From Synergistaceae bacterium (GTDB lineage Bacteria; Synergistota; Synergistia; Synergistales; Aminobacteriaceae): a stretch of DNA of 64,000 nucleotides. The DNA is taken from positions 1 through 64,000 of the forward strand of contig JAHDLC010000005.1 in assembly GCA_018436595.1 (NCBI GenBank). Reading direction: 5' to 3'. Position 1 is the first letter of the stretch, and each line of letters starts with the position of its first letter. Positions 1 to 64,000 of the stretch are shown piece by piece. The notes below the pieces were generated by a model that was not told where the DNA came from, ran no database searches, and saw only the letters and a list, made by a program, of their open reading frames with translations. The translations under genes and the position numbers were made by a program.

Positions 1-471
1 AAAATGGGAGTCACGGGAAGGCCTCCTTTTTGTAGTTTTGTTATCTCGCGACTACAATTTTACAAAAGAGGGGCCTTCCTGTCATTTTTATCCAGTCATT
101 TCAACGGTTTTTCGGCTGTCAAGGTCCTGCGAAAGTTGAGTTTCGAATTAAGAGCCATGATTTCCGGGATGAGAGCCACCGATTATCCCAAACAAACCGC
201 TGTCCCTTTCTATTGGAGCAACTGTCTCAGATAACGGTCGGTGAATCGACCCTTCTTTTTTCCCCCCTTCAACTATTTCTGCTTAACCTTCTTTTTCCCA
301 TGGACCTGTCTCCGGAAAGGTGGCTCAATTCCGCCGGAGAGATGGCTCCGTCAGAACCGGAACTCTGGCTCCCTGAGAGCGTTTTCATTTCTTTTATGTT
401 TTTTTGTTTAGCCCCATGCAAACCGCTATGTTAAATGCGAATGCCAAAATTCCTTTTTGGAGGCGGTCAGC
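1..471. other. Gene-poor left edge
   Basis: I see no convincing coding region here. Short open frames lack ribosome binding sites and plausible protein composition. The stretch contains the inverted repeat at 16-79 and a pyrimidine-rich tract around 255-300. It lies upstream of the relaxase pair and probably holds its promoter, but no clear -35/-10 pair could be assigned. Confidence 0.5.
16..79. repeat. Imperfect inverted repeat, possible terminator
   Basis: The left arm (16-34) begins GGAAGGCC and continues to CTTTTTGTA; the right arm (61-79) runs TACAAAAG to GGCCTTCC. The arms pair over about 17 bases with one bulge and a 3-base mismatch, around a 26-base loop. A short T-rich run follows at 83-88. 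It could end a transcript entering from the left, or be a protein-binding palindrome in a mobile element. Confidence 0.45.
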
Positions 472-867
472 GTGGGAAGCAAAAAAGTGCGTATAGTAAT
501 CACAGGAGACAGCAAGACGAAGGCCCTGGAAGAAGCAAGGAAATGGGTTCTGCAGCTTGAAAAGGAAGTACTGGAGCAACGGCGCAACTGCAGGACACGG
601 GGTCTGATCCTTCTCGGAACCGTTCTTCTCGGCGCTATTCCCGCCGAGGATGTGAAGTTCCAGATTTACGAGCAGTTCATCGAAATCGACACCGTTCAGA
701 AAAGCAAAAATTCAACGGCGGAGTCGAAAAAGGCGGCAAAGGAAAAGGCGGGCAAAACCGTCTTGAGTCTGGCGAAAGCACTCCAGGATAAACTGAGAAG
801 AGAGGCGGCGTCTGCCGGCCAGGATGCCTCTCAGGGCGACACGGTTCCCCCGTCAGAGACGAAGTAA
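472..867 (+). CDS. Small basic protein upstream of relaxase, unknown function
   Basis: A protein of 131 residues starting at GTG 472, which has a GGAGG eight bases upstream; a TTG at 457 is an in-frame alternative that overlaps the ribosome binding site and is less likely. The sequence is Lys/Glu-rich, with a hydrophobic stretch near residues 45-55 (GLILLGTVLLGAIP) and a long helical, charged C-terminal half. I recognise no domain. It ends 9 bases before the relaxase gene and is almost certainly cotranscribed with it. Small proteins in this position are often relaxosome accessory or DNA-binding partners, but that is inference from position only. Confidence 0.6.
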   Translation: MGSKKVRIVITGDSKTKALEEARKWVLQLEKEVLEQRRNCRTRGLILLGTVLLGAIPAEDVKFQIYEQFIEIDTVQKSKNSTAESKKAAKEKAGKTVLSLAKALQDKLRREAASAGQDASQGDTVPPSETK

Positions 868-876
868 TCAGAAATC

Positions 877-1929
877 ATGTGGAAACCCTACGTGAGGTTT
901 TCCTCCTTCTGCTCCGGGATGCGGGCGGTAAAGTCCGCACCCGCTCATGTTTCGTACCTCATGAGGGAAAAGGAGTGCCTTCTCTGGAATATGGAAAGCA
1001 GAGATAGAGAAATATCCGACCGCAGGGAAGCCGCCAGGCGATGGAAAGAAATAGCCCGAATGGAAACCGGGCTCTCCCCTCTCGACACTAAGACGGGGAG
1101 AGCCCGTTATGATGCGTGCGTCCAGGTGCGCCTGTTTCTGCCCCTGCCCAATATGGTCTTCGAAGGTATGACGAAAGCCGAAATTAGGGATGCACTCACT
1201 GCCCTCGTCCGGGAACTCGAACTGGATTCCACGGACGTGATGTGGTCTCTCCACAAAGGAGTGCCTGGTGGTTCCGAAAAAAATCAACGGGACCAGAATC
1301 TCCACCTTCACATTTCCTACCGTCCAAGAAACGATGAAGGACACAAACACAGGATTTCCATCCGCAGAGAAGTAATTTCCCTGCGGGAGGCCCTGGGAGG
1401 TTGGCTTCAGGAGAGAGGGTTCCCAATCGACTGGAAATCCGACACACAGCCCGGGAAACGGCGGCATATTTCCCCGGAGAAAATCGCCATGGCCGAACGG
1501 GGGGAACTCCTCCACTCTCCGAAAGAGCAACTCCAGGCGGACCTGACCCTGGCAAAACGGTTTGTGGCGAAGCTGACCCGGGAAGAAGCGCGAAGAATTC
1601 TTCTCGAACTCCTTCGCTCGAACGAAGCCGCCTTTTCCCGGCTCGAAGAAAAAATAGCGTTACTGGGCTGGTCGATTTCCAGAATACGAAGGGGGAAACG
1701 GGATACCTGGATTCTGAAGGACGAGTCCGGAAAAGAGCTCGCTCTTCGCAGGATCCTGAATTACAGGGAAGAAGACGTCCACCGTCTTTTTCTTGCCCTC
1801 CAATCAAGGGATACAAAGAAAAACCCCTCAAAAGAGACCTCCGGAATTTCACTGGAACACACGGAAGATGACGCGACAATTGAACAGACGGAATCTGAGG
1901 AGACCACTCCTGAAATCTCACGAAATTAA
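877..1929 (+). CDS. MobA/MobL-like relaxase (mobilization protein)
   Basis: A 350-residue protein. Relaxases nick one DNA strand at oriT through a tyrosine and start conjugative transfer, with a histidine cluster binding the metal. Seen here: an N-terminal AHVSYLMRE segment with Tyr27 as the candidate nucleophile, a SLHKG stretch with His126, and a two-histidine motif NLHLHISYRPR at residues 141-151 (His143, His145), matching the order Tyr, His, HxH of MOB-family relaxases. The C-terminal 150 residues are charged and helical, with a Glu/Thr-rich tail. No helicase or primase domain follows. There is no strong Shine-Dalgarno at ATG 877; translation may be coupled to the upstream gene. No coupling protein or type IV secretion gene is visible, so the island would be mobilizable rather than self-transmissible unless these lie further left. 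Confidence 0.7.
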   Translation: MWKPYVRFSSFCSGMRAVKSAPAHVSYLMREKECLLWNMESRDREISDRREAARRWKEIARMETGLSPLDTKTGRARYDACVQVRLFLPLPNMVFEGMTKAEIRDALTALVRELELDSTDVMWSLHKGVPGGSEKNQRDQNLHLHISYRPRNDEGHKHRISIRREVISLREALGGWLQERGFPIDWKSDTQPGKRRHISPEKIAMAERGELLHSPKEQLQADLTLAKRFVAKLTREEARRILLELLRSNEAAFSRLEEKIALLGWSISRIRRGKRDTWILKDESGKELALRRILNYREEDVHRLFLALQSRDTKKNPSKETSGISLEHTEDDATIEQTESEETTPEISRN

Positions 1930-2907
1930 ACCGGCGGCCGTTTCCAGCGGCGCTTGCCGACAAATCGGAAACGCTCGTTTCACACCCCTGAAACAAACCC
2001 GCAAGTATTTCTGTTATCTCTGATTTTTCCCCAGCTCTTCCCGGACCCGCAAAGCGAAATGAAAAGCCTTGCAGGGAGTCCTGCCTGCGTTCCGATCACC
2101 TTTTCGCCGCCCCGCTCGTGTGTTCCGTGAAGTCCGCTGGTCCTTTCTGCGGGCTTGCTTTTCGTCTTTGCCCCTGCAAGGCTCAAGGGTGCGTTGGCTG
2201 CCGCCAACACTCCCTTTCGGCAGGGGGCCTTCGCCCCCTTGCATCCCCCGAAAGCAAAGGCAGAAAGGTGGGGCAGTCTTTCTCTTCCGGGGTCGCTCCA
2301 TTGCCCCTTGAACCTGTGTTCGAAACGGAAACCGTCATATCTCCTTCTGTAGAGGAATACAAAAATTTCCAGCCTGGAAGAAGAGGCAATCCTTCTCCCG
2401 GAAAAAAAGTACGCTTTCCCGATTCCCGCCTGAATATCTCAAAGTAAATAAGGATAAAGCGATTCTTTTGAAAATATCGCTTGACGGATCGGGTTCACAT
2501 TGCTATCATTTCATCCGCTTTACGCAAAAAGCTCCAACGATTCAAAACACCCACTCAGACAGGCGGCTTTTGGACATCTCCCATCGGGGGATGAAGCAGA
2601 AGTACGGCGAAAATCCCGGAAGCAACAAATACCTCTACACCACCTTGAACGGAGACGGTCTCGTAAGAGCCCCGGTCACAGCTCGCGGGCCTGGTTCATC
2701 TTTGACGTCTTCACTCACCTTTCGACTCACCTCAATTCTCCTTATCGCTTCAGAAAAGGACCTTGAAAAGAGAATAGAGGAAACGGTCTGCGAAGACCGG
2801 GACATCCGTCAGAAGTGGGGTAAATTCCACCCCGCCCGGCAGTGCCATGCGCAAAATCAGGTCAGTCCGAAAAAGGATAAGCGAGAACAAGGAGGAATGC
2901 TGACACA
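1930..2907. other. 978-bp stretch without a convincing gene
   Basis: Open frames here are short and of poor composition. The part at 2040-2330 is GC-rich and contains small repeated C/G runs; the part at 2440-2900 is mixed. A short hairpin, GAAAC-GCTC-GTTTC, lies near 1969-1982. This could hold an oriT for the upstream relaxase, since oriT regions are often non-coding and next to the relaxase gene, but I could not identify a nic site. Confidence 0.5.
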
Positions 2908-3483
2908 ATGTTGGAAGCGGCGCTGTTCGACTTGACCGGTTTCTTCGGGACAGAGAGCCCCATTATTGCGGCCGGGATGATCACAGCCATCCCTCTGCAC
3001 TACCTCACATCGAAGGGAATCGAACTGAGTACGTTCCTTATGAATTTTGTGGACACCCCACGAATCGGAGGACATCGTTCGTTCGAGGAAGGGATGAAAA
3101 TGGTCAACTCTCTTGCCGGATTTCTGATCGTCAATAGTGCGGCAGTAACGATTTTCATCCTGATGGTTTCCATGGCCCGTGATCTGGCGCAGGGATCATA
3201 CTGGGAGAATAGCGGAGACTTTTCGGCATTGCATCTGACCATAACGGCATCGTTTACGGGCCTCTACTTCGCCTTCATGGCGTGCGGGATGAAAAAGCGG
3301 GCAAGGGAAGAGAATTCCTACGGGAGGACCAACCGGAAGGTGGTCCTGACCAACCTGCGGTACCTGTTCATGATGTTGATATTCTCCATCGCAACGTTCT
3401 GCCCGCTCTACGTTTCTCTTTTCTACTCGGCCTATATTTCCGGGGATCTTTTCCTGGAATTGCTGTTCGGGAAGAAGGAATAA
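2908..3483 (+). CDS. Four-helix membrane protein, unknown function
   Basis: A 191-residue protein with about four hydrophobic segments (roughly residues 15-35, 68-92, 113-132 and 150-178) and a basic loop (KKRAREENSYGRTNRK) near residues 128-143 that should face the cytoplasm. I recognise no family. An AGGAGG sits about 12 bases before the ATG, slightly far. The gene stands alone between two non-coding stretches in the mobile part of the island, so it may belong to the transfer or maintenance functions of the element; no motif shows this. Confidence 0.6.
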   Translation: MLEAALFDLTGFFGTESPIIAAGMITAIPLHYLTSKGIELSTFLMNFVDTPRIGGHRSFEEGMKMVNSLAGFLIVNSAAVTIFILMVSMARDLAQGSYWENSGDFSALHLTITASFTGLYFAFMACGMKKRAREENSYGRTNRKVVLTNLRYLFMMLIFSIATFCPLYVSLFYSAYISGDLFLELLFGKKE

Positions 3484-3651
3484 AGAATCCTTCAAAACTC
3501 GGCAAAACTGAACCGGTCAGGATTGGCTGAAGAACAGTAAATCGCCATATTGCATTGACATCAAATCTTCCTCACCATAGAATCGAAAAAGGAGATTTTC
3601 TCTTGTCTCAATTTTCTTTATCCCAAAATATATACAAAGGGGTAAATGCAA

Positions 3652-5385
3652 ATGCCGGAAGATGTTCAGGAGATAAACTACATCTGCCCAGGAAAAGCCC
3701 GTTCTTGTACTACTTTCCGATTCAAAGCCGAAACCGGGCACAAACTACGGAGTTCAGGTCTCCCCTGTTCGCCTGAGGAAATTTTCCACAAAACCATAGA
3801 AATAGTCTTTGAATGGTTTCGACGAAAGACCCCCGAACTGATTCCAAAGCCAACAAACAATGAGGAAAGCTTCAGGAATGAGCAGGACGGACAAGTTCTT
3901 GAAGCGGTGGCACTCCCCCACAAGGGATTATGGGCTATCCGGCTCATACACCCCGATGTCGGAATGGAAGGAATTCCTCAGGTCGCTGGACGAACCTGGA
4001 CAACAGATATCGCCGTAGCTCTGGAGGAAGAGAGGGTTGTTTTGGGTGTTGAAGTCTTTTCTTCGACACTGAATCAGTACGCTCAGCTTCCCGCTTTTAT
4101 TCGACCTGGAATAATAAAACTTTCGATCGAATCCATAGGTCTTTTTCAGATCCGGCCTCTGGAAGGGATACCTTGGATCCTATCGGCTAAAGAGGATTTG
4201 GACGAGCTTGAAGAGTTGCTTACTTCCCCGAAACGTACTCTCGCAGTAATTGTCGTGAGTGAAGAAGCTCCCGGAAACGGAAGTTTTATTGCCGAAAAAG
4301 AACCGCATTACACGATAGATGCCGCTTTTCTTGCCAATGAATTGAAGGGATACGCTCACGTCGTTCAGATGCCCTTTGACCTTTCTATCGAGTGGACTAA
4401 GAAAGTCGGAAAACCCTGGTCTGTATATGACGGTGCTGTTAGAACCTATTTGCCTGGGCTCGATTTCGAAAGTCATTCCTATTTCTCGCACCCCTTAGCC
4501 ATCCGAAGCAGTATCCTGAATTTCATCTCTCCAGAAGTCAGTTTTACAGAAAACAAGTATGGGCCTCAAACTTTCCAATCATTTCTTGTCGAAAAGACGC
4601 GCAAAACAATGCCCAGATTCAGTTTTTCCTGGGATCCGCTTCTTTTCTGCACTGAAGCCAGAACTGTTGAGTTAAGCGAAATGGCGAACAACATGCTAGG
4701 AGGAGCTGAATGTATTTCATGTCGGAAAGTTCAGAGCGAACAAATCTTTCTTCTCCAAAAACAGATTCGTGAGATAGAAGAAAAAAGCAGAGAATGGGAA
4801 GAGCTCGCAGATTCTTTTTCCAAAGAACTTGATTTTCAGAAGCAGCAAAACTACACACTTCGAAATTATGCTGACACTCTGCGGATATCGTTCAGAAACT
4901 CCACCGGGAAAGTCGCCGACGAAGAAGTAACACTACCGGAGGACTACGAATCACTCCCCGAATGGGTGGAAAAAAATCTTTCAGGGAGACTGTTGCTTCT
5001 GCCGCGAGCTGTTCGTTCGGTTAAGAACGCATTCTATAAAGACGTTTCTTTAGTATACAACAGTCTACTCCTCCTGGCGGAAGAATACAGAAACATGCGT
5101 TTGGGATTCGATACGGGAAAGACATTTTTTGAAAAAAGAATTTCTGAACTTGGCATAGAATTGGGTGGTTCCATATCAAAAGTCTCCGCAGGTGAGTATG
5201 AAGACAGGTATTTCGTTAACTACCCTACTGATTCTTCGAGCAAACGTAAACTTGATTTTCACCTGAAGAAGGGAAATACCAAGGATGATAAATTCTGTAT
5301 GAGAATTTACTTTTTCTGGGATGAGGAGACAAATCAGGTCGTTGTGGCTCATTTACCCTCACACCTTGAATCCCGGATGACATAA
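3652..5385 (+). CDS. Unrecognised 577-residue protein with coiled coil and conserved-looking C-terminal domain
   Basis: Start ATG 3652 is preferred over ATG 3646 because the AAAGGGG is only three bases from the earlier codon. The first 340 residues look globular, with a TWTTDIAVALEEERVVLGVEVFS segment that resembles a core beta-sheet and an AVRTYLPGLDF...HPLAI stretch around residues 263-285. A coiled coil follows (about 365-405, QIREIEEKSREWEELADSF), then a C-terminal domain of about 150 residues ending in RIYFFWDEETNQVVVAHLPSHL. That ending looks like a small beta domain of the RelE/ParE type, but this is only an impression. The two cysteines CISC at about 360-363 might bind metal. It lies in a defence-rich island, so an anti-phage role is plausible, not shown. 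Confidence 0.6.
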   Translation: MPEDVQEINYICPGKARSCTTFRFKAETGHKLRSSGLPCSPEEIFHKTIEIVFEWFRRKTPELIPKPTNNEESFRNEQDGQVLEAVALPHKGLWAIRLIHPDVGMEGIPQVAGRTWTTDIAVALEEERVVLGVEVFSSTLNQYAQLPAFIRPGIIKLSIESIGLFQIRPLEGIPWILSAKEDLDELEELLTSPKRTLAVIVVSEEAPGNGSFIAEKEPHYTIDAAFLANELKGYAHVVQMPFDLSIEWTKKVGKPWSVYDGAVRTYLPGLDFESHSYFSHPLAIRSSILNFISPEVSFTENKYGPQTFQSFLVEKTRKTMPRFSFSWDPLLFCTEARTVELSEMANNMLGGAECISCRKVQSEQIFLLQKQIREIEEKSREWEELADSFSKELDFQKQQNYTLRNYADTLRISFRNSTGKVADEEVTLPEDYESLPEWVEKNLSGRLLLLPRAVRSVKNAFYKDVSLVYNSLLLLAEEYRNMRLGFDTGKTFFEKRISELGIELGGSISKVSAGEYEDRYFVNYPTDSSSKRKLDFHLKKGNTKDDKFCMRIYFFWDEETNQVVVAHLPSHLESRMT

Positions 5386-5914
5386 AAGTCAGAGAATCAT
5401 ACGTGAGCACAATGAACGCCTCGTTAATAATTTGATGGTTATTTGAGGACTTAAAATGGAAAAGAGAGAGAAAAGAGAAGTGAATTTCGGAGAACAAATC
5501 TGTGATCAAAAAATACTGACCTCTATTCTCAATTTCCGAAAATAGTGAAAGAGTTTTCCTGTGCATGACCTTCGTTCTCTCTTTCGTCATTTGCGATTGA
5601 CGCTTTTAACCAGTGTAGGCATTCTTCAAGGATGAGAGCTGACCGACACATTTCATCAAATTAACGCGAAGCGATCAGAATGGTGAGGGTAAGACTCGCA
5701 AGGGTGCTCCGTCGTACTGACGATCTTATTGTGAAGCGCGGAGGTATGGTTCATTCTATATTCTCCTTCTTGATTTGTTTTTTGTTGCCCAAACAAAGTA
5801 AATCACGGAAAATAGAATGTAGCCATATGTCTTTTTTTAAGTATTTTCAAGGTGCAGCAATGCTTTTACGCATTACCTCTTAATCTTGCGGTTTTCTGTC
5901 GGTCTCTAAGGGAC
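5386..5914. other. Gene-poor stretch upstream of hsdR remnant
   Basis: No full gene is visible. A 29-codon frame at 5456-5545 (MEKREKREVNFGEQ...) has a GAGG eight bases upstream but no recognisable domain. Short protein-like scraps around 5630-5690 (for example LTDTFHQINAKRSEW then a stop) suggest decayed coding sequence. Given the hsdR tail immediately downstream, the stretch probably represents the eroded remains of a larger type I restriction locus. Confidence 0.4.
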
Positions 5915-6085
5915 TTCATTCTGCAACACTTTTTCGCCGTCGGTGTGGATGGGCTTGACCAGGAGAAACTTTCCCCCCTCCTTCGTCTCAAGTACAATGA
6001 CTCGATGGGGGACGCGCTTGCCGACCTCGAAAGACCGGCAGAGATAAGCGCCGTCTTCGCCGGATTTCAGCGTTTTTTGTATTAG
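5915..6085 (+). pseudogene. hsdR: C-terminal remnant of type I restriction subunit HsdR
   Basis: The frame from 5915 to the TAG at 6083 reads FILQHFFAVGVDGLDQ, then LSPLLRLKYNDSMGDALADL, and ends AVFAGFQRFLY. This pattern (LLRLKY..., a short helix, then FxGFQxxLY at the extreme end) is the C-terminal helical tail of HsdR, the translocase/nuclease subunit of type I restriction systems. A full HsdR has about 1000 residues; only about 56 remain, with no start codon context and no Walker or nuclease motif upstream. No hsdM or hsdS is present in the window. It is best read as the scar of a deleted or replaced restriction module. Confidence 0.6.
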
Positions 6086-6160
6086 GAGGTCCCGGCGTAG
6101 GCGAGTGAGATAGCTGTTAATTATCTCCAGAAAAAAGGTTGGAAAGGTGGTCTGAATAGA

Positions 6161-6616
6161 ATGAATATCTATGAAGAGAAGAAACTTGATGTACAGCATG
6201 ATCAATGTTCTCATGACACAGGAGTTCAGCCAACGCAGAGAAGAGAGTCCACATTGATTAGAGAAACTGAAAAAGTTGCAGGCAAAGAACTGGAAATTAA
6301 AGAAAAATTCAATTTTATATTTGCCAGAAATAATTTATATAAAATACTCACGAGGCAGCAAATTATTGAAATGCTTCTTAAAACATTTCCCGGAACGAAT
6401 CCGTTAAGTCTGATACCATCCGACTACTGTTACAACAAGGTTAATAAGGGAATAAAGTTCGATCATTTTTTGTTCGAGTCTTTGGGACAAGGCCGTTACA
6501 AAGTGCTTGGGTTAGAATATCCTTATGAAGGCCCTATTTATTGGAAGAAAAAACATGTCGGCGATTGGATTAAGGGTTCCAAGAAACCGAGGCTAAATGA
6601 AAATGTTGCCAAGTGA
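6161..6616 (+). CDS. DUF7225-like domain protein
   Basis: A 151-residue protein. After a polar N-terminal 60 residues, the segment from about 60 to 140 (LTRQQIIEMLLKTFPGTNPL, then IPSDYCYNKVNKGIKF and YEGPIYWKKKHVGDW) matches what I know as the DUF7225 / 'SxIPSDYCYNxxNKGI' domain, a winged-helix-like module often fused to or adjacent to restriction nucleases. GGAAAGGTGG precedes the ATG by about 9 bases. It sits just upstream of a GmrSD-like nuclease in the same orientation, separated by 155 bp of AT-rich DNA, so the pair may act together. Function is unknown. Confidence 0.65.
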   Translation: MNIYEEKKLDVQHDQCSHDTGVQPTQRRESTLIRETEKVAGKELEIKEKFNFIFARNNLYKILTRQQIIEMLLKTFPGTNPLSLIPSDYCYNKVNKGIKFDHFLFESLGQGRYKVLGLEYPYEGPIYWKKKHVGDWIKGSKKPRLNENVAK

Positions 6617-6771
6617 CCCTGCACTATTGCATTTTATGATAATCTGTTAATTTAAATTTTTTATCGTGTCCAGTTTTAATAAATGCAAAATAAACATTAC
6701 TAGAAAGAATATTTCATAGTTATTATTGATTATGATGAAAGTTTTTTTATTTTAGATTTAGGGAGGAGAAA

Positions 6772-8517
6772 ATGGCTTTTGTTGAACCTATTACAGTAAA
6801 AGAAGCGGTAGAGAATATACATCAAAAAAAGTATCTGCTTCCAGCTATACAACGAGAATTTGTATGGGAAACAGATCAAATCGAAAAATTATTTGATTCA
6901 CTTATGCAAGATTATCCTATTAATTCGTTTCTTTTTTGGGATGTAGAGCAAAGGAATATACAGAAATATCAGTTTTATGAATTTATTAGAGATTGTCATG
7001 AAAGAGACAACAGGCATAATCCAAAAGCAAGTTTGAACGGAGAGAAAGGCATTACGGCTATTCTTGATGGTCAACAGCGCTTAACCTCGTTATATATAGG
7101 ATTGAAGGGAAGTTATTCGAGTAAGCTTCCTTATAAACGTTGGGATAACGACTCTGCTTATCCGAAGAGAAGGCTTTATTTAAATTTACTTGCTTCGGAT
7201 GAAGAAGAAGGCTATAACTCTGGCTTTAATTTCCGTTTTTTGCCATATGCAGAACCAATCAAAAGACATGATAATAGTTTTTGGTTTCTCGTCGGTGAGA
7301 TATTAAATTTAGAGGAAGAATATCTTGTTAATGATTTTTTGATGAAGCATGAACTTTTTTCCATTGAAAAGGAACAGTTTATATTTGCCAATAGAACGCT
7401 TTTTAAACTTCACTCTGTCGTACATAAGAATAAATCTATTAACATGTTCCTTGAAAAAGGAGAAAGTCTTGATAAGGTTCTTAATATTTTTATCCGAGTG
7501 AATAGTGGTGGCACTCAGTTAAATTATTCTGATTTATTGCTTTCTATCGCCACTGCTCAATGGAAAGAAAAGGATGCAAGGGAGGAAATTAATTCTTTTG
7601 TCGATGAAATCAACGCTGTGGGCTCTGGATTTCAAACGAATAAGGATTTTGTTTTAAAGAATTGTTTAGTTTTGTGCGGTTTTAGGGATATTGCTTTTAA
7701 AGTTGATAACTTTAACCAATCTAATATGCATTTTATCGAAAAAAATTGGGAGAGAATTACCAAAGCAATCAAGATGGCTTTTATTCTAGTTTCAAGTTTT
7801 GGATATAATAGAGATACACTAACCTCATATTACGCACTCATTCCAATAGCTCTATATTTGTTAAAATTAAACTCACCTGATAATTTTATTGAGTCTTCAA
7901 AGTTTCAAGAAGACCGGAAGAAGATTTTTAAATGGCTCGCAATGGTATTATTAAAAAGAACATTTGGTGGTAATCCAGATAGTGTTCTACGCCCCATGCG
8001 AGAAGTTATAGAAATTTCTGAAGGCGACTTCCCCATAGATGGAATCATTAATAAGTTAAGAGGAACTGCAAAATCAATTACTTTTTCCGAGGATGATATT
8101 GAAAATTTATTGCATTATCAGTATGGTCAGCCGTATGTGTTTTCTGTTTTAGCTTTTTTATATCCTTCTCTTGATTTTAGGAATAAATTTCATAAGGACC
8201 ATATTTTTCCTAAAAAGCTATTTAAACGTTTAATATTGCTTAAAAGAGGTATTCCTGAAAAGGACGTGGAGTTCTATTTAGATAATTATGATAGTATTGC
8301 CAATCTGCAGTTGCTTGAAGGTTTGCCGAATCAGGAAAAATCAGATCAAGAGTTTGAGGCATGGTTGAATGAAAATTATTCAAACACGTTAGAAAGACAA
8401 AGTTTTGTGAAAAGGCATTACATACCAGATGTTGCACTTCCTCTTGAAAACTTCAAAGAATTTATTGAGGAACGGCAAAAATTACTATCGAGTGCTTTTA
8501 GAAAGGTCCTTTTGTAA
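6772..8517 (+). CDS. GmrSD-like DUF262/DUF1524 restriction endonuclease
   Basis: A 581-residue protein with the two-part layout of type IV modification-dependent enzymes. The N-terminal DUF262 domain shows PAIQREFVWETDQIEKLFDSL (about 23-43), ILDGQQRLTSLYIGL (about 97-111) and IRVNSGGTQL (about 242-251); this domain hydrolyses nucleotides and controls DNA cleavage. The C-terminal HNH-type DUF1524 region has HKDHIFPKKLF near residue 474 and a following SIANLQLLEGLPNQEKSD segment that carries the conserved Asn residues. GmrSD of E. coli targets glucosylated hydroxymethylcytosine DNA; the substrate here is unknown. GGGAGGAG lies directly before the ATG. The gene is clearly AT-rich relative to the chromosome. 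Confidence 0.85.
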   Translation: MAFVEPITVKEAVENIHQKKYLLPAIQREFVWETDQIEKLFDSLMQDYPINSFLFWDVEQRNIQKYQFYEFIRDCHERDNRHNPKASLNGEKGITAILDGQQRLTSLYIGLKGSYSSKLPYKRWDNDSAYPKRRLYLNLLASDEEEGYNSGFNFRFLPYAEPIKRHDNSFWFLVGEILNLEEEYLVNDFLMKHELFSIEKEQFIFANRTLFKLHSVVHKNKSINMFLEKGESLDKVLNIFIRVNSGGTQLNYSDLLLSIATAQWKEKDAREEINSFVDEINAVGSGFQTNKDFVLKNCLVLCGFRDIAFKVDNFNQSNMHFIEKNWERITKAIKMAFILVSSFGYNRDTLTSYYALIPIALYLLKLNSPDNFIESSKFQEDRKKIFKWLAMVLLKRTFGGNPDSVLRPMREVIEISEGDFPIDGIINKLRGTAKSITFSEDDIENLLHYQYGQPYVFSVLAFLYPSLDFRNKFHKDHIFPKKLFKRLILLKRGIPEKDVEFYLDNYDSIANLQLLEGLPNQEKSDQEFEAWLNENYSNTLERQSFVKRHYIPDVALPLENFKEFIEERQKLLSSAFRKVLL

Positions 8518-8604
8518 AAAAACAAAGGCCGATGTAGACGGATTTTTTATGTATGCTACAAACAACGGAAACTGTACCGGGGGAAACTTTATTTCCTGCC
8601 ATTC

Positions 8605-9660
8605 TTATCTTCCGAAGTGCTCCCCCACAATCGAATTAAGCTGGGCAGCGATAACAGGAAACTCGCAGTTTAGGTCGAGTGTCCTTACGCTGATTTTGTT
8701 GCCGCTCATGCGATATGAATTGTCCGGCTGGATTATTTCATCGGTTTTAGCATACAGAAGCATTCCCGAGACCTTATGCGGTTTTTCTCCAAATTCAGAG
8801 TCTTTATTCTTTACGTATGTAAATATCTGGTATAGGTTGCCGGAATGAAGTGTATGCACATCATAATGCAATTGAGTGGTATGGGAATAATACTTTGCGT
8901 CAATAATGAGCACTTCGTTTCCGCAGGAAAGTGTAATGTCACTCTGCATCACCGGGAGCATCGTGCCAATAGCGTCATCCAAAGCCCACGGAATCTTCGA
9001 GGCACTCACACTTAATGCAGGAAACTCCTTGCTGTAGTATTCCAGAATAAACTTCTCGTATAAACGGCACATCCTTTGCTCATCAAGAAAGGAGGCCAGC
9101 TTGTATTCACCCTGTTCCGTCGTCAAAAGCATTCCTTCCAGAATTAGCTGACAGATACTTACGAGCATACGATAAGTCTGATTATTTCGATGGAAACGAA
9201 GTGCCGACCACCGGATTGATGCCGGTTCAAGGGTGTCAACATTTGAGAAAAAAAGCATTTCTTTTTTGAGAGCGTCCTTATACTCTGCATCGACTTTTGA
9301 ATGAAGGAGTAAAAGCATAACCGTGGTTTTCAGGATTTGATTCAGAAGATTGTTTTCCGACAGGTCATCGTACTCGCAAGAGAGAATTCGACGCCGTGCA
9401 ATCTTGTTTTTGAAAGTGCCGGACAGATCGATTTTTCCCCGCACGACCGCCATATTCTCTCTGTTGTCCAAATACTCACGGTACAAACCTTGCTTCAACT
9501 GTTGCCCGATGCCTTTTGCGAGGATTGCGGCAAAGAGGTTGTGCATGTTCTCGAATTCCTCGGTCGCCATATCTTCAAAATCAGATTGATTCAATGTCGT
9601 AAAGGCATAGGAAAGCATATAGTATATGTTGTTTATGAGAATTCTCTTCCTCTTAATCAT
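8605..9660 (-). CDS. mcrC: McrC, nuclease subunit of McrBC-type restriction
   Basis: A 351-residue protein when started at ATG 9660 (sequence MIKRKRILINNIYYML); this start overlaps the McrB stop by 8 bases, the usual coupled arrangement. An upstream frame extension to 9714 exists but runs inside mcrB and is unlikely. McrC supplies the PD-(D/E)XK nuclease that cuts DNA when McrB translocates on methylated DNA. Visible: the N-terminal NNIYYMLSYAF start typical of the family, a VVRGKIDLSGT segment near 72-82, and the catalytic core MQSDITLSCGNEVLIIDAKYY at about 225-245 with Asp, Asp and Lys in the expected order. It forms a two-gene unit with mcrB. Confidence 0.88.
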   Translation of the reverse strand: MIKRKRILINNIYYMLSYAFTTLNQSDFEDMATEEFENMHNLFAAILAKGIGQQLKQGLYREYLDNRENMAVVRGKIDLSGTFKNKIARRRILSCEYDDLSENNLLNQILKTTVMLLLLHSKVDAEYKDALKKEMLFFSNVDTLEPASIRWSALRFHRNNQTYRMLVSICQLILEGMLLTTEQGEYKLASFLDEQRMCRLYEKFILEYYSKEFPALSVSASKIPWALDDAIGTMLPVMQSDITLSCGNEVLIIDAKYYSHTTQLHYDVHTLHSGNLYQIFTYVKNKDSEFGEKPHKVSGMLLYAKTDEIIQPDNSYRMSGNKISVRTLDLNCEFPVIAAQLNSIVGEHFGR

Positions 9661-12034
9661 TGAATACGCCACGCAAAATGTTCTCCCAACGCTGCAGCTT
9701 TCCGCTATCGTCAAACCAATACTCGCTCAGCATCGGCAGAATATCATGCTCAACAATGGAGTACATCCAATCGTCGGAGCAGGCATCTTGCCCGCAGAAA
9801 TAGCTGTGTCCGATACAGAACCCTTTCCCTAAAGATTTATCACGTGAGATTTCCTTGTTGAGTTCTTGTACCTGTTCAATAAGGCCATTAAAAGTATCGT
9901 TGTTCAACGAGTTTTTGTATTTTACAAAGCCGTCGGAATTAAATCCCGGTTCGATTTCAAAAAAGCTGAAGCGCCGGCGAAGCGCATAATCAATCATGGC
10001 AAGACTGCGGTCGGCGGTATTCATCAAGCCGAGGATGTATATGTTCTTTGGCACCATGAATGACAGGCCGTTATAGGCGAGAGTAATCCTTGTACCCCGG
10101 TAATCGGGCTCAATCAGCATGAGCAGTTCACCGAAGACTTTACTCAAATTTCCCCGGTTGATTTCGTCGATGATAAAAAAGAAATCTTTATCCGGCTGGT
10201 TTGCAGCTTTTTGGCAAAAGCGGTAAAAGATGCCGTATTTCAACTCAAAGCCATCATTCACAGGTTTATACCCCATCATGAAATCTTCGTAAGAGTAATT
10301 CTGGTGGAACTGGACGAATTCAACGCGGCTATCATCCACTTCTCCAATTATCGAGTATGCGAGGCGCCTTGCCGCGAAAGTTTTTCCAACACCGGGAGCG
10401 CCCTGCAAAATGATGTTCTTTTTTGTTTTCAGGACAGAAAGAAGCATTTCATAGCGGCTCTCTGTCATATAAACCTCATTCAGAAAGTCCGTCTTGCCGT
10501 ACTTCTCTCTTTTTTCTTCTTTTGGAAGAGGGTTTTCATCTCGAATCATGTCGATGAGAAATTCGTATTCATCCTTTGACAACTTAAACAGGCTGCCTTG
10601 CGCATTGCTGAAATATTCCATTCCCTCCAATTCGGAACAGCTTTTCAGCGTTTTATAATCAATCGGCGAGGAAAGTCCCTCAATTTTTTCAAAAATGATT
10701 TTTTCACCGTCTTGTTCCGCACTGACCCTGCAAATTGCAACAATTTGTTTAACGGGGCTCGATTCATACCCGATTATCATGTCTCCGGCTTTTGCATCCA
10801 GGAAATTTTGAAAAATGCGGCGTTTGTTGCCGTTATCATTGTAAAGTGTATATGACTGTTCTTCGCCAACCCCGATATCCGAAAAACTCCAGATTTTCGG
10901 ATTTGCATTCAGCCACCAGAAGCCTTTTCCCTCTGTCGGATCATCGTACAAAGGAACCTCGCTTAGATCAACCATATCGAGGGCCGCCGATAACTCATCA
11001 CGCAATTTCCAGATAAAGATGCCGGGGTCTTCCTTCTCCGCATAGCGGCCAATATACAAAATCGGCCACCAGCGAAAACTCTCTTCGTCTCTATCCATGA
11101 CAGGGCAGCCTGTTTTATCGGCAACACGGCGCGCCAATGCAGAAGAACCGCTGTTATAAAAGTTCTTGGTTTTACCGTATTTGATGGAGAGTTGGGTGCA
11201 AGTCGCCTGTCCGCCGTGATCCTTCATGCGCTTCATGATTTCGAGGCTTCCAGCCGTAAATACATCTTGGTCATTAAGAAGTTGTACCCACTCATCGACA
11301 GAAATGTTAGGCGAGTAATCTGTCGGGAACCAGTCGTCAGGTAAGATTTTTTTCTGCGGAAAGTTGCGGCTGATGTAAAAGCCGACATCGATTGTAAGTG
11401 TTCTGTATTCCGGATCTGGATAGCATTCCTCCGTTAGCTGGGATTTAAGCAGACGTACGACTTCTTCATCCTTCTTGATTTCCGCACACAGCTCATCATA
11501 AAAAATATAGAAATTTCTCAGATTGTCCGCGTATTCGCCTCTCCTGAATTGATAATCACTGACGAGAACTTCTGCGACGGTTTTAATTTCGCCGAATTTA
11601 TAGATGTAGTATTTATCGGGATATCGGAGCCATAAGTAGGTGCTGACGGCATTTTCATACTGAAAATGCTGTTTCGCTCCGTCGCCATGTTTTTCGAGCA
11701 GAATGGCTGATTGGGCCTTAAAATCTGTAATTCTGGAAACGATGTCCTTGCTCTCATCGAACAGGTCAATGAACATCGCCCGCACTTCTTCAGGAGCAGC
11801 TTGCGCAAATTTCTCAATCATCCCCGCCGGGAAATGGGCCTTGGACGCGAGCAAATTACCGGTTTTTGACAAGGAAAGAGCCAGCATGCCCACAAAATCC
11901 GCCGCATTCACATCCCAATTGTCCAGAAAGCACTTGACTGCTTCCCACTTGTATTTCTCTTCTCCCCATTGGGTGGAAACGAAATTCTGCTTGTATTTTT
12001 CAAGAGCATCCTGCAAACGGGATTTATCGAACAT
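9653..12034 (-). CDS. mcrB: McrB, AAA+ GTPase subunit with EVE-like domain
   Basis: A 793-residue protein. The C-terminal AAA+ module shows Walker A GAPGVGKT (about 545-552), Walker B FFFIIDEINRGNLSKVFGE (about 615-633), and the McrB signature LMNTADRSLAMIDYALRRRF (about 670-689). The family uses GTP to translocate DNA and drive McrC cleavage. The region at about 370-470 (WSFSDIGVGEEQSYTLYNDN ... AKAGDMIIGYESSPVKQIVAICRV) resembles an EVE domain, a YTH-related pocket that reads modified bases. The first 130 residues resemble the N-terminal module found on many McrB-like proteins. AAGGAGGGGG precedes the ATG. Target specificity probably lies in the EVE-like part; this is inferred. Confidence 0.88.
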   Translation of the reverse strand: MFDKSRLQDALEKYKQNFVSTQWGEEKYKWEAVKCFLDNWDVNAADFVGMLALSLSKTGNLLASKAHFPAGMIEKFAQAAPEEVRAMFIDLFDESKDIVSRITDFKAQSAILLEKHGDGAKQHFQYENAVSTYLWLRYPDKYYIYKFGEIKTVAEVLVSDYQFRRGEYADNLRNFYIFYDELCAEIKKDEEVVRLLKSQLTEECYPDPEYRTLTIDVGFYISRNFPQKKILPDDWFPTDYSPNISVDEWVQLLNDQDVFTAGSLEIMKRMKDHGGQATCTQLSIKYGKTKNFYNSGSSALARRVADKTGCPVMDRDEESFRWWPILYIGRYAEKEDPGIFIWKLRDELSAALDMVDLSEVPLYDDPTEGKGFWWLNANPKIWSFSDIGVGEEQSYTLYNDNGNKRRIFQNFLDAKAGDMIIGYESSPVKQIVAICRVSAEQDGEKIIFEKIEGLSSPIDYKTLKSCSELEGMEYFSNAQGSLFKLSKDEYEFLIDMIRDENPLPKEEKREKYGKTDFLNEVYMTESRYEMLLSVLKTKKNIILQGAPGVGKTFAARRLAYSIIGEVDDSRVEFVQFHQNYSYEDFMMGYKPVNDGFELKYGIFYRFCQKAANQPDKDFFFIIDEINRGNLSKVFGELLMLIEPDYRGTRITLAYNGLSFMVPKNIYILGLMNTADRSLAMIDYALRRRFSFFEIEPGFNSDGFVKYKNSLNNDTFNGLIEQVQELNKEISRDKSLGKGFCIGHSYFCGQDACSDDWMYSIVEHDILPMLSEYWFDDSGKLQRWENILRGVFND

Positions 12035-12145
12035 GATCCCCCTCCTTAGGATTTACGTGGGTTTGCGTATATTTCATCAATAAAGAAGCAAGGTACTTGC
12101 CGCTTTATTTTCACGTTGCTCAAATTCATCTAATTGAAAGGGTTC

Positions 12146-14257
12146 CTATCGTTCCTCCAGCATCTCCGGCCTTTCACCATTCCACGTGACAAGCAGGTGG
12201 GTCCTGGCCCTTGTTGCGGCGACATAGGCAAGGGACCGTTCCATGGTGTCCCTCTCCCTGGCTTCGGCAGGATCGTCCGTATCGTGCACGAATTTGTGGG
12301 GCAGCGCCCCGGCCCCGGCGATGATCATCCGGTCAAACTCGAGGCCCTTGACCCTGTGCATGGTGGCCATCCGTACTCCGTCCAGCCGCCTGTCCTCCGC
12401 CGTATCGGCCTTGACGACAACCGAATTGATCCCTTTCTCTTCAAGGGCGGAACGGTATTTTTCAAGGAGGCCGTTCGTCCTCGCCGCAAGGCAGACATTC
12501 TGGAGCGGTTCGCCGGAGGAATGCAGTTCTTTCAGATAGGCCGCAAGGAATTCCGCCTCTTCCTCGAAGGTGGCGAAGCCTTCCAGGCGGGGCGGCTGAC
12601 CTCTCAGCAGCGAACGGTACCCTTTCTGGGTGTCCCGTCCTCCATCCAGGTCGTCGAAATCCCTTCCTTCAAGGAGGGCCACGGCCCAGTGCCTCGTTTC
12701 CTCCGTGGTGCGGTAGTTAATCCTGAGCTTCCTGCTTCGTCCCCGGACCTCTATGCCGCAGCGGGAAAGGACCGTCTGGCGCTTGTATATCCTCTGGTGG
12801 GCGTCGCCGACGATGAAAATATCATTTTTTTCCTCCGGAACCATCCGCCGGATGAGCCGGAACGCCAGGGGCCCAAGATCCTGGGCTTCGTCCACCACGA
12901 TGCTTCGGTATGGAAGCTTTTCTCCCGATGTTTCGATCAGCTTCCGTGCGTCCCGCATGGCGTCGTCCGGTTCGCTGTAGCCATTCTCGGAAAGAAGGGC
13001 CCTGTACTCTTCGAATACCGGCCAAAGGGCTTTTCTCTGTTTCCTGTCGAGGGCCGCTCCCCTTCCCCTGCGGTCTGCCTGGAAATACTCCCTTTCGCTG
13101 GTGATCTCCTGGGGCTGGATGACCTTCTCCCATTCCTCGGGGAAAAAACTCTCCGGCAGGCTGATGTCCTGGGGCTGGTAGGCCATCGCCCTTCCCCAGA
13201 AGTCCCTTTTCTTTTCGTCGTCGAAGAGAAGTTTCAGTTCATATCCCCTGGCCTTCAGGAACTGGAACACCCAGCGGTCGAGGTTGATGACTTCAATTCG
13301 CTTCATCACGTCGTCGGAGCACAGTTTCGCCAGGTTCGACCGGATATCCTCCGCAAGGTTGACTGTGAAGGTGGTAAAGAGAACCCGTTCGTTGGGATCC
13401 TTCAGAACCGACTGGACAAGCCAGCGGGCCCTGTGGACCGCCGCAACCGTCTTTCCCGTGCCGGCGCCTCCAAGTACCCGTACGGGCCCGTTCCAGTCCT
13501 TTTCCACGATCTTCCTCTGGGAGGGATGGAGGAACACCCTCCATCTTTCCAGAGGGGCCTGGAGGATCGCCTGAAGCTCCAGGTCGTCCTCGGCGACGAA
13601 AAATCTGCTCCGTGCCTCGTCGGTCTGGAGTGCCTTCACAAAATCTTCCGTGTCTACCTTTGCATCCGGTTTCTTCAGTTCGAGATCCTGGAGTATTTCA
13701 TCCGGGGAAAATCCGAGATTGAGCAGGGAGAGGGCGTCCCCTGCCTCCCGGGGAAGGGTTTCCACCAGCGTATCCAGCTCCTCCTCGGATCTGAGGGCCT
13801 TGACGGCAGGGATCACCTCCTCGGGAATGCCCATCCTGAGCAGGTATTTCTCCTTGATGTCTTTGAACAGGAAAGGAATTTCTTCCTGTGCCCGGTCGGC
13901 CTCAAGAACCGTTTCCTGAACCTCGAAAACCTGGAGGCTCCCGGTCTCGGGATGCACTAAGCATTTCCTGTTCCTGGCCCACGAATAGGCATCGTCGTGA
14001 TGGTCCACCCAGAGGAGGACATACAGATTTCCCGAAGGAGGGTGAAGCACGATCCCCCTGTAGGTGTCGTCGATCCGGACCGACCTCAGGTTTCCGTCCC
14101 TGGCATCCCTGATCTTTTCAAAGTTGATCCCCGGCGAATCGGGGTGGCTCCTGAAACGGCTCACGAAATCCATTACCTTCCCCTGCTGCTTGCGGGGAAT
14201 GTCCGAAAAAGCCGAAAGGAAATCGGATGAAATGGCTACCTGGGGAGCAAGATTCAC
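12146..14257 (-). CDS. UvrD-family helicase with N-terminal RelE/ParE-like domain
   Basis: A 703-residue protein. Residues 1-105 have the pattern of a RelE/ParE toxin fold: FRSHPDSPGINFEKIRDARD, then LRSVRIDDTYRGIVLHPPSG and YVLLWVDHHDDAYSWARN, which match the core strands and the Arg-containing strand of that family. A helical linker follows to about 235. The helicase part has a UvrD-type Walker A GGAGTGKT (263-270), a DEAQD box (456-460), GDAHQRIY (484-491), MHRVKGLEFD (633-642) and motif VI AYVAATRAR (677-685). The ATG overlaps the stop of the DUF1998 helicase by 4 bases, so it is the last gene of a coupled operon. The RelE-like part could target RNA or a protein partner, or be only structural. 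Confidence 0.82.
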   Translation of the reverse strand: MNLAPQVAISSDFLSAFSDIPRKQQGKVMDFVSRFRSHPDSPGINFEKIRDARDGNLRSVRIDDTYRGIVLHPPSGNLYVLLWVDHHDDAYSWARNRKCLVHPETGSLQVFEVQETVLEADRAQEEIPFLFKDIKEKYLLRMGIPEEVIPAVKALRSEEELDTLVETLPREAGDALSLLNLGFSPDEILQDLELKKPDAKVDTEDFVKALQTDEARSRFFVAEDDLELQAILQAPLERWRVFLHPSQRKIVEKDWNGPVRVLGGAGTGKTVAAVHRARWLVQSVLKDPNERVLFTTFTVNLAEDIRSNLAKLCSDDVMKRIEVINLDRWVFQFLKARGYELKLLFDDEKKRDFWGRAMAYQPQDISLPESFFPEEWEKVIQPQEITSEREYFQADRRGRGAALDRKQRKALWPVFEEYRALLSENGYSEPDDAMRDARKLIETSGEKLPYRSIVVDEAQDLGPLAFRLIRRMVPEEKNDIFIVGDAHQRIYKRQTVLSRCGIEVRGRSRKLRINYRTTEETRHWAVALLEGRDFDDLDGGRDTQKGYRSLLRGQPPRLEGFATFEEEAEFLAAYLKELHSSGEPLQNVCLAARTNGLLEKYRSALEEKGINSVVVKADTAEDRRLDGVRMATMHRVKGLEFDRMIIAGAGALPHKFVHDTDDPAEARERDTMERSLAYVAATRARTHLLVTWNGERPEMLEER

Positions 14258-17200
14258 AGTTGTTCAGCCTCCTTCTCCTGGCTCTCCGCTGAAAAGAGAG
14301 CGGATGCGTTTCCGTCCCTTATGTCGTCAAGAGGAAGAGCCCTCCATCCTGCCGAATCAAAGGCGGAAGCATCCTCCATCCCGTCTTTGGATAAAAGGGC
14401 GATTCTCTTCTCAGGCCATGCGACCTCTGCCTGGGCAAGCACTGTCCCGTCATCCCCGAGGAAATCGTATCCCACCACCGGCGCAGGCCATTTCCTCCCC
14501 TGCAGGTCAACGAAAATTCTCTCGAGTCCCTCCGGGTCAAGAAGGAGGTCAAAAGCCTCCTTCCAGAGGCGGTCATCCTCCTCAGTCCCGGCCAATGCCC
14601 TGCCGGGAACAGCGGAAGGTTCTCCGACGGGCTTCAGCATTCCGTATTCGTCCGATTCAACGCCGGAGGAAGTAAAGAACGAGACCCCCTCAAGAAACTG
14701 GAAGATGTTCATGGCCCTGAGGAAGGCGCGCCAGTCATGTTCTCCCATTTCGTCCCTGTCGTCCAGGAAAAGGGCGAGCCGGAGGGAATTCTCCCTGTCC
14801 TTCCCCATCCCCGGGATGTCGATAGAATAGCAGAGCCGGAAAGCGGCCTGATCCGACACCGAGGGAACCCGCCCTTCCTCGAGCAGCATCTCCGCTGCCC
14901 ACTCAGGGAGGTACGACCTGAATGACGACCGCAGCGCCTCCCTGTGCCCCGCCGAGCCCGTCTGGGCCGCAAGACTGTCGGGGGACAACAGCATCATTGC
15001 CCGGTAGCGGGCGTATTTCCGCCACTCGTGCATGGATGCCTCCCCCGGGAAGAAAAGGGATTGAAGAAACAGGGACATGACATCCTTTTCATGGGCTTTC
15101 GCGAAGAAGACCTGTCCATGCCCGTCCAGGGCCTCTATTTTCGACATCATCATTTTAGAGGCACGGGAAGAGAGGGAAAAAAGAGGATCTTTCACCGGTT
15201 TTGAGGTATTGGCCGAATATCCGTGGACGTCCTTCCACGTTATGGACCACACCTGGAACCGGCCCGACCTCAGAATTGCCGTCCTCTGGGCAGTGTCCAG
15301 CCCGAGCCGGCTACGGTGGAAGGCGTACCCATCGGTGAACACAACAACCGGCTTCACGTTTTCCTTCGACCGAGCGGGCCAGAAGACGAAGTCCGCCTTG
15401 GAAGCCACCGGCACGCCGTCTTCCTTCCCAAGGTTTACCTGGGGTTCCAGATACCATGAAGAACCTCCCCGGCGGATGAAATAGCCCGACTTTCCGTTGA
15501 TGACCTGCTTGAACATTTCCCCGTCAGGCACACTCCGAACCGCCCGCCGCAGCGCCTCCACGAAAAGGGCCTCCAGTTCGCTGTCGAAGGAGGCGTTCAC
15601 CTCGATATGGCTCACCGTATCCGTCTCCAGCATGGAATCCCTATGTTCCAGGGCTGAAGAAAGCATCTCCACGGCACGGCGCCGGGAAACGTCCTTCATG
15701 TAAAAGCTCGCCCCGTAGGCGTATATGCACCTGTAGCATCCGTCCCGTTCGGGGTCCTTGCCGCAGGAACAGGAAATCAGCACGTCCAGGGCCTTCTGAA
15801 GCACGTCCATCAGTTCCCCGCTGTCGAGGGCGAGCTGCTTCAGATACCCCGTGCCGCCGGGAACCGTATCATAGACAAGAAGGTAGGTACTCCGAAGCTC
15901 GGAGCCGCTCACCGGCTCCTGGTAGAGGGTGCACCGGAGGTGATCCGTTCCGCCCCGGAAATACTTTTTGAAGCCGAGCTGGAGGGCCGCTGTAAATGAA
16001 CGGACATCCTGCTCGCTTGCCGTGGTGGACGAAATGGGAAGAAGGATCCTCAGGGCCTCGGACTGGAGTTCCCTGTACAGGTACACGCAGTCCACGAGGT
16101 TGGCCTCCGATTCCTTGTTGCGGGCCGGGCAGATGGAGGTATGCTTCTGCTCGCCGTTTTCGGGCTGCAACCTCCCGCAGTGCCTGCAGATGAGGAAACC
16201 CTTTCTCGGAAGCTCTTTTCCGTCGATGCTGACCCGCTCTCCGTAATCATCGTCCATCCCGAAGTTGACCTCGCGGAGAACGGCCCTGGAAATGAACTCA
16301 AACCCGAAGGGCGTTCCTGTGTCCTCCGACCGCCACGCTTTCGTCACGTCTTTTTCGTCGAAATTCACCAGCGTCTGGTCCACGTAGAAGACGGTCTCGC
16401 GGTCGTCGCTGTCGTCGGCGATCAGGGAGCTTTTATCGTCTCCGTAGGCATACACCTGCTTCATTCGAAGAAGCTTTCTCTTCTGGCCCAGGTCGCCGAA
16501 TCCCGAACTGCCGCACCGGGGGCACTTCCCCGGTTTTTCCGTTGGGCTGACCCGCTCCATGTAGGAACAGACGTTGCAGAATCGCCATTCCTCCACATCG
16601 GAAAGGGACATGTCCACCTGTTCTATCTTCACCTTGCGGCCACCGGCGTAAAAGGAGCTTGCCGGCGCCAGTTCCCGAAGGGCGCTTCCCGCCGCCCGCT
16701 CATACTTGAAAATATCGCTCTCCACTCTCCCGTCATCCAGTTTCCTGTAAATGACGGAACGGAGCACCACGCCGCTCTCAGGAAATGCGTAGTTCGGAAT
16801 CAGGCCCTCGTCCGTGAGGAGGTTGAACAGGGGAAGTTCCCCGATATCCCGGAAGAGCCGTTCCAGGGCACGCTTCTCCTTGGAGAGCGCATCGATTTCC
16901 TCAGCTTTTGCGGCCGGGTCTTCCTTCATTTTTCCCAGCGCTTTCTTCAGCGCCTTCGCCTTGTGCTGCAGGGAGGCCCTCTGCTTCTGCATCCTCCGCA
17001 GCCCATCCAGCAGCCGGAAGGCGATCCCTTCGTCCGAAGAGGACGCGAAATGCTCAATGCGCCCCTTCACGTCGTCTGAAATCTCCTCTCCGAAAAGGGC
17101 GAAGAAACGGTCCAGAAGGGCTGTCCGCTCCCTGTCGACAAAGTTCAGGAAACTGTAGGGGAAACCGATCTTTTCCTTCCCGTCGAGCTGGTTGAGGACC

Positions 17201-20200
17201 GTTGACGTCTTTTCCGGAAGGTCCTTCACCGTTATCCCCTCTCTGACCCAGCAATCGAGGCAGAACGCCGCGAACTGCCGCTCGAGGACGGCGGAGGCCC
17301 CCAGGAAAACCCCGGGGGGCTCCACGTCGCCCACGATCATCTCGAGGGGCTCGCCGAAGAAATACAGGTCATGGGGGCGGCCGTTGGCCACCGTGAAGGA
17401 AAGGGAATTCCCGTCCCTCCGGCCTGCCCTGCCCACCCTCTGGCGGAACGAGGCCGTGTCAGGAGGAACGGAGCACAGCATGAGCGTTGAAAGGTCGCCG
17501 ATGTCGATTCCCATCTCAAGGGTCGGCGTGCAGGACAAAAGGTTCGGATCCCACGGCTTCCGCCCGGCCCGTTGCTTGAACGCCGCCTCGAGAAGGGACC
17601 GTTCGCCCTTGGGAAGCATCCCCGTATGCTCCGCCGGGAACAGACGGCACAAATCTCCCGTGCGGTACAGCCTGCCGTAGTAGTTCCTTGAGGCGGGCAT
17701 TTCCTCGAGCCTTCCGTCGCAGGAATCCCCGGGGCACGGGAGGCCATTCCAGTCCTCCGCTCCGTTTGCGGCGGCGAAAAAGGATGCGCCGCACCCCTCG
17801 CACCGGAACTCCGCCACGCTGCCGGTCACGCGGAGGGACGAAGGCTCCAGCGCCCAAACGGGGTCTTCATTCCCTTTTTTAGCGGCGGTCAGCTTCCGGA
17901 GCATGCCGGAAGGCTCCGACGACAGGACGGCGAGGACCGTCCGCCAGAAATCGGCGGCCATGGTGAGGATCAGGGGATTGTTCTCCCCGAAGCATTTCGT
18001 CATCCACTGGCAGTACCAGTTCCTCCCCGCCGTAAAGGAAAGGCGGTCAAAATCTCCCTCAACTGCCGTTGAAAGGAAAAGGGGACGCCTCGTCCGCTTT
18101 CCGTAGGAGGGCATCCAGGGCTTCCGCTCCTTCGAGATGAGATAGCCCTCACCTCCGCGCCGGATGTATTCCTCCAGCTCAGGGTGATAGAGCGCTCCCT
18201 TCGTCTTCATCCTCTGGACAAGCCCCGAAAGGAAGGACGACACCTCCCGCTCCTCAGGCGGCACCATCCCGGGAAGCTCGTTTCTCAGCGCCTCAAGGAC
18301 GAGGGCGGCAGAGCGGGCGAAAAACGCCGGTTCAGGAGATGCCACGGCAACTCCTGATTTCTCCAGGGTCCTCCCGATGTGGCTGTTCAGACCGAACTCG
18401 GTGAACGCCTCCCACCCGAGGCGTTTCGAGAGACTTTCCATAAAATCTTCGCCGGGAAGCGTGCCGGTCGCTTTTAGCCCGGCGAATTCCCTTCTCCAGG
18501 CCAGGTCCGGGGCGATAAACGTTGAGACATATTCCCCGCCGTCCAGTTTGGAAGACCAGTACCGGGGAAGCCCGGCGGCAAATCCGGAGAGCGTTTCCCC
18601 CTCACCGCCGTCGGCGAGGAACTTTGCCATGGCGGTCCGCAGGGTAAACCTGTAGGTCCTCGCCCCGAAGAATCCGGCGTGATGGGCCGCGTCCTGCACC
18701 GAATCGGAAAAAGCCAACATTTTCTTGTCGTCGTTTCCCCTGGACGTCATGGTCTGGGAGATCATCACGCTCGACAGGGTGGTGCTCCGGGCGCCGAATA
18801 TGGAAAGCCCCCTGGACGATCCGCAGAAGGGGCAGTCGTTGTGGGTGAAAACCTTATTGTTTCCGTCCTTCAGGGTCTTCTGGTACTGCGAGTCGGGGAC
18901 AAACACGGGCACAAGGCCCGGTTCCCCGCAGAGGGGGCAGGGACCTTCGTCCCTGACGTCCGAAAGGGTCATGCACGACGGGCAGAGTTTTCTCGTCTTC
19001 CCCTCCAGGCCCCGGTGTTCCCCTCCGGCCTCACCGGGGAAAAGATACCGTATCTTATGGCTTTTGCTGAAAAAGCCGCTGTAGAAGGACTTGAGGTCCC
19101 GTATCTCCACCGAACCGTCCCGGTCTTCGGAGGACGTCCAGCCCATGGCCCCGCAGTCCCTGCAGTGGATCACCGGAAGGGTCCGGCTGAGCCGGTCCGC
19201 CTTCAGATCGTCCGAGAAGAACAGTTCCAGGCGGCTTTCCCCGAAGGGTACCGACGCCACCATGCGGCGCATCTCCCGAAGCCACCCCTGCACCTGGACG
19301 GTGACCAGCGGGCGCAGCCTCTCCCCCTCCCGCTTTCTTGCGGAGCTCACGAGGGAAACCAGGCTGTCGAGAACGAGAGGGCCGTAGGAATCTTCCCGTT
19401 CACCCAGCCGGGGGGCCACTTTCACGAGCCTCCCCAGCAGGTCGGCATATTCCATGGGCCTTCCGCCGAGGACCTTCAGGAAGTTCTGGAAAAAGACGTG
19501 CCCCCGGAGCAGCGTGCCGAGCCGGACCCTCCACCCGTCATCGCTCTCTCCGCCTTTCCGGAGCCCCTCGCCGCCGAACCACAGGAACGCTTGCCGTTCC
19601 AGGTATTCAAGGGGCGAATCGAAGGATTCCGGGTCCAGGTCATCGGTCTCTCCGGGGTCCGGCAGATCGAAACTGACGGCCATGTCGTTTTCCAGAAACT
19701 CCCCTGCCGACAGCCGTTCCTCAGTGATGAGGGCGTCTGCGTCGAAGGGCTCGCCGAAAACGGATGCGGCATATCCGAGGACGTCCGGAGCGTTCTCCTT
19801 TTCCCCGAGGGTGGCCGACGTGCCCACGCAGCACAGGTGACCGGAGGGAATGACGAGCCGCGATTTCAGCCGGCGGAGCAGGCACGAGAGATCGGTGCCC
19901 TGGGCGCCGTCGAAGGTGTGCAGTTCGTCCACCACGAGGAACTTCAGGGTATCGGAAGTGTTGTACCGCCACAGGTCCCTGTCGGCGGGACGGAGAAGCA
20001 GGAAATCCAGCATCTTGTAGTTGGTCAGCAGGATATCCGGAGGATTCTCCCGCAGGGCGTAGCGGCACGTGATCACCTTGTCCCGCTCCATGGCCTTGAC
20101 CGGCTGGTCGAGCTTGTCCTCGGGGTCGGACCCTACGTAGAGCCCGGCGGTCACCCGGCCCTTCAGCTCCGGGTTGTCCCAGATCGCCCGGGCGGTTCGC

Positions 20201-20622
20201 TGGGCCTGGTCCGACGCAAGGGCGTTCATGGGGTAGATGAAGAGGGCCTTAATCCCCCGCTGGTCCCTGTGTTTCAGGCAATAATCGAGCACCGGCCAGA
20301 GGAAGCACTCCGTCTTGCCGGAACCCGTTCCCGTGGCGATCACCGTGGATTTTCCCCGGGGAAAGGCCATGCGGGAAAAGGCCTTCTCCTGGTGCAGGTA
20401 CGGAGGATACCCCAGGGGCACGTCCGGGAAAAACTCTCCCGTGCCCTGTCCGGGGCTGAAAGGCAGCCCCAGGAAGATGAAGGGACCCCGGAAAAGGCCG
20501 TTCTCCCTGCGGAGAAAACCCTCCAGCATCCCCCTGAAGTAGGGCGACGTCACGGGGAAGGTGGTCCTGATATAGTCCTCTACACCCCGGCGGACTTCCC
20601 GGGCGAGCATGGTAGGGATCAT
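14254..20622 (-). CDS. Giant DEAD/DEAH helicase with DUF1998 and nuclease-like domain (DISARM/Druantia-related)
   Basis: A 2122-residue protein. The N-terminal SF2 core has VIATGTGSGKTECF (about 92-105), a DELH box LVVDELHTFDGAQGTDL (about 228-244), GTSATLG, and motif VI SFRQRVGRAGRRDG (about 1055). Cys pairs around residues 495, 565-590, 640, 950, 1345 and 1480 suggest several zinc sites. A DUF1998-type segment (STYLLVYDTVPGGTGYLKQL, then CSCGKDPERDGCYRCIYAYG) lies at about 1580-1640. It is followed at about 1700-1800 by ADFVFWPA and VVVFTDGYAFHRSRLGLD, which fits a Vsr/DUF559-like PD-(D/E)XK nuclease. Such proteins occur as DruE in Druantia and, split in two, as DrmA plus DrmB in DISARM. 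It starts 5 bases after the methylase stop. Exact system assignment is open. Confidence 0.85.
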   Translation of the reverse strand: MIPTMLAREVRRGVEDYIRTTFPVTSPYFRGMLEGFLRRENGLFRGPFIFLGLPFSPGQGTGEFFPDVPLGYPPYLHQEKAFSRMAFPRGKSTVIATGTGSGKTECFLWPVLDYCLKHRDQRGIKALFIYPMNALASDQAQRTARAIWDNPELKGRVTAGLYVGSDPEDKLDQPVKAMERDKVITCRYALRENPPDILLTNYKMLDFLLLRPADRDLWRYNTSDTLKFLVVDELHTFDGAQGTDLSCLLRRLKSRLVIPSGHLCCVGTSATLGEKENAPDVLGYAASVFGEPFDADALITEERLSAGEFLENDMAVSFDLPDPGETDDLDPESFDSPLEYLERQAFLWFGGEGLRKGGESDDGWRVRLGTLLRGHVFFQNFLKVLGGRPMEYADLLGRLVKVAPRLGEREDSYGPLVLDSLVSLVSSARKREGERLRPLVTVQVQGWLREMRRMVASVPFGESRLELFFSDDLKADRLSRTLPVIHCRDCGAMGWTSSEDRDGSVEIRDLKSFYSGFFSKSHKIRYLFPGEAGGEHRGLEGKTRKLCPSCMTLSDVRDEGPCPLCGEPGLVPVFVPDSQYQKTLKDGNNKVFTHNDCPFCGSSRGLSIFGARSTTLSSVMISQTMTSRGNDDKKMLAFSDSVQDAAHHAGFFGARTYRFTLRTAMAKFLADGGEGETLSGFAAGLPRYWSSKLDGGEYVSTFIAPDLAWRREFAGLKATGTLPGEDFMESLSKRLGWEAFTEFGLNSHIGRTLEKSGVAVASPEPAFFARSAALVLEALRNELPGMVPPEEREVSSFLSGLVQRMKTKGALYHPELEEYIRRGGEGYLISKERKPWMPSYGKRTRRPLFLSTAVEGDFDRLSFTAGRNWYCQWMTKCFGENNPLILTMAADFWRTVLAVLSSEPSGMLRKLTAAKKGNEDPVWALEPSSLRVTGSVAEFRCEGCGASFFAAANGAEDWNGLPCPGDSCDGRLEEMPASRNYYGRLYRTGDLCRLFPAEHTGMLPKGERSLLEAAFKQRAGRKPWDPNLLSCTPTLEMGIDIGDLSTLMLCSVPPDTASFRQRVGRAGRRDGNSLSFTVANGRPHDLYFFGEPLEMIVGDVEPPGVFLGASAVLERQFAAFCLDCWVREGITVKDLPEKTSTVLNQLDGKEKIGFPYSFLNFVDRERTALLDRFFALFGEEISDDVKGRIEHFASSSDEGIAFRLLDGLRRMQKQRASLQHKAKALKKALGKMKEDPAAKAEEIDALSKEKRALERLFRDIGELPLFNLLTDEGLIPNYAFPESGVVLRSVIYRKLDDGRVESDIFKYERAAGSALRELAPASSFYAGGRKVKIEQVDMSLSDVEEWRFCNVCSYMERVSPTEKPGKCPRCGSSGFGDLGQKRKLLRMKQVYAYGDDKSSLIADDSDDRETVFYVDQTLVNFDEKDVTKAWRSEDTGTPFGFEFISRAVLREVNFGMDDDYGERVSIDGKELPRKGFLICRHCGRLQPENGEQKHTSICPARNKESEANLVDCVYLYRELQSEALRILLPISSTTASEQDVRSFTAALQLGFKKYFRGGTDHLRCTLYQEPVSGSELRSTYLLVYDTVPGGTGYLKQLALDSGELMDVLQKALDVLISCSCGKDPERDGCYRCIYAYGASFYMKDVSRRRAVEMLSSALEHRDSMLETDTVSHIEVNASFDSELEALFVEALRRAVRSVPDGEMFKQVINGKSGYFIRRGGSSWYLEPQVNLGKEDGVPVASKADFVFWPARSKENVKPVVVFTDGYAFHRSRLGLDTAQRTAILRSGRFQVWSITWKDVHGYSANTSKPVKDPLFSLSSRASKMMMSKIEALDGHGQVFFAKAHEKDVMSLFLQSLFFPGEASMHEWRKYARYRAMMLLSPDSLAAQTGSAGHREALRSSFRSYLPEWAAEMLLEEGRVPSVSDQAAFRLCYSIDIPGMGKDRENSLRLALFLDDRDEMGEHDWRAFLRAMNIFQFLEGVSFFTSSGVESDEYGMLKPVGEPSAVPGRALAGTEEDDRLWKEAFDLLLDPEGLERIFVDLQGRKWPAPVVGYDFLGDDGTVLAQAEVAWPEKRIALLSKDGMEDASAFDSAGWRALPLDDIRDGNASALFSAESQEKEAEQL

Positions 20623-20627
20623 GTCGG

Positions 20628-23600
20628 TCAGCTCCTCCCGAACAGGCCCCTGATGGTGTCAAGAAGGCCGGTTCCTTTCGTGCCTGTCCTCCGGGAAAAG
20701 GCGTCCCATGCCCGGCGGTAGTCTTCTTCCCGGTCGCACCTTGCGAAGGGGGCCCGGTATTCGATGACCCGTTTCCGCGGGCCGCCGGGCATCGTATCAT
20801 CCTCGATCTCCCGGGTGACCGTGCCTTCGGTCATGCTTTTTATCTCTTCGAACTCGGACCGGGAAAATCCGACCCCTGGCAAGCCCTTGCTGACGGTGAA
20901 GGCGATCCGTCCGTTTGCGTCGTACCAGGTGTCGGCTTCGTTCTGGCGGAGCACGGGGAACTGCACCCGATAGATGGCAAGAAGCTGATCGAGGGTCATT
21001 CCGAGGGCCAGAGCCGAAAGAACGTCGATCTCCACCAGGGCCTGCCGGCGGGAAAGATCGGTCCGGAGGGCGCACTCCCTGTTCCACTCCGGGGTGAGCT
21101 TTGCATAGAATTCCTGGCCCAAACGGGGATCCGGGGAGGTCCAGGAATCATTCCGGAAGGCCTCGTCCCAGCATTCCGACCAGAGGGGGGCGTAGTGCTT
21201 CGTGAGGCAGTTGAGGATGAGAGAACGAAGGAAAAGTCTAGGATCATACTCGACAAGGGGGAACATCCTCAACATTGATTCATACACATCTGTCCTGCCG
21301 GTGGATTTGAGGAAAAAATCCGCTGCCAGGGAACAGCAGAACGCGTTGAAAAGAACAAGATACCGGTACTCCTTGAAAGTGGTTGAAAGTACAGGATTGA
21401 TATGCGCCAATCGAGGGGGCACAATGGCACTGATCAATGACCTTTCCGAAGCTCCACTAAACATCCTTCGGTTCACGAATCTATAGAACTCCGTCACTTT
21501 CCGTGCGTCCCATGGGACAACAGGAGTCCTTCGGGCATATTCCTCCCGGGAGCACGCCGGGAGATAATTCGTCCGGGGCAGGTAATCCTCGGGAAGTTCC
21601 GTCAGGTCAAGGGCGTCGTACTGTTTATGGGAATCACAAAGGCTTCTTGGAGTCTTATATGAGGGATTTCCTACAAAAAAGTGAGGTCCGGAGAGGATCC
21701 ACTCCTCCGGGGCGTCGGGGAAGCGGGTCTCCCGGCGGATGGTGCCGTCCTTTTGACGATTGGTCTCATCAAACATAACTGTTGTAAAGTATTCCCCTTC
21801 CAGATCGGCGAGCCTCTTGGGCGCCTGGGCGAACTTTCTGAGCACCTCCACCAGGGGCTGGCCGTGGAGGGCGGGAAGCCGTGCTTCTTCTGCCGGCGTT
21901 CCGGGCTGATCATAAAGGGCCGCAAAAAGGGCGAGCTCCTCCCCGGTAACACTGACGATCCTGTCCCTGTGTCCCCCAATGTTCCACTTGTCGTCATCGG
22001 TCTTGATGCCGGGCAGTGATCCCCCGCCATCGGCCGTAAAACAGGCATCAATGGTGGATGGAACGAACAGGTTCGATATGTGGAAAAAACTAATGTCTTC
22101 TCTTCTGGTGCCGTAGATGTTGAGGCTGAATTTCACCCTGTTGCCTATATCAGCAAAAAGTTTTTGTTCGTTCTGGAACTGGAAATGGTACCTGAGGCGC
22201 GAATAGATTTCCCGGCGCAGGGCACCGCCGTTGGGGTCGTCGTAGATTCCCTCCGGGTGAAGGAAAGCGGAATATCCACGTTCGTTCCCTATCCTCCAGG
22301 CGACGGGAAGAAAGCACTTGTACAGGTTGCTCTGCATACCGTGGAGTTCCGGATAGTTGCAGAGGGCGTTCAGGAAGTTCTGCTGCCCAGCGGCCTCCTC
22401 GTAGGCCCCGAAATACCGCGTCCGGAGGGATTCGTCCACCAGAAGCTCCTCCCGCAGGCGACCCATCTGCGTCGCGCTGTAGTTCCGGAAGACGAAGAGG
22501 GGGGAAGAGTCGCCAAGCACGTCCCCTTCCGTCCATTCCACCTTGATCCATGGAGGGTTCCCGAGCACCAGGTCGAAACCGCCCCGGAAGGCGAAGATGT
22601 CGGCGAACTCGGCTTCCCAGTGCAGAAAGCGGTTTTTTTGCGCAAGCCCGTCGGCGGTCCTGAGCCTGCCGTTCCCGGAGAGCAGAGTCTCCACGTTGAC
22701 CATGCCGACACGCCGGACGAGATCTTCCGCTTCCTCCTTCGCCATGGAGGGAAAGAGGGGAAGCTGGCTTTCGCCTGTCCCCGCCCTGTCGATCACCCCT
22801 CCGTGAAGCACCAGCTCCAGGTCGAAGAGCCATTCCTCCCGGGAGGGAAGCTGGTCGGCCTTCTCCAGGGGCCAGAACCAGAGGGCGCACCAGTAGTCCA
22901 GGGCCAGCTTCAGCCTCCGGTAGGGGCTCGACGCCCGCACCCGGCGGGAGAGGATCTCCGAGGCATACCGGAGGTCTTTGTGCCGGGAGGTCGCCGCAGG
23001 CTTCGAAGGCGCGGGACGGCCGAACACCGGCAGGGAGTCCGTCATCTCCTCCCGGAGGCGGGCCTGCTCTTCCGCGCAGGCGGTCCACAGGGCATCCACG
23101 GCTTCGGAAATTGACTCTAGCCGTTCGACTTCACCGGGGGAAAAGGGCTTGCAGAACTCCCTCCTCCATTTCCTGACTGTGTCCGACTCTTCCGGCAGCA
23201 GCTTTTTTATGATCTTATCGCTGTAATCCGCCATCCCCTCCCAGGGGACGAGAAAGTGGTACACCGTTCCCTTCGGCCTGGCGGAATTCTTCAACGGCAC
23301 GGGAGGCCCGTCCTTCCACGAGGCGGCCCCTCTCCCGGCAGGCCTGAGAAGGTCCGATGAGTACACGGCCCGCCGTGCGCCAATGAGGGAGTTTCCGCAG
23401 ACGAGCTGCATTCCGAACCACGGCACGGGAGCGTCCCGGTGGATGCCCCCGAGCCAGAGGGAGACCTCGGCAAGCTCCACCGCCACGGGGTTGAGGTCCA
23501 CGCCGAAGATGCCCCGGGAAGCGAGGTACATCTTGACCCGCTGTTTTTCGTAGGTGTATTCGTCCAGGGGAATGTCCTTCCCCGTCTCCAGCTGTTTCCG

Positions 23601-25376
23601 CTGCAGGTAGGCATCGGCGAGCTGGTCGGCCGCCTCGTTGAGGAAGGCGGCGCTTCCCATGGCGGGCTCGCAGATGGTGATTTCGAGCAGTTCGTCAGCC
23701 TTTTTCCCTTGCAGAAGCTCCTTGAGGGCATATTTGACAAGGCATTTGACGAGGGGCTCCGGCGTGTAGTACGAGGCGCTCTTCTGGCGCTCCCTTCCCG
23801 CGAGACGGTAGATGAAGGTTCCCTTCGGAAAATGCTTCAGGTTTCCTTCCCCGTCCTTCACCCGCTCCCCGTCCGAGTATTCCCCGAGCCGCGAGCGGGG
23901 AACGAAGAAGGCCACGTCCAGCTCGTCGGCGTTTTCCCCCTCCCTGCGGACCTCGAAGAGGTCCTCCCTGGCGAAGAACCCCGTGTAGGAGAGAAGCCCT
24001 TCGTATACGGCCCCAAGTTGGCCGATCCCGAGCCTGGCGTAGGAGACCCTTCCGGCGCTTCTTCCGTTCCCGGGCCGGGACAGGGAAAGAAGGCGGATCA
24101 CCTTCTGGAGCGGCCCGTTCCGGAAGCGGACCTTTTCGAGAAGGGGCGTCCTCTCCGGGTCGAACAGGTGGGAAGGCAGGGGCCTCATGCGGAAGGTCTC
24201 ACCCTGCCCGGGCACCTCGTCGGTGAGGTCCAGGAAACCACTTTCCGCCGTACCGCTTTTGGGGTACCCGCTGAAGACAATGGCGAACAGCCTGCGCAGG
24301 GAGGTGTCGAAGTAGGTGCCGCTGAAAGCCTCCTCGCTGTCGAGGGGCGTGTTCTCCATCTCCCTGAGGCTCTCGAGGCTGTAGGCGGTGCGGTAGGCTT
24401 CGGAGGTCATGGGGGCATATCCCAGTTCCGGCCGGGATTCAACGTAGAAGAGGAAGAGGAGCCGATAGAGATACCGCAGGCATTCCAGAGAGAGCTGGGC
24501 GGCGTCGAGGTCCCCTTCGCCGAAGAGGGCAGTCTTCCTGCGGGTGCGGATATCATAGACGGCCTCGTTTCCGAGGATCTCCACGGCCTCACGGAGGGCG
24601 TACCGCAGGTCGTCCGATACGCTGGACGCATGCCGCCTCGATTCCGCCTCCATCCTGTCGAGGAGGGCGTCGCCTTCGGGAGGGCAGAGGCTTTCCCTGT
24701 GGAGGAGCACGGAGAGGGCCTGGAGGGTGGACGTCTCCTTCCGGGAGAAGATCTCATCCAGGTGGAACCGGAGGGCCCGTTTTTCCCGCCACTTCTCCCT
24801 GTCGAGAAGGACCGCCTGGCTTCCTCCCGCCAGGATGAGCCACCGGGGCGGCTCGTTCCGTGCGAAGATATGGCGGGATACGAGTTCCTCGAAGGAGAGG
24901 CGGGGATGAAAGGCGGGGCGCTCATTTCCTGACTCAGGGAACTGCTCTTCCGAGAGGCTTGCCGAGAGTATGTCGAAGTCCTGTTCGTCGTCGGCGCAGA
25001 CATCGATGCACCAGAGGAGGGGCTCTCCCGAGGGACGGGTGACTTCCGCCAGCACGGGGACCGTTGTCCTGTCGTTGAGTTCCCGAATCCGAAGCCCGGG
25101 GGCGTAGCCGAGGGCGGAGAGGAACGCTTCGAAAAAGCGGCGCTGTGCCTCCACCCGCTCTTTCTCTTCCCTCATGCGGGACATCCTGTTCCTCAGGTCG
25201 AAGAATCCCCCTGACAGGGAGGCAAGCCGGGACCACGGGGTCTTCCAGTCCGTCTCCGCTTCCCTTTTCTTCCATTCCGCTATGGTTCCCCGCATGTCGC
25301 CTTCTATGAGGGCGGCGAGGTAATGGCCTGTGAAAAACTCGTTTTCGCTGAGAATTCCGGTGAGGTCGGCAGCCAT
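20628..25376 (-). CDS. Very large N6-adenine DNA methyltransferase (Eco57I-like, DrmMI/PglX-like)
   Basis: A 1582-residue protein. The methylase core shows motif I ITICEPAMGSAAFLNEAADQ (about 563-582), an FGVDLNPVAVELAEVSLWL segment (about 622-640) and catalytic motif IV NPPW (about 937-940, LVLGNPPWIKVEW), which is the NPPW variant of the adenine-specific gamma class. The first 500 residues have the alpha/beta and helical character of the N-terminal parts of type IIG enzymes but show no clear PD-(D/E)XK motif. The last 500 residues (TNYLPACSREEYARRTP, FYRFVNRRMFSGASERS) resemble target-recognition regions. The stop lies 5 bases before the DUF1998 helicase start and the ATG one base after the SNF2 stop. 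It probably marks self DNA for this defence operon. Confidence 0.85.
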   Translation of the reverse strand: MAADLTGILSENEFFTGHYLAALIEGDMRGTIAEWKKREAETDWKTPWSRLASLSGGFFDLRNRMSRMREEKERVEAQRRFFEAFLSALGYAPGLRIRELNDRTTVPVLAEVTRPSGEPLLWCIDVCADDEQDFDILSASLSEEQFPESGNERPAFHPRLSFEELVSRHIFARNEPPRWLILAGGSQAVLLDREKWREKRALRFHLDEIFSRKETSTLQALSVLLHRESLCPPEGDALLDRMEAESRRHASSVSDDLRYALREAVEILGNEAVYDIRTRRKTALFGEGDLDAAQLSLECLRYLYRLLFLFYVESRPELGYAPMTSEAYRTAYSLESLREMENTPLDSEEAFSGTYFDTSLRRLFAIVFSGYPKSGTAESGFLDLTDEVPGQGETFRMRPLPSHLFDPERTPLLEKVRFRNGPLQKVIRLLSLSRPGNGRSAGRVSYARLGIGQLGAVYEGLLSYTGFFAREDLFEVRREGENADELDVAFFVPRSRLGEYSDGERVKDGEGNLKHFPKGTFIYRLAGRERQKSASYYTPEPLVKCLVKYALKELLQGKKADELLEITICEPAMGSAAFLNEAADQLADAYLQRKQLETGKDIPLDEYTYEKQRVKMYLASRGIFGVDLNPVAVELAEVSLWLGGIHRDAPVPWFGMQLVCGNSLIGARRAVYSSDLLRPAGRGAASWKDGPPVPLKNSARPKGTVYHFLVPWEGMADYSDKIIKKLLPEESDTVRKWRREFCKPFSPGEVERLESISEAVDALWTACAEEQARLREEMTDSLPVFGRPAPSKPAATSRHKDLRYASEILSRRVRASSPYRRLKLALDYWCALWFWPLEKADQLPSREEWLFDLELVLHGGVIDRAGTGESQLPLFPSMAKEEAEDLVRRVGMVNVETLLSGNGRLRTADGLAQKNRFLHWEAEFADIFAFRGGFDLVLGNPPWIKVEWTEGDVLGDSSPLFVFRNYSATQMGRLREELLVDESLRTRYFGAYEEAAGQQNFLNALCNYPELHGMQSNLYKCFLPVAWRIGNERGYSAFLHPEGIYDDPNGGALRREIYSRLRYHFQFQNEQKLFADIGNRVKFSLNIYGTRREDISFFHISNLFVPSTIDACFTADGGGSLPGIKTDDDKWNIGGHRDRIVSVTGEELALFAALYDQPGTPAEEARLPALHGQPLVEVLRKFAQAPKRLADLEGEYFTTVMFDETNRQKDGTIRRETRFPDAPEEWILSGPHFFVGNPSYKTPRSLCDSHKQYDALDLTELPEDYLPRTNYLPACSREEYARRTPVVPWDARKVTEFYRFVNRRMFSGASERSLISAIVPPRLAHINPVLSTTFKEYRYLVLFNAFCCSLAADFFLKSTGRTDVYESMLRMFPLVEYDPRLFLRSLILNCLTKHYAPLWSECWDEAFRNDSWTSPDPRLGQEFYAKLTPEWNRECALRTDLSRRQALVEIDVLSALALGMTLDQLLAIYRVQFPVLRQNEADTWYDANGRIAFTVSKGLPGVGFSRSEFEEIKSMTEGTVTREIEDDTMPGGPRKRVIEYRAPFARCDREEDYRRAWDAFSRRTGTKGTGLLDTIRGLFGRS

Positions 25377-25377
25377 G

Positions 25378-28218
25378 TCAGTCAGCCCCCTTCATGACGG
25401 CAAGTATCTGGATATAGGGCTCCGGCTCCGTGGTGAGGGTGTCCTCAACCCATTTCAGGTATTGGTCGAACAGGGAGTCGATCCGTCGGGTTTCCGTTTT
25501 CTTTCGTCCCTGGATGATCGCCTCAGGGCGGCCGGTGCCCTGGAGGGAACTCTCCAGTTTTTCGTGGTGGCGTCCCCGGAGCCTTTCGAGGTTTTCCTTT
25601 TCCCGTGCCAGCCGGGGCTGTATTTGTTTGCGGAATTCCTCCCGGCGGGCCAGCATCCACTCTGTCCCGGCAAGGACCGCGTCATGGAGGAGCTTCCGGA
25701 CTTCATCGGGAGCTCCGGCCGCGCCGGGGTTCGACAGGGCCTTCTTCCTCAGGCCGGTGCGGTCGAGCAGGTCTTCCAGTTCTTCGACCCGGACGATCTT
25801 CCTGCCGGAGAAGACCACGCCGAACCATCGGTGGATCAGGGGATGCCCCTTCCTGTTGGGGATCAGGCCGGAGAGGAGATACACCGTCTCGCCCCGGGGC
25901 AGGATCTCCGGAAGGGCCATGACCGGGGCCTCGTGCCTGTGGAAGGACGTGAGCACCTTGTCGTTCACCCATTCCACGGCCGGATGGAGCGGCCACAGGT
26001 AGTGGACCGAAGGCCACGATTCTTCCGACACCCGGCTTCGGAGAATTTCCTTTTCCATTTCCTCCGGCGAGAGGGTCAGGCGAAAGAGGCCGTTTTCGGG
26101 CCATATTTCCCGGGGCAGACGCCGGAACCGGCGCTTCAGTTCCTCAGGTGCGGTGAATTCCAGGCTTCCGGTGTCACGCCGGATTTCCCTCTGTATCTGC
26201 GCCCCCGAGGCAAGGTGGTTCAGGGCGGCTTCAAGGTAATCAAGGTCATCCCGGTAGAGGGAGGGGCTCTCCGCCACCGGAGGGTCGTCGTCGGACTCTT
26301 CACTGGTTTCTTCCGACTGGGCGAGCTTCATGAACTCCTCGAACCAGTCCTCCTCCTCGAGCATCTCCTTCTCGGCTTCTTCTGCGGACTTCCCTGACTG
26401 CATCATTCCGGCCGTCCAGCGCTCCTCTTCCTCCTCGCTGTACAGGCCGAGGAAGACCGAGGGGTCGCCGATATTTTTGACGGCCTCTTCATCTTTCTTG
26501 ATGAGAAGCTCGAGAATCCTGAGGTCGCCACGGATGCGCTCGTTCCCCGATTTGGTGACGAGATAGGCGATGAGCGGCGTTTGGCTCTGGCCGTACCTGT
26601 CGATCCGGCCGTTTCTCTGCTGGAAGGTCATCAGGGACCAGGGGATGTCGAAATGGACGAGGCGGTGGCAGAGGTAGTGGAGGTTGATGCCTTCCGATGC
26701 CACGTCGCTTGCGAGGAGCAGGCGGATGGGGGCGCTTTTCTTGCCGAAGTCTTCCACCAGCCGCTGCTGCTCGGTGTCGGACATTCCTCCGTGAAGCACG
26801 GCTACGGCGTTTTCGGGAAGGGCCAGATCGTCAAGGAGGTTCCTTTTAAGCCAGTGAAGGGTTTCCAGCCGTTCGGAGAAGATCACGAGCCTGTCGCCGG
26901 GATCGCTGCCGTTCCAGTACAGTTCCGGGTGACTGCGGAGGGTTTCGAGCAGGGTGCGGTATCTTCCCAGATGGTCCGGGGTAACGGCGGCAACCTTTTC
27001 CTCAAGGGCGGAGAGGGCTCCGATGTCGGCGGTTGTCTCCGGCTCGCCTTCCTTCCGGAGCTTCTGCAGGCGTTTCCTGAGGGTCTGAAGGCAGGCGGCA
27101 GGGCTTGAAAAGAGCGCCTTTTCAAGAACGATGCGGAAGAGCAGGTCACCCGTGCTCCTGTCGGCCTTCCGGCTGAGATCCAGGCCGGCAAGGCATGAGA
27201 AGGCGTCCTCTTCTTCCCGGGAGGCTCGGCACTCGAGGGTGAGGATCTTTCTGTCCCTGAACGCCCCGGCCGCCTGGTTCTGTATGTCCTTTTTGAAGCG
27301 CCTGATGAACAGACCCTTTATATCCTCGGGGCCGTAATCGGAAGGATCCGCTATGGCCGTTGGATCGAGCATGTTCATGAGGGAGGCGAAACTTCTCGCC
27401 TTTCCGTCGTGAGGGGTGGCCGAGAGAAGGATCAGGGTGTCGGACCGCTCAGAGAGAAGGCGGGCCAGCCTGGCCCTCTGGGATATGCCCCCTCCCCTTT
27501 CGGCCACGTTGTGGGCTTCGTCGATGATGATGATGTCCCACCAGGCCTTTTCGAGGAATGTCCGGTACTGCACGTCCTGCTTGAGGGTGTCCACAGAGAT
27601 GATGGTCCTGTCGTAATGGTGGAAGGGGTTCATGCCGGCGGGAAGGCGGGAATAGACCCTTTGTATCCCCGCGGAGTCGAGGCGGACCAGGGGGATCGTA
27701 AACCGGCTCCAGAACTCTTTCTGGAACTGGGTCATCATGCTCTTGACCGTAACGACGAGGATCCGACGCCCCCTCCCCCTGCGGATAAGTTCGGAAACCA
27801 GTATTCCCGCCTCGAGGGTCTTTCCGAGGCCGACGGCATCGGCGATGAGTATGCGCTGGCGCGTCTGCCCGAGGGCGCGGACCGTGGGATGCAGCTGGTA
27901 GGGTGCGGGGTTCATGGCCCCCCGGTGGCCTATGTGGATCCGTTCGTCGGTGGGCGGGGTCCGCCGCAGGAGGCTCTCAAGGAAAAGGATTGACGACCTG
28001 AACGCCGGGGACAGGTCGGGGACGAGCTCGGTGTCTTCCGGACGGAGGATCCTGATGTCCTCAAGGTCTGAAAGGAAGATGGCGCTACGGTCTTTCACGG
28101 GATCTGAAAGCCCTGTGACATGAAGAGCATGGCCGTTCGGCGTCATTTCCGCCTTGCGGATGACCCACTCCGCGTCCCGTATCTCGACGCGGGCCCCTGG
28201 TGCAAAGCTCGTCGGCAT
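25378..28218 (-). CDS. SNF2/RapA-like helicase (DrmD-like)
   Basis: A 946-residue protein and the first gene of the coupled four-gene operon. SF2/SNF2 motifs are clear: Walker A ADAVGLGKTLEAGILVSEL (about 126-144), a DEAH box IIIIDEAHNVAERGG (about 228-242), LILLSATPHDGKARSF, LVIFSERLETLHWLKRNL, and motif VI SLMTFQQRNGRIDRYGQSQ (about 538-556). An acidic linker (EEEEERWTAGMMQ, then SEETSEESDDDPP) separates the motor from a C-terminal helical region. DISARM class 1 uses a helicase of this type, DrmD, beside a methylase. Next to it here are a methylase and a DUF1998 helicase. A phospholipase-D nuclease like DrmC is not present in the window. Confidence 0.85.
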   Translation of the reverse strand: MPTSFAPGARVEIRDAEWVIRKAEMTPNGHALHVTGLSDPVKDRSAIFLSDLEDIRILRPEDTELVPDLSPAFRSSILFLESLLRRTPPTDERIHIGHRGAMNPAPYQLHPTVRALGQTRQRILIADAVGLGKTLEAGILVSELIRRGRGRRILVVTVKSMMTQFQKEFWSRFTIPLVRLDSAGIQRVYSRLPAGMNPFHHYDRTIISVDTLKQDVQYRTFLEKAWWDIIIIDEAHNVAERGGGISQRARLARLLSERSDTLILLSATPHDGKARSFASLMNMLDPTAIADPSDYGPEDIKGLFIRRFKKDIQNQAAGAFRDRKILTLECRASREEEDAFSCLAGLDLSRKADRSTGDLLFRIVLEKALFSSPAACLQTLRKRLQKLRKEGEPETTADIGALSALEEKVAAVTPDHLGRYRTLLETLRSHPELYWNGSDPGDRLVIFSERLETLHWLKRNLLDDLALPENAVAVLHGGMSDTEQQRLVEDFGKKSAPIRLLLASDVASEGINLHYLCHRLVHFDIPWSLMTFQQRNGRIDRYGQSQTPLIAYLVTKSGNERIRGDLRILELLIKKDEEAVKNIGDPSVFLGLYSEEEEERWTAGMMQSGKSAEEAEKEMLEEEDWFEEFMKLAQSEETSEESDDDPPVAESPSLYRDDLDYLEAALNHLASGAQIQREIRRDTGSLEFTAPEELKRRFRRLPREIWPENGLFRLTLSPEEMEKEILRSRVSEESWPSVHYLWPLHPAVEWVNDKVLTSFHRHEAPVMALPEILPRGETVYLLSGLIPNRKGHPLIHRWFGVVFSGRKIVRVEELEDLLDRTGLRKKALSNPGAAGAPDEVRKLLHDAVLAGTEWMLARREEFRKQIQPRLAREKENLERLRGRHHEKLESSLQGTGRPEAIIQGRKKTETRRIDSLFDQYLKWVEDTLTTEPEPYIQILAVMKGAD

Positions 28219-28313
28219 GAGGAATGATCAGCTCCTAACTTTCTGAAAACCGCTTTTTCCAAAACCAGCCCGCCATGGGAACCGCAACGGCGAGTTCTAA
28301 TCCAATAATTTGG

Positions 28314-29933
28314 TTAAAAGCGAGTTGCCTCAATCACATCTTCCCAAAAATATTTTAAAAGATCCCTCAGATTTATATTCTCTACTTTTTCACGTGCTTT
28401 AAACGATATATTCACAGCATTTTCGATATTACGCTCCTTGCTAATACCTGGAACAGAACCGCTGGAAACAGAAAGATTCATGCATTCGGCAAAACGCACT
28501 TTGTCACACCGTTGCAGTTCGTCTGAGAAGAAAATCCTTTCTTTGGAATGTACGTTCAAATCATTAATGTCTATTACATAACCGTGTAAATTGCTATTCT
28601 CCGATTTTGAAAAAAAGAGAACTACAGCATTTGCATCATTGATGCCATGTGAAAATAACAAATTCAGTTCATGTTGTATCTGTTCATCTAAAAATGCCAC
28701 TTTGTTTGAAGAAAATCCACTGCGCATCATTTCTTGAATAAGTTCACTCAATCCAGTTCGGAAGGAGTCCATTTCTTGAATCGACACAAAAAGACCTCTG
28801 ATCATATCAGGCTTTAGAGGAACTGACTGAATCTCAAACTGACCCACAAATCCCTCAAAAAATCTGTAGAGATTTTCAGGAACCGCCAAAGGCAGGAGTA
28901 TTTCAGCATTATGAAGTGGCGTTTGCAGACGGATTTCATTTTTGTGTAGAAGTTGCCAATGATCTTCACTGAGAACAGAAACTTTGAAATCGCCAATTTG
29001 GGTAGCATCACTATTGACTTGTCCCAACATGAGATACCTAAGCCCATCAAATGATGAATATCTATTCTTGATTTCTTTGAAAACGCGTTCCGATAGCTCT
29101 CTTTGCTGTTTTTGCATGTCGGTTGACTGACTTAGTTCATTTGAGGATGGGGCTTCCGTCTGAATTGGATTATTGCCTCCCCCTTCAGGAGAACCTTGAG
29201 GCGTCGATGATTCTAATTTCTGCTTGGGTGGCGAAGCCAAATTTTTGGAAATTTCTAGGTCCACACCCTGAAAAAAAACCAATAAAGATAATCCTATTAA
29301 AAATAAAACAATAAGAGCACCCCATAAGTATATTTTTTTATTCCGTAATTTTGACTCCAGGCCTGTAACTGAGTCTGATTGGGTGCTGGCTGGTATTCTC
29401 TTTCTCTTTTTTTCCCAATTGTTATCAACACAAAGGTACGCATGATTTGCATCCAATTCGGGGAAAACGGATGGAGAAACAATTTTTTCCGACATAGATA
29501 ATATCGACTTTTCCAAGACCTTTTTCCCCTCCAAGTACTTCAGCCTTTGGTCTCTATTTTTCGCTATTCCAATTACATCGTTGCTGTTCCAGATCATGGC
29601 AACAAGATTTTGGGGAGTTCCGCTTTCATTAAGTAACTGCTCATCTATGAAGGCAGCCACAAGAGCAATATTATTTCTTCCCACAAGGTCTTTCCCAGGA
29701 ACAATAAAACCAAGCAACTGCTTTTTCTTGCTCCAGGGCAAAAAAATGATACCCACCTTATTGTCAGTGGGTCGTTTGAGCGCCGGAGAAAGATCAAACA
29801 AGTCGACAATACGGCGATACTCTTCGTCAGTCTTTTCCAAATCAACGAGAGGGGAGCAAAACTTAACTCCCCAATCATCACTGTATAGCCCTTTCTCACC
29901 GGATTTGAAAACAAAGTAAGATATCTTATTCAT
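28314..29933 (-). CDS. Single-helix membrane protein of the island GTPase operon
   Basis: A 539-residue protein, last gene of a four-gene operon, starting 9 bases after the GTPase stop. Residues 1-200 look globular and cytoplasmic (SYFVFKSGEKGLYSDDWGVK at 5-24; IIFLPWSKKKQLLGFIVPGK). One membrane helix lies at about 204-224 (YLWGALIVLFLIGLSLLVFF). A low-complexity Ser/Pro/Gln/Gly stretch follows (about 235-275), then about 260 residues of extracytoplasmic domain with mixed alpha/beta character. I recognise no family. The architecture suggests a protein linking the cytoplasmic face of the GTPase complex to the outside. Base composition is AT-rich compared with the helicase operon next door. 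Confidence 0.7.
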   Translation of the reverse strand: MNKISYFVFKSGEKGLYSDDWGVKFCSPLVDLEKTDEEYRRIVDLFDLSPALKRPTDNKVGIIFLPWSKKKQLLGFIVPGKDLVGRNNIALVAAFIDEQLLNESGTPQNLVAMIWNSNDVIGIAKNRDQRLKYLEGKKVLEKSILSMSEKIVSPSVFPELDANHAYLCVDNNWEKKRKRIPASTQSDSVTGLESKLRNKKIYLWGALIVLFLIGLSLLVFFQGVDLEISKNLASPPKQKLESSTPQGSPEGGGNNPIQTEAPSSNELSQSTDMQKQQRELSERVFKEIKNRYSSFDGLRYLMLGQVNSDATQIGDFKVSVLSEDHWQLLHKNEIRLQTPLHNAEILLPLAVPENLYRFFEGFVGQFEIQSVPLKPDMIRGLFVSIQEMDSFRTGLSELIQEMMRSGFSSNKVAFLDEQIQHELNLLFSHGINDANAVVLFFSKSENSNLHGYVIDINDLNVHSKERIFFSDELQRCDKVRFAECMNLSVSSGSVPGISKERNIENAVNISFKAREKVENINLRDLLKYFWEDVIEATRF

Positions 29934-29942
29934 AACAGAACC

Positions 29943-32831
29943 TTATTTCCAAGGACTAGGCGGAATAGTTCCTTTAGGATCGAATCTTATATGGAGTTTA
30001 TTTCCGCCACTAGACAACTCGGCTGTTAATCGCTCATATCCAAAGAGACCTGTTGCATAAACTGTACGATCAAAAAATAAATGATCTTCAAAGACATCAT
30101 CCTCGAATACTTTAATCTGTATTTGTGAGTTTACTTTCCATACGAATTCGCATCCCGCATTAAATTGAGGGCGCTTCGTATCGTTTTTAGTATCGGTTAC
30201 TCCCTGACTGCTTCCATCGATGAATATCTCTGCATGTGTATCAGGGTTTTTTTCTAGCCATCTTCCATCTTCAGGGAAATACCCCTCGACTATCGTTATT
30301 CTTGCAGGAATACCGTTTGAAACAGTCTTTACAAAATCTCTTACCATAGAAACCTCCGAATTTTTTGTCGATGCAGGCCATCTATTAATGAACGCATCAA
30401 GGTTTCCCATTAGTGTGTTGATTGAACCTGAAGAGGAAGAATGTTTCACTTTGTCGAAAGACGCTTTGCAATAAAGAAATTCCGCTTCTTCCAGAGAGGA
30501 CAAGCTTTCACGCCATCGTTTCGCCACTTCTTCCCGCCTTTTCCCAAGCTGTAGTGAATCGGTCATTGCTTCAAAACCGTCGATGGTGCGTCCGATATTT
30601 ACGTAGCCTTTCTGTACTTCATCGAAGGCTACCGCAAAATCTCTATCTGCAGCCCTCGCTCCGAAACGCCTATCAATTAAATCCAATTCATTCATAAGCA
30701 TGCGCTTAAAAACCGAAGCAAAAGAATTATTCAGTTCAGAAGCACCCTCCGGTAATTCTTTTAGCCTTGCTACAAACTTAGGAACGAAATGCTCAAGCTC
30801 TTTTATTGAGGAAACCTTGTTAAGCATGGTGGTTGTTGAGGCAACAGACTCACTGATAAGCAGAGATATCTTTTTTTCCACGGTATCTCTGTATTTTGCC
30901 GGCATATCAGGATGGGCAGCCAAACGGTCTCGTAACACCTCAATAGGCATGTTGCTATGATTCAACTGAGCAATAAACTTGGCATACAGATCGTCTATCA
31001 CTTGTTCAAGATTCCGCCGTTCTTCTCCAGATACAAGGACATTTCCAATCTTTTCTTTGATAAGCAGTATACCCTTTTCCGCATCATCAAGGTTCTGTGC
31101 CTGGACGCTCCATGCCCGAACCAGCTTAGTAGTTAAGTCCTTTACAGCAACGTCTATCCGAGCTTGCTCTTTCTCCGGTATTCCGGCCTCTCCTCTCTTG
31201 CTTTTCAAGAAAACAATACCACTTTCCGCATCTGGTTCTTGAGCAGCTTCTTTTATCCATACCGTCACATTGGACGCCCAAATATCCTTAATTTGCGCAC
31301 TCCATTTTTCAATCGACATTGCAAGCAGATTCCTTAGTTCGACGGGCAGAAGTTGGTTTTGCATCAGAACTTCAGCGTCATCAATATAGCGAGAAACAAG
31401 GGAAATTTCAGGATTCTGAGGAAGACTTCGCACCCATCCACGCAGGGCGGCGTCGATTTTGTTCATTACACTGTCACGCCATTCTTCCGGAACGCTAACC
31501 AGGACCCCAAGTTGTTTTGATATAAGCGCATATAATGTCAAAGGATCAACACTTGATTCTATTTCCTCAGCAGTAGTAACCAATGTGAGAGCGGTAACAT
31601 AATAATAGTCCGCCTCTTTTACCTGCCTGTAATTACTGGGAGCTATTTCAAAGAAGTCACCATGATTCAGGTACTCCTCGGTTTTCCTTGCAGATTCTTT
31701 AATGAACTCCAAATTTCCTTGCGGCTTTTGAGTCATGTCAACAGCTTGCAGAGCAGGCTGCAATTCTTTAAAAAGGTAGGCTTCATATTGTTTGTAATAA
31801 GTTCCTATTATTGAGTCAGCATCATCCCCAGCTCGTAAAAATGGCGGCAAGATGATAGTAGGAGGCAAAAGACGCGATTTAAAAGAATCAAGGGCTTTGA
31901 TAGCATCCTCGTATTGATAAACAGATATGTAGCGCTCAGCACTGTCCACAGCAGAACGCCACCGCTGATTATCGATGCCTGCGCTCACCGCGATTGTTGC
32001 GCTCCAAACAAGAATGAGTGCCGCAACAGCCAGCTTGAAATACAAACGGTCGCGTTTTTTCCCGGCAGAAACCATCCTTTCGAACATATCTTCCATAGGT
32101 TCCAGGACATTCTCCGGCTCATAAGAATCCGAAGATGGCGGTGTTTCACTATCCTTCCACTTTCCCATAGCAATTGACTTATACGTGGCAACATTTCTGC
32201 CTTTTGAAAAGAAAAACGAAGAGTCAAAAAGCGAATCGCCTTTTCTGGTGTCACGAATATTTCTCATCAAGCCAACTATTCTTTCCAAAAGATCCTCTTT
32301 CGTTACATCAGAGGGTATAGCATCACATTTGGTAAATATTACAAAGATGGGTATATCGGCACGTTGTCTTCCATCGTTTTTGTTCCTTTGTCTTAACAGG
32401 TCAATAGATGCAGTGAAAGCATTTGTTTCCTCAGTCGTTCTTCCATTGCCTTTATAAACATCCTCCGCAGAGATGAAAAAAAGAGCTCCATCCGCAGAGC
32501 TTAAGTCATCCGCTATTCTGGTCGTTTCTTTTTCCCAGCTGGCAGCATCGGTAGAAAATCCTCCGGGTATATCATGAAGCTCTACATCGATATTCAAATT
32601 CCGACCTACACTAAAACTAAGATCCTTCCGCTCGACTGTACCGGAAACCACCCTCCCCTCTTCAAAAAGCGTTTTTGTGATTCTTGAAATCTCCGCAACC
32701 GCAACAGGCTTTGGTGAAATTGCATACTTGCCTTTTCCCAGTTCCACAAGATGAAAGTATGAGGCTAAGAAAACAGTCTTCCCAACATGGGTGGCACCCA
32801 TTATTGCGAGTTTGAACTTTTTCTTAGGCAT
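29943..32831 (-). CDS. Giant membrane-anchored GTPase, island copy
   Basis: A 962-residue protein starting at ATG 32831, seven bases after CAGGAGG; this start overlaps the upstream stop by 8 bases. The N-terminal domain is a TRAFAC-type GTPase: Walker A GATHVGKT (12-19), G3 DIPG (87-90), and G4 TKCD (167-170). One membrane helix follows (about 263-285, FKLAVAALILVWSATIAVSA). The next ~560 residues are almost entirely helical with regular heptad-like repeats (LTLYALISKQLGVLVSVPEEW style). The last ~110 residues form a beta-rich domain ending FDPKGTIPPSPWK. The chromosomal gene at 40887-43592 has the same plan throughout, with closely aligned motif positions. The order GTPase, helix, helical stalk, beta cap recalls TssM/IcmF, but no type VI genes are present. 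Function unknown. Confidence 0.82.
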   Translation of the reverse strand: MPKKKFKLAIMGATHVGKTVFLASYFHLVELGKGKYAISPKPVAVAEISRITKTLFEEGRVVSGTVERKDLSFSVGRNLNIDVELHDIPGGFSTDAASWEKETTRIADDLSSADGALFFISAEDVYKGNGRTTEETNAFTASIDLLRQRNKNDGRQRADIPIFVIFTKCDAIPSDVTKEDLLERIVGLMRNIRDTRKGDSLFDSSFFFSKGRNVATYKSIAMGKWKDSETPPSSDSYEPENVLEPMEDMFERMVSAGKKRDRLYFKLAVAALILVWSATIAVSAGIDNQRWRSAVDSAERYISVYQYEDAIKALDSFKSRLLPPTIILPPFLRAGDDADSIIGTYYKQYEAYLFKELQPALQAVDMTQKPQGNLEFIKESARKTEEYLNHGDFFEIAPSNYRQVKEADYYYVTALTLVTTAEEIESSVDPLTLYALISKQLGVLVSVPEEWRDSVMNKIDAALRGWVRSLPQNPEISLVSRYIDDAEVLMQNQLLPVELRNLLAMSIEKWSAQIKDIWASNVTVWIKEAAQEPDAESGIVFLKSKRGEAGIPEKEQARIDVAVKDLTTKLVRAWSVQAQNLDDAEKGILLIKEKIGNVLVSGEERRNLEQVIDDLYAKFIAQLNHSNMPIEVLRDRLAAHPDMPAKYRDTVEKKISLLISESVASTTTMLNKVSSIKELEHFVPKFVARLKELPEGASELNNSFASVFKRMLMNELDLIDRRFGARAADRDFAVAFDEVQKGYVNIGRTIDGFEAMTDSLQLGKRREEVAKRWRESLSSLEEAEFLYCKASFDKVKHSSSSGSINTLMGNLDAFINRWPASTKNSEVSMVRDFVKTVSNGIPARITIVEGYFPEDGRWLEKNPDTHAEIFIDGSSQGVTDTKNDTKRPQFNAGCEFVWKVNSQIQIKVFEDDVFEDHLFFDRTVYATGLFGYERLTAELSSGGNKLHIRFDPKGTIPPSPWK

Positions 32832-33951
32832 TTTTTTCCTCCTGAGCATTGAGTTTTCTTCTTATCATATTAATGAAAGGAGCAAACAAAACCAAAGGGA
32901 TCCAGCGTGTTGGTTTAAAGCAATATAAAAGCGAAAAAACAATTATTGCAAGAACGACTACGCCTATTAACTGTTTTATGGAACCAGAAAGGTTGGGAAA
33001 CCATTTATTCAAAATTTGCTCTGTAATCCTTACAGGGGCAGAAATTACACGTTCAGTTGCATCGGCTGTTGAAACAATAACAAGTTCATCTACAATCCTA
33101 TTAAAATTTCTGACCACTTTTCCACCCTCGTCAATTACAAAATTCGGTGCAAAACGCACTAGCCCAGCAAAGACAATTATAGTTGTATATGTTGGATATT
33201 TTTTTGCCAGTTTCTGCAGAGTATCTAAGACACGTTTCATACTCTCAAGACCCACAGGACCATATTTTTTTAAAATACTTTCTCCAAAGGAAATCGCATC
33301 ACCGGCATTAAAAACCTTGTGAAAATTGCCCACTTCCTGGTATGCGGAGGCAGGAATTTTAATGCCCACTGCTTTTAACTTATCCAAACGAGATACGACG
33401 TCATTGAACTCCGCAGCGTTCGAAGCCATTCGGTGAGAAACAGTTCCTAAAGAAGTCCAGAGATCTTCTTTTTTTGCAATTGCGTAGACGTTATCCACGA
33501 CGCCCTCCCCGTATCGCGCTCCAACCAGCAGACCTCGTGGTCCAATAACTTTTACAATATCATCAGCATTCGATGATCTCGCCACTTTCTCAGCAACTTC
33601 CGAAAGGGCCGATCCTAAACGGCGCTGCGCCGAACTTAATTCCAAAAAATCGTCAAAATGGCGAGAACCCGGCAGAAAGCCGACTTTACGCGCTATTTCA
33701 GCAGCATCTTCTGTTCCTTTGGGAGGCAGGTTTAATAAATCCCCGTTTTTTCTTATGATTGAATCAAAATTATCCCCTTTTCTTAAAAGAACAGCTTCAT
33801 CAATGTTTTTCCCCGCTTTTCTGAAGGAGCTACTCAAAATATTTGAAAAGAGATCATCAATCTTGCTTAAAAATGCAGCTTCTGACTTTACACTTGTGAA
33901 CAAGAAGAGAAAAGCAATTAAGACCGCAGTTTGGATCTGAATTCTTCTCAT
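32824..33951 (-). CDS. Secreted/membrane protein of the island GTPase operon
   Basis: A 375-residue protein with an N-terminal signal-like segment (IQTAVLIAFLFLFTSVKSEA, residues 5-24), a helical middle, and C-terminal hydrophobic segments at about 243-262 (TTIIVFAGLVRFAP) and 325-360 (LIGVVVLAIIVFSLLYCF, then WIPLVLFAPFINMI), ending in a basic tail. GAGGGGG lies eight bases before the ATG. It overlaps the GTPase start by 8 bases and follows the 698-residue gene after 28 bases. The fold appears to be repeats of short helices with recurring 'KYGP/GARYGEG' turns. Related wording occurs in the 690-residue protein at 46525-48597 of the chromosomal locus. No known family recognised. Confidence 0.7.
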   Translation of the reverse strand: MRRIQIQTAVLIAFLFLFTSVKSEAAFLSKIDDLFSNILSSSFRKAGKNIDEAVLLRKGDNFDSIIRKNGDLLNLPPKGTEDAAEIARKVGFLPGSRHFDDFLELSSAQRRLGSALSEVAEKVARSSNADDIVKVIGPRGLLVGARYGEGVVDNVYAIAKKEDLWTSLGTVSHRMASNAAEFNDVVSRLDKLKAVGIKIPASAYQEVGNFHKVFNAGDAISFGESILKKYGPVGLESMKRVLDTLQKLAKKYPTYTTIIVFAGLVRFAPNFVIDEGGKVVRNFNRIVDELVIVSTADATERVISAPVRITEQILNKWFPNLSGSIKQLIGVVVLAIIVFSLLYCFKPTRWIPLVLFAPFINMIRRKLNAQEEKNA

Positions 33952-33979
33952 AGAAAAACCCCCTCGTTCTTCTTAATTC

Positions 33980-36076
33980 CTAATGCCCGGACTGCCTTTT
34001 TTCAATAAATCCCAATATAGAATTAAAACCATAATAAAAGACCACTGGTTCAATCACCATTTCCCGTAATATCACGTTTGGATTACCGGATGATAATAAG
34101 TACATTTTGGGTAACTCTTTTAATGCAAGAACCCCTTTTTCAAAAAGGCTTAAGCTCGTTTTTGGTACTGCTCTAAAATAGCGGACTCCGCTTTTTAAAA
34201 GGTTTCCTGCCGTTCTATCTCCTCTGAACATAAAAATTTTCGATATTGCATACCTTACACCGCTTGGAATTTTTGTAGCTATATTGAGTGCCCTGCGATA
34301 AAACCTCCCAAAACTTTTCGCGGATTGTTCTCCAAATTCCTGAATTAGACCTTTTGAGAGGCCTTTCGCACTTCTCTTCACCCCTTGTTTTACTCCCTGT
34401 TTTATCGGCTCAGTTATGGCTTTTGAAGTTCCAAATGACAAAATTATCATGGATATTTCATACACATCCCAAACAAAAAAAGCCATATCGCTTACGGTAG
34501 GCGTTTTCCCTTTTTTTACACAATCATAAATAACAGTCACAAGGTCATGACCTGGCATAAATTCTATAAACGCAAGTTTTTCCTTGTCGATGGGGTATCC
34601 TGTGAAGGGCTCCGGGTCAAATTTTTTAAGAAGATAATCCGAGCGGTCTGACCAATCAGGAAAATTGTATGTATTACCGGAGGTATCGGAATAAAACAAG
34701 AACATCAGAAGATCTCGTGCTCGAGAAATTTTCCCTAAAATCACATTTTGGACATGACGGTTGAAACGGAAATGATCAGCTGCCATTAAGCCCGCTTCTT
34801 TATACTTGATTATTGCATCAAGAACATAGGAAGCATCTTTATCCCATCCATCCCAGTCCCGAACCACTAAAGTCCCAATATTGATAAAATTGCCGTAATA
34901 CATCGAACAGACTTCCTCGGCAGGTTCACCATATTTGTACAGCAATTTAAAAAAATATGGGTCGGCAAAAGGCGATAATGTTAAAATTTCTCCTTCAGAA
35001 TCAACTGAACCTTCGATCACATTTCCCACAGATTGTGCAAGGCGCGAAACCTCCTCGAGGGAAAGGCTATTTAAAAACCCCGTAAATTCTGCCATGGTAT
35101 CGTTCTCTGCTGCATTTTCTATTTGATGGGCAATAATGCTATAAGCAGTAAAATAGCGTTCGTTCATCGGGCCTGTTAGATTTTTGGAAATCCTAATAAA
35201 AAGCTCTGGGCATATTGATACCGCAAAATACGATTCAGCCCCACACTCATTCAAAACATCCGTCATCCACTCGTAACGTTTGAACAACGCCATCATAGCG
35301 TCTTGTTCTTCAACTGGTAACAACATCGAGAGAACAACTATTTCGCCAGCTGTCTTATTAATATATTCGATGCTGTCCATGCCATGCTCCAACAAAAATC
35401 CAGCCGCATTTGGGTATCTTATAATAGCCTCATAAACTTCCAGAGAAGATTCGGCAAGCATTTCAAGAAAAGTGTTATATCTCACCCGATCATCACGCAA
35501 AACGTCAAGCACATTAAGATAAGCATGGTTGGCATTAAATTCACTAATAAATCTGGCCTCTACTTTTCGCCTGTTTTTCTTCGTAGCATCAAGAAACTTT
35601 TGCAAGCGCGCTTTATATTCAATCTTGTCCGGATCTACTGCAAATGCATTGCCCAAACGCAGCGCAAGAAGAGCGCGTTTCTTTTCATCCCCCACACTCT
35701 TCAATTCATTATATAAATCAATAAAAATCTCAGGTTTAAAAAAGAGGGTGTGATATTCCTCTTCAGGCACTTGGCTCATTGCAAGTAAAGGCGGGAAACC
35801 AAACCGCTCACTCAAAGAGATAACCCAACCTGAATACTTCGGGTACAGCTGGTCCACAACATCAGCGTACTCGGGATATTTTCGCAGCAGATCTTCACGG
35901 TACTCATCTTTGGAGGCTGCGAAGGACTCCTGATCATCAAAAGATGCAGATTCCGAATTCTTCAAATCCGTTTGCACGTCTTCAGAATATTCATATCCAC
36001 TCTTATCATAAGTATAAGTAAACGCTATTTGTGGAAATAAAAATAATAAATAAAAAACCATCAAAGTTTTAAACAT
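33980..36076 (-). CDS. Secreted alpha-helical repeat protein, first large gene of island GTPase operon
   Basis: A 698-residue protein when started at ATG 36076, which has GGAGGTGG seven bases upstream; an earlier in-frame ATG at 36112 lacks such a site. Residues 1-20 form a signal peptide (FKTLMVFYLLFLFPQIAFTY). The rest is a helical solenoid-like chain with phrases such as YPNAAGFLLEHGMDSIEYIN (about 235-254) and FFKLLYKYGEPAEEVCSMYY. Hydrophobic segments near the C-terminus (about 545-565, WDVYEISMIILSFGT, and the last 25 residues) may associate with the membrane. A segment with three QGVK/SAKGL-type basic repeats lies near 570-590. Function unknown; operon position ties it to the GTPase. 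Confidence 0.7.
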   Translation of the reverse strand: MFKTLMVFYLLFLFPQIAFTYTYDKSGYEYSEDVQTDLKNSESASFDDQESFAASKDEYREDLLRKYPEYADVVDQLYPKYSGWVISLSERFGFPPLLAMSQVPEEEYHTLFFKPEIFIDLYNELKSVGDEKKRALLALRLGNAFAVDPDKIEYKARLQKFLDATKKNRRKVEARFISEFNANHAYLNVLDVLRDDRVRYNTFLEMLAESSLEVYEAIIRYPNAAGFLLEHGMDSIEYINKTAGEIVVLSMLLPVEEQDAMMALFKRYEWMTDVLNECGAESYFAVSICPELFIRISKNLTGPMNERYFTAYSIIAHQIENAAENDTMAEFTGFLNSLSLEEVSRLAQSVGNVIEGSVDSEGEILTLSPFADPYFFKLLYKYGEPAEEVCSMYYGNFINIGTLVVRDWDGWDKDASYVLDAIIKYKEAGLMAADHFRFNRHVQNVILGKISRARDLLMFLFYSDTSGNTYNFPDWSDRSDYLLKKFDPEPFTGYPIDKEKLAFIEFMPGHDLVTVIYDCVKKGKTPTVSDMAFFVWDVYEISMIILSFGTSKAITEPIKQGVKQGVKRSAKGLSKGLIQEFGEQSAKSFGRFYRRALNIATKIPSGVRYAISKIFMFRGDRTAGNLLKSGVRYFRAVPKTSLSLFEKGVLALKELPKMYLLSSGNPNVILREMVIEPVVFYYGFNSILGFIEKRQSGH

Positions 36077-36140
36077 AGCACCACCTCCAGTGAGTTTGTT
36101 CTGGGCGTTCAACGAACCACAAGAAAAGCCTTTTGGTCAT
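36069..36140 (-). CDS. 23-residue leader ORF of the GTPase operon
   Basis: A short frame, MTKRLFLWFVERPEQTHWRW and three more residues, begins at ATG 36140 with AAGGAGG five bases upstream and ends at a TAA that overlaps the ATG of the 698-residue gene (stop 36069-36071, next ATG 36074-36076). Strong ribosome binding site plus stop/start overlap suggests translational coupling. Three Trp and one His codon cluster near the end, but no attenuator hairpin is visible, so amino-acid attenuation is not claimed. Confidence 0.4.
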   Translation of the reverse strand: MTKRLFLWFVERPEQTHWRWCYV

Positions 36141-36541
36141 AGAACCCTCCTTGTGTGCCGGGAACTAAATACACTAGAAAATCAGTCGAAATGTTTTGCG
36201 GTTTATGACGCACTTGAGGTAGTTAAACAAAAATCCTTCTCTACCGCAGGATTCTTGGAAATTGAATGGACTCTCGGCTCTCACATCAGGAGTATACCTT
36301 AATTCTCGAAATTTTAGGAGTGTTGGTCTTCTGAATAACTCAAAAATTCACCCTAAACAGAGTCCTCCTTCCTTACTCACTGGTCAGGACAAATGCAATC
36401 AGCCAATTTCCTGGTGGTTCTTCTGCGTCAACAGAGTTTTTTTCAGCTTCTGAATTAATCTGAACACTATACGAAAAATCGGTCTTGCTTCTTGAACGTT
36501 GGTGTTCCGTAATGTAGAATAAAACCGTTGCGGGGGTTGAT
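36141..36541. other. Non-coding region inside the island's right end
   Basis: AT-rich sequence with no supported gene. It should contain the promoter of the leftward GTPase operon, though I could not assign -35/-10 boxes with confidence. Together with the repeats and tRNA fragment downstream it forms the right attachment region of the island. Confidence 0.5.
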
Positions 36542-36567
36542 GTGGTGTTACAAAGTGGTGTTACAAA
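36542..36567 (+). repeat. Two abutting 13-bp direct repeats, possible integrase arm sites
   Basis: GTGGTGTTACAAA occurs twice without a spacer (36542-36554 and 36555-36567), followed by AACATCAC. They lie about 70 bp inside the tRNA-Ser scar. Paired short direct repeats at this distance from the core are typical arm-type binding sites of tyrosine recombinases. No integrase gene is visible in the window to support this directly. Confidence 0.5.
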
Positions 36568-36635
36568 ACATCACAATGGGCTTTTGAAGAATGCAGTGTT
36601 TTCAACAACTTATAAAAAGAAAGGAAAATGGTAAT

Positions 36636-36655
36636 GAATCCCTCCTTCTCCGCCA
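36636..36655 (+). other. tRNA-Ser 3'-end fragment, probable attachment site (att) of the island
   Basis: The 20 bases GAATCCCTCCTTCTCCGCCA are the T-arm 3' strand, acceptor 3' strand, discriminator G and CCA of a serine tRNA (acceptor CTTCTCC pairs with GGAGAAG). The 100 bases before it contain no GGAGAAG, D-arm, anticodon or variable arm, so only the 3' end is here. A 3' tRNA fragment followed by a terminator is the standard scar left when an element integrates into a tRNA gene; the intact copy should lie at the other end, left of the window. This puts everything from 1 to 36655 inside the element. Confidence 0.72.
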
Positions 36656-36678
36656 TTTTTTTACTTTTATACTGTATC

Positions 36679-36722
36679 AAACGGAGGAAAAGTGACTAAA
36701 CACTTTTCCTCCGTTTGTTTTT
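36679..36722 (+). terminator. Rho-independent terminator, probably of the original tRNA-Ser
   Basis: A perfect 16-bp stem (36679-36694, AAACGGAGGAAAAGTG, with 36701-36716) closes a 6-base loop and is followed by GTTTTTGAT. No gene on the plus strand precedes it except the tRNA-Ser 3' fragment 23 bp upstream. It is best explained as the native tRNA terminator left behind when the island was inserted. Confidence 0.75.
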
Positions 36723-36847
36723 GATAGGCGTATACCGGGAATAGGAGCTGTGGTACAGGCAATACTGCCCTTTTGGTTGTTTCTTTTCCTGCTTTTCGAT
36801 ATCCTATACACGGCATATCCGGCAAATTTTTCAGGGAGGTTGATCTT

Positions 36848-37351
36848 ATGCAAAAAAAGGACCATGCAAATCGCGCAATTGTTTTTTCTGCGGTTTTTCT
36901 TCTCTGCCTGTCGGCTGTCTCCGCATGGGCTTCCGTTTCCCAGGGTCTCGCCGAGCGGCTTGACCTTTTCCGTGACCGGAACTGGGTGTACAACAACGTA
37001 GGCGAGCCGGATTCCGTTGACTGGAATACTACCTTCAATGCAGAACTTGAAATGTATAGGATTTCCGGTTCTTCCTACTTCGACTGGTATTTTGTGTCCT
37101 ATGGCCTTGACGGTAGAATTAATGTTTTGGGGCAAATTTACAAGAAGGGGTACATGTCGGGATACGAAGTCTGTGACGAGCTTGAATCCCGGGGAGGTTT
37201 TCCCGCAGGCACGACAGGGCTTGGAAAGATATTCCGGATACAGCACACACGAACGGGAAGATCCATCCGGGTTGCGGTACAGGACAACAAAAAGCTCGGA
37301 CAGACCGTGGTGTACATGCTGACGCAGGATGCCTGGGAGAGGGTAAACTGA
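36848..37351 (+). CDS. Small secreted protein, unknown
   Basis: A 167-residue protein starting at ATG 36848, eight bases after GGGAGG; longer in-frame starts upstream lack a binding site. Residues 8-28 are a signal peptide (NRAIVFSAVFLLCLSAVSAW, cleaved after AWA). The mature part reads as a compact alpha/beta domain of about 135 residues (MYRISGSSYFDWYFVSYGLD; VQDNKKLGQTVVYMLTQDAW). No family recognised. It is the first gene on the chromosomal side of the island boundary. Confidence 0.65.
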   Translation: MQKKDHANRAIVFSAVFLLCLSAVSAWASVSQGLAERLDLFRDRNWVYNNVGEPDSVDWNTTFNAELEMYRISGSSYFDWYFVSYGLDGRINVLGQIYKKGYMSGYEVCDELESRGGFPAGTTGLGKIFRIQHTRTGRSIRVAVQDNKKLGQTVVYMLTQDAWERVN

Positions 37352-37405
37352 CCTATACGAATTAACTGCGGAAATAAAAATTAAAGACCGGAGTATTTCC
37401 TGCTT

Positions 37406-39316
37406 TCACTGCTCAATCGGTTTGTTTTCTTCCGCTCCGTCGTTGTTTCGCTCGGTTTCCACCTTCGCCATCCTCATGAACTCCCTGTTTTCCAGAAGGA
37501 GACCATCGTAAGTTCCGCTTGCTGAAATGCGCCCCTTCTCCAGCATGTATATAACATCGCAATCCTTCAATGTGTTCAGCCTGTGGGCGATCATGATGAC
37601 GGTTTTAGCCTTCGATGCGCTGCGTATGGCGTTCAGGACGGTTTCTTCGGTGGCGCCGTCGAGCGAGCTGGTGGCTTCGTCCAGCACAAGCACTTCCGGG
37701 CTGCGGTACAGGGCCCGGGCCAGGCCGATGCGCTGGCGCTGCCCGCCGCTGAGGCGGACTCCTCTCTCGCCGATGACGGTGCCGTATTGCTCCGGCAGGG
37801 TCTGGATGAAGTCGTCGAGGGCGGCGATACGGGCCGACCGGCGGACCTGTTCTTCGTCGATCCTGTCGTCGGGGATGCCGAAGGCGATGTTTCGGGTGAC
37901 GGTGTCGTCGCTCAGGTAGATATCCTGCGGGACATAGCCGATCGTGCGGCGCCAGGCCCGGATGTTGGCGGGGGCAACGGGCGTGTCGTCAATAAGCATC
38001 CTCCCTTCTTTGGGAATATGCAGCCCGAGGATAATGTCCACCAGGGTGGTCTTTCCCGATCCGGTGGACCCGACGAGGCCGACCACGCTTTCCCTGGGGA
38101 TCTCGAGGTCAAGTCCGTCGATGACGTTCCGTTCTCCCTCAGGGTAGCGGAAGCGGATGTTCTCCAGAACGATGCGGTGCCGGAAGGGTAGTTCTTCCTT
38201 TTCTCCACCTTCTTTGGGGAAGAGGTCAGGTTGTTCGTCGGAAACCAGGTCCTGGTAGAGCCTGTCGAGTATGGCCTTGTTGTAGTAAATCTGCGTGACG
38301 GAGGAGTAGATTTGCTGGAGTGCTGGTATCAGGCGCTTGCCGGCGAAGGCGTAGAGGCTGACCATGGGCACGACGGCGGAAACTTCACCTCCACGGACGA
38401 GGGCAAGGACAACGAAGAGGATGAGCCCTCCGAAGACGATGCTCTCCATGAGGTAGGAGGGCAGCTGCCCCACCACTTTCGCGAACACGTTGAGGTCCGC
38501 GAATTTTCTGGAATTCTCGGCGAACCGGTCCAGAAAGAAGGGCTCCGCGCCGATGACCCTGCTGATCTTGATGCTGGAGAGGGCTTCGGTGGCTGCGCGG
38601 AACCGTTTTTTGTTGGCCTCCATCCGCTCTGCGCCCTTTTGCTTGAGTTTCACCTTGAGGAAATAGTTCAGCGTGCCGTAGACCGTTCCAAGGAAGCCAA
38701 GGGTGACGAGGGTGACGGCGGGGTTTACGGAGAAGAGCATGAAGACGATGACCACAAGTATCAGAATGTTGATCATTGCTTCGAAAAGGGGCATAAGGAA
38801 ACTGCTGGTCAGCTGGTTGATTTCCGACAGGACGTTCTTGCCGAGGTCGCTCGTGTTGTTGATCAGGAAGAAAGCGTAGGGCCTGGAGAGGTAGACAGCC
38901 AGCAGCCGGTTGGAGAGGGTGTAGTTCCTGTTGAGGACGAACCGGGTTTTTGCCCACATGGTGAGGGCGGTGATCCCGTTCGAGAGGATGACGAGGAGGA
39001 CGACGGCGATTCCCAGGGCGGCCATGAATTCCCGTGGGGATGAGAAGGAAAAAGCGGTGTACGCGAGGGTGAGCCACGGGCTGTCCTGTATGGATGCCGG
39101 GTCCATGGCGACGTTGATGAAAGGGAACACGGAGAAAACACCCGCCATCTGGGCAAAGGCGGTTATAAGCCCGGCGAAGAAGATCAGCAGGGCCTGCATC
39201 CGTTCCTGAGGTGTGAAGATTTCATAGAGCTTCCGCACTATGGTTTTTTCTGCGGCAGCTTCGGGTGATGAGCCTGTCGGGTTTCTCTCAACGGTGCCGG
39301 GATGTTCTTCGGTCAC
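37406..39316 (-). CDS. ABC transporter, fused permease and ATPase (MsbA-like exporter)
   Basis: A 636-residue half-transporter that would work as a homodimer in the inner membrane. Residues 40-330 hold about six membrane helices (for example ALLIFFAGLITAFAQMAGVF and ILILVVIVFMLFSVNP). The nucleotide-binding domain (about 370-615) shows Walker A GSTGSGKTT, the Q-loop YVPQD, signature LSGGQRQR, Walker B EVLVLDEATSSLD and the H-loop MIAHRL. The start is GTG 39316, with AAGGA nine bases upstream. Exporters of this kind move lipids, polysaccharide precursors or drugs; the closest in feel are those in surface-polysaccharide loci, but no glycosyltransferase is adjacent. Substrate unknown. Confidence 0.88.
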   Translation of the reverse strand: MTEEHPGTVERNPTGSSPEAAAEKTIVRKLYEIFTPQERMQALLIFFAGLITAFAQMAGVFSVFPFINVAMDPASIQDSPWLTLAYTAFSFSSPREFMAALGIAVVLLVILSNGITALTMWAKTRFVLNRNYTLSNRLLAVYLSRPYAFFLINNTSDLGKNVLSEINQLTSSFLMPLFEAMINILILVVIVFMLFSVNPAVTLVTLGFLGTVYGTLNYFLKVKLKQKGAERMEANKKRFRAATEALSSIKISRVIGAEPFFLDRFAENSRKFADLNVFAKVVGQLPSYLMESIVFGGLILFVVLALVRGGEVSAVVPMVSLYAFAGKRLIPALQQIYSSVTQIYYNKAILDRLYQDLVSDEQPDLFPKEGGEKEELPFRHRIVLENIRFRYPEGERNVIDGLDLEIPRESVVGLVGSTGSGKTTLVDIILGLHIPKEGRMLIDDTPVAPANIRAWRRTIGYVPQDIYLSDDTVTRNIAFGIPDDRIDEEQVRRSARIAALDDFIQTLPEQYGTVIGERGVRLSGGQRQRIGLARALYRSPEVLVLDEATSSLDGATEETVLNAIRSASKAKTVIMIAHRLNTLKDCDVIYMLEKGRISASGTYDGLLLENREFMRMAKVETERNNDGAEENKPIEQ

Positions 39317-39790
39317 TGAATCACGTCCTTTTTTCTAAAACTGCTGCACCGGCCTGAGTGCGCAGGGGATGCCGGTTTGACCGGGTGAAGCCGAACGGCC
39401 CTTGCTCTTCCCGCATGTTCACAGGTTCCCGCAGGTGGCGGTGCAGATAAAGGGGGATCAAATCCCCTTATTCCAGTTTTTTTATGTTTTCTATTGAGAT
39501 TGTACCTGTATTTAGCCTGAAGAGAGCACAGAAAGAGGAAAAACATTTGGTTCTGAAAAATACTCGCCGGCGGGTTGAGTTCAGCATCAGCTGAAGGCTC
39601 AAGGAATTCACTTTCACGCCGAAAATTGACCATGGAGCCTGATCTATCTATCCTTCAGAAATGAAAAATGCCCTCTCCAGAGAGGTCAAATGTTGTATTA
39701 TTACCCTTAGGAAAGATGTACCGGTCCCTGCGGAGACGGCGCGGTCATGAAAGCAAGGCGAAGGGTTCATTTCTGAAAGGAGTGCGTTTG
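39317..39790. other. Divergent promoter region
   Basis: Non-coding 474 bp between the leftward ABC exporter and the rightward TRAP binding-protein gene. It holds a small hairpin at about 39453-39466 (GGGGATCAAATCCCC) followed by a T-rich run, and an AT-rich patch near 39694-39702 (TGTATTATTA) that may be a -10 region for dctP. No gene is supported here. Confidence 0.4.
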
Positions 39791-40798
39791 ATGCGAAAGG
39801 TTGTCCTGTCCGTTCTTCTTGGTGTCCTTTTCTTCATTCCGGCTTTCTTTTCCGGATGCGCGGCTGCGGCGCCGGAAATGACGCTCCGCTTTTCCGGTCA
39901 GTTTCCTGAAGGCCATACTGCAACCATGCTCATGCGTCAGGTTGCGGAGGAAGTCCTGGCGAAGACCGGGGGGCGCATTGAAATCAAGGTTTTCCCTGAC
40001 AACGAACTTGGGGATTACACACTAGTCTACGAAGAATTGATCCGGGGATCCATCGACATGGCGGCAATCACCGTTCCGAGCCAGTTCGATCCGAGGCTCG
40101 AACTGGCCTATATCAACTGCATTGTGCGTACTTTTGACGGTGCCAGGAAGCTTTTCGCCCCTGACGGGTGGCTTTTCAAAAAGATGGATGACCTTCATTC
40201 CCGTCTTGGTGTGAAGCTTCTCGCTTTCCAGATGGAAGGCTTTATCGGCATCGGGAGCACGAAACCCGTAAATGAGCCCCTAAATCCCGGGGTGAAGAAG
40301 GGCATTCTGCTCCGCATCCCGAACATGGAGGTTTTCAAGCTCGGTGCAGAAGCCATGGGATACAGGACCATAACCATCCCATGGGACGAAGTGCGGGGAT
40401 CCCTCCAGAACGGTTTCGCGGAAGGTGTGAACGGCATGACGCCGACAGCGGCCTACTCAATGCTGAAGGGGGTTCTGAAATACTGGTACGATCTCCGGTA
40501 TTCCATGGAAAACCTGAACTACATGATCAGCCTGAAGACCTGGGAAAAGCTGAAGGAAGAGGACCGTGCCGTCATCGCGGATGCCTGTTCGAAGATCACC
40601 GCAACCAGCATCGATCTCGCCGAAAAGGACCAGCAGAAGCATATTGATCTCCTGAGGGAAGCCGGAGTTGAAGTCCATACCTATACGATGGATGAGCTCG
40701 CCCCCGTTTTTTCCAAGGTATCGGCCACATGGGACAGGCTGGCAGATAAGCTGTCTGCGGAGCTTATCGACGAATTCATCAAGGAATACGCCGAATAG
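39791..40798 (+). CDS. dctP: TRAP transporter solute-binding protein (DctP family)
   Basis: A 335-residue protein starting at ATG 39791 with GAAAGGAGT upstream. The N-terminus is a signal with a possible lipobox (FFSGC at about 19-23). The mature sequence has the DctP pattern: MTLRFSGQFPEGHTATMLMR, then IEIKVFPDNELGDYTLVYEE and IDMAAITVPSQF, with RIPNMEVFKLGAEAMGYRTI and GVNGMTPTAAY later. Such proteins capture carboxylates or amino-acid-like solutes in the periplasm and hand them to the DctQ/DctM membrane subunits. No dctQ or dctM is adjacent, so it is an orphan binding protein or serves a transporter elsewhere. Confidence 0.9.
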   Translation: MRKVVLSVLLGVLFFIPAFFSGCAAAAPEMTLRFSGQFPEGHTATMLMRQVAEEVLAKTGGRIEIKVFPDNELGDYTLVYEELIRGSIDMAAITVPSQFDPRLELAYINCIVRTFDGARKLFAPDGWLFKKMDDLHSRLGVKLLAFQMEGFIGIGSTKPVNEPLNPGVKKGILLRIPNMEVFKLGAEAMGYRTITIPWDEVRGSLQNGFAEGVNGMTPTAAYSMLKGVLKYWYDLRYSMENLNYMISLKTWEKLKEEDRAVIADACSKITATSIDLAEKDQQKHIDLLREAGVEVHTYTMDELAPVFSKVSATWDRLADKLSAELIDEFIKEYAE

Positions 40799-40827
40799 TA
40801 ATTTTTTTAGAACCTGGTGGATAAGAG

Positions 40828-40863
40828 AAGGACGGAACCCGTTGTCGGGGTTCCGTCCTTTTT
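40828..40863 (+). terminator. Rho-independent terminator after dctP
   Basis: A perfect 13-bp stem: AAGGACGGAACCC (40828-40840) pairs with GGGTTCCGTCCTT (40848-40860) around a 7-base loop, then TTT follows. It lies 30 bp after the dctP stop and separates it from the convergent GTPase gene. Confidence 0.85.
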
Positions 40864-40886
40864 CGCTGTCCGGGAAAGTCGAAAGA

Positions 40887-43592
40887 TCAGTTCCAGGGTG
40901 AATCCGGAAGTTCGATGTCCAGCTTGACGGTAATGGAATTCCCGTTGTTCTTGAGGGTCCCGGTGAGCTTTTTGTAGCCGAGAATTCCGCCGGCGTCCAC
41001 TGAGACGTTGAATACTTCCTTGTCCGAACCCAGGATGCCCCCTGTTTCCATTCCCACAAGGGTGAAGCGGGATCCGATGTCCCAGGTGAATTCATGCTTT
41101 TCGCCGAAAGAGGGACGTACTTCGTTATCCACCGTTTTGGTCTCCAGCACCGTCTTGCCGTCTTTTTTCAGAAGGATTTTCATGTCGGGAGTATCAAGGA
41201 GCGAATCCACTGCGGAGAAATCACCGCTCACAATAGTCAGAACGGCTTTGGCCCCATTGTGAACCGCGTCCAGAAGAAGGGATGCCTTCTCCGCTTCCGC
41301 AGCCTCTTCCGAATCAGGCCAAAGAGCGGCGAAAGCCTTCAGCATTTGCGCGACCGGCAGTATTTCCTCTTTGTTGTTGGAGGATTTGAGACCTTCAAAA
41401 GCTGCTTTGCAGACTGAGAAGTGGGATCGCCGAAGTTCGTCGATCTTTTTGCCCTGGAATTCAGCCGCTTCGGCTACCGCGCCGTTTCCGAAGGCACCGA
41501 GCCCGGTCTTTTCCAGTCTTGCGGTGAGGGCTTCCACGGAGGAGGCAAACAGTTCCTTTGCCCCTGCAAAATCTTTCTTTTCCGCAAGGGCGGACCCTTT
41601 TTCAGCGATTTTTTCCCATTCCGAAGCTACGAGCCTGGAGAAGGTCTTTTTGAAACTGGCTGCCACATCGTCCTTGCCGGCAGGGTAGTCAGTCCAGGGG
41701 AGCTTCAGGTCAGGCAGCCTGGCCCCAAGGGCTTCCAGGGAGCTGGCAGCCTCTATTCCGGCGGCGATTTTTGAGGCTTCATTTTTTGCCAGGGCGAGAA
41801 TTCGGTCAGAGAGTGTTTTCCTGGCCCCCTCAGGCATGTCCGGGTAACGGCCAAAAACGCCCTTAAGTGTTTCGATGTCTGCGGCGGGGTCCCCGGCAAG
41901 GGTTTCGGCAAGGCGGATATACTGCCCATTCAGGGCGGAAGACAGGGTTTTGCCGATGTTTTCAGGAAGATCTTCCCTCTTCAGAAAGGTCAGGATTTTT
42001 CCGATCCCTTCTTCCGGCGAAAGGGCGGAAGCCTCCTGGACCCATTTCGCTCCTCTGTCGGTCCACTTGTCTGCAATCATTTGTTTCCAGGCAGTTTCCC
42101 TTTCTGCAATGCTTTTTTTCAACTCATCCGTGGCGTTCGGGTTGCCGGAGAGTTTTTGTGCAGATGCAAGAAAGTCCTCTACGGACTCGATTCCGGCATC
42201 GGGGGAAAGCATATCAGCCCAGAAGGCGAAGAGTTCCCCTGCTTTCCGGGCTCCCTCGCTCTTCCACTGTTCGGGAAGCTTCGGCAGGAAGCCGAGCCAG
42301 CTTTCCACAAGGTTGAGGGCTTCACCGGAATCGCTGGCCCCGTCGGCGCTCCCCGCCGTTTTGCCGTGGAGGGCCTGCCCTGCCTCAAAGTACCATCGGA
42401 GAGAATAGATTTTGTCAAAGTTGGCCTGGTTTATTTTGCGGAAGTCCGGGTTGGCGAGGTACTCCTCCACTTTTTCCGATGCATCCAGATACTCTGCGGA
42501 TTTTACATCAGGCATTCTGGATGTGTCTATTTTCTCTATGAGGGGCTGCAGGCTGGTGAACTGTGCCTGTTCATAGGCTTTCAGGATTCCGCTGCGAAAG
42601 GATTCTTTGTCCGCCCCGCCACGCAGGACCGAGGGAACGAGAGGGATGGGGTCAGGGAAGATATATCCCTTTCCGTGTGAATCCACTACCTTCAGGGCGT
42701 CTGCATATTGTGAGGCTGCCACAAGTTTCCGGGCCTCGCTTTTCGCGCCGCTCCACCTGTAGTGGTCCATGCCCCAGGTTACCGCCGTGGAGACCACAAG
42801 AAGCGCTGCTGTCGCTATAACGGCTGATCTGATCTTTTTTCGTTCGTGCTCCTGGCTGCTCATCATTTTGTAAAGTTCCTCCATTGGTTTTATGACATTC
42901 TGCGGTTCATATTTTTGCGGCAGTTTTTTTGGCTCAGGCCAGACCCCGATGGGAATAGCCTTGAAGGCGTTGACGGTCTGCCTGTCACCGGAAAGACAGG
43001 CAGAAAGAGCCGGAAATTTCTGACCTTCTTTGACCAGGATCGCGGTCATTTTGTCAGTAAGCTGCTCAACGGAAACGTCAGGAACCGTGTCTCCCTTTGT
43101 AAACAGGAAGACTACCGGTACTTTCCCCCCGCCGGTCCACCGTGAAGCCGTGTTCTCAAAAAGAAAGGAAAGGGCTTCCAGGAAGGTGCCGTTTTCCCGA
43201 AGAAACCGCTCGGGGTTTTTCATGAGTTCGTCGGCCGGAATGAAGAAGAGCACTCCGTCTACGGATTTCAGTTCGGGCAGGAACTTGTGGTCTTCCCAGT
43301 CGCGCCTTTTTTTGGACCCGCCTTCCGGAACTTCGACAAAAAGGATATCCATGCCGAGCGAATCGACAGAATAGGAGAAGAGATTTTTTCTGGCCTTTTC
43401 TTTTACGGGAATCTGCTGTCTGAAAAGCGTCCGGATAATGCGGCCCGCTTCATCCTCCGCTTCCGGGGTATTGAAAGATACGGGTCTGCCCTGACCGAGG
43501 TTTGTGATCAAATTGAAATAGGAACCTAAAAAGACGGTTTTTCCGGAGCCGGATGCGCCCATAAGTGCAATTTTGTACTTTTTGTTGGCCAT
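40887..43592 (-). CDS. Giant membrane-anchored GTPase, chromosomal paralogue
   Basis: A 901-residue protein. It is a paralogue of the island GTPase (29943-32831), with motifs at nearly the same residue positions: Walker A GASGSGKT (12-19), FVEVPEGG (85-92) at the G3 site, G4 TKGD (165-168), one membrane helix (about 255-275, AVIATAALLVVSTAVTWGMD), a long helical region, and a C-terminal beta domain ending LDIELPDSPWN. Shared phrases include the FL(A/G)SYF stretch, GVLFFIPADE versus GALFFISAED, and E(N/P)...(V)(L/I)(E/K)PME before the membrane helix. The G3 Asp is replaced by Glu, which may change hydrolysis. It stands alone, convergent with dctP. The possible partner is the 690-residue protein at 46525. 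Confidence 0.82.
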   Translation of the reverse strand: MANKKYKIALMGASGSGKTVFLGSYFNLITNLGQGRPVSFNTPEAEDEAGRIIRTLFRQQIPVKEKARKNLFSYSVDSLGMDILFVEVPEGGSKKRRDWEDHKFLPELKSVDGVLFFIPADELMKNPERFLRENGTFLEALSFLFENTASRWTGGGKVPVVFLFTKGDTVPDVSVEQLTDKMTAILVKEGQKFPALSACLSGDRQTVNAFKAIPIGVWPEPKKLPQKYEPQNVIKPMEELYKMMSSQEHERKKIRSAVIATAALLVVSTAVTWGMDHYRWSGAKSEARKLVAASQYADALKVVDSHGKGYIFPDPIPLVPSVLRGGADKESFRSGILKAYEQAQFTSLQPLIEKIDTSRMPDVKSAEYLDASEKVEEYLANPDFRKINQANFDKIYSLRWYFEAGQALHGKTAGSADGASDSGEALNLVESWLGFLPKLPEQWKSEGARKAGELFAFWADMLSPDAGIESVEDFLASAQKLSGNPNATDELKKSIAERETAWKQMIADKWTDRGAKWVQEASALSPEEGIGKILTFLKREDLPENIGKTLSSALNGQYIRLAETLAGDPAADIETLKGVFGRYPDMPEGARKTLSDRILALAKNEASKIAAGIEAASSLEALGARLPDLKLPWTDYPAGKDDVAASFKKTFSRLVASEWEKIAEKGSALAEKKDFAGAKELFASSVEALTARLEKTGLGAFGNGAVAEAAEFQGKKIDELRRSHFSVCKAAFEGLKSSNNKEEILPVAQMLKAFAALWPDSEEAAEAEKASLLLDAVHNGAKAVLTIVSGDFSAVDSLLDTPDMKILLKKDGKTVLETKTVDNEVRPSFGEKHEFTWDIGSRFTLVGMETGGILGSDKEVFNVSVDAGGILGYKKLTGTLKNNGNSITVKLDIELPDSPWN

Positions 43593-43866
43593 ATCCTGTT
43601 CCCTCCATGCAGTTGTATATGCATTGCCTTATTTCGACATCAGCCGCAACCATAAGAGCAAAGGAAAAGTGTCCGGAGGATTCCTCTTCTCACCCCAAAA
43701 AGAATACCATAGATTGGGTATTATCAGTAACTTTTTGCCCCTGCGGCTCTTCCGGTTTTGTGTCCGCCTTGTCTCCTGCGTACATTGGGGGTATATTGCG
43801 AATGGTATGAAAAGGGGTTGTCGGCAACCGGTTTCAAGTGTTTTTTTTTGAAAGGGGTGAAGGTTA

Positions 43867-45849
43867 ATGAAACGTTTGCGTTGGCCGCTGTCAGCTGTAA
43901 TTTTTCTTCTCCTGCTTTTGGTTTCTTTTCCTGCGGCAGCTTCTTATGATACGGCAATCCGGACGGCAAGAGAATTTATGTGGAAATCAGTCACGTCCGG
44001 GGGCATCAACAGTTGTTCGGCAGCGATTCTGGATGGCGGGGAAATAGTGTATTCGGAGGGCTTCGGCGCCGCCGACAGGGCGGCAGGCCTTCAAGCAGAC
44101 GGGAAAACAAGATTCAACATCGGATCTACGAGCAAAATGTTCGCCGCGGCCGCAATTCTTATCCTTGCTGATGAAAACAGACTGGGACTGGACGATCCCG
44201 TGATACGCCACCTGCCGGAATTTACCATGAAGGATCCGAGATACAGGGGCATTACCATACGGATGCTTTTCAATCATTCATCGGGACTTCCCGGTTCAAC
44301 TTTCGTTTTCGGATACAGGGACGACCAGAATCCTCACGCTGTTCTGCTTGATACCCTCCGGGAGAGCACCCTGAAACACGACCCTGGCGCAATGGGAATC
44401 TACTGCAACGACGGGTTCACCCTGGCTGAAATGATAGTGGAACGGGTTTCCGGAAAGCCGTTCCTCGATTTTCTGAAAGAAAGGGTTTTTGAGCCCCTCG
44501 GCATGAAAGATACTGGCGCGAGCATCGGGATTTCAGGAGGAAAAGTTGCGGAATTTTACGATGAGAACGGGAAAAAATTACCTCGGGAGCTTGTTGCTGT
44601 CCTCGGAGCCGGAGGTCTTTCATCGACCGTGGAGGATCTGTGCCGTTTCTCGGGTGCTTTTATTCCCGGCGGAAAATCCTTCCTTTCCGAAAAAATGCGG
44701 GAAGAGATTCTCCGCCCCCAGCCGACGCCCTTTGCTGCATCACTGAGGGGTCAGTCGCTTCTTGAAGCATTCGGCTGGGATTATGCCCTTCTTCCCGAGT
44801 TCCGGGACCTGGGTTTCCAGATGGTCGGCAAAAGCGGAGGGACTTCATTCTACACCACCAATATACAGATCCTTCCTTCCCGGGGATTGGCAGTGGCTGT
44901 TATTTTTTCCGGTCATGGACCAACCCAGGAGGCGACCTGCACTATAATGAAAGCCCTGATGAGGGACAAAAATCTCCAGGTGCCCGAAAAACCCCGTCCG
45001 GTGCCTCCTGCGGCGGCTGAACCCGTTCCTCTGGAACTCCTCGCCCATGAGGGCTATTACGTAGACGCTTCACGGGCAGCCTTTTTCTCCTTCGACGCGG
45101 AAAAGGGACTGCTGAATATCCGGCCCCTTTCAGGAATGAACGACGGCTCCTCCGCGGCTGCGCACGTGCTTGAGTATAACGGCGGGTACTTCCATGATTT
45201 CGAAAGAAATGAGACGTTCTATTTCACTACCGCGGGCGGTGAAACGTTCCTGGTTTGCGCGAGTATTCCGCTGTACGGGGGGGATGTCCCCTTCTTCCAA
45301 AAGGTACCGGTACCGCTGACTCCTGTCCATCTTGCCGCAGACGTGGACGGCAGGGTCTGGTTTTTGCGGAACGCGTCGCCGTTTCTTCAGTCTTCCGATA
45401 TCCTTCTCGTCCGGTCATCCAGGATTGCGGGACTGCCGGGCTATATCGACTTCTTCGGAATCAAGAGGGTTGAATCTCAGGAATACGCCGCCATCGCGGC
45501 AACCGGCTTCCGGGACCAGTCGTCCCTGAGGCTCTTCAAAAAAGGAAATGAAACTAAGGTGAGGGTAATGCAGTTCGTCTTCTCCGGGGAGGATAGCGTT
45601 CCGACTATCTCAGGCGGAAAAGTGGTCATCGGCCCGGAAGGAGAAAATGAATGGAGGCGGTCTGAACGTGGTGCTGTTCTCTCTTTTGTCAAGCCCGAGG
45701 ACGGCAGGGTGATCGTTCTTTCGGGGACAGGCGATTTTCCGCTCCTTTTTGACAGTATAACGGACGAGGGGGAGATCTACGTTCCCGAGGGAAGCTTCCT
45801 GTTTTTTGCCGGAGATTCCGGTGATATTTTCGAGGTTGTCAACCGGTAG
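43867..45849 (+). CDS. Exported serine hydrolase, class C beta-lactamase fold
   Basis: A 660-residue protein with a signal peptide (residues 8-26, LSAVIFLLLLLVSFPAAAS). The catalytic domain has S87-T-S-K90 (nucleophile Ser and Lys), Y179-C-N181 (the YxN motif) and K-S-G-G near residue 321 (the KTG-like motif), so the active site appears complete. Family members are beta-lactamases, DD-peptidases, esterases or D-aminopeptidases; being much longer than AmpC (about 380 residues), this is unlikely to be a dedicated beta-lactamase. The last 280 residues are a beta-rich extension (GKAPV-like repeats are absent) of unknown role, as seen in many Pab87/peptidase S12 proteins. It may act on peptides or cell-wall fragments. 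GGGGTGAAGG precedes the ATG. Confidence 0.85.
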   Translation: MKRLRWPLSAVIFLLLLLVSFPAAASYDTAIRTAREFMWKSVTSGGINSCSAAILDGGEIVYSEGFGAADRAAGLQADGKTRFNIGSTSKMFAAAAILILADENRLGLDDPVIRHLPEFTMKDPRYRGITIRMLFNHSSGLPGSTFVFGYRDDQNPHAVLLDTLRESTLKHDPGAMGIYCNDGFTLAEMIVERVSGKPFLDFLKERVFEPLGMKDTGASIGISGGKVAEFYDENGKKLPRELVAVLGAGGLSSTVEDLCRFSGAFIPGGKSFLSEKMREEILRPQPTPFAASLRGQSLLEAFGWDYALLPEFRDLGFQMVGKSGGTSFYTTNIQILPSRGLAVAVIFSGHGPTQEATCTIMKALMRDKNLQVPEKPRPVPPAAAEPVPLELLAHEGYYVDASRAAFFSFDAEKGLLNIRPLSGMNDGSSAAAHVLEYNGGYFHDFERNETFYFTTAGGETFLVCASIPLYGGDVPFFQKVPVPLTPVHLAADVDGRVWFLRNASPFLQSSDILLVRSSRIAGLPGYIDFFGIKRVESQEYAAIAATGFRDQSSLRLFKKGNETKVRVMQFVFSGEDSVPTISGGKVVIGPEGENEWRRSERGAVLSFVKPEDGRVIVLSGTGDFPLLFDSITDEGEIYVPEGSFLFFAGDSGDIFEVVNR

Positions 45850-45924
45850 ATGCGGCCGGCAGATCATTCCGGGTTTGCTGTCTTATAATGCAATAACAGT
45901 TGCGCATTTTCCCCTTACTTAGAG

Positions 45925-46149
45925 AAAAAAGCCCCCCGCCGGGAAAAGGCAAGCCCCTCGGATGTTGTGTTGATTTTGGGGGTGCGAAGTTTCGTAAAGT
46001 CACTAATAGACTGACTTTGGGAAATTTATTGTACAAAGGAAATATCTCCTCAGAAAAAGAAGTCCCTGATTGATTGCAGTCAGGGACTTCGCTTATTTTT
46101 ATCAACATATCTTCCGAGGGGCTTGGGGAAAAGGCAGGGGGCTTTTTTT
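45925..46149. terminator. Bidirectional terminator split by an inserted element
   Basis: AAAAAAGCCCCC (45925-45936) pairs with GGGGGCTTTTTT (46137-46148), and GCC (45938-45940) with GGC (46133-46135). The pieces lie 190 bp apart. If the 176-bp element plus one copy of its 9-bp flank are removed, a classic hairpin forms (10-bp stem with one mismatch, loop GGGAAAA, A6 before and T7 after). It sits between the convergent serine-hydrolase and YbjQ genes, where a bidirectional terminator is expected. Confidence 0.65.
45950..46125. mobile_element. 176-bp MITE-like element
   Basis: The ends are perfect 13-bp inverted repeats (CAAGCCCCTCGGA at 45950-45962; TCCGAGGGGCTTG at 46113-46125) that continue imperfectly to about 40 bp each. 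The element is flanked by a 9-bp direct repeat, GGGAAAAGG (45941-45949 and 46126-46134), as expected of a target duplication. It has no gene. An internal perfect hairpin (GAAGTCCCTGA, 46059-46069, with 46080-46090) competes with pairing of GCGAAGT at 45984-45990. Non-autonomous; its parent transposase is not in the window. Confidence 0.6.
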
Positions 46150-46164
46150 CAGGAATTTCCGGGA

Positions 46165-46497
46165 TTACTTCCTGAACTTGACCGCCGTCCCGTAACCGAT
46201 CACTTCCGCCGCTCCGGAAGAAACGCTTGTAGTGGACAGCCGGAATCCGAGCACAGCATCTGCGCCTGATTTTTGGGCCTCTTCACTGATTCTGGACATT
46301 ACCGTGGAAACCGACTGGTCGATCATGGCCCTGTACTGGTTCAGCTCTCCCCCGATGGTCCAGTTTTTCAGATTGGAAGAAACGTCCTGGACTATTGATT
46401 TCGAGAGGCAGCACGACGCGGTTACGCACCCAAGGAACTCATACTCTCTCCCGGGCAAAGTGTCCACTGTGAGAATTGGTATGGTGGTATTCTGCAT
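46165..46497 (-). CDS. YbjQ/UPF0145 family protein
   Basis: A 110-residue protein starting at ATG 46497 (GGGAG six bases upstream); an in-frame ATG at 46521 is the alternative. The sequence matches the YbjQ family: EYEFLGCVTASCCLSKSIVQD, then GGELNQYRAMIDQSVSTVM and a C-terminal GADAVLGFRLSTTSV...EVIGYGTAV. The usual length is about 105 residues. The family forms pentamers and is annotated as a possible heavy-metal-binding protein, without firm function. It follows the 690-residue membrane protein within 30 bases and is read with it. Confidence 0.85.
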   Translation of the reverse strand: MQNTTIPILTVDTLPGREYEFLGCVTASCCLSKSIVQDVSSNLKNWTIGGELNQYRAMIDQSVSTVMSRISEEAQKSGADAVLGFRLSTTSVSSGAAEVIGYGTAVKFRK

Positions 46498-46524
46498 TTT
46501 TTCTCCCGTCCGTTTTTTCATGGT

Positions 46525-48597
46525 TTATTTTTTCCTTCTGAAGAAAAAGAAAAAGAGCGCAAATATGGAGAGAACTCCTGCAAGGCTCACAAGCAGGCGA
46601 GGCAGGAAGCCAAGATTTTTGAAGGTGTTGTAAAAAAACTTTCCCACAAGAGGTATCTTCCTGCAGACTACAGCAAACTCCAGCCCGTCTTTCTCCTTCA
46701 GATCCTCAAAGGCATATCCGTCAGCAAGGCATTCCACACTCTCTCTGGCGAGGTTTTTCCCGACCGCCCCGGTGCCTTCCGTTGCATATATATCCCAGAG
46801 GGCTATTCCCGGTTTGCCCGCCTTGCGGAAAATGTTGATGAGCTCTGCCCTGTCTTCGGGAGGGACAAGGACAACCGCATGGGTTTTTCCGGAATTGACG
46901 GCCCGGAAATCGGTAATTTGGAGAAGATCGACGATTTCCTCCCGGGACCATGCGCTCCAGAACTCCGGCCCGTAGCTCTTCAGGAATACGGATGCGGCAG
47001 CCGGGTAGAGTTCCAGGCTTTCGCCGATGTGGGCGGCGGCTCTTCTGTTCCCAAGAAGAAGAATGGTCTTGTTCATCTCAGGGCGAAGAATCTGCCAGAT
47101 TTTCCCGAAAAGCTCCTTCTGCCCCGCCACGGCTGCCAAAGCGTCGGGTGACAACCCCCTGACGGGGGCGCCTTCAAGTACCATGGTCAGCAGTCCGGTG
47201 GCCGCTTCCCTGTTATCTCCAAGTTCCGGAAGGGAAAGGAGGTTTTCGTTGAGAATATGCCAGTCGATCTCTCCCCTGCTCCATTCCTCAGAGGATAAAT
47301 AATTCTGCACTCCTATTTTGCTGACGGCCTGCAAAAAGTCACGGCCGTATTTTTTATAAAGTTCCGGCAGTTTCTGCCCGAGGCTTTTCGCGAGCAGCCT
47401 CAGGTCGTTTCTATCAGGCGCTGCCACGAGCATGGACTCAAAGACCTGGACCTGACCCTGGGCCAGCAGTTGGCCGAACACGTCCCACAGGATGCTCATT
47501 TTTTGGAGCACCGGCTCGAATTCGGATCCGTCTCTGATTTGTTTTGAAACATACTCCCTGACCTCTTCAGAGAAGGAAAGAATGTGGGCGCTCTGTATCA
47601 TGGAGTCCGCTTCAGACCTGCAGATCCGCTCCCAGTTGTTCAGCAGGGATCCGATGTTCCGGTCCACTTCTTCCCGCATGGAAGGTCCGGAGCCGTTTTC
47701 CCCTTTCCACCACAGAGTCTCGGCACTGATCTCCGCCTTGTATTCTTCGAGAAAGGATTTTCTCATCTCCTCTTCAAGGCGGTCCCGGGCTCCTGCCATG
47801 TCGTACACTTCGAAGGCGAGCAATGCCCATCCGATGACCGGCACGAGCTTCGAGAGAACCTTTCCGGCGATCTTGATAACGAGGAATTTCATGATTCTCG
47901 TGATAATTCTTCTCCCAAGAAGGACAAGGGCAACGCCCACAAGCCCCTTCAGCGGGATGGAACCTTCGGAGATGCCGTTCTTCTTTCCCGATGATCCATA
48001 GGACATGGCCGCCCTGTCGGTGTTCGGAATGGGGATAGTATTGTAGACCGGCAGGCGCTGTTTCAGGATGCCGAGAAATGGTTTCCGTATTTTTTCCATT
48101 GATTCGGTAAGATGAATCCCGGTTTCCTTTTCAAGGCTGTCAAGTATTTCCCTCTGGAATTTCTCGCTTACGGAAGAAAGCCTGGGCTGGAGGTCGGCAA
48201 AGAATAGTTCCACCAGTTTTTTCAGGTCGTCATGGCTGCCGGCTCCCGCTTTGGTCTGCTTCCACCAGACGCTGAACGTCCCTTCCTCCGGGGGAAGATT
48301 CGTTGCCAGCAGGGCTCGTTCAACTTCCCTGTAATTTTGCTCCACGATTTTGGTCAGCCTGGTATTCGCCCACTGGTCGAGGGCGTTTTTGATCCGGGAA
48401 CGCTCATCGTCCACGAGACTCGGAAGTTTTTCGATTTCTGCCTCAGCCGTTTTTGCGGCGACTTCGATTTCGAGCAGCATTTGGGCAAAGAGCCTGTCAG
48501 TTTCCTCCTGAGAAAGGGCGGCAAAGGAGGAGGCTGGGACGAAACAGAAAAGAAGAACGAGAAAAGAAAGCAGGATTTTCGGCAGAAAAGGTTTCAT
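46525..48597 (-). CDS. Secreted/membrane protein with central hydrophobic region, possible partner of chromosomal GTPase
   Basis: A 690-residue protein with a signal peptide (FLPKILLSFLVLLFCFVPAS), a long helical N-terminal region, a hydrophobic block at about 215-265 (PLKGLVGVALVLLG; LSKLVPVIGWALLAFEV), a helical C-terminal half, and a final membrane helix (LVSLAGVLSIFALFFFFF) followed by RRKK. Phrases such as LELYPAAASVFLKSYGPEFW resemble RYPNAAGFLLEHG in the island 698-residue protein, and the KYG turns recur in both loci. The resemblance is weak by eye but the topology is the same. Operon: followed directly by YbjQ. Function unknown. Confidence 0.7.
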   Translation of the reverse strand: MKPFLPKILLSFLVLLFCFVPASSFAALSQEETDRLFAQMLLEIEVAAKTAEAEIEKLPSLVDDERSRIKNALDQWANTRLTKIVEQNYREVERALLATNLPPEEGTFSVWWKQTKAGAGSHDDLKKLVELFFADLQPRLSSVSEKFQREILDSLEKETGIHLTESMEKIRKPFLGILKQRLPVYNTIPIPNTDRAAMSYGSSGKKNGISEGSIPLKGLVGVALVLLGRRIITRIMKFLVIKIAGKVLSKLVPVIGWALLAFEVYDMAGARDRLEEEMRKSFLEEYKAEISAETLWWKGENGSGPSMREEVDRNIGSLLNNWERICRSEADSMIQSAHILSFSEEVREYVSKQIRDGSEFEPVLQKMSILWDVFGQLLAQGQVQVFESMLVAAPDRNDLRLLAKSLGQKLPELYKKYGRDFLQAVSKIGVQNYLSSEEWSRGEIDWHILNENLLSLPELGDNREAATGLLTMVLEGAPVRGLSPDALAAVAGQKELFGKIWQILRPEMNKTILLLGNRRAAAHIGESLELYPAAASVFLKSYGPEFWSAWSREEIVDLLQITDFRAVNSGKTHAVVLVPPEDRAELINIFRKAGKPGIALWDIYATEGTGAVGKNLARESVECLADGYAFEDLKEKDGLEFAVVCRKIPLVGKFFYNTFKNLGFLPRLLVSLAGVLSIFALFFFFFRRKK

Positions 48598-48925
48598 GAC
48601 AAGCTATACCTCCCGGATTCATGGGCAGGACCATAGGCCCCTCACAGGCAACAAAAACTGCTGTGAGCAATGATGGGCAACAATTTCTTACAATATCATC
48701 GCCTGATTGCTCCAGCAAGGATTGCGCTCCTGAGAACGATTACGGTCAGCATAATAGCATGAAGATACGATTTTTGCTCTCCTCTTGCCGACAGTAGTAC
48801 AGGGGATCTGGTTTACGAAAGGGAATTGAGTGATTTTCAAACGTGACAAAGAGAGAGCTGAAGATGCCGGAAAAGGAAGGAAGAGAGCGGAGTGTTGCAG
48901 CATGATCAGGTTTCGGAAGAAAAAC
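48598..48925. other. Non-coding region between the 690-residue gene and tRNA-Leu
   Basis: No supported gene. It is the upstream region of the leftward 690-residue gene and the downstream region of the leftward tRNA-Leu. No clear terminator hairpin or promoter boxes could be assigned. Confidence 0.4.
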
Positions 48926-49011
48926 TGGTGCCGGGGGGGGGACTCGAACCCCCACGTAGTCGCCCACGGCGGATTTTGAGTCCGCTGCGTCTACCATTCC
49001 GCCACCCCGGC
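48926..49011 (-). tRNA. tRNA-Leu, anticodon CAA
   Basis: On the minus strand the gene starts GCCGGGG at 49011 and ends CCCCGGC, discriminator A and encoded CCA at 48926. The anticodon loop CTCAAAA carries CAA between the CGGA/TCCG stem halves, which reads UUG. A variable arm with a short stem (GTGGGCGACTAC region) is present, as expected for leucine. The T arm reads GGGGGTTCGAGTCCCCC. A perfect palindrome TGGTAATTTTTACCA lies just upstream (49018-49032). Confidence 0.93.
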
Positions 49012-49076
49012 CGGCACTGGTAATTTTTACCATACTCTCCATTGGATGTCCAGCGGGGAACGAAGCAGGCTCTCCA

Positions 49077-49676
49077 TCATTTTTTCCGGCAGAGGAAAAG
49101 CAGCGGCAGCAGAAACAGAAGGGATAGGGGCGTTCCTATATCGCACCCTGCCCCGATACCGTAATGCCATCCATCGTCGTAATCATCGTCCCAATCGTTG
49201 TCCCACCTGATCCGGGAGGCGGAAAAAACCGCCGATACCCGCCGGCCGCTGATTGTCCGGGTAATTCTCAGGTCCGCCCTCGTTCGGCCTGTCAGCTCCA
49301 TGTAATACTGTACATTGTCAATGGTAATTTCGAAGGACCGGAAGTTATACCAATGATTGACCCAATCCGAGTGATGATAGTCTTCCCGGATTTCCGGAGT
49401 CAGTGAAACCGAAAAGGACCCCCTGGCCCGAAAGGCCTCGATATATTCGTCGAAATCGCTGCTCCACCAGTCGTAGGAATAATCGGAATCGATGGTTATT
49501 CTTCCGCTGTCCCTGAGAACTGCCTGTTGTCCGTCAATGGTCACCGTGACGCTTCCGGAATATTCCCATACCCCCCCCAGGGGATACCGGCTGTAGGCAT
49601 GAGATGGGCAGGCAAAAAACAAAAGAAAGAGAAATACCAGGGCAGGCGGCGGGAATGTGAAACGTCTCATCGGCAT
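49077..49676 (-). CDS. Secreted protein with Synerg-CTERM-like tail
   Basis: A 199-residue protein starting at ATG 49676 with AAGGGGG upstream; another ATG lies two codons on. It has a signal peptide (FPPPALVFLFLLFFACPSHA) and a beta-rich body (GGVWEYSGSVTVTIDGQQAV; FEITIDNVQYYMELTGRTRA). The end is a short Asp-rich linker, a Gly-Ala-Gly-Cys, a hydrophobic helix (LSLLFLLPLLFLC) and RKK. This three-part tail matches the Synerg-CTERM sorting signal type (Cys-containing motif, helix, basic end), in which the protein is processed and probably lipid-anchored at the surface. Function of the body unknown. Confidence 0.75.
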   Translation of the reverse strand: MPMRRFTFPPPALVFLFLLFFACPSHAYSRYPLGGVWEYSGSVTVTIDGQQAVLRDSGRITIDSDYSYDWWSSDFDEYIEAFRARGSFSVSLTPEIREDYHHSDWVNHWYNFRSFEITIDNVQYYMELTGRTRADLRITRTISGRRVSAVFSASRIRWDNDWDDDYDDGWHYGIGAGCDIGTPLSLLFLLPLLFLCRKK

Positions 49677-49737
49677 CAGCCCCCTTTTTGAAGTTCCGGG
49701 GATGGAGAAATTCTCCATCCCCGGAAAAATCTGTTTC

Positions 49738-51510
49738 TCAGTTGGTTTCTGTAACAGTTCCGTCGCTCCATGCCACCGTCACTTTGAACTGCTTCTGGCC
49801 TCTCCTCCTGAGGAAACCGTCGTCTTCCACAAAGAGCATGAGGTTGTTGTGGGGAGGAACATCGAAGGAAACCGTTCCGTCCGCCTTGTTCAGAAGACCT
49901 TTCCCTTTTCCCGTGATTCCAAGAAGGGGGAAGCCGTTTCCGGGCATAGTATCCCAGATGGCCATCCCTTTTGAAGAATGGCCCTGGAGAGAGACGCTTT
50001 CGATCGTTCCTTTCCCGGTGATCTGGAGCTCGAAAACCCAGTCTCTATTCCCGCTTTTTCCTGGCCGCTCCCCCTTGCCGACGTAATTGCTGCTTGAAGC
50101 CTGCCTGGGAGGAGAGAGCCTGATCTCCCGCTGTTCTTCCTTGTGAACGTCGTTTTCAGGCTCCTTCCGGGGCCCCCTGGACGAAGGGAACTGAAGCTGC
50201 CGGGACAGAACTCGGCCGTCATCGTATGTTAACGTCACCACAGCCCTGGTTTCCCTTTCAGAAAAGGCGCCGTTGTCCTCGAACCAGAGATGAAGGACCG
50301 AAGGTCCGGAAACCGCGAGGGATATGGATCCGTCGGGCCTGTTGAGAATGGCGCTGTCGGCTCCCGTCAGCACCAGAAGCCATTTGCCGTTTCCGGGGAC
50401 GGTGTCCCATTCACCGGAGGCTCCGGAAATGGTATGTATTTTTGCCGCCACGATGGTTCCCGTCGTTTCCACCCTGAGCTCCGCCTGGAGGTCCGGCTTG
50501 CCGTTGCCTGCCCTCTTTTCATTTCTTCCGGTGAGGTCACGGTTTCCCGAGCCCAGAAACGCCGCGCTCCCATCGAATGCGTCTCCGGAAGGTCCGCCCT
50601 GTTTTGCGGCCACTGTGCGCTTCACCACTGAGCCGTCTGAGAAAGTGAGGCTCACTTCGAAGGTTGACCTCCCCCTTTTGATAGAACCGTTATCAGTCAG
50701 TCGAAGGTCGAGGGTGGTCCTTCCCTTCAGGTCTGCTTCGATGCTTCCGTCCTTGCGGTTCAGCACTTTTTCGGCGGATGTGACTCCCACGAGCCAGGCG
50801 CTGTTGCCGGGGAGAGTGTCCCATTCCGCTGCGTCGCCCTTGATGCTCCGTACCGTTACGCCAGTCAGCTTTCCGCTGCCCTGGACCACTACGCGGATTG
50901 CTTCGTCAGACACGCCGTTCCCTGCAAGTTTTTCGTAATCGCCTGTGAGGTCCCGTTTCCCCTCGTCACTCCATCTGGCGGAAAGAATTTTGACCTGGGC
51001 CGCCTGCTCGGGTTCTTCTTTCACCGTTGGCGGAATTTCCACCGTGGCCGAACTTTCCGACCCGTCGACGAAAAGGGCCGTCAGGACGAATTTGCCCCCC
51101 CTGGCCAGGGAGCCGTCATCATGCACCGTGAGCACGAAGGATGCCCCAAGGAGGAATGGAGTTATGGGCATGCTTCCGGCGCTGTCCGTGAGGAGTTTTC
51201 CCGCGCTGTCCTGTACGTGGATGCCGGCAACGTTGTTTCTTGCTGTTGTATCCCATGTTGATTTCCCGTCTTCGGAACGGAGCGAAAAGTTGGCCAGCGC
51301 GCCGATGCCCGTCATGGATACGGAAAAGGCTGCGTCCGGGTTGCCGTCGGGAGCTGAACTCTCTCCTGCACCGAGGATGTCACCCGGGCCGAAGCCGGAA
51401 AAGGTGAAACCCTGGATATCACCCATGGCCGCGAGCGAAGGAGCCGCTAAGAGCAGGGAAGATGCGGCCAGTGCAATGAGCAGAAAATAGAATTTCGGGT
51501 ATTTTTTCAT
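49738..51510 (-). CDS. Secreted protein with four ~110-residue repeats
   Basis: A 590-residue protein with a signal peptide (FYFLLIALAASSLLLAAPSL, cleaved after SLA). Four repeats follow, each with W-D-T, P-G-N, L-N-x-x-D-G-S and a D-N-G/D-D-G turn: STWDTTARNN (first, most divergent), EWDTLPGNSAWLVGVTSA, EWDTVPGNGKWLLVLTGA and IWDTMPGNGFPLLGITGK. The repeats are predicted beta-sandwich-like and may bind calcium or carbohydrate through the Asp-rich loops. No enzyme motif is visible. AAGGAGATG precedes the ATG. It is separated from the gene at 49077 by 61 bp and read in the same direction, so both may be surface proteins expressed together. Confidence 0.78.
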   Translation of the reverse strand: MKKYPKFYFLLIALAASSLLLAAPSLAAMGDIQGFTFSGFGPGDILGAGESSAPDGNPDAAFSVSMTGIGALANFSLRSEDGKSTWDTTARNNVAGIHVQDSAGKLLTDSAGSMPITPFLLGASFVLTVHDDGSLARGGKFVLTALFVDGSESSATVEIPPTVKEEPEQAAQVKILSARWSDEGKRDLTGDYEKLAGNGVSDEAIRVVVQGSGKLTGVTVRSIKGDAAEWDTLPGNSAWLVGVTSAEKVLNRKDGSIEADLKGRTTLDLRLTDNGSIKRGRSTFEVSLTFSDGSVVKRTVAAKQGGPSGDAFDGSAAFLGSGNRDLTGRNEKRAGNGKPDLQAELRVETTGTIVAAKIHTISGASGEWDTVPGNGKWLLVLTGADSAILNRPDGSISLAVSGPSVLHLWFEDNGAFSERETRAVVTLTYDDGRVLSRQLQFPSSRGPRKEPENDVHKEEQREIRLSPPRQASSSNYVGKGERPGKSGNRDWVFELQITGKGTIESVSLQGHSSKGMAIWDTMPGNGFPLLGITGKGKGLLNKADGTVSFDVPPHNNLMLFVEDDGFLRRRGQKQFKVTVAWSDGTVTETN

Positions 51511-51556
51511 GAAAAATCATCTCCTTTGCTGATTGGTTTGGTTATAAATTATTGTA

Positions 51557-51562
51557 ATTATA
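51557..51562 (-). promoter_or_regulatory. Putative -10 box of the repeat-protein gene
   Basis: TATAAT on the minus strand, 47 bp before the ATG at 51510. The only -35-like match (TTTCAA) sits at a short 15-base spacing, so recognition may depend on the -10 alone. Confidence 0.35.
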
Positions 51563-51621
51563 CCATATTGATCGGCTTTGAAATTTCGGCCCTGATCCCC
51601 TTCCCCTTTCCGGGCGGAGTG

Positions 51622-51627
51622 TATAAT
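51622..51627 (+). promoter_or_regulatory. Putative -10 box of the DUF2703 gene
   Basis: TATAAT preceded directly by GTG, 30 bp before the ATG at 51658. No good -35 box is seen at the usual distance. Confidence 0.4.
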
Positions 51628-51657
51628 GATGGCATTCAAATAAGGAGGATAAAAGGG

Positions 51658-52128
51658 ATGAATAAACTTTTCATACGGCAGTACGTTCCTGCAGAGGATT
51701 CAGGTGCTTCCTGCGCTCCCTGCGCGGAAACGAACAGGTATCTTCTTTCCATGATCGAAAATCTTTCGCCCAAACTGGCGAACCTGGACATACAGCCTGT
51801 TCTCCAGCTCATGGAGATCCACACCGTAACGGAGAGAAACGCGGGAAAGCTGAATTATGTCTCATTTTTCGCACCGGAAACGGGAATTTCCGAGGAAAAA
51901 AGCATCGAGGAGGTTCTTGGAGTCCCGGTACGTTACGAAGAGTGTGAAGGGTGCCATCTCCCCGACAGCACGCCCTTCAAGACGAGAACCCTGGAGATTG
52001 AGGGCAGGGAACACCAGGCTCTGCCTCCCGGAGTGCTTACAGACGCCCTTATTCGCGTGGTCTTCTCCACTCTCGGCGGATGTGCCGGGGGAAGCTGTGA
52101 AAACTGCGCCGGCTGCGGACAGGATTAA
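51658..52128 (+). CDS. DUF2703 family cysteine-rich protein
   Basis: A 156-residue protein with AAGGAGG 10 bases before ATG 51658. It belongs to the DUF2703 family by its layout: N-terminal CAPCAETNRYL (about 19-29), LEIHT-like middle stretch, a central CEGCHLPDSTPFKTR (about 99-113), and a Cys-rich tail GGCAGGSCENCAGC. The nine or so cysteines suggest metal or FeS binding; thioredoxin-like or arsenic/mercury-related roles have been proposed for relatives, without proof. It is followed 16 bases later by the cobalamin adenosyltransferase and probably cotranscribed with it. Confidence 0.75.
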   Translation: MNKLFIRQYVPAEDSGASCAPCAETNRYLLSMIENLSPKLANLDIQPVLQLMEIHTVTERNAGKLNYVSFFAPETGISEEKSIEEVLGVPVRYEECEGCHLPDSTPFKTRTLEIEGREHQALPPGVLTDALIRVVFSTLGGCAGGSCENCAGCGQD

Positions 52129-52144
52129 GAAGGGAGCGGCTGCC

Positions 52145-52678
52145 ATGGGAGATGTCTGGATCACCACAAAAGGCGGGGACAAGGGAGAAACATCCATAGG
52201 AAACGGCGAAAGAATTCCGAAGGACCATCCGAGAGTGGAAACCTACGGGACTCTTGATGAATGCCAGGCACACATCGGAATGGCCCGGTCGCTGTGCGAA
52301 TACCCTGAAATATGCGAATGCCTCTGTACCCTTGAACAGGAACTGGGAAAGCTCATGGGGTATATTGCCCTCTACCCCGGACTGTCCTGCCCCGATATCC
52401 GCATGCTGGAGGAATTCACCGGGAAAGTGGCCGAGGTGACGGGAAAGACTTTCCGGTTTGTCCGGCCGGGCGACTCCACACCCGGAGCTTCTCTGCACGT
52501 AGCACGGACCGTGGCGCGACGGGCTGAACGTGCCGCCGTGGCCCTTTTCCGGACAGGAGAGCTTGCAGAGGACGCCTACAGGTACATCAACCGCCTCTCC
52601 GACGTGATCTATGCTCTCTCCCTCTGGTACGACCACCTGGAACGGGCAAAAAAGGGTGACCCGACTACCTGTCCATAA
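52145..52678 (+). CDS. pduO: Cob(I)alamin adenosyltransferase, PduO type
   Basis: A 177-residue enzyme that attaches the 5'-deoxyadenosyl group of ATP to cob(I)alamin to make coenzyme B12. The N-terminal nucleotide-binding motif TTKGGDKGETSIGNGERIPK (residues 6-25) and the family segment GASLHVARTVARRAERAAVA (about 124-143) are both present. The final YINRLSDVIYALSLWY is typical of the trimeric helical bundle. The usual length is 170-190. Adenosylcobalamin would serve amino-acid mutases in an amino-acid fermenter; no mutase is in the window. Confidence 0.92.
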   Translation: MGDVWITTKGGDKGETSIGNGERIPKDHPRVETYGTLDECQAHIGMARSLCEYPEICECLCTLEQELGKLMGYIALYPGLSCPDIRMLEEFTGKVAEVTGKTFRFVRPGDSTPGASLHVARTVARRAERAAVALFRTGELAEDAYRYINRLSDVIYALSLWYDHLERAKKGDPTTCP

Positions 52679-52694
52679 AGTTGTTTCAGGCACT

Positions 52695-52722
52695 TTTACA
52701 AGTACTTCTCATGCAGTATAAT
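52695..52722 (+). promoter_or_regulatory. Promoter of the GntR-family regulator gene
   Basis: TTTACA (52695-52700) and TATAAT (52717-52722) are separated by 16 bases, a good sigma-70 match. The expected start of transcription is near 52729, which excludes the ATG at 52721 as a start codon and supports GTG 52757 (GGGGAGG nine bases upstream). Confidence 0.75.
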
Positions 52723-52756
52723 GAGTACATTGTGCTGTAAGGGGAGGTCAAAGCTT

Positions 52757-53449
52757 GTGGAGAAAAATTCCTTGTCCCCAGCATTCAACCAGGGGCTGAG
52801 ACAGATAGTATATGAAAAACTGAGGGAAGCCATCGTCAACGGGGCTATACGGCCGGGGTCGAAGCTTTCCGAGATAGAGCTTGCCGAACAGATGGCTGTT
52901 TCCAGGACCCCTGTCCGCGAGGCGATCAGGCAGCTTGCCCAGACAGGTCTTGTGACCTTGACGCCAAGGCGGGGGGCTTTTGTTACCCTTCCAAGCTTGA
53001 AGGATGCGGCTGACCTTTACGAGCTGAGAACGGAACTGGAAATTCTCGCTGTTGAGAATCTCTGCGCCCAACCGCCGGAGGAAGAGCTTCTGAAATTCAG
53101 GAAAATTTTCGAGGAAATGACCGACGCAACCTCTGCAGAGACATATGTCAGGGAGGACAGGGCCTTCCACCTCATGATTTACCAGTCCTGCACCAACCAT
53201 TTTCTTACCCTGATGCTGAATAACATCTCCGACCTGATCAACCTGTGCAGGCCTTTTTCCGTTGAGCGTTCCCCCATCACTCACTTTACCTGGGGACACC
53301 TTGCGATCATCGATGCCGTTCTTTCCGGGGACAGGCCGAAAGCGCGGGAGGAAACCCGGGCCCACATTACGACAAGCAAGGACAGCCTCCTGGAATTCCT
53401 GAAGAACCATCGGGCTGAAATCTCCAGGGAGTACCATTACGGAGAATGA
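52757..53449 (+). CDS. GntR family transcriptional regulator (FadR/FCD type)
   Basis: A 230-residue DNA-binding repressor or activator. The winged-helix N-terminus reads VYEKLREAIVNGAIRPGSKL, then LAEQMAVSRTPVREAIRQLA and TPRRGAFVT. The C-terminal all-helical FCD ligand domain (about 85-215) shows DLYELRTELEILAVENLC, FHLMIYQSCTNHFL and an H...E pattern expected to hold a metal and carboxylate effector. The stop overlaps the start of the YdcF-like gene by 4 bases. It may sense an organic acid; target genes are unknown. Confidence 0.9.
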   Translation: MEKNSLSPAFNQGLRQIVYEKLREAIVNGAIRPGSKLSEIELAEQMAVSRTPVREAIRQLAQTGLVTLTPRRGAFVTLPSLKDAADLYELRTELEILAVENLCAQPPEEELLKFRKIFEEMTDATSAETYVREDRAFHLMIYQSCTNHFLTLMLNNISDLINLCRPFSVERSPITHFTWGHLAIIDAVLSGDRPKAREETRAHITTSKDSLLEFLKNHRAEISREYHYGE

Positions 53450-54243
53450 CGTTTTCCTATTTTTTCTACAAGACAATCGGAGCTTTTCTGACTCCTCCGG
53501 GGATTTTTGTGACCGTCGCCCTTTTCGGGGCCCTGTTTTTTTGCCCCAAAAGCAAAAAGAAGGGTTTTCCCTCCTTTTCTTTCGCTTTTTTCTTCGCCCT
53601 TTTTCTGTATGCCCTCTCCATTCCGCTGACAGCCCGTTTTCTTCTTCTGCCCCTGGAAGAACCGTACCCCCTGGAAATTGACGGGAGAGAAGGAAAGGCC
53701 CCCGTTGTGCTTGTACTGGCTGGAGGTATCTGGTCCTCCGACGGAAGCGGTACCGAATTCGCCATGAGCCCGGAAACACTTCAGCGATTTGTCGCAGGAG
53801 CCTCAGCCGCCCGGAAAATCGGTGCTTCCCTTCTCTATTCAGGAGGGTATCCGGAAAAGGCGGCAGAAGGGCGGATTGAAGAAATGGTACGGCGGACGGC
53901 GGAGAGAATCGGCTTCTCAGGCGAACTTCTTGTGGAAGGGCGGTCACGAACGACCTGGGAGAATTTTCTTTTCTCGTCGGAGATAATCAGGGAGAGAGGT
54001 TTTGATGAAGTCATTCTGGTAACGTCAGGATTTCACCTTCGCAGATCCATGAATTCAGCGTCCCGGTTTCTCTGGTCCGTCCCGGTGCGGCCCCTTTCTT
54101 CAGGACGCCTCGAGGGGGACGGTCCGTTCATCGCCACCGACCTTCTCCCCTCTCCTTCAGGGCTGAGAAATACATCCCTTGCCCTTCGGGAGCTTGCGGG
54201 CATCTTTGCCTACAATCTTTTCGGAAGTCTGAAAGACCGGTAA
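53446..54243 (+). CDS. YdcF/ElyC-type DUF218 membrane protein
   Basis: A 265-residue protein with two N-terminal membrane helices (about 5-30 and 42-66) and a DUF218 domain: VVLVLAGGIWSSDGSGTEFA (about 87-106), SLLYSGGYPE, ERGFDEVILVTSGFHLRRSM (about 182-201). The E. coli relatives SanA, ElyC and YdcF act in cell-envelope maintenance, with ElyC linked to peptidoglycan or undecaprenyl-lipid metabolism. It overlaps the GntR gene by 4 bases and is convergent with rarA, with only two bases between the stops. Confidence 0.8.
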   Translation: MTFSYFFYKTIGAFLTPPGIFVTVALFGALFFCPKSKKKGFPSFSFAFFFALFLYALSIPLTARFLLLPLEEPYPLEIDGREGKAPVVLVLAGGIWSSDGSGTEFAMSPETLQRFVAGASAARKIGASLLYSGGYPEKAAEGRIEEMVRRTAERIGFSGELLVEGRSRTTWENFLFSSEIIRERGFDEVILVTSGFHLRRSMNSASRFLWSVPVRPLSSGRLEGDGPFIATDLLPSPSGLRNTSLALRELAGIFAYNLFGSLKDR

Positions 54244-54245
54244 AC

Positions 54246-55529
54246 CTAGGAGTCTCCCCCTTCACTGAACCGCCTCCAGAATTTCCGCAGGCGGGATGAC
54301 ATATTCCCCTCAATCCCCAGCGTTCCCGGAAAATAAAACCTGCGCTGCCTGTCCATATACTGCTGGGGCACCCAGTGCCTTGGGTCGTCGTGGGGGTAAA
54401 CATACCCCGAACCGTCGGGCCTGAGGTGAAAGGGGACTTCCTGAAGATCTCCCTTTTCGATGGCCTTGGCGGCGCTGTCGACGGCTAGATAGGCGCTGTT
54501 GCTCTTCGGAGCCGCCGCGAGATAGATGACCGCTTCGGCGAGTATTATCCTCGCTTCGGGCAGGCCTGTCATTTCAACGGCCTGGACTGCGGAGACCGCA
54601 ACTGTGAGGGCATTGGGGTCTGCAAGGCCAACGTCTTCCGCGGCGGAAATGAGAAGGCGCCTGCCGATAAACCGGAGATTTTCCCCTCCGGCGAGCAGGC
54701 GTGCAAGCCAGTAGACGGCGGCATCGGGGTCGGATCCACGAATGCTTTTAATCAGGGCGGAGATCACTGCAAAATGGTCTTCGGAGGCTTTGTCAAACCG
54801 GATGGCTGCCAGGGGAAGGGCTGACAGAACGCCATCTTCTGTAAGGATGGTTCCGCCCCGCGCGGCGACGGAAGCGGCGATGAATTCAAGCCTCGTGAGG
54901 GCCTGCCGGGCGTCTCCCCCTGCCATGGAGGCAATTCGCCGCAGGGCTTTTTCCTCCGCCTCGATTTCAAATTCCCCAAGGCCCCTGTCCCGGTCCGCAA
55001 GTGCCCGCTTCAACAGGATTGAGAGATCTTCTTCGGAAAGGGGGGTGAGCTGGAAAACTACCATCCTGGAAAGAAGGGTCTTGTTGATTTCAAACCAGGG
55101 GTTTTCTGTAGTGGTGCCCACGAGGATAAGGTCCCCCTTCTCCACTGATGGCAGGAGGGCGTTCTGCTGGCTCTTGTTGAAGTGGTATATCTCGTCCACA
55201 AAGGCTATGGCAGCGTGTCCTGCCCTCATGGCCTTGAGATTCGCCGCCTCCGACACGAGATCCCGGAGCTCGGAAACTTTTGCGGAGACAGCATTTATCT
55301 CCAGGATGTCTCGTCCCGTTTCCGAAGCCATGAGCCTGACCAGGGTCGTCTTTCCGACTCCGGGAGGGCCGTACAAAATGCAGCTCGGGGTCCGGTTTGA
55401 CTCGAGGAGTTTCCGGAGCGGAGCCCCGGGACCGAGAAGATGCCCCTGTCCCGTGAACTCGTCGAGGGTTTTCGGGCGCATCCGTTCCGCTAAGGGGACT
55501 TCCCACCTGTTTGTTGCCGAAGGTGTCAT
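54246..55529 (-). CDS. rarA: Replication-associated recombination protein RarA (MgsA)
   Basis: A 427-residue clamp-loader-like AAA+ ATPase that acts at stalled or gapped replication forks. Motifs: LDEFTGQGHLLGPGAPLRKL, Walker A GPPGVGKTTLV (about 55-65), Walker B IAFVDEIYHFNKSQQNALLP (about 108-127; the family usually has DEIH, here DEIY), sensor 1 LVGTTTENP, and sensor 2-type ALTRLEFI. The C-terminal tetramerisation region ends YPHDDPRHWVPQQYMDRQRR and FYFPG. Its ATG overlaps the HAD gene stop by 4 bases, so both are one transcript, with the probable 6S RNA upstream. Confidence 0.95.
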   Translation of the reverse strand: MTPSATNRWEVPLAERMRPKTLDEFTGQGHLLGPGAPLRKLLESNRTPSCILYGPPGVGKTTLVRLMASETGRDILEINAVSAKVSELRDLVSEAANLKAMRAGHAAIAFVDEIYHFNKSQQNALLPSVEKGDLILVGTTTENPWFEINKTLLSRMVVFQLTPLSEEDLSILLKRALADRDRGLGEFEIEAEEKALRRIASMAGGDARQALTRLEFIAASVAARGGTILTEDGVLSALPLAAIRFDKASEDHFAVISALIKSIRGSDPDAAVYWLARLLAGGENLRFIGRRLLISAAEDVGLADPNALTVAVSAVQAVEMTGLPEARIILAEAVIYLAAAPKSNSAYLAVDSAAKAIEKGDLQEVPFHLRPDGSGYVYPHDDPRHWVPQQYMDRQRRFYFPGTLGIEGNMSSRLRKFWRRFSEGGDS

Positions 55530-56506
55530 TCCCCTATTCCTCCCTCAGGTGCTGAAATGGTTTCCCATTCTACACCGTCCGGGGACGATTCTTCAGCCAC
55601 AAGGGCGGCAAAGGGAAAGCGTGTTCCCAGAACGTACTCAGCCGCAGCCTTCAAGGGCCGGTCCAGCCAGGCCGGAGAAAGGCCGGGCAGTTTTCTCCAC
55701 TGTCCCGGGAGGAGAGGGGCGTCAGGGTCGTCAAGACGGAAAAAAAGTATTCCTTCTTCAGCTTTTTTCATGAGACGGAGAAGAACGTCCGGAGTTTTCG
55801 ATGAGAGGACTGTCCCTTTCCCCCGTCCCGCGAGGAGGCTGTTTTCTCCTTTCTCCGAAACAAGAGGGGCATATTCCCACGGAACAATGGCCTTCGGATT
55901 TTTAAGGGATTGAACGAACTCGCTGAGGCGGTCGAAAGACACATCGGCCCAGTGCTTCCACTCCGCATCAGGCCGCTGGACGAGCACGGCCCTCATTCCG
56001 GCACGGCGCGCACCGACGAGGTCGTAGACAAAATCCCCCACCATGACGCATTTCCCTGAAGGAACACCGATCTGTTCCGCCGCGGACCAGAGTGCCTCGG
56101 GGGCCGGCTTCACCGGCGGCTCATCACGGCTCCGGACCACCGGGGGAAGGGGCAGCCCTGCCCTTTCAGCGGCGAGGATTATGGAGTCCATGCAGTTCCG
56201 TGAGACAACGCACCATGGAATATCCTCTCCTTCGAGCCACTCGAGCAGTTCACGGGCTCCCTCCACGGCAACCGCAGATTCAGCGCCTGCCATTTCCAGG
56301 TCATAAATGTCCTTTCGGAGCCGATCAGCAATAGACGGCGGAAGGGTTTCCAACGCTTCGAAAAGGGGCACGAACTTTCCGTCGAAATACCTGGCCCGCA
56401 GAGGTGCGAAATTCAGCCGCGTTTCAGCAAGAACACCGTCCCAGTCGAGGATAAACCCCTCGGAATCAGCGGGGTGCCAGAACGGCTCGATGATGCCTCC
56501 GGACAT
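55526..56506 (-). CDS. HAD-superfamily hydrolase with extra C-terminal domain
   Basis: A 326-residue protein starting at ATG 56506 (AAGGAGG upstream); a start at 56527 is possible but lies before the binding site. The HAD core has motif I FILDWDGVLAE (Asp nucleophile and second Asp), motif II VVSRN, and motif III plus IV VKPAPEALWSAAEQIGVPSG and CVMVGDFVYDLVGARRAG. This is a phosphatase/phosphonatase-type fold with a helical cap. About 110 further residues (from ENSLLAGRGKGTVLSSKTPD) make an alpha/beta extension that I do not recognise. Overlaps rarA. Substrate unknown. Confidence 0.82.
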   Translation of the reverse strand: MSGGIIEPFWHPADSEGFILDWDGVLAETRLNFAPLRARYFDGKFVPLFEALETLPPSIADRLRKDIYDLEMAGAESAVAVEGARELLEWLEGEDIPWCVVSRNCMDSIILAAERAGLPLPPVVRSRDEPPVKPAPEALWSAAEQIGVPSGKCVMVGDFVYDLVGARRAGMRAVLVQRPDAEWKHWADVSFDRLSEFVQSLKNPKAIVPWEYAPLVSEKGENSLLAGRGKGTVLSSKTPDVLLRLMKKAEEGILFFRLDDPDAPLLPGQWRKLPGLSPAWLDRPLKAAAEYVLGTRFPFAALVAEESSPDGVEWETISAPEGGIGE

Positions 56507-56530
56507 GGGTGCGCCTCCTTTTTGCACAAG

Positions 56531-56563
56531 ACAGGGGCGAGGGTGCTGCGTCCCCGCCCCTGT
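56531..56563 (-). terminator. Hairpin after the 6S-like RNA
   Basis: ACAGGGGCG (56531-56539) pairs with CGCCCCTGT (56555-56563), a 9-bp GC-rich stem. There is no T-run after it on the minus strand, so it may pause or process the transcript rather than end it; the HAD gene follows within 30 bp. Confidence 0.4.
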
Positions 56564-56572
56564 ATCTACCTC

Positions 56573-56757
56573 CCCCGCAATGTCGTGTCATGAACGTCTT
56601 GACCCGGTCCTTAACGTTTGGGGCCTGTTGAGCCTCAGTTCCGTCAATGCCGGAGCATTTCCATCACCGGCCCAAACTGTCAGCCCCGCAAGGCTCGAGT
56701 GTTGGCTCAAGACAAATATCACGATCACGGGCATCGCAGGGTATTGTCTTCTTTCTT
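56573..56757 (-). ncRNA. ssrS: Probable 6S RNA
   Basis: On the minus strand this stretch folds as a long rod. A closing stem pairs 56573-56582 with 56732-56741, a second 56596-56602 with 56707-56713, a third 56616-56625 with 56669-56677, and a terminal one 56650-56653 with 56667-56670. Between the second and third stems lies a large asymmetric bubble that carries a small hairpin (56682-56696). A rod with a central bubble is the hallmark of 6S RNA, which mimics an open promoter and binds sigma-70 RNA polymerase. A TATAAT lies just upstream. In Bacillus subtilis 6S-1 lies close to the rarA homologue; here rarA is two genes away. The sequence could instead be another structured RNA. Confidence 0.6.
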
Positions 56758-56764
56758 CACGCAT

Positions 56765-56770
56765 ATTATA
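56765..56770 (-). promoter_or_regulatory. -10 box of the 6S-like RNA
   Basis: TATAAT on the minus strand, placing the expected RNA start near 56757. It lies 7 bp downstream of the T-run of the focA terminator. No strong -35 box could be identified because that place is occupied by the terminator stem. Confidence 0.5.
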
Positions 56771-56776
56771 CCATAT

Positions 56777-56810
56777 AAAAAAGGAGGGACGCCTTTAGGG
56801 ACGCCCCTCC
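56777..56810 (-). terminator. Rho-independent terminator of focA
   Basis: On the minus strand GGAGGGGCG pairs with CGTCCCTCC (one G-T pair, 9-bp stem; plus-strand 56802-56810 and 56783-56791), followed by TTTTTT. It lies 23 bp after the focA stop. Confidence 0.8.
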
Positions 56811-56832
56811 GGGAAGATGCCCAGGCCTGTCT

Positions 56833-57654
56833 TTATTCGAGGTCCGTCAGTCCGTCTTTGAATATAAAATAGTAGAAAACCGCGACGAACAGGATTCCGC
56901 CGACCATGTTCCCTATCGTAACGGGAATGAGGTTGCCGAAGAACCCGCCGAGAGAGACGCTGGCCATTGCCTGCTCGGAAAGTCCGGAAGCGCTGACCGC
57001 TGCCGGTGTGCCCTTGAGAAGAAGACCGAGAGACATGAAGTACATGTTGGCGATGGAGTGCTCAAAACCGGCCGCAACGAAGGTCATGATGGGGAAGAAA
57101 ATTGCCCAGACCTTCCCGATGATGTCTGTGGCCGCCATGGACATCCAAACCGCGAGAACGACGATCCAGTTGCAGAGGACTCCGCGGAAGAAACCCTGGA
57201 TAAACGGAAGGGACATCTTGCCTGCCGCTACCTGGAGTGCCCTTCCCCCGACAGCGTTGTCCGCGAGGCCGGAGAAATAGATCAGGACTGCGATGATGAT
57301 GCTGCCGATCAGGTTGGCGGTGTAAACCCATCCCCAGTTCCTGAGGATCTTCTTCATTGGGGTGCAGCCCGCGAGAAAGCCGAGGGGCATCATGCAGTTT
57401 CCCGTGAAGAGTTCAGAACCGCTGATAACCACCATCATGAGTCCAACGCTGAACACGGCGCCGGACATAAAGCGGGTGAACCCGCTGCCGAAGTGCTGGG
57501 TCATATCGTGGGACACCACCGTCATCAGCCATCCCGCGAAGGCAATGTACGCTCCCGCGAGGATTCCCATGAGCATCATCTGGCGGACCGAAAGATTCCC
57601 CTTGACCTTTGATACCGCGCATGCTGCCTTTGCAAGTTCTGCAGGCGTTTTCAT
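56833..57654 (-). CDS. focA: Formate/nitrite transporter family channel (FocA-like)
   Basis: A 273-residue FNT-family membrane channel, expected to form pentamers in the inner membrane. Six hydrophobic segments are visible, with family motifs GILAGAYIAFAGWL, MVVISGSELFTGNCMMPLGF (about 92-111) and an AGFEHSIANMYFM segment with the pore His (about 193-205, HSIANM). The position immediately after the formate dehydrogenase gene points to formate rather than nitrite as substrate. It has its own terminator; an internal hairpin separates it from fdhA. Confidence 0.9.
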   Translation of the reverse strand: MKTPAELAKAACAVSKVKGNLSVRQMMLMGILAGAYIAFAGWLMTVVSHDMTQHFGSGFTRFMSGAVFSVGLMMVVISGSELFTGNCMMPLGFLAGCTPMKKILRNWGWVYTANLIGSIIIAVLIYFSGLADNAVGGRALQVAAGKMSLPFIQGFFRGVLCNWIVVLAVWMSMAATDIIGKVWAIFFPIMTFVAAGFEHSIANMYFMSLGLLLKGTPAAVSASGLSEQAMASVSLGGFFGNLIPVTIGNMVGGILFVAVFYYFIFKDGLTDLE

Positions 57655-57709
57655 TCTTTTCCCTTCCTCCTGTCGCTTGTTTTGATTGTATTTTCAATTC
57701 AATGTAACG

Positions 57710-57743
57710 CCGGGAATCCGGAAACATCATTCCGGATTCCCGG
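57710..57743. terminator. Perfect hairpin between fdhA and focA
   Basis: CCGGGAATCCGGAA (57710-57723) pairs with TTCCGGATTCCCGG (57730-57743), a 14-bp perfect stem with a 6-base loop. No T-run follows on either strand. It could slow transcription into focA or protect the end of the fdhA message, giving unequal amounts of enzyme and channel. Confidence 0.5.
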
Positions 57744-57758
57744 AAAATCATGCCCAAA

Positions 57759-60467
57759 CTAGGATTTTTCGACCCTGACGGCGCTGACCTTGAATCCCGG
57801 GGTCTTTGAGACAGGATCGACCTGTGAGGACGTCAGGCTGTTGGCCGGTGTTTCGCTGAAATGGAAGGGCAGGAAGACCATACCAGCCGGAACCCTGTCA
57901 GTCACCTTCACCGCACCGGCGACAGATCCCCTTCGGGAAGACACCCTGATCATCTCCCCGTCGTTACAGCCGAGGGACCGGGCATCAGCGGGGTTGACTT
58001 CGATGGCCATTTCCTTGATGAAGTCGCCGGTGGAACTGCGACGCGTCATGCTTCCGGAGTGGTAATGATACAGAACCCGGCCTGTGGTGGCGAGGAAAGG
58101 ATATTCCTCGTCCGGCCACTCGTGGGGAGCCTGCCATTCGCAGGGTGAAAAGTCCGCCTTGCCTCTCGGGAAGCCGGCAGTGTAGAGAATGGGGGTGCCG
58201 GGGTGGTCGCAGGCCGGGCAGGGCCAGTTCAGAGAACCGCCCTCAAGGCGCCCGTAGGTTATCCCCGCATAGCTGGGTGTGATTTTTGCAATGGCATTAA
58301 AGATTGTTTCTGGGGATGTCATGTCATCCCACGGGGCTCCCATCCGCTTGCCCACGGCCAGAAGAATTTCCCAGTCAGGCCTTGCCTCGCCGGGTGAATC
58401 CACCGCTTTCCGCACCCTTTGGACAGCCCTGCAGGTATTGGTGAAGGTTCCGTCCTTTTCCCCCCAGCTGGAGGCTGGAAGCACCACGTGGGCCAGTTCG
58501 GCGGTTTCGGTGAGGAAAATATCCTGGACGACGAGGAACTCAAGATTCTTCAGGGCATGGCGGACATGGCCTGAATCGGGTTCCGTCACCATGGAGTTTT
58601 CACCCATGATGTACAGGCCCCTGATTTTCCCTTCTCCGGCGGCCTCCATCATCTCGACCACGGAAAGGCCAGGAGTTTCAGGGATATCGGCGCCCCAGAC
58701 ATCCTTCGCTTTCTGTCTCGCTGCCGGAAGGGCAACCTTCTGGTATCCGGGAATAACGTCGGGAAGGCAGCCCATGTCGCAGGCTCCCTGGACGTTGTTC
58801 TGTCCCCTGAGGGGGTTCACTCCCGTGCCGGGCCGTCCCAGCATTCCACAGAGGAGAGCCAGGTTCGCCACTGTCCGGACATTGTTCGTTCCCGTCACGT
58901 GCTGGGTGATTCCCATGGTGTAGAAGATGGCGGAATTCGGTCCCCTGGCGTATGCCCTTGCGGCGTCCTCAATGAGTTCCGGAGCGACGCCGGTGATCCC
59001 GGAGACATACTCCGGGGTGTACCGTGCCACGGTCTCCCTCAGCTTATCAAAGTTGTTCACGTTCTTTTCGACGAATTCCGCCGCATGGAGATTCTCGCGG
59101 ATGATCACATGCATCAGTCCGTTGAGGAGGGCTACGTCGGAACCGCTTTTCTGCCGGATGTAAACATCGGCATATTTCGCCATTTCGATTTTCCGGGGAT
59201 CGCAGACTATGAGGGTGCACTTGCCCTTCCGCTTCTGCTCCTTGATGAAGGAACCGATGACGGGGTGGTTTTCAGTGGTGTTCGAGCCGATGATGAGAAT
59301 GGTGTCGGCCGACTTGATGGATTCGAAGTCATTGGTCATTGCGCCGCTTCCGAGGGTCTCGCCGAGACCCGCAACTGTGGCGCTGTGTCACAGATGGGCA
59401 CAGTGGTCGACGTTGTTGGTGCCCATCACCTCCCTTGCGAGGCGCTGCATGAGATAGTTCTCCTCGTTGGTGCACCGGGCGGAAGAGAAGAAGCCGAGAG
59501 CGTCTCCGCCGTGCCTCTCCTTTATGCTGCCGAGCTTTTCCGCCACCAGGGAAAGGGCTTCGTCCCAGGAGGCCTTCCGGAAGGTGTCTCCCTCACGGAT
59601 AAGGGGTGTCGTAAGCCTGTCTTCGCTGTTGACGAACTGCCAGGCAAACCGTCCCTTGACGCAGGATCTTCCTTTGTTCAGGGCCGTGGGGCTGGAGTAG
59701 TTCGTCGTGACGTTGGCTATTTTGCCGGTTTTCCTGTTGACGTTGATTTCCACTTCGCAGCCGACTCCGCAATAGGAGCAGACGGTCTTGACCTTTTCAA
59801 TGTCCCAGGGGCGGCCCATGCCGAGAGCAGTCTTCTCGGAGAGGGCGCCGACCGGACAGACCTGAACGCACTGGCCGCAGAACACACAGTCGGACAGTTC
59901 TATGGGAGATCCGACAGGGGGCTGGATTGATGTCCTGATGCCCCGTCCCTGGAAATCAATGGCGTGGTACTGGGCCTGCTCTTCGCATACGCGTACACAC
60001 CGGCCGCACAGAATACACTTGTTCAGGTCGCGGACATAGAAGGGATTGGCATCTTCGTACTCGTGAGAGGTATTCGTGTCACCGGGATCGGCATAGCTGG
60101 ATTCCTTGACTCCCAGTTCGTAGGCCACGTCCTGGAGTTCGCACTTGCCGTTGCTCGGGCAGGAGAAACAGTTCAGAGGATGGCGTACAAGAATGAGCTC
60201 GAGCACCGCTTTCCGGGCCTCGATAACCTTCGGGGTATTTGTGAAAACCACCATGCCCGGCGTAAGGGGTGTAGTACAGGCAGGAAGAAGCTTCGGGTTC
60301 TTCTCCGCTTCGACGAGACAGATCCTGCATGCACCGAAGGGGGAAACCGCAGGATGGTCGCAAAGGGTGGGTATATGGATACCGTTCGCCTTCGCCGCCT
60401 GCAGGATGGTCATCCCGGGTTCGGCACTTATCTCTTTGCCGTTGATGATCGCTTGTATGGCGTCCAT
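57759..60467 (-). CDS. fdhA: Formate dehydrogenase catalytic subunit, selenocysteine-containing, NuoG-like N-terminus
   Basis: A single 902-residue protein read through an in-frame UGA at 59388-59390 as selenocysteine (residue 360, context NNVDHCAHL-Sec-HSATVAGLGE), the catalytic Mo/W ligand. ATG 60467 has AGGAGA upstream. N-terminus: a 2Fe-2S domain (Cys36, 47, 50, 64), a His-Cys3 region (HPLNCFSCPSNGKCEL), two 4Fe-4S motifs (CILCGRCVRVCEE; CVFCGQCVQVCPVGAL), then the MopB 4Fe-4S motif VCSYCGVGCEVEI. The rest is the molybdopterin domain, with RGQNNVQGACDMGCLPDVIP and a C-terminal MopB domain (VNPADARSLGCNDGEMIRV). It oxidises formate or reduces CO2. The electrons pass through the adjacent NuoE/NuoF-like subunits to NAD(P) and probably ferredoxin. 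Confidence 0.93.
59341..59390 (-). promoter_or_regulatory. Selenocysteine UGA with SECIS-like hairpin
   Basis: The UGA (59388-59390) is followed on the minus strand by a 7-bp perfect stem (arms 59364-59370 and 59354-59360, GGGTCTC/GAGACCC) around a 3-base loop, starting 17 bases after the UGA. An outer stem GCGCC/GGCGC (59379-59383 with 59341-59345) extends it. Position and shape fit a bacterial SECIS for SelB-directed decoding. selA, selB, selC and selD are not in the window. Confidence 0.7.
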
Positions 60468-60489
60468 TTTCAGATCATCTCCTTCTTGC

Positions 60490-62283
60490 TTAACCTTTGG
60501 AAATAGCGCCGACGGGGCAGTTGGCCATGCAGGCGCCGCACTTGATGCATTTTTCCTGGTCAATGAGGTGGGGCTCCTTCACTTTGCCGGAAATGCAGTT
60601 CACCGGGCAGTTCCTGGCGCACTTGGTGCAGCCTATGCACTTCGCCGGGTCGATGGTATAGCGGAGAAGGCTCTGGCACGCTCCGGCAGGGCACCGTTTT
60701 TCGTTGATGTGAGCCTCGTACTCGTGCCGGAAGTATTTCAGCGTCGTCAGCACCGGGTTTGGAGCTGTTCCGCCCAGGGCGCAGAGGGATGTCGCCTTGA
60801 TCTGTTCGCCGAGATACTGCAGGGTATCGAGGTCTTCAGGTTTTCCGTTGCCCTCGGTGATCCTGGTCAGGATATCGAGCATCTTCTTCGTCCCTTCCCG
60901 GCAGGGAACGCATTTTCCGCAGGATTCCCTCTGGGTGAACTCAAGAAAGAATTTCGCGGTGTCCACCATGCAGTTCGATTCGTCGAGGACGACAAGACCG
61001 CCGGAACCCATGATGGCTCCCGCCGCCGTGAGAGATTCGTAATCCACGGGAAGGTCGAGGTGCTCCTCCACGAGACAGCCTCCGGAGGGGCCGCCGATCT
61101 GAACCGCCTTGAATTTCTTGTCGCCGATGATGCCGCCGCCGATCTCGTAGACGATTTCCCTTATTGTGATACCCATGGGGACTTCAACAAGACCGGTGTT
61201 TTTGACTTTCCCCGTGAGGGCGAACACCTTTGTGCCCTTGGACTTTTCCGTCCCCATGGCTGCGAAGCATTCGGCACCCTGGAGCATGATCCGCGGCACG
61301 TTTGCCCATGTCTCCACGTTGTTGATGTTCGTGGGCTTGCCCCAGAGACCCTTGACCGCCGGGAACGGTGGCCGGGGCCGGGGCATTCCCCTCTGTCCCT
61401 CGATGGATGCCATGAGAGCCGTTTCCTCGCCGCACACGAAGGCGCCTGCACCTTCTTTGATATGCAGATCGAAGCTGAAATCGGTTCCCAGGACATTCTC
61501 GCCAAGGAGGCCGTATTCGGTGGCCTGGTGTATGGCCGTCTGGAGTCTCTTGATGGCCAGGGGATATTCCGCGCGGCAGTAAATATATCCTTCGTCGGCT
61601 CCCATGGCATAGGCGCCGATCATCATGCCTTCCAGAACGGCGTGGGGATCGCCCTCAAGAATGGACCGGTCCATGAATGCCCCTGGGTCGCCTTCGTCGG
61701 CGTTGCAGATGACGTATTTCTTGTTTCCCGGGGAAGCCGCGCAGAAACTCCACTTGAGACCTGTGGGGAAACCGCCGCCGCCCCGCCCGCGAAGGCCCGA
61801 TTTTTTCATTTCCTCGATGACCGCTGCGGGAGACATTTCGGTGATGCATTTTCCCAGGGCCTGGTATCCGTCCCTGGAAATATACTCGTCGATGTTGTCC
61901 GGGTTGATATAGCCGCAGTTGCTGAGGACAATTCGATGCTGTTTCCCGTAGAAGGGGATTTCCTTGTAATGACATACTTTCTGTGCTGAAATGGGTTCCT
62001 TGTAGAGAAGCCGGTTGACTATGCGCCCCTTGTAGAGATGCTCTTCCACTATTTCGGCGACATCCTCGGGCTTGACCTGCGAATAGAAAGTTCCTTCCGG
62101 GTAGACGACGACGATGGGGCCGAATTCGCACATTCCGTGGCAGCCGGTGGCGATGACCAGGACTTCCTTGTCGAGGTTCTTCTTCTGCAGCTCTTCCCGG
62201 AAGGTTTCGAGTACCTTCGGCGATCCTCCCGAAGCGCAGCCTGTCCCGTGGCAGATGAGAACGTGTGCTCTGTATAAAGCCAT
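60490..62283 (-). CDS. nuoF: NuoF-like NAD(P)-binding subunit of the formate dehydrogenase complex (HndC-like)
   Basis: A 597-residue protein. Domain order: N-terminal thioredoxin-like 2Fe-2S (CHGTGCASGG; ATGCHGMCEFGP), the FMN/NADH-binding domain with GLRGRGGGGFPTGLKW and CNADEGDPGAFMDR, the SLBB segment, the 4Fe-4S motif SCGKCVPCREGTKKML, and a C-terminal two-cluster ferredoxin (CIGCTKCARNCPVN; CIKCGACMANCPVGAI). This is the layout of HndC/HydB and of NuoF with added FeS domains, used in electron-bifurcating hydrogenases and formate dehydrogenases. GGGGAGGAG precedes the ATG. It ends 22 bp before fdhA. Confidence 0.93.
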   Translation of the reverse strand: MALYRAHVLICHGTGCASGGSPKVLETFREELQKKNLDKEVLVIATGCHGMCEFGPIVVVYPEGTFYSQVKPEDVAEIVEEHLYKGRIVNRLLYKEPISAQKVCHYKEIPFYGKQHRIVLSNCGYINPDNIDEYISRDGYQALGKCITEMSPAAVIEEMKKSGLRGRGGGGFPTGLKWSFCAASPGNKKYVICNADEGDPGAFMDRSILEGDPHAVLEGMMIGAYAMGADEGYIYCRAEYPLAIKRLQTAIHQATEYGLLGENVLGTDFSFDLHIKEGAGAFVCGEETALMASIEGQRGMPRPRPPFPAVKGLWGKPTNINNVETWANVPRIMLQGAECFAAMGTEKSKGTKVFALTGKVKNTGLVEVPMGITIREIVYEIGGGIIGDKKFKAVQIGGPSGGCLVEEHLDLPVDYESLTAAGAIMGSGGLVVLDESNCMVDTAKFFLEFTQRESCGKCVPCREGTKKMLDILTRITEGNGKPEDLDTLQYLGEQIKATSLCALGGTAPNPVLTTLKYFRHEYEAHINEKRCPAGACQSLLRYTIDPAKCIGCTKCARNCPVNCISGKVKEPHLIDQEKCIKCGACMANCPVGAISKG

Positions 62284-62301
62284 TGTCTTCTCCTCCCCGA
62301 T

Positions 62302-62682
62302 TTAGTCAGCCCTGCCGAAGAGCTTGTCCTGGACAATGCGGCCGTTGACTACATGTTCTGAAATTATCCGTGTCACATCAGCCGGCGTGACGAGGCAATA
62401 GGTGATTCTCGGTTCGCCGGGGCGGATCACGTCGAGAAGCGGTTCATTCTGGCACATGCCGATGCAGCCGGTTGTCTCCACCGCTACATTGTGGAGTTTT
62501 CTCGTTTCGAGTTCCTTCAGGACGGCGTTCATGATTTCCCGCGCCCCGGCAGCGATGCCGCATGTCCCCATTCCGAGGATGATCTTTACCTTGTCATCTT
62601 CGGAACGGGCGGACGTCAGGTCTCCGGTTTTTTCCTTAAGCTTCCGGAGGTCGTCCAGGCTACGAATCTTTTTTTCGGTCAT
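62302..62682 (-). CDS. hndB: Thioredoxin-like 2Fe-2S ferredoxin (HndB-like)
   Basis: A 126-residue protein with ILGMGTCGIAAGAREIMNAV (about 30-49) and ETTGCIGMCQNEPLLDVIRP (about 69-88); the four cysteines (two per segment, spaced CGIA... and CIGMC) fit the thioredoxin-like 2Fe-2S ferredoxin family. In the NADP-reducing hydrogenase of Desulfovibrio, HndB is this small subunit. Here it probably carries electrons between the NuoE- and NuoF-like subunits. It starts 36 bp after the HATPase stop and ends 18 bp before nuoF. Confidence 0.88.
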   Translation of the reverse strand: MTEKKIRSLDDLRKLKEKTGDLTSARSEDDKVKIILGMGTCGIAAGAREIMNAVLKELETRKLHNVAVETTGCIGMCQNEPLLDVIRPGEPRITYCLVTPADVTRIISEHVVNGRIVQDKLFGRAD

Positions 62683-62718
62683 TCATTTCACCCCTGTGAT
62701 CAGAATGGTATTTCCAGG

Positions 62719-63261
62719 CTACTCGTACAGTTCATCGATATTGGTTTCAATATATTCTTTTACTCCCAGGGCGAGCGCAGGCTCGAGAAAAACATTTCCA
62801 CCACCGAGGGTTTCTCTGAGTTCCACGCTGTCCGCAGAGAATTCCTTTTCGTTCCGCCTGTGGATATATTTCCACGCAATGCCGGGATAGCCTATGAATA
62901 AGGTCATGAGCGTAGAGGGAACGTCACCGAGAGGCGGCACATCGATTGATGTCTTCAAAAATGAGGCCGTCACCTGCGTTCCCCTTCCGGGTTCGGAGGA
63001 AACGGAAAAAACTCCTCCGCACAGTTCCGCAAGCTGTTTGAGAAAAGGAAGACCAAGTCCTACCCTTCGTTCCGTCCTCGTTGTGTAGAAAGGGTTCACT
63101 ACGGCTTTGACAGTTTCTTCCGTCATTCCCCGTCCATTGTCTCTGACGGACAGAAGAAGCATGTCACCGGAATCATCGATGGAAATGGAAATTTCATCGG
63201 CTCCGGCGTTCACGCCGTTTTCCGCGATATCGAGGATGTGGTGGGAAAGGTCCTCGAGCAT
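62719..63261 (-). CDS. HATPase-domain protein within the formate dehydrogenase operon
   Basis: A 180-residue protein starting at ATG 63261, two bases after the nuoE stop (TGATCATG), so translation is probably coupled. It is a lone GHKL ATPase domain: N box SHHILDIAENGVNAGADEIS, G1 VRDNGRGM, and G2 GLGLPFLKQLAELCGG. It lacks a dimerisation/phosphoacceptor His domain and any sensor or membrane part, so it cannot be an ordinary histidine kinase. The last 70 residues are an unrecognised tail. Similar anti-sigma-like or kinase-like small proteins occur in hydrogenase and formate dehydrogenase operons of anaerobes; the role is unknown, perhaps regulation of the complex. Confidence 0.8.
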   Translation of the reverse strand: MLEDLSHHILDIAENGVNAGADEISISIDDSGDMLLLSVRDNGRGMTEETVKAVVNPFYTTRTERRVGLGLPFLKQLAELCGGVFSVSSEPGRGTQVTASFLKTSIDVPPLGDVPSTLMTLFIGYPGIAWKYIHRRNEKEFSADSVELRETLGGGNVFLEPALALGVKEYIETNIDELYE

Positions 63262-63263
63262 GA

Positions 63264-63743
63264 TCAGGAATAATTGTCGAGGAATGCCTGAAGTTTCGCA
63301 GGATCGTCTGTAAGCCTTCCGTGAGTGTCCTCGTCGATCATCACGACCGGAGCCAAACCGCAGCATCCAAGGCAGGCGACAGGTTCGAGGGTGAAGCGAA
63401 GGTCCTCGGTTGTTCCGTTCTCCTCGATGCCGAGCATGCTCATGATTCTTTCCATTATTTTGGCGCTCCCCCGTACGTGGCAGGCGGTTCCCCTGCAGAC
63501 CCTGATGATATGTCTTCCCCTGGGCTTCAGATGGAACTGGGCGTAAAACGTTGCTACTCCATACAGTTCCGCAAGAGGCACCGAAAGTTCTTCGGATATG
63601 GCCTCCATAGCCTCGCGGGAAAGGTACCCTATCTGCTTTTGGGTCTCCTGCAGAACAGGTATGACGCCGCCCTGCTTTCCTTTCCACGGCGCCGTTATTT
63701 CCCGCACCAAAGACCGCGCGTCCTGCTGTGTTCCGACAACCAT
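63264..63743 (-). CDS. nuoE: NuoE-like 2Fe-2S subunit (HndA-like)
   Basis: A 159-residue protein, first gene of the operon, with GGAGG seven bases before ATG 63743. It has the NuoE pattern: GVIPVLQETQKQIGYLSREA, AELYGVATFYAQFHLKP and the 2Fe-2S ligands CRGTACHVRG (about 91-100) and CLGCCGLAPVVMI (about 128-140). It binds one 2Fe-2S cluster and pairs with the NuoF-like subunit. Confidence 0.93.
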   Translation of the reverse strand: MVVGTQQDARSLVREITAPWKGKQGGVIPVLQETQKQIGYLSREAMEAISEELSVPLAELYGVATFYAQFHLKPRGRHIIRVCRGTACHVRGSAKIMERIMSMLGIEENGTTEDLRFTLEPVACLGCCGLAPVVMIDEDTHGRLTDDPAKLQAFLDNYS

Positions 63744-64000
63744 TGCCCGACCTCCACTCTTATGTGAAATTTATAACATTATAAATACAAAACTACCTGC
63801 CTTTATTTGTTTTCCCTGCCAGGCATGGCCTGAAAGGGAAAATTTCACGGGGGAACTCATTTTTTGTTCATGTTTAAAAAAAGTGATAAAAAATCAACCT
63901 TTTCCACACGCATAGGATATCATCACGGCTTTTTTCCGACAAATTTTGAATAGCGAAAGCCGCAATTTAAAAAAGCACACCCTGAATATCCCCCCCAGCG
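63744..64000 (-). promoter_or_regulatory. Upstream region of the formate dehydrogenase operon
   Basis: AT-rich, without a gene. A TATAAT lies at 63778-63783 on the minus strand, 34 bp before the ATG of nuoE, in the right place for a leader of about 27 bases. The best -35-like hexamer at 17-base spacing is ATAAAG, which is poor, so an activator may be required. The remaining stretch up to 64000 shows no recognisable operator. Confidence 0.4.

What the first reader, a model, noticed from the sequence alone, without database searches (positions are those of the whole stretch)
28314..43592. Two paralogous giant membrane GTPases, one in a mobile island and one in the chromosome
The island protein (29943-32831, 962 aa) and the chromosomal one (40887-43592, 901 aa) share every domain in order with motifs at nearly the same positions: Walker A at residues 12-19, TK(C/G)D at 165-170, one membrane helix near 255-285, a ~550-residue helical stalk, and a beta-rich C-terminal domain ending PxSPW(K/N). 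Both sit beside genes for secreted or membrane-anchored helical proteins. GTPase, helix, stalk and beta cap in that order resemble TssM/IcmF, but no type VI genes occur. A trans-envelope GTPase complex that is also carried on a defence-rich island may be a new defence or secretion system.
Basis: partly seen in the sequence, partly recalled or inferred. Interest (0 to 1): 0.88.

Follow-up and report, generated by a model that had tools for sequence, protein, structure and literature searches.

The report
Trans-envelope DO-GTPase capped by C2 domain
A bacterium of the family Synergistaceae carries two related giant membrane proteins, each with a GTP-driven switch inside the cell and a long arm ending in a lipid-binding-type domain outside the inner membrane; they are a new membrane-spanning form of a known but untested family of switches predicted to act in conflict or envelope stress, not type VI secretion parts.

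Summary
The two proteins are homologous along their whole length, and the GTPase, the stalk and the cap each match on their own (stalk E 1e-36, cap 2e-14). The GTPase belongs to the DO-GTPase2 family (PF19993: 31.3 bits against a cut-off of 27; profile comparison 98.1%). The cap is a C2 domain by sequence and by predicted fold. With one membrane helix, the stalk and C2 cap should lie in the periplasm. TssM/IcmF is not supported: the match is weak, covers 85 columns of the GTPase only, and the stalk and cap do not match.

The family was found only in Synergistaceae: 13 of 188 Synergistota genomes, none in plasmids or phages. The island copy is the third gene of a tight four-gene, AT-rich foreign operon beside defence genes. 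Its downstream partner (cytosolic domain, helix, periplasmic tail) follows the GTPase in six further genomes, none of them in a comparable defence island. The chromosomal copy is present in all five genomes of its genus, beside a YbjQ gene and an anchored helical protein, which fits envelope upkeep better than phage defence.

Best reading: an envelope-sensing DO-GTPase switch, a membrane-spanning variant of the GTPase-centric systems of Kaur et al. 2020. The GAP1 partner defining those systems was tested and not found. Function is inferred.

The parts
29943..32831 (-). Island DO-GTPase, 962 aa: cytosolic GTPase, one membrane helix, helical stalk, C2-like cap
32067..32831 (-). GTPase domain, residues 1-255 (GATHVGKT 12-19; DIPGG at 87; TKCD at 167; YEPENV at 237)
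   Evidence: PF19993 31.3 bits, cut-off 27; profile match 98.1%, E 6.4e-14, to Synergistaceae DO-GTPases; positions
31974..32030 (-). Single membrane helix, residues 268-286, basic residues on the GTPase side
   Evidence: hydropathy
30312..31973 (-). Helical stalk, residues 287-840, predicted periplasmic
   Evidence: model pLDDT mostly 70-90; homologous to the chromosomal stalk
29946..30311 (-). C2-like beta-sandwich cap, residues 841-962
   Evidence: Foldseek 2nq3 E 1.3e-4, target TM 0.69; Pfam C2 in 3 of 11 members, best E 4.6e-6
28314..29933 (-). Operon partner, 539 aa: cytosolic N domain (about 200 aa), membrane helix 203-221, periplasmic tail
   Evidence: relatives directly beside the GTPase in 6 other loci, start of one more at G044:C25; no Pfam match; helix
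32824..33951 (-). 375 aa protein with signal peptide and C-terminal membrane helix (327-345); no relatives found in the fetched loci
33980..36076 (-). Secreted helical protein, 698 aa from the ATG at 36076 (TTG start gives 710 aa); relatives in L037 and L035 beside the GTPase
40887..43592 (-). Chromosomal paralogue, 901 aa, same domain order; G3 reads EVPEG instead of DIPGG
40890..41246 (-). C2-like cap of the chromosomal paralogue (residues 783-901)
   Evidence: BLASTP to the island cap, E 2e-14
46165..46521 (-). YbjQ family protein, 118 aa, upstream neighbour of the GTPase with nothing between in G021 and G023
   Evidence: PF01906 81.1 bits, cut-off 23
46525..48597 (-). 690 aa helical protein with signal peptide and C-terminal membrane helix, kept beside the GTPase in the genus
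   Evidence: 87%, 85% and 70% identical in L031, L032, L042

Best explanation
Each protein is an inner-membrane GTP switch of the DO-GTPase family. The GTPase sits in the cytosol (inferred from motifs and charge), one helix crosses the membrane, and about 550 residues of helical stalk carry a C2-type domain into the periplasm. The most likely mechanism (inferred) is that the stalk and C2 cap contact envelope lipid or a periplasmic partner, and that a change there is passed through the helix to the GTPase, or the reverse. In the island operon a second single-pass protein, with its own cytosolic domain and periplasmic tail, and two secreted or anchored helical proteins complete the complex; related loci add accessory proteins that share the periplasmic tail domain, or membrane-anchored HSP70s. 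The chromosomal copy, with YbjQ and an anchored helical protein, is probably a resident envelope-stress or envelope-upkeep version. The island copy, foreign in origin, is probably the conflict-type version, a membrane-spanning variant of the GTPase-centric systems predicted by Kaur et al. 2020. Shown: homology, DO-GTPase membership of the domain, C2 fold, operon conservation, lineage limits. Not shown: GTP hydrolysis, topology, lipid binding, any phenotype.
For: PF19993 over cut-off for the island protein; profile match of the GTPase domains to DO-GTPases 98.1%, E 6.4e-14; a membrane-anchored DO-GTPase of a Kaur-type operon (L085) aligns through GTPase and helix, 89.8%, E 1.8e-6. A relative carries two GTPase domains in tandem (L040). 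C2 cap by structure and sequence. Partner conserved in 6 further loci. Membrane-anchored HSP70 genes, one with Sel1/TPR, flank the GTPase and partner in L034, as in the HSP70 theme of PMC7159879. 5 of 5 genus members keep the chromosomal copy, with kept neighbours where the contig reaches. DO-GTPases are tied to membrane stress in PMC11237479.
Against: No GAP1 domain could be recognised in the partner, so the link to the conflict systems rests on the GTPase and on context. No known effector domain lies in the island operon. The chromosomal clade has lost the Gly of the G3 motif, so it may not hydrolyse GTP normally. C2 domains usually act in the cytosol of eukaryotes; a periplasmic one is unusual, and the topology is predicted only.
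Confidence: 0.5

Rival explanations
1. Housekeeping envelope tether: the GTPase-stalk-C2 protein bridges inner and outer membrane to keep envelope structure or lipid balance, with no role in conflict; the island copy is a hitch-hiking xenologue.
For: Chromosomal copy in 5 of 5 genus genomes with kept neighbours; housekeeping neighbours at most other loci (inspection); stalk plus C2 cap suits a tether; YbjQ neighbour.
Against: Patchy across the family (13 of 188 genomes), strong divergence (about 30%), foreign island copy with its own partner operon, DO-GTPase kinship to predicted conflict systems.
Confidence: 0.25
2. Trans-envelope export machine: the complex moves a toxin or effector across the envelope, functionally like TssM although not related.
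For: Trans-envelope layout; in L034 the same strand continues with a HerA/DUF87-like ATPase, a non-specific endonuclease and a YezG-type immunity gene.
Against: Toxin, immunity and ATPase genes were seen at one locus only; no translocase in the window operon; no TssM kinship of stalk or cap.
Confidence: 0.1
3. TssM/IcmF relative.
For: Similar order of parts; hhalign to three TssM 36.7%, E 3.6e-4 over G3-G4; IcmF-related_N weakly in 2 of 11 members, best E 0.014.
Against: GTPase matches DO-GTPases far better; stalk and cap match TssM at 0.6%; cap is C2; one helix after an N-terminal GTPase, whereas TssM carries membrane helices before the NTPase; no PF14331 in the genome.
Confidence: 0.03
4. 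Dedicated anti-phage system carried by the defence island.
For: Adjacent genes resemble DruE, DrmD, type IIG, McrBC, HEC-05 and HEC-07 families; foreign operon.
Against: No PADLOC match for the GTPase above chance or for its partners; no comparable defence island at the other loci; the paralogue is a fixed chromosomal gene.
Confidence: 0.12

Closest known systems
DO-GTPase family, GAP1-N2-type GTPase-centric conflict systems (Kaur et al. 2020, PMC7159879)
   Same: GTPase domain (PF19993), membrane anchoring with extracytoplasmic domains after the GTPase, GTPase followed by a partner gene, tandem GTPases in one member, HSP70/TPR genes at one locus
   Different: No recognisable GAP1, FNIII or zinc ribbon; a giant periplasmic stalk with a C2 cap; limited to Synergistaceae in the collections searched
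TssM/IcmF of type VI secretion
   Same: NTPase, membrane helix, periplasmic helical part, terminal beta domain (architecture only)
   Different: GTPase closer to DO-GTPases, one helix, stalk and cap unrelated by profile, C2 cap, no TssM (PF14331) in the genome
YcjX / DO-GTPase linked to psp operons (PMC11237479)
   Same: DO-GTPase family tied to membrane stress; DUF463 (YcjX) scores weakly in 2 of 11 members, best E 0.04
   Different: Different architecture and neighbours
C2 domains (Itch, cytosolic phospholipase A2, synaptotagmin)
   Same: Cap fold; TKT...P.FNE-like pattern in many members
   Different: Predicted periplasmic and bacterial; acidic loop residues vary between members

Membership tests
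DO-GTPase2 (PF19993) | GTPase domain over the curated cut-off | tested here: met
   Island protein 31.3 bits against 27; L040 41.2 bits; 8 of 11 members match at E <= 1. The chromosomal protein alone scores 15.6, under the cut-off. Family profile against DO-GTPases 98.1%, E 6.4e-14
DO-GTPase2 (PF19993) | Paired or tandem GTPases (38% of systems) | tested here: inconclusive
   Only L040 fuses two GTPase domains; most loci have one
GAP1-N2-type GTPase-centric system | GAP1 partner with GAP1-N2/M domains | tested here: not met
   No GAP1 model matches any of 7 partner proteins at E <= 10; hhalign to the GAP1-position protein of L085 0.1%, but that comparison uses one sequence which itself matches no Pfam GAP1 model
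GAP1-N2-type GTPase-centric system | FNIII-repeat component | tested here: not met
   No fn3 match in the scanned operon proteins
GAP1-N2-type GTPase-centric system | Membrane-bound components with extracytoplasmic domains; HSP70 theme | tested here: met
   Membrane helices and signal peptides in the island operon; membrane-anchored HSP70 genes at L034 only
TssM/IcmF | IcmF-related NTPase domain (PF14331) | tested here: not met
   Best E 0.014 in 2 of 11 members, 12.2 bits in L034 against cut-off 25; hhalign 36.7% over 85 columns
TssM/IcmF | Homologous periplasmic helical and beta domains | tested here: not met
   hhalign of stalk and cap to three TssM 0.6%; no TssM among the 50 Foldseek rows shown
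TssM/IcmF | Encoded within a type VI cluster | tested here: not met
   No PF14331 match in the whole genome
C2 domain | C2 beta-sandwich fold | tested here: met
   Foldseek 2nq3 E 1.3e-4, target TM 0.69; 3w56 target TM 0.77; Pfam C2 in 3 members, best E 4.6e-6; the island cap alone 17.5 bits under cut-off 22
C2 domain | Calcium-binding acidic loop residues | tested here: inconclusive
   Acidic residues present in L038 and partly in the island copy, reduced in the chromosomal clade, by inspection of the alignment
Known anti-phage systems (PADLOC) | Match to a catalogued defence protein | tested here: not met
   No match for P0001, the partner, 32824, 33980 or 46525; one near-chance ZacA match for P0002 (13.8 bits, E 0.008)

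The most novel reading that the evidence does not exclude
A bacterial trans-envelope signalling machine in which a cytosolic GTPase controls, or is controlled by, a periplasmic C2 domain held on a 550-residue stalk that reaches the outer membrane: a GTP-gated lipid sensor or tether, existing in a resident and a mobile conflict-type version.
Probability: 0.25. Interest if true: 0.75.

Novelty: new variant of a known kind. Interest (0 to 1): 0.5.

Why it matters
DO-GTPase conflict systems are predicted but, in the papers found here, untested. A form that puts a C2-type domain on a long periplasmic arm gives a concrete, assayable idea of how such a switch could sense the envelope, and the pair of resident and foreign copies in one genome lets upkeep and conflict roles be separated by gene removal.

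Tried and rejected
(1) TssM kinship: three TssM from plant-symbiont plasmids compared; rejected for stalk and cap, weak and partial for the GTPase. An earlier profile ('A3gtp', E 5.9e-47) was inflated by the extra N-terminal GTPase of L040; it was rebuilt without that domain and only the latter is used. (2) GAP1-N homology of the partner: a motif likeness seen by eye (F.TS.G...G..D..GR) did not survive profile comparison against L085 or the A5 family. (3) Homology between the secreted proteins 33980, 46525 and 32824: none by hhalign. (4) The single-sequence model of the partner was too poor to search (mean pLDDT 36). (5) Relatives in viral contigs, plasmids and phages: none. (7) The rpoC neighbour of the 36773 orthologue in G020 suggested an empty site, but rpoB and rpoC are intact together elsewhere in the window's genome, so that junction is not used as the empty site.

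Full report
What is there. The window is from a Synergistaceae genome: a MAG contig titled Synergistaceae (L004) has the same 10,498-base contig and match position as a genome listed as of the same genus. Two minus-strand genes encode 962 aa (29943-32831) and 901 aa (40887-43592). They align end to end (27%, E 1e-101) and each part aligns separately: GTPase 9e-39, stalk 1.4e-36 (132 bits; best of 200 shuffles 24.3), cap 2e-14. Stated motifs are confirmed within two residues. So the paralogy is real and covers every domain.

Architecture. Hydropathy gives one helix after the GTPase, with basic residues on the GTPase side, so the GTPase is expected in the cytosol and the rest in the periplasm (inference). 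The model (three sequences, mean pLDDT 69, stalk mostly 70-90) shows a P-loop-type alpha/beta domain of low confidence, a long all-helical stalk and a beta-sandwich cap. Foldseek identifies the cap as C2 (2nq3, E 1.3e-4, target TM 0.69; 3w56, target TM 0.77), agreeing with Pfam C2 in 3 of 11 members (best E 4.6e-6) and weak synaptotagmin matches of the profile.

GTPase family. The island protein passes the DO-GTPase2 cut-off. The family's GTPase domains match DO-GTPases from other Synergistaceae operons at 98.1% (E 6.4e-14), a dynamin-like control at 0.9%, and TssM at 36.7% over 85 columns only. Stalk and cap do not match TssM (0.6%). One relative fuses a second DO-GTPase in front (L040). The chromosomal clade has PEGG or a worn motif where the others have PGG at G3, so its hydrolysis may be altered (inference).

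Neighbours. The island operon is tight: 33980-36076, 32824-33951, GTPase, 28314-29933, with gaps of 29 and 10 bases and an 8-base overlap (coordinates). Its GC is 0.40-0.43 against about 0.54 for the chromosome and 0.61 for the adjoining defence genes, and synteny with G020 resumes at 36229 (91% identity). The partner 28314 family sits directly beside the GTPase in six other loci; G044 keeps only its start. The periplasmic tail of the partner shows a modest profile match (71%, E 4e-5) to accessory single-pass proteins at related loci, which also match one another (95.9%). The first secreted protein recurs at L037 and L035. L034 has HSP70 genes with a membrane segment on both sides, then on the same strand a HerA-like ATPase, a non-specific endonuclease and a YezG-type immunity gene; this was seen once and is a lead only.

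The chromosomal copy. All five genomes of the genus keep it. In G023 the order anchored helical protein (46525 family), YbjQ, GTPase is read directly from the sequence, and G021 shows the same order; the window and G020 have a beta-lactamase-like gene in between. Few defence genes are this regularly kept, which argues for a resident envelope role (inference).

Distribution. 13 of 188 Synergistota genomes hold the family, five genera of one family; three more show weak stalk-only matches. None was found in plasmids, phages or viral contigs. The one genome-collection scan used short peptide patterns and found one relative, so absence from other phyla is not shown. In the tree the island protein does not group with the chromosomal clade of its own genus but sits on a long branch whose placement in the backbone is open; this argues against a recent duplication.

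How it most likely works. A DO-GTPase switch anchored in the inner membrane reads, or acts on, the periplasm through its stalk and C2 cap, together with a second single-pass protein that carries a cytosolic domain. The resident copy probably serves envelope stress or upkeep; the island copy probably a conflict-type version. Kaur et al. (PMC7159879) describe GAP1-N2-type systems with membrane-bound GTPases carrying extracytoplasmic domains after the membrane segment and an HSP70 theme; the present family fits that picture in the GTPase, in membrane anchoring and, at one locus, in HSP70, but GAP1 and FNIII were tested and not found, so it is not filed as a member of those systems, only as a DO-GTPase. 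The Pfam GAP1 models also miss the GAP1-position protein of L085, a Kaur-type operon, so the GAP1 test is weak.

Verdict. The finding is real. The TssM lead is not supported, the defence reading is possible but unproven, and the thing is a new architectural variant of a known GTPase family.

Noticed in passing
window 3646-28218: Defence-type cluster: HEC-07-like (3646), HEC-05/GmrSD-like (6772), McrBC with EVE domain (9653, 8605), UvrD-like helicase (12146), DruE-like 2122 aa helicase (14254), type IIG enzyme (20628), DrmD-like SNF2 helicase (25378). The last four have GC about 0.58-0.61 and look like one mixed Druantia/DISARM-like operon.
   Followed up: partly
L034:451-13188: Two membrane-anchored HSP70 genes (one with Sel1/TPR after the membrane segment) flank the GTPase and partner, followed on the same strand by a HerA/DUF87-like ATPase, a non-specific endonuclease and a YezG-like immunity protein.
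   Followed up: partly
L075, L077-L081, L083, L084, L086: A recurrent Synergistaceae operon: dynamin-like GTPase of about 757 aa, one or two small DO-GTPase2 genes, and a family starting FRFxTRTxxxDYRVF followed in most members by a membrane helix. Not described in the papers read.
   Followed up: partly
L085:7300-17001: Operon like the Kaur GAP1-N2/HSP70 type: membrane DO-GTPase with SH3 domains, a 778 aa protein in the GAP1 position, a second DO-GTPase, an fn3 protein, and HSP70 with a vWA domain; the GAP1-position protein matches no Pfam model.
   Followed up: partly
window 46165-46521: YbjQ gene beside a C2-capped GTPase; the Pfam YbjQ_2 model, named for C2 domain-containing protein 5, also scores weakly here, a curious pairing.
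   Followed up: no
L031:5777-6028 and G000:C29:3598-12191: In G020 rpoC lies next to the 36773 orthologue, while in the window's genome rpoB and rpoC are adjacent on another contig: a rearrangement or an assembly fault in G020.
   Followed up: partly
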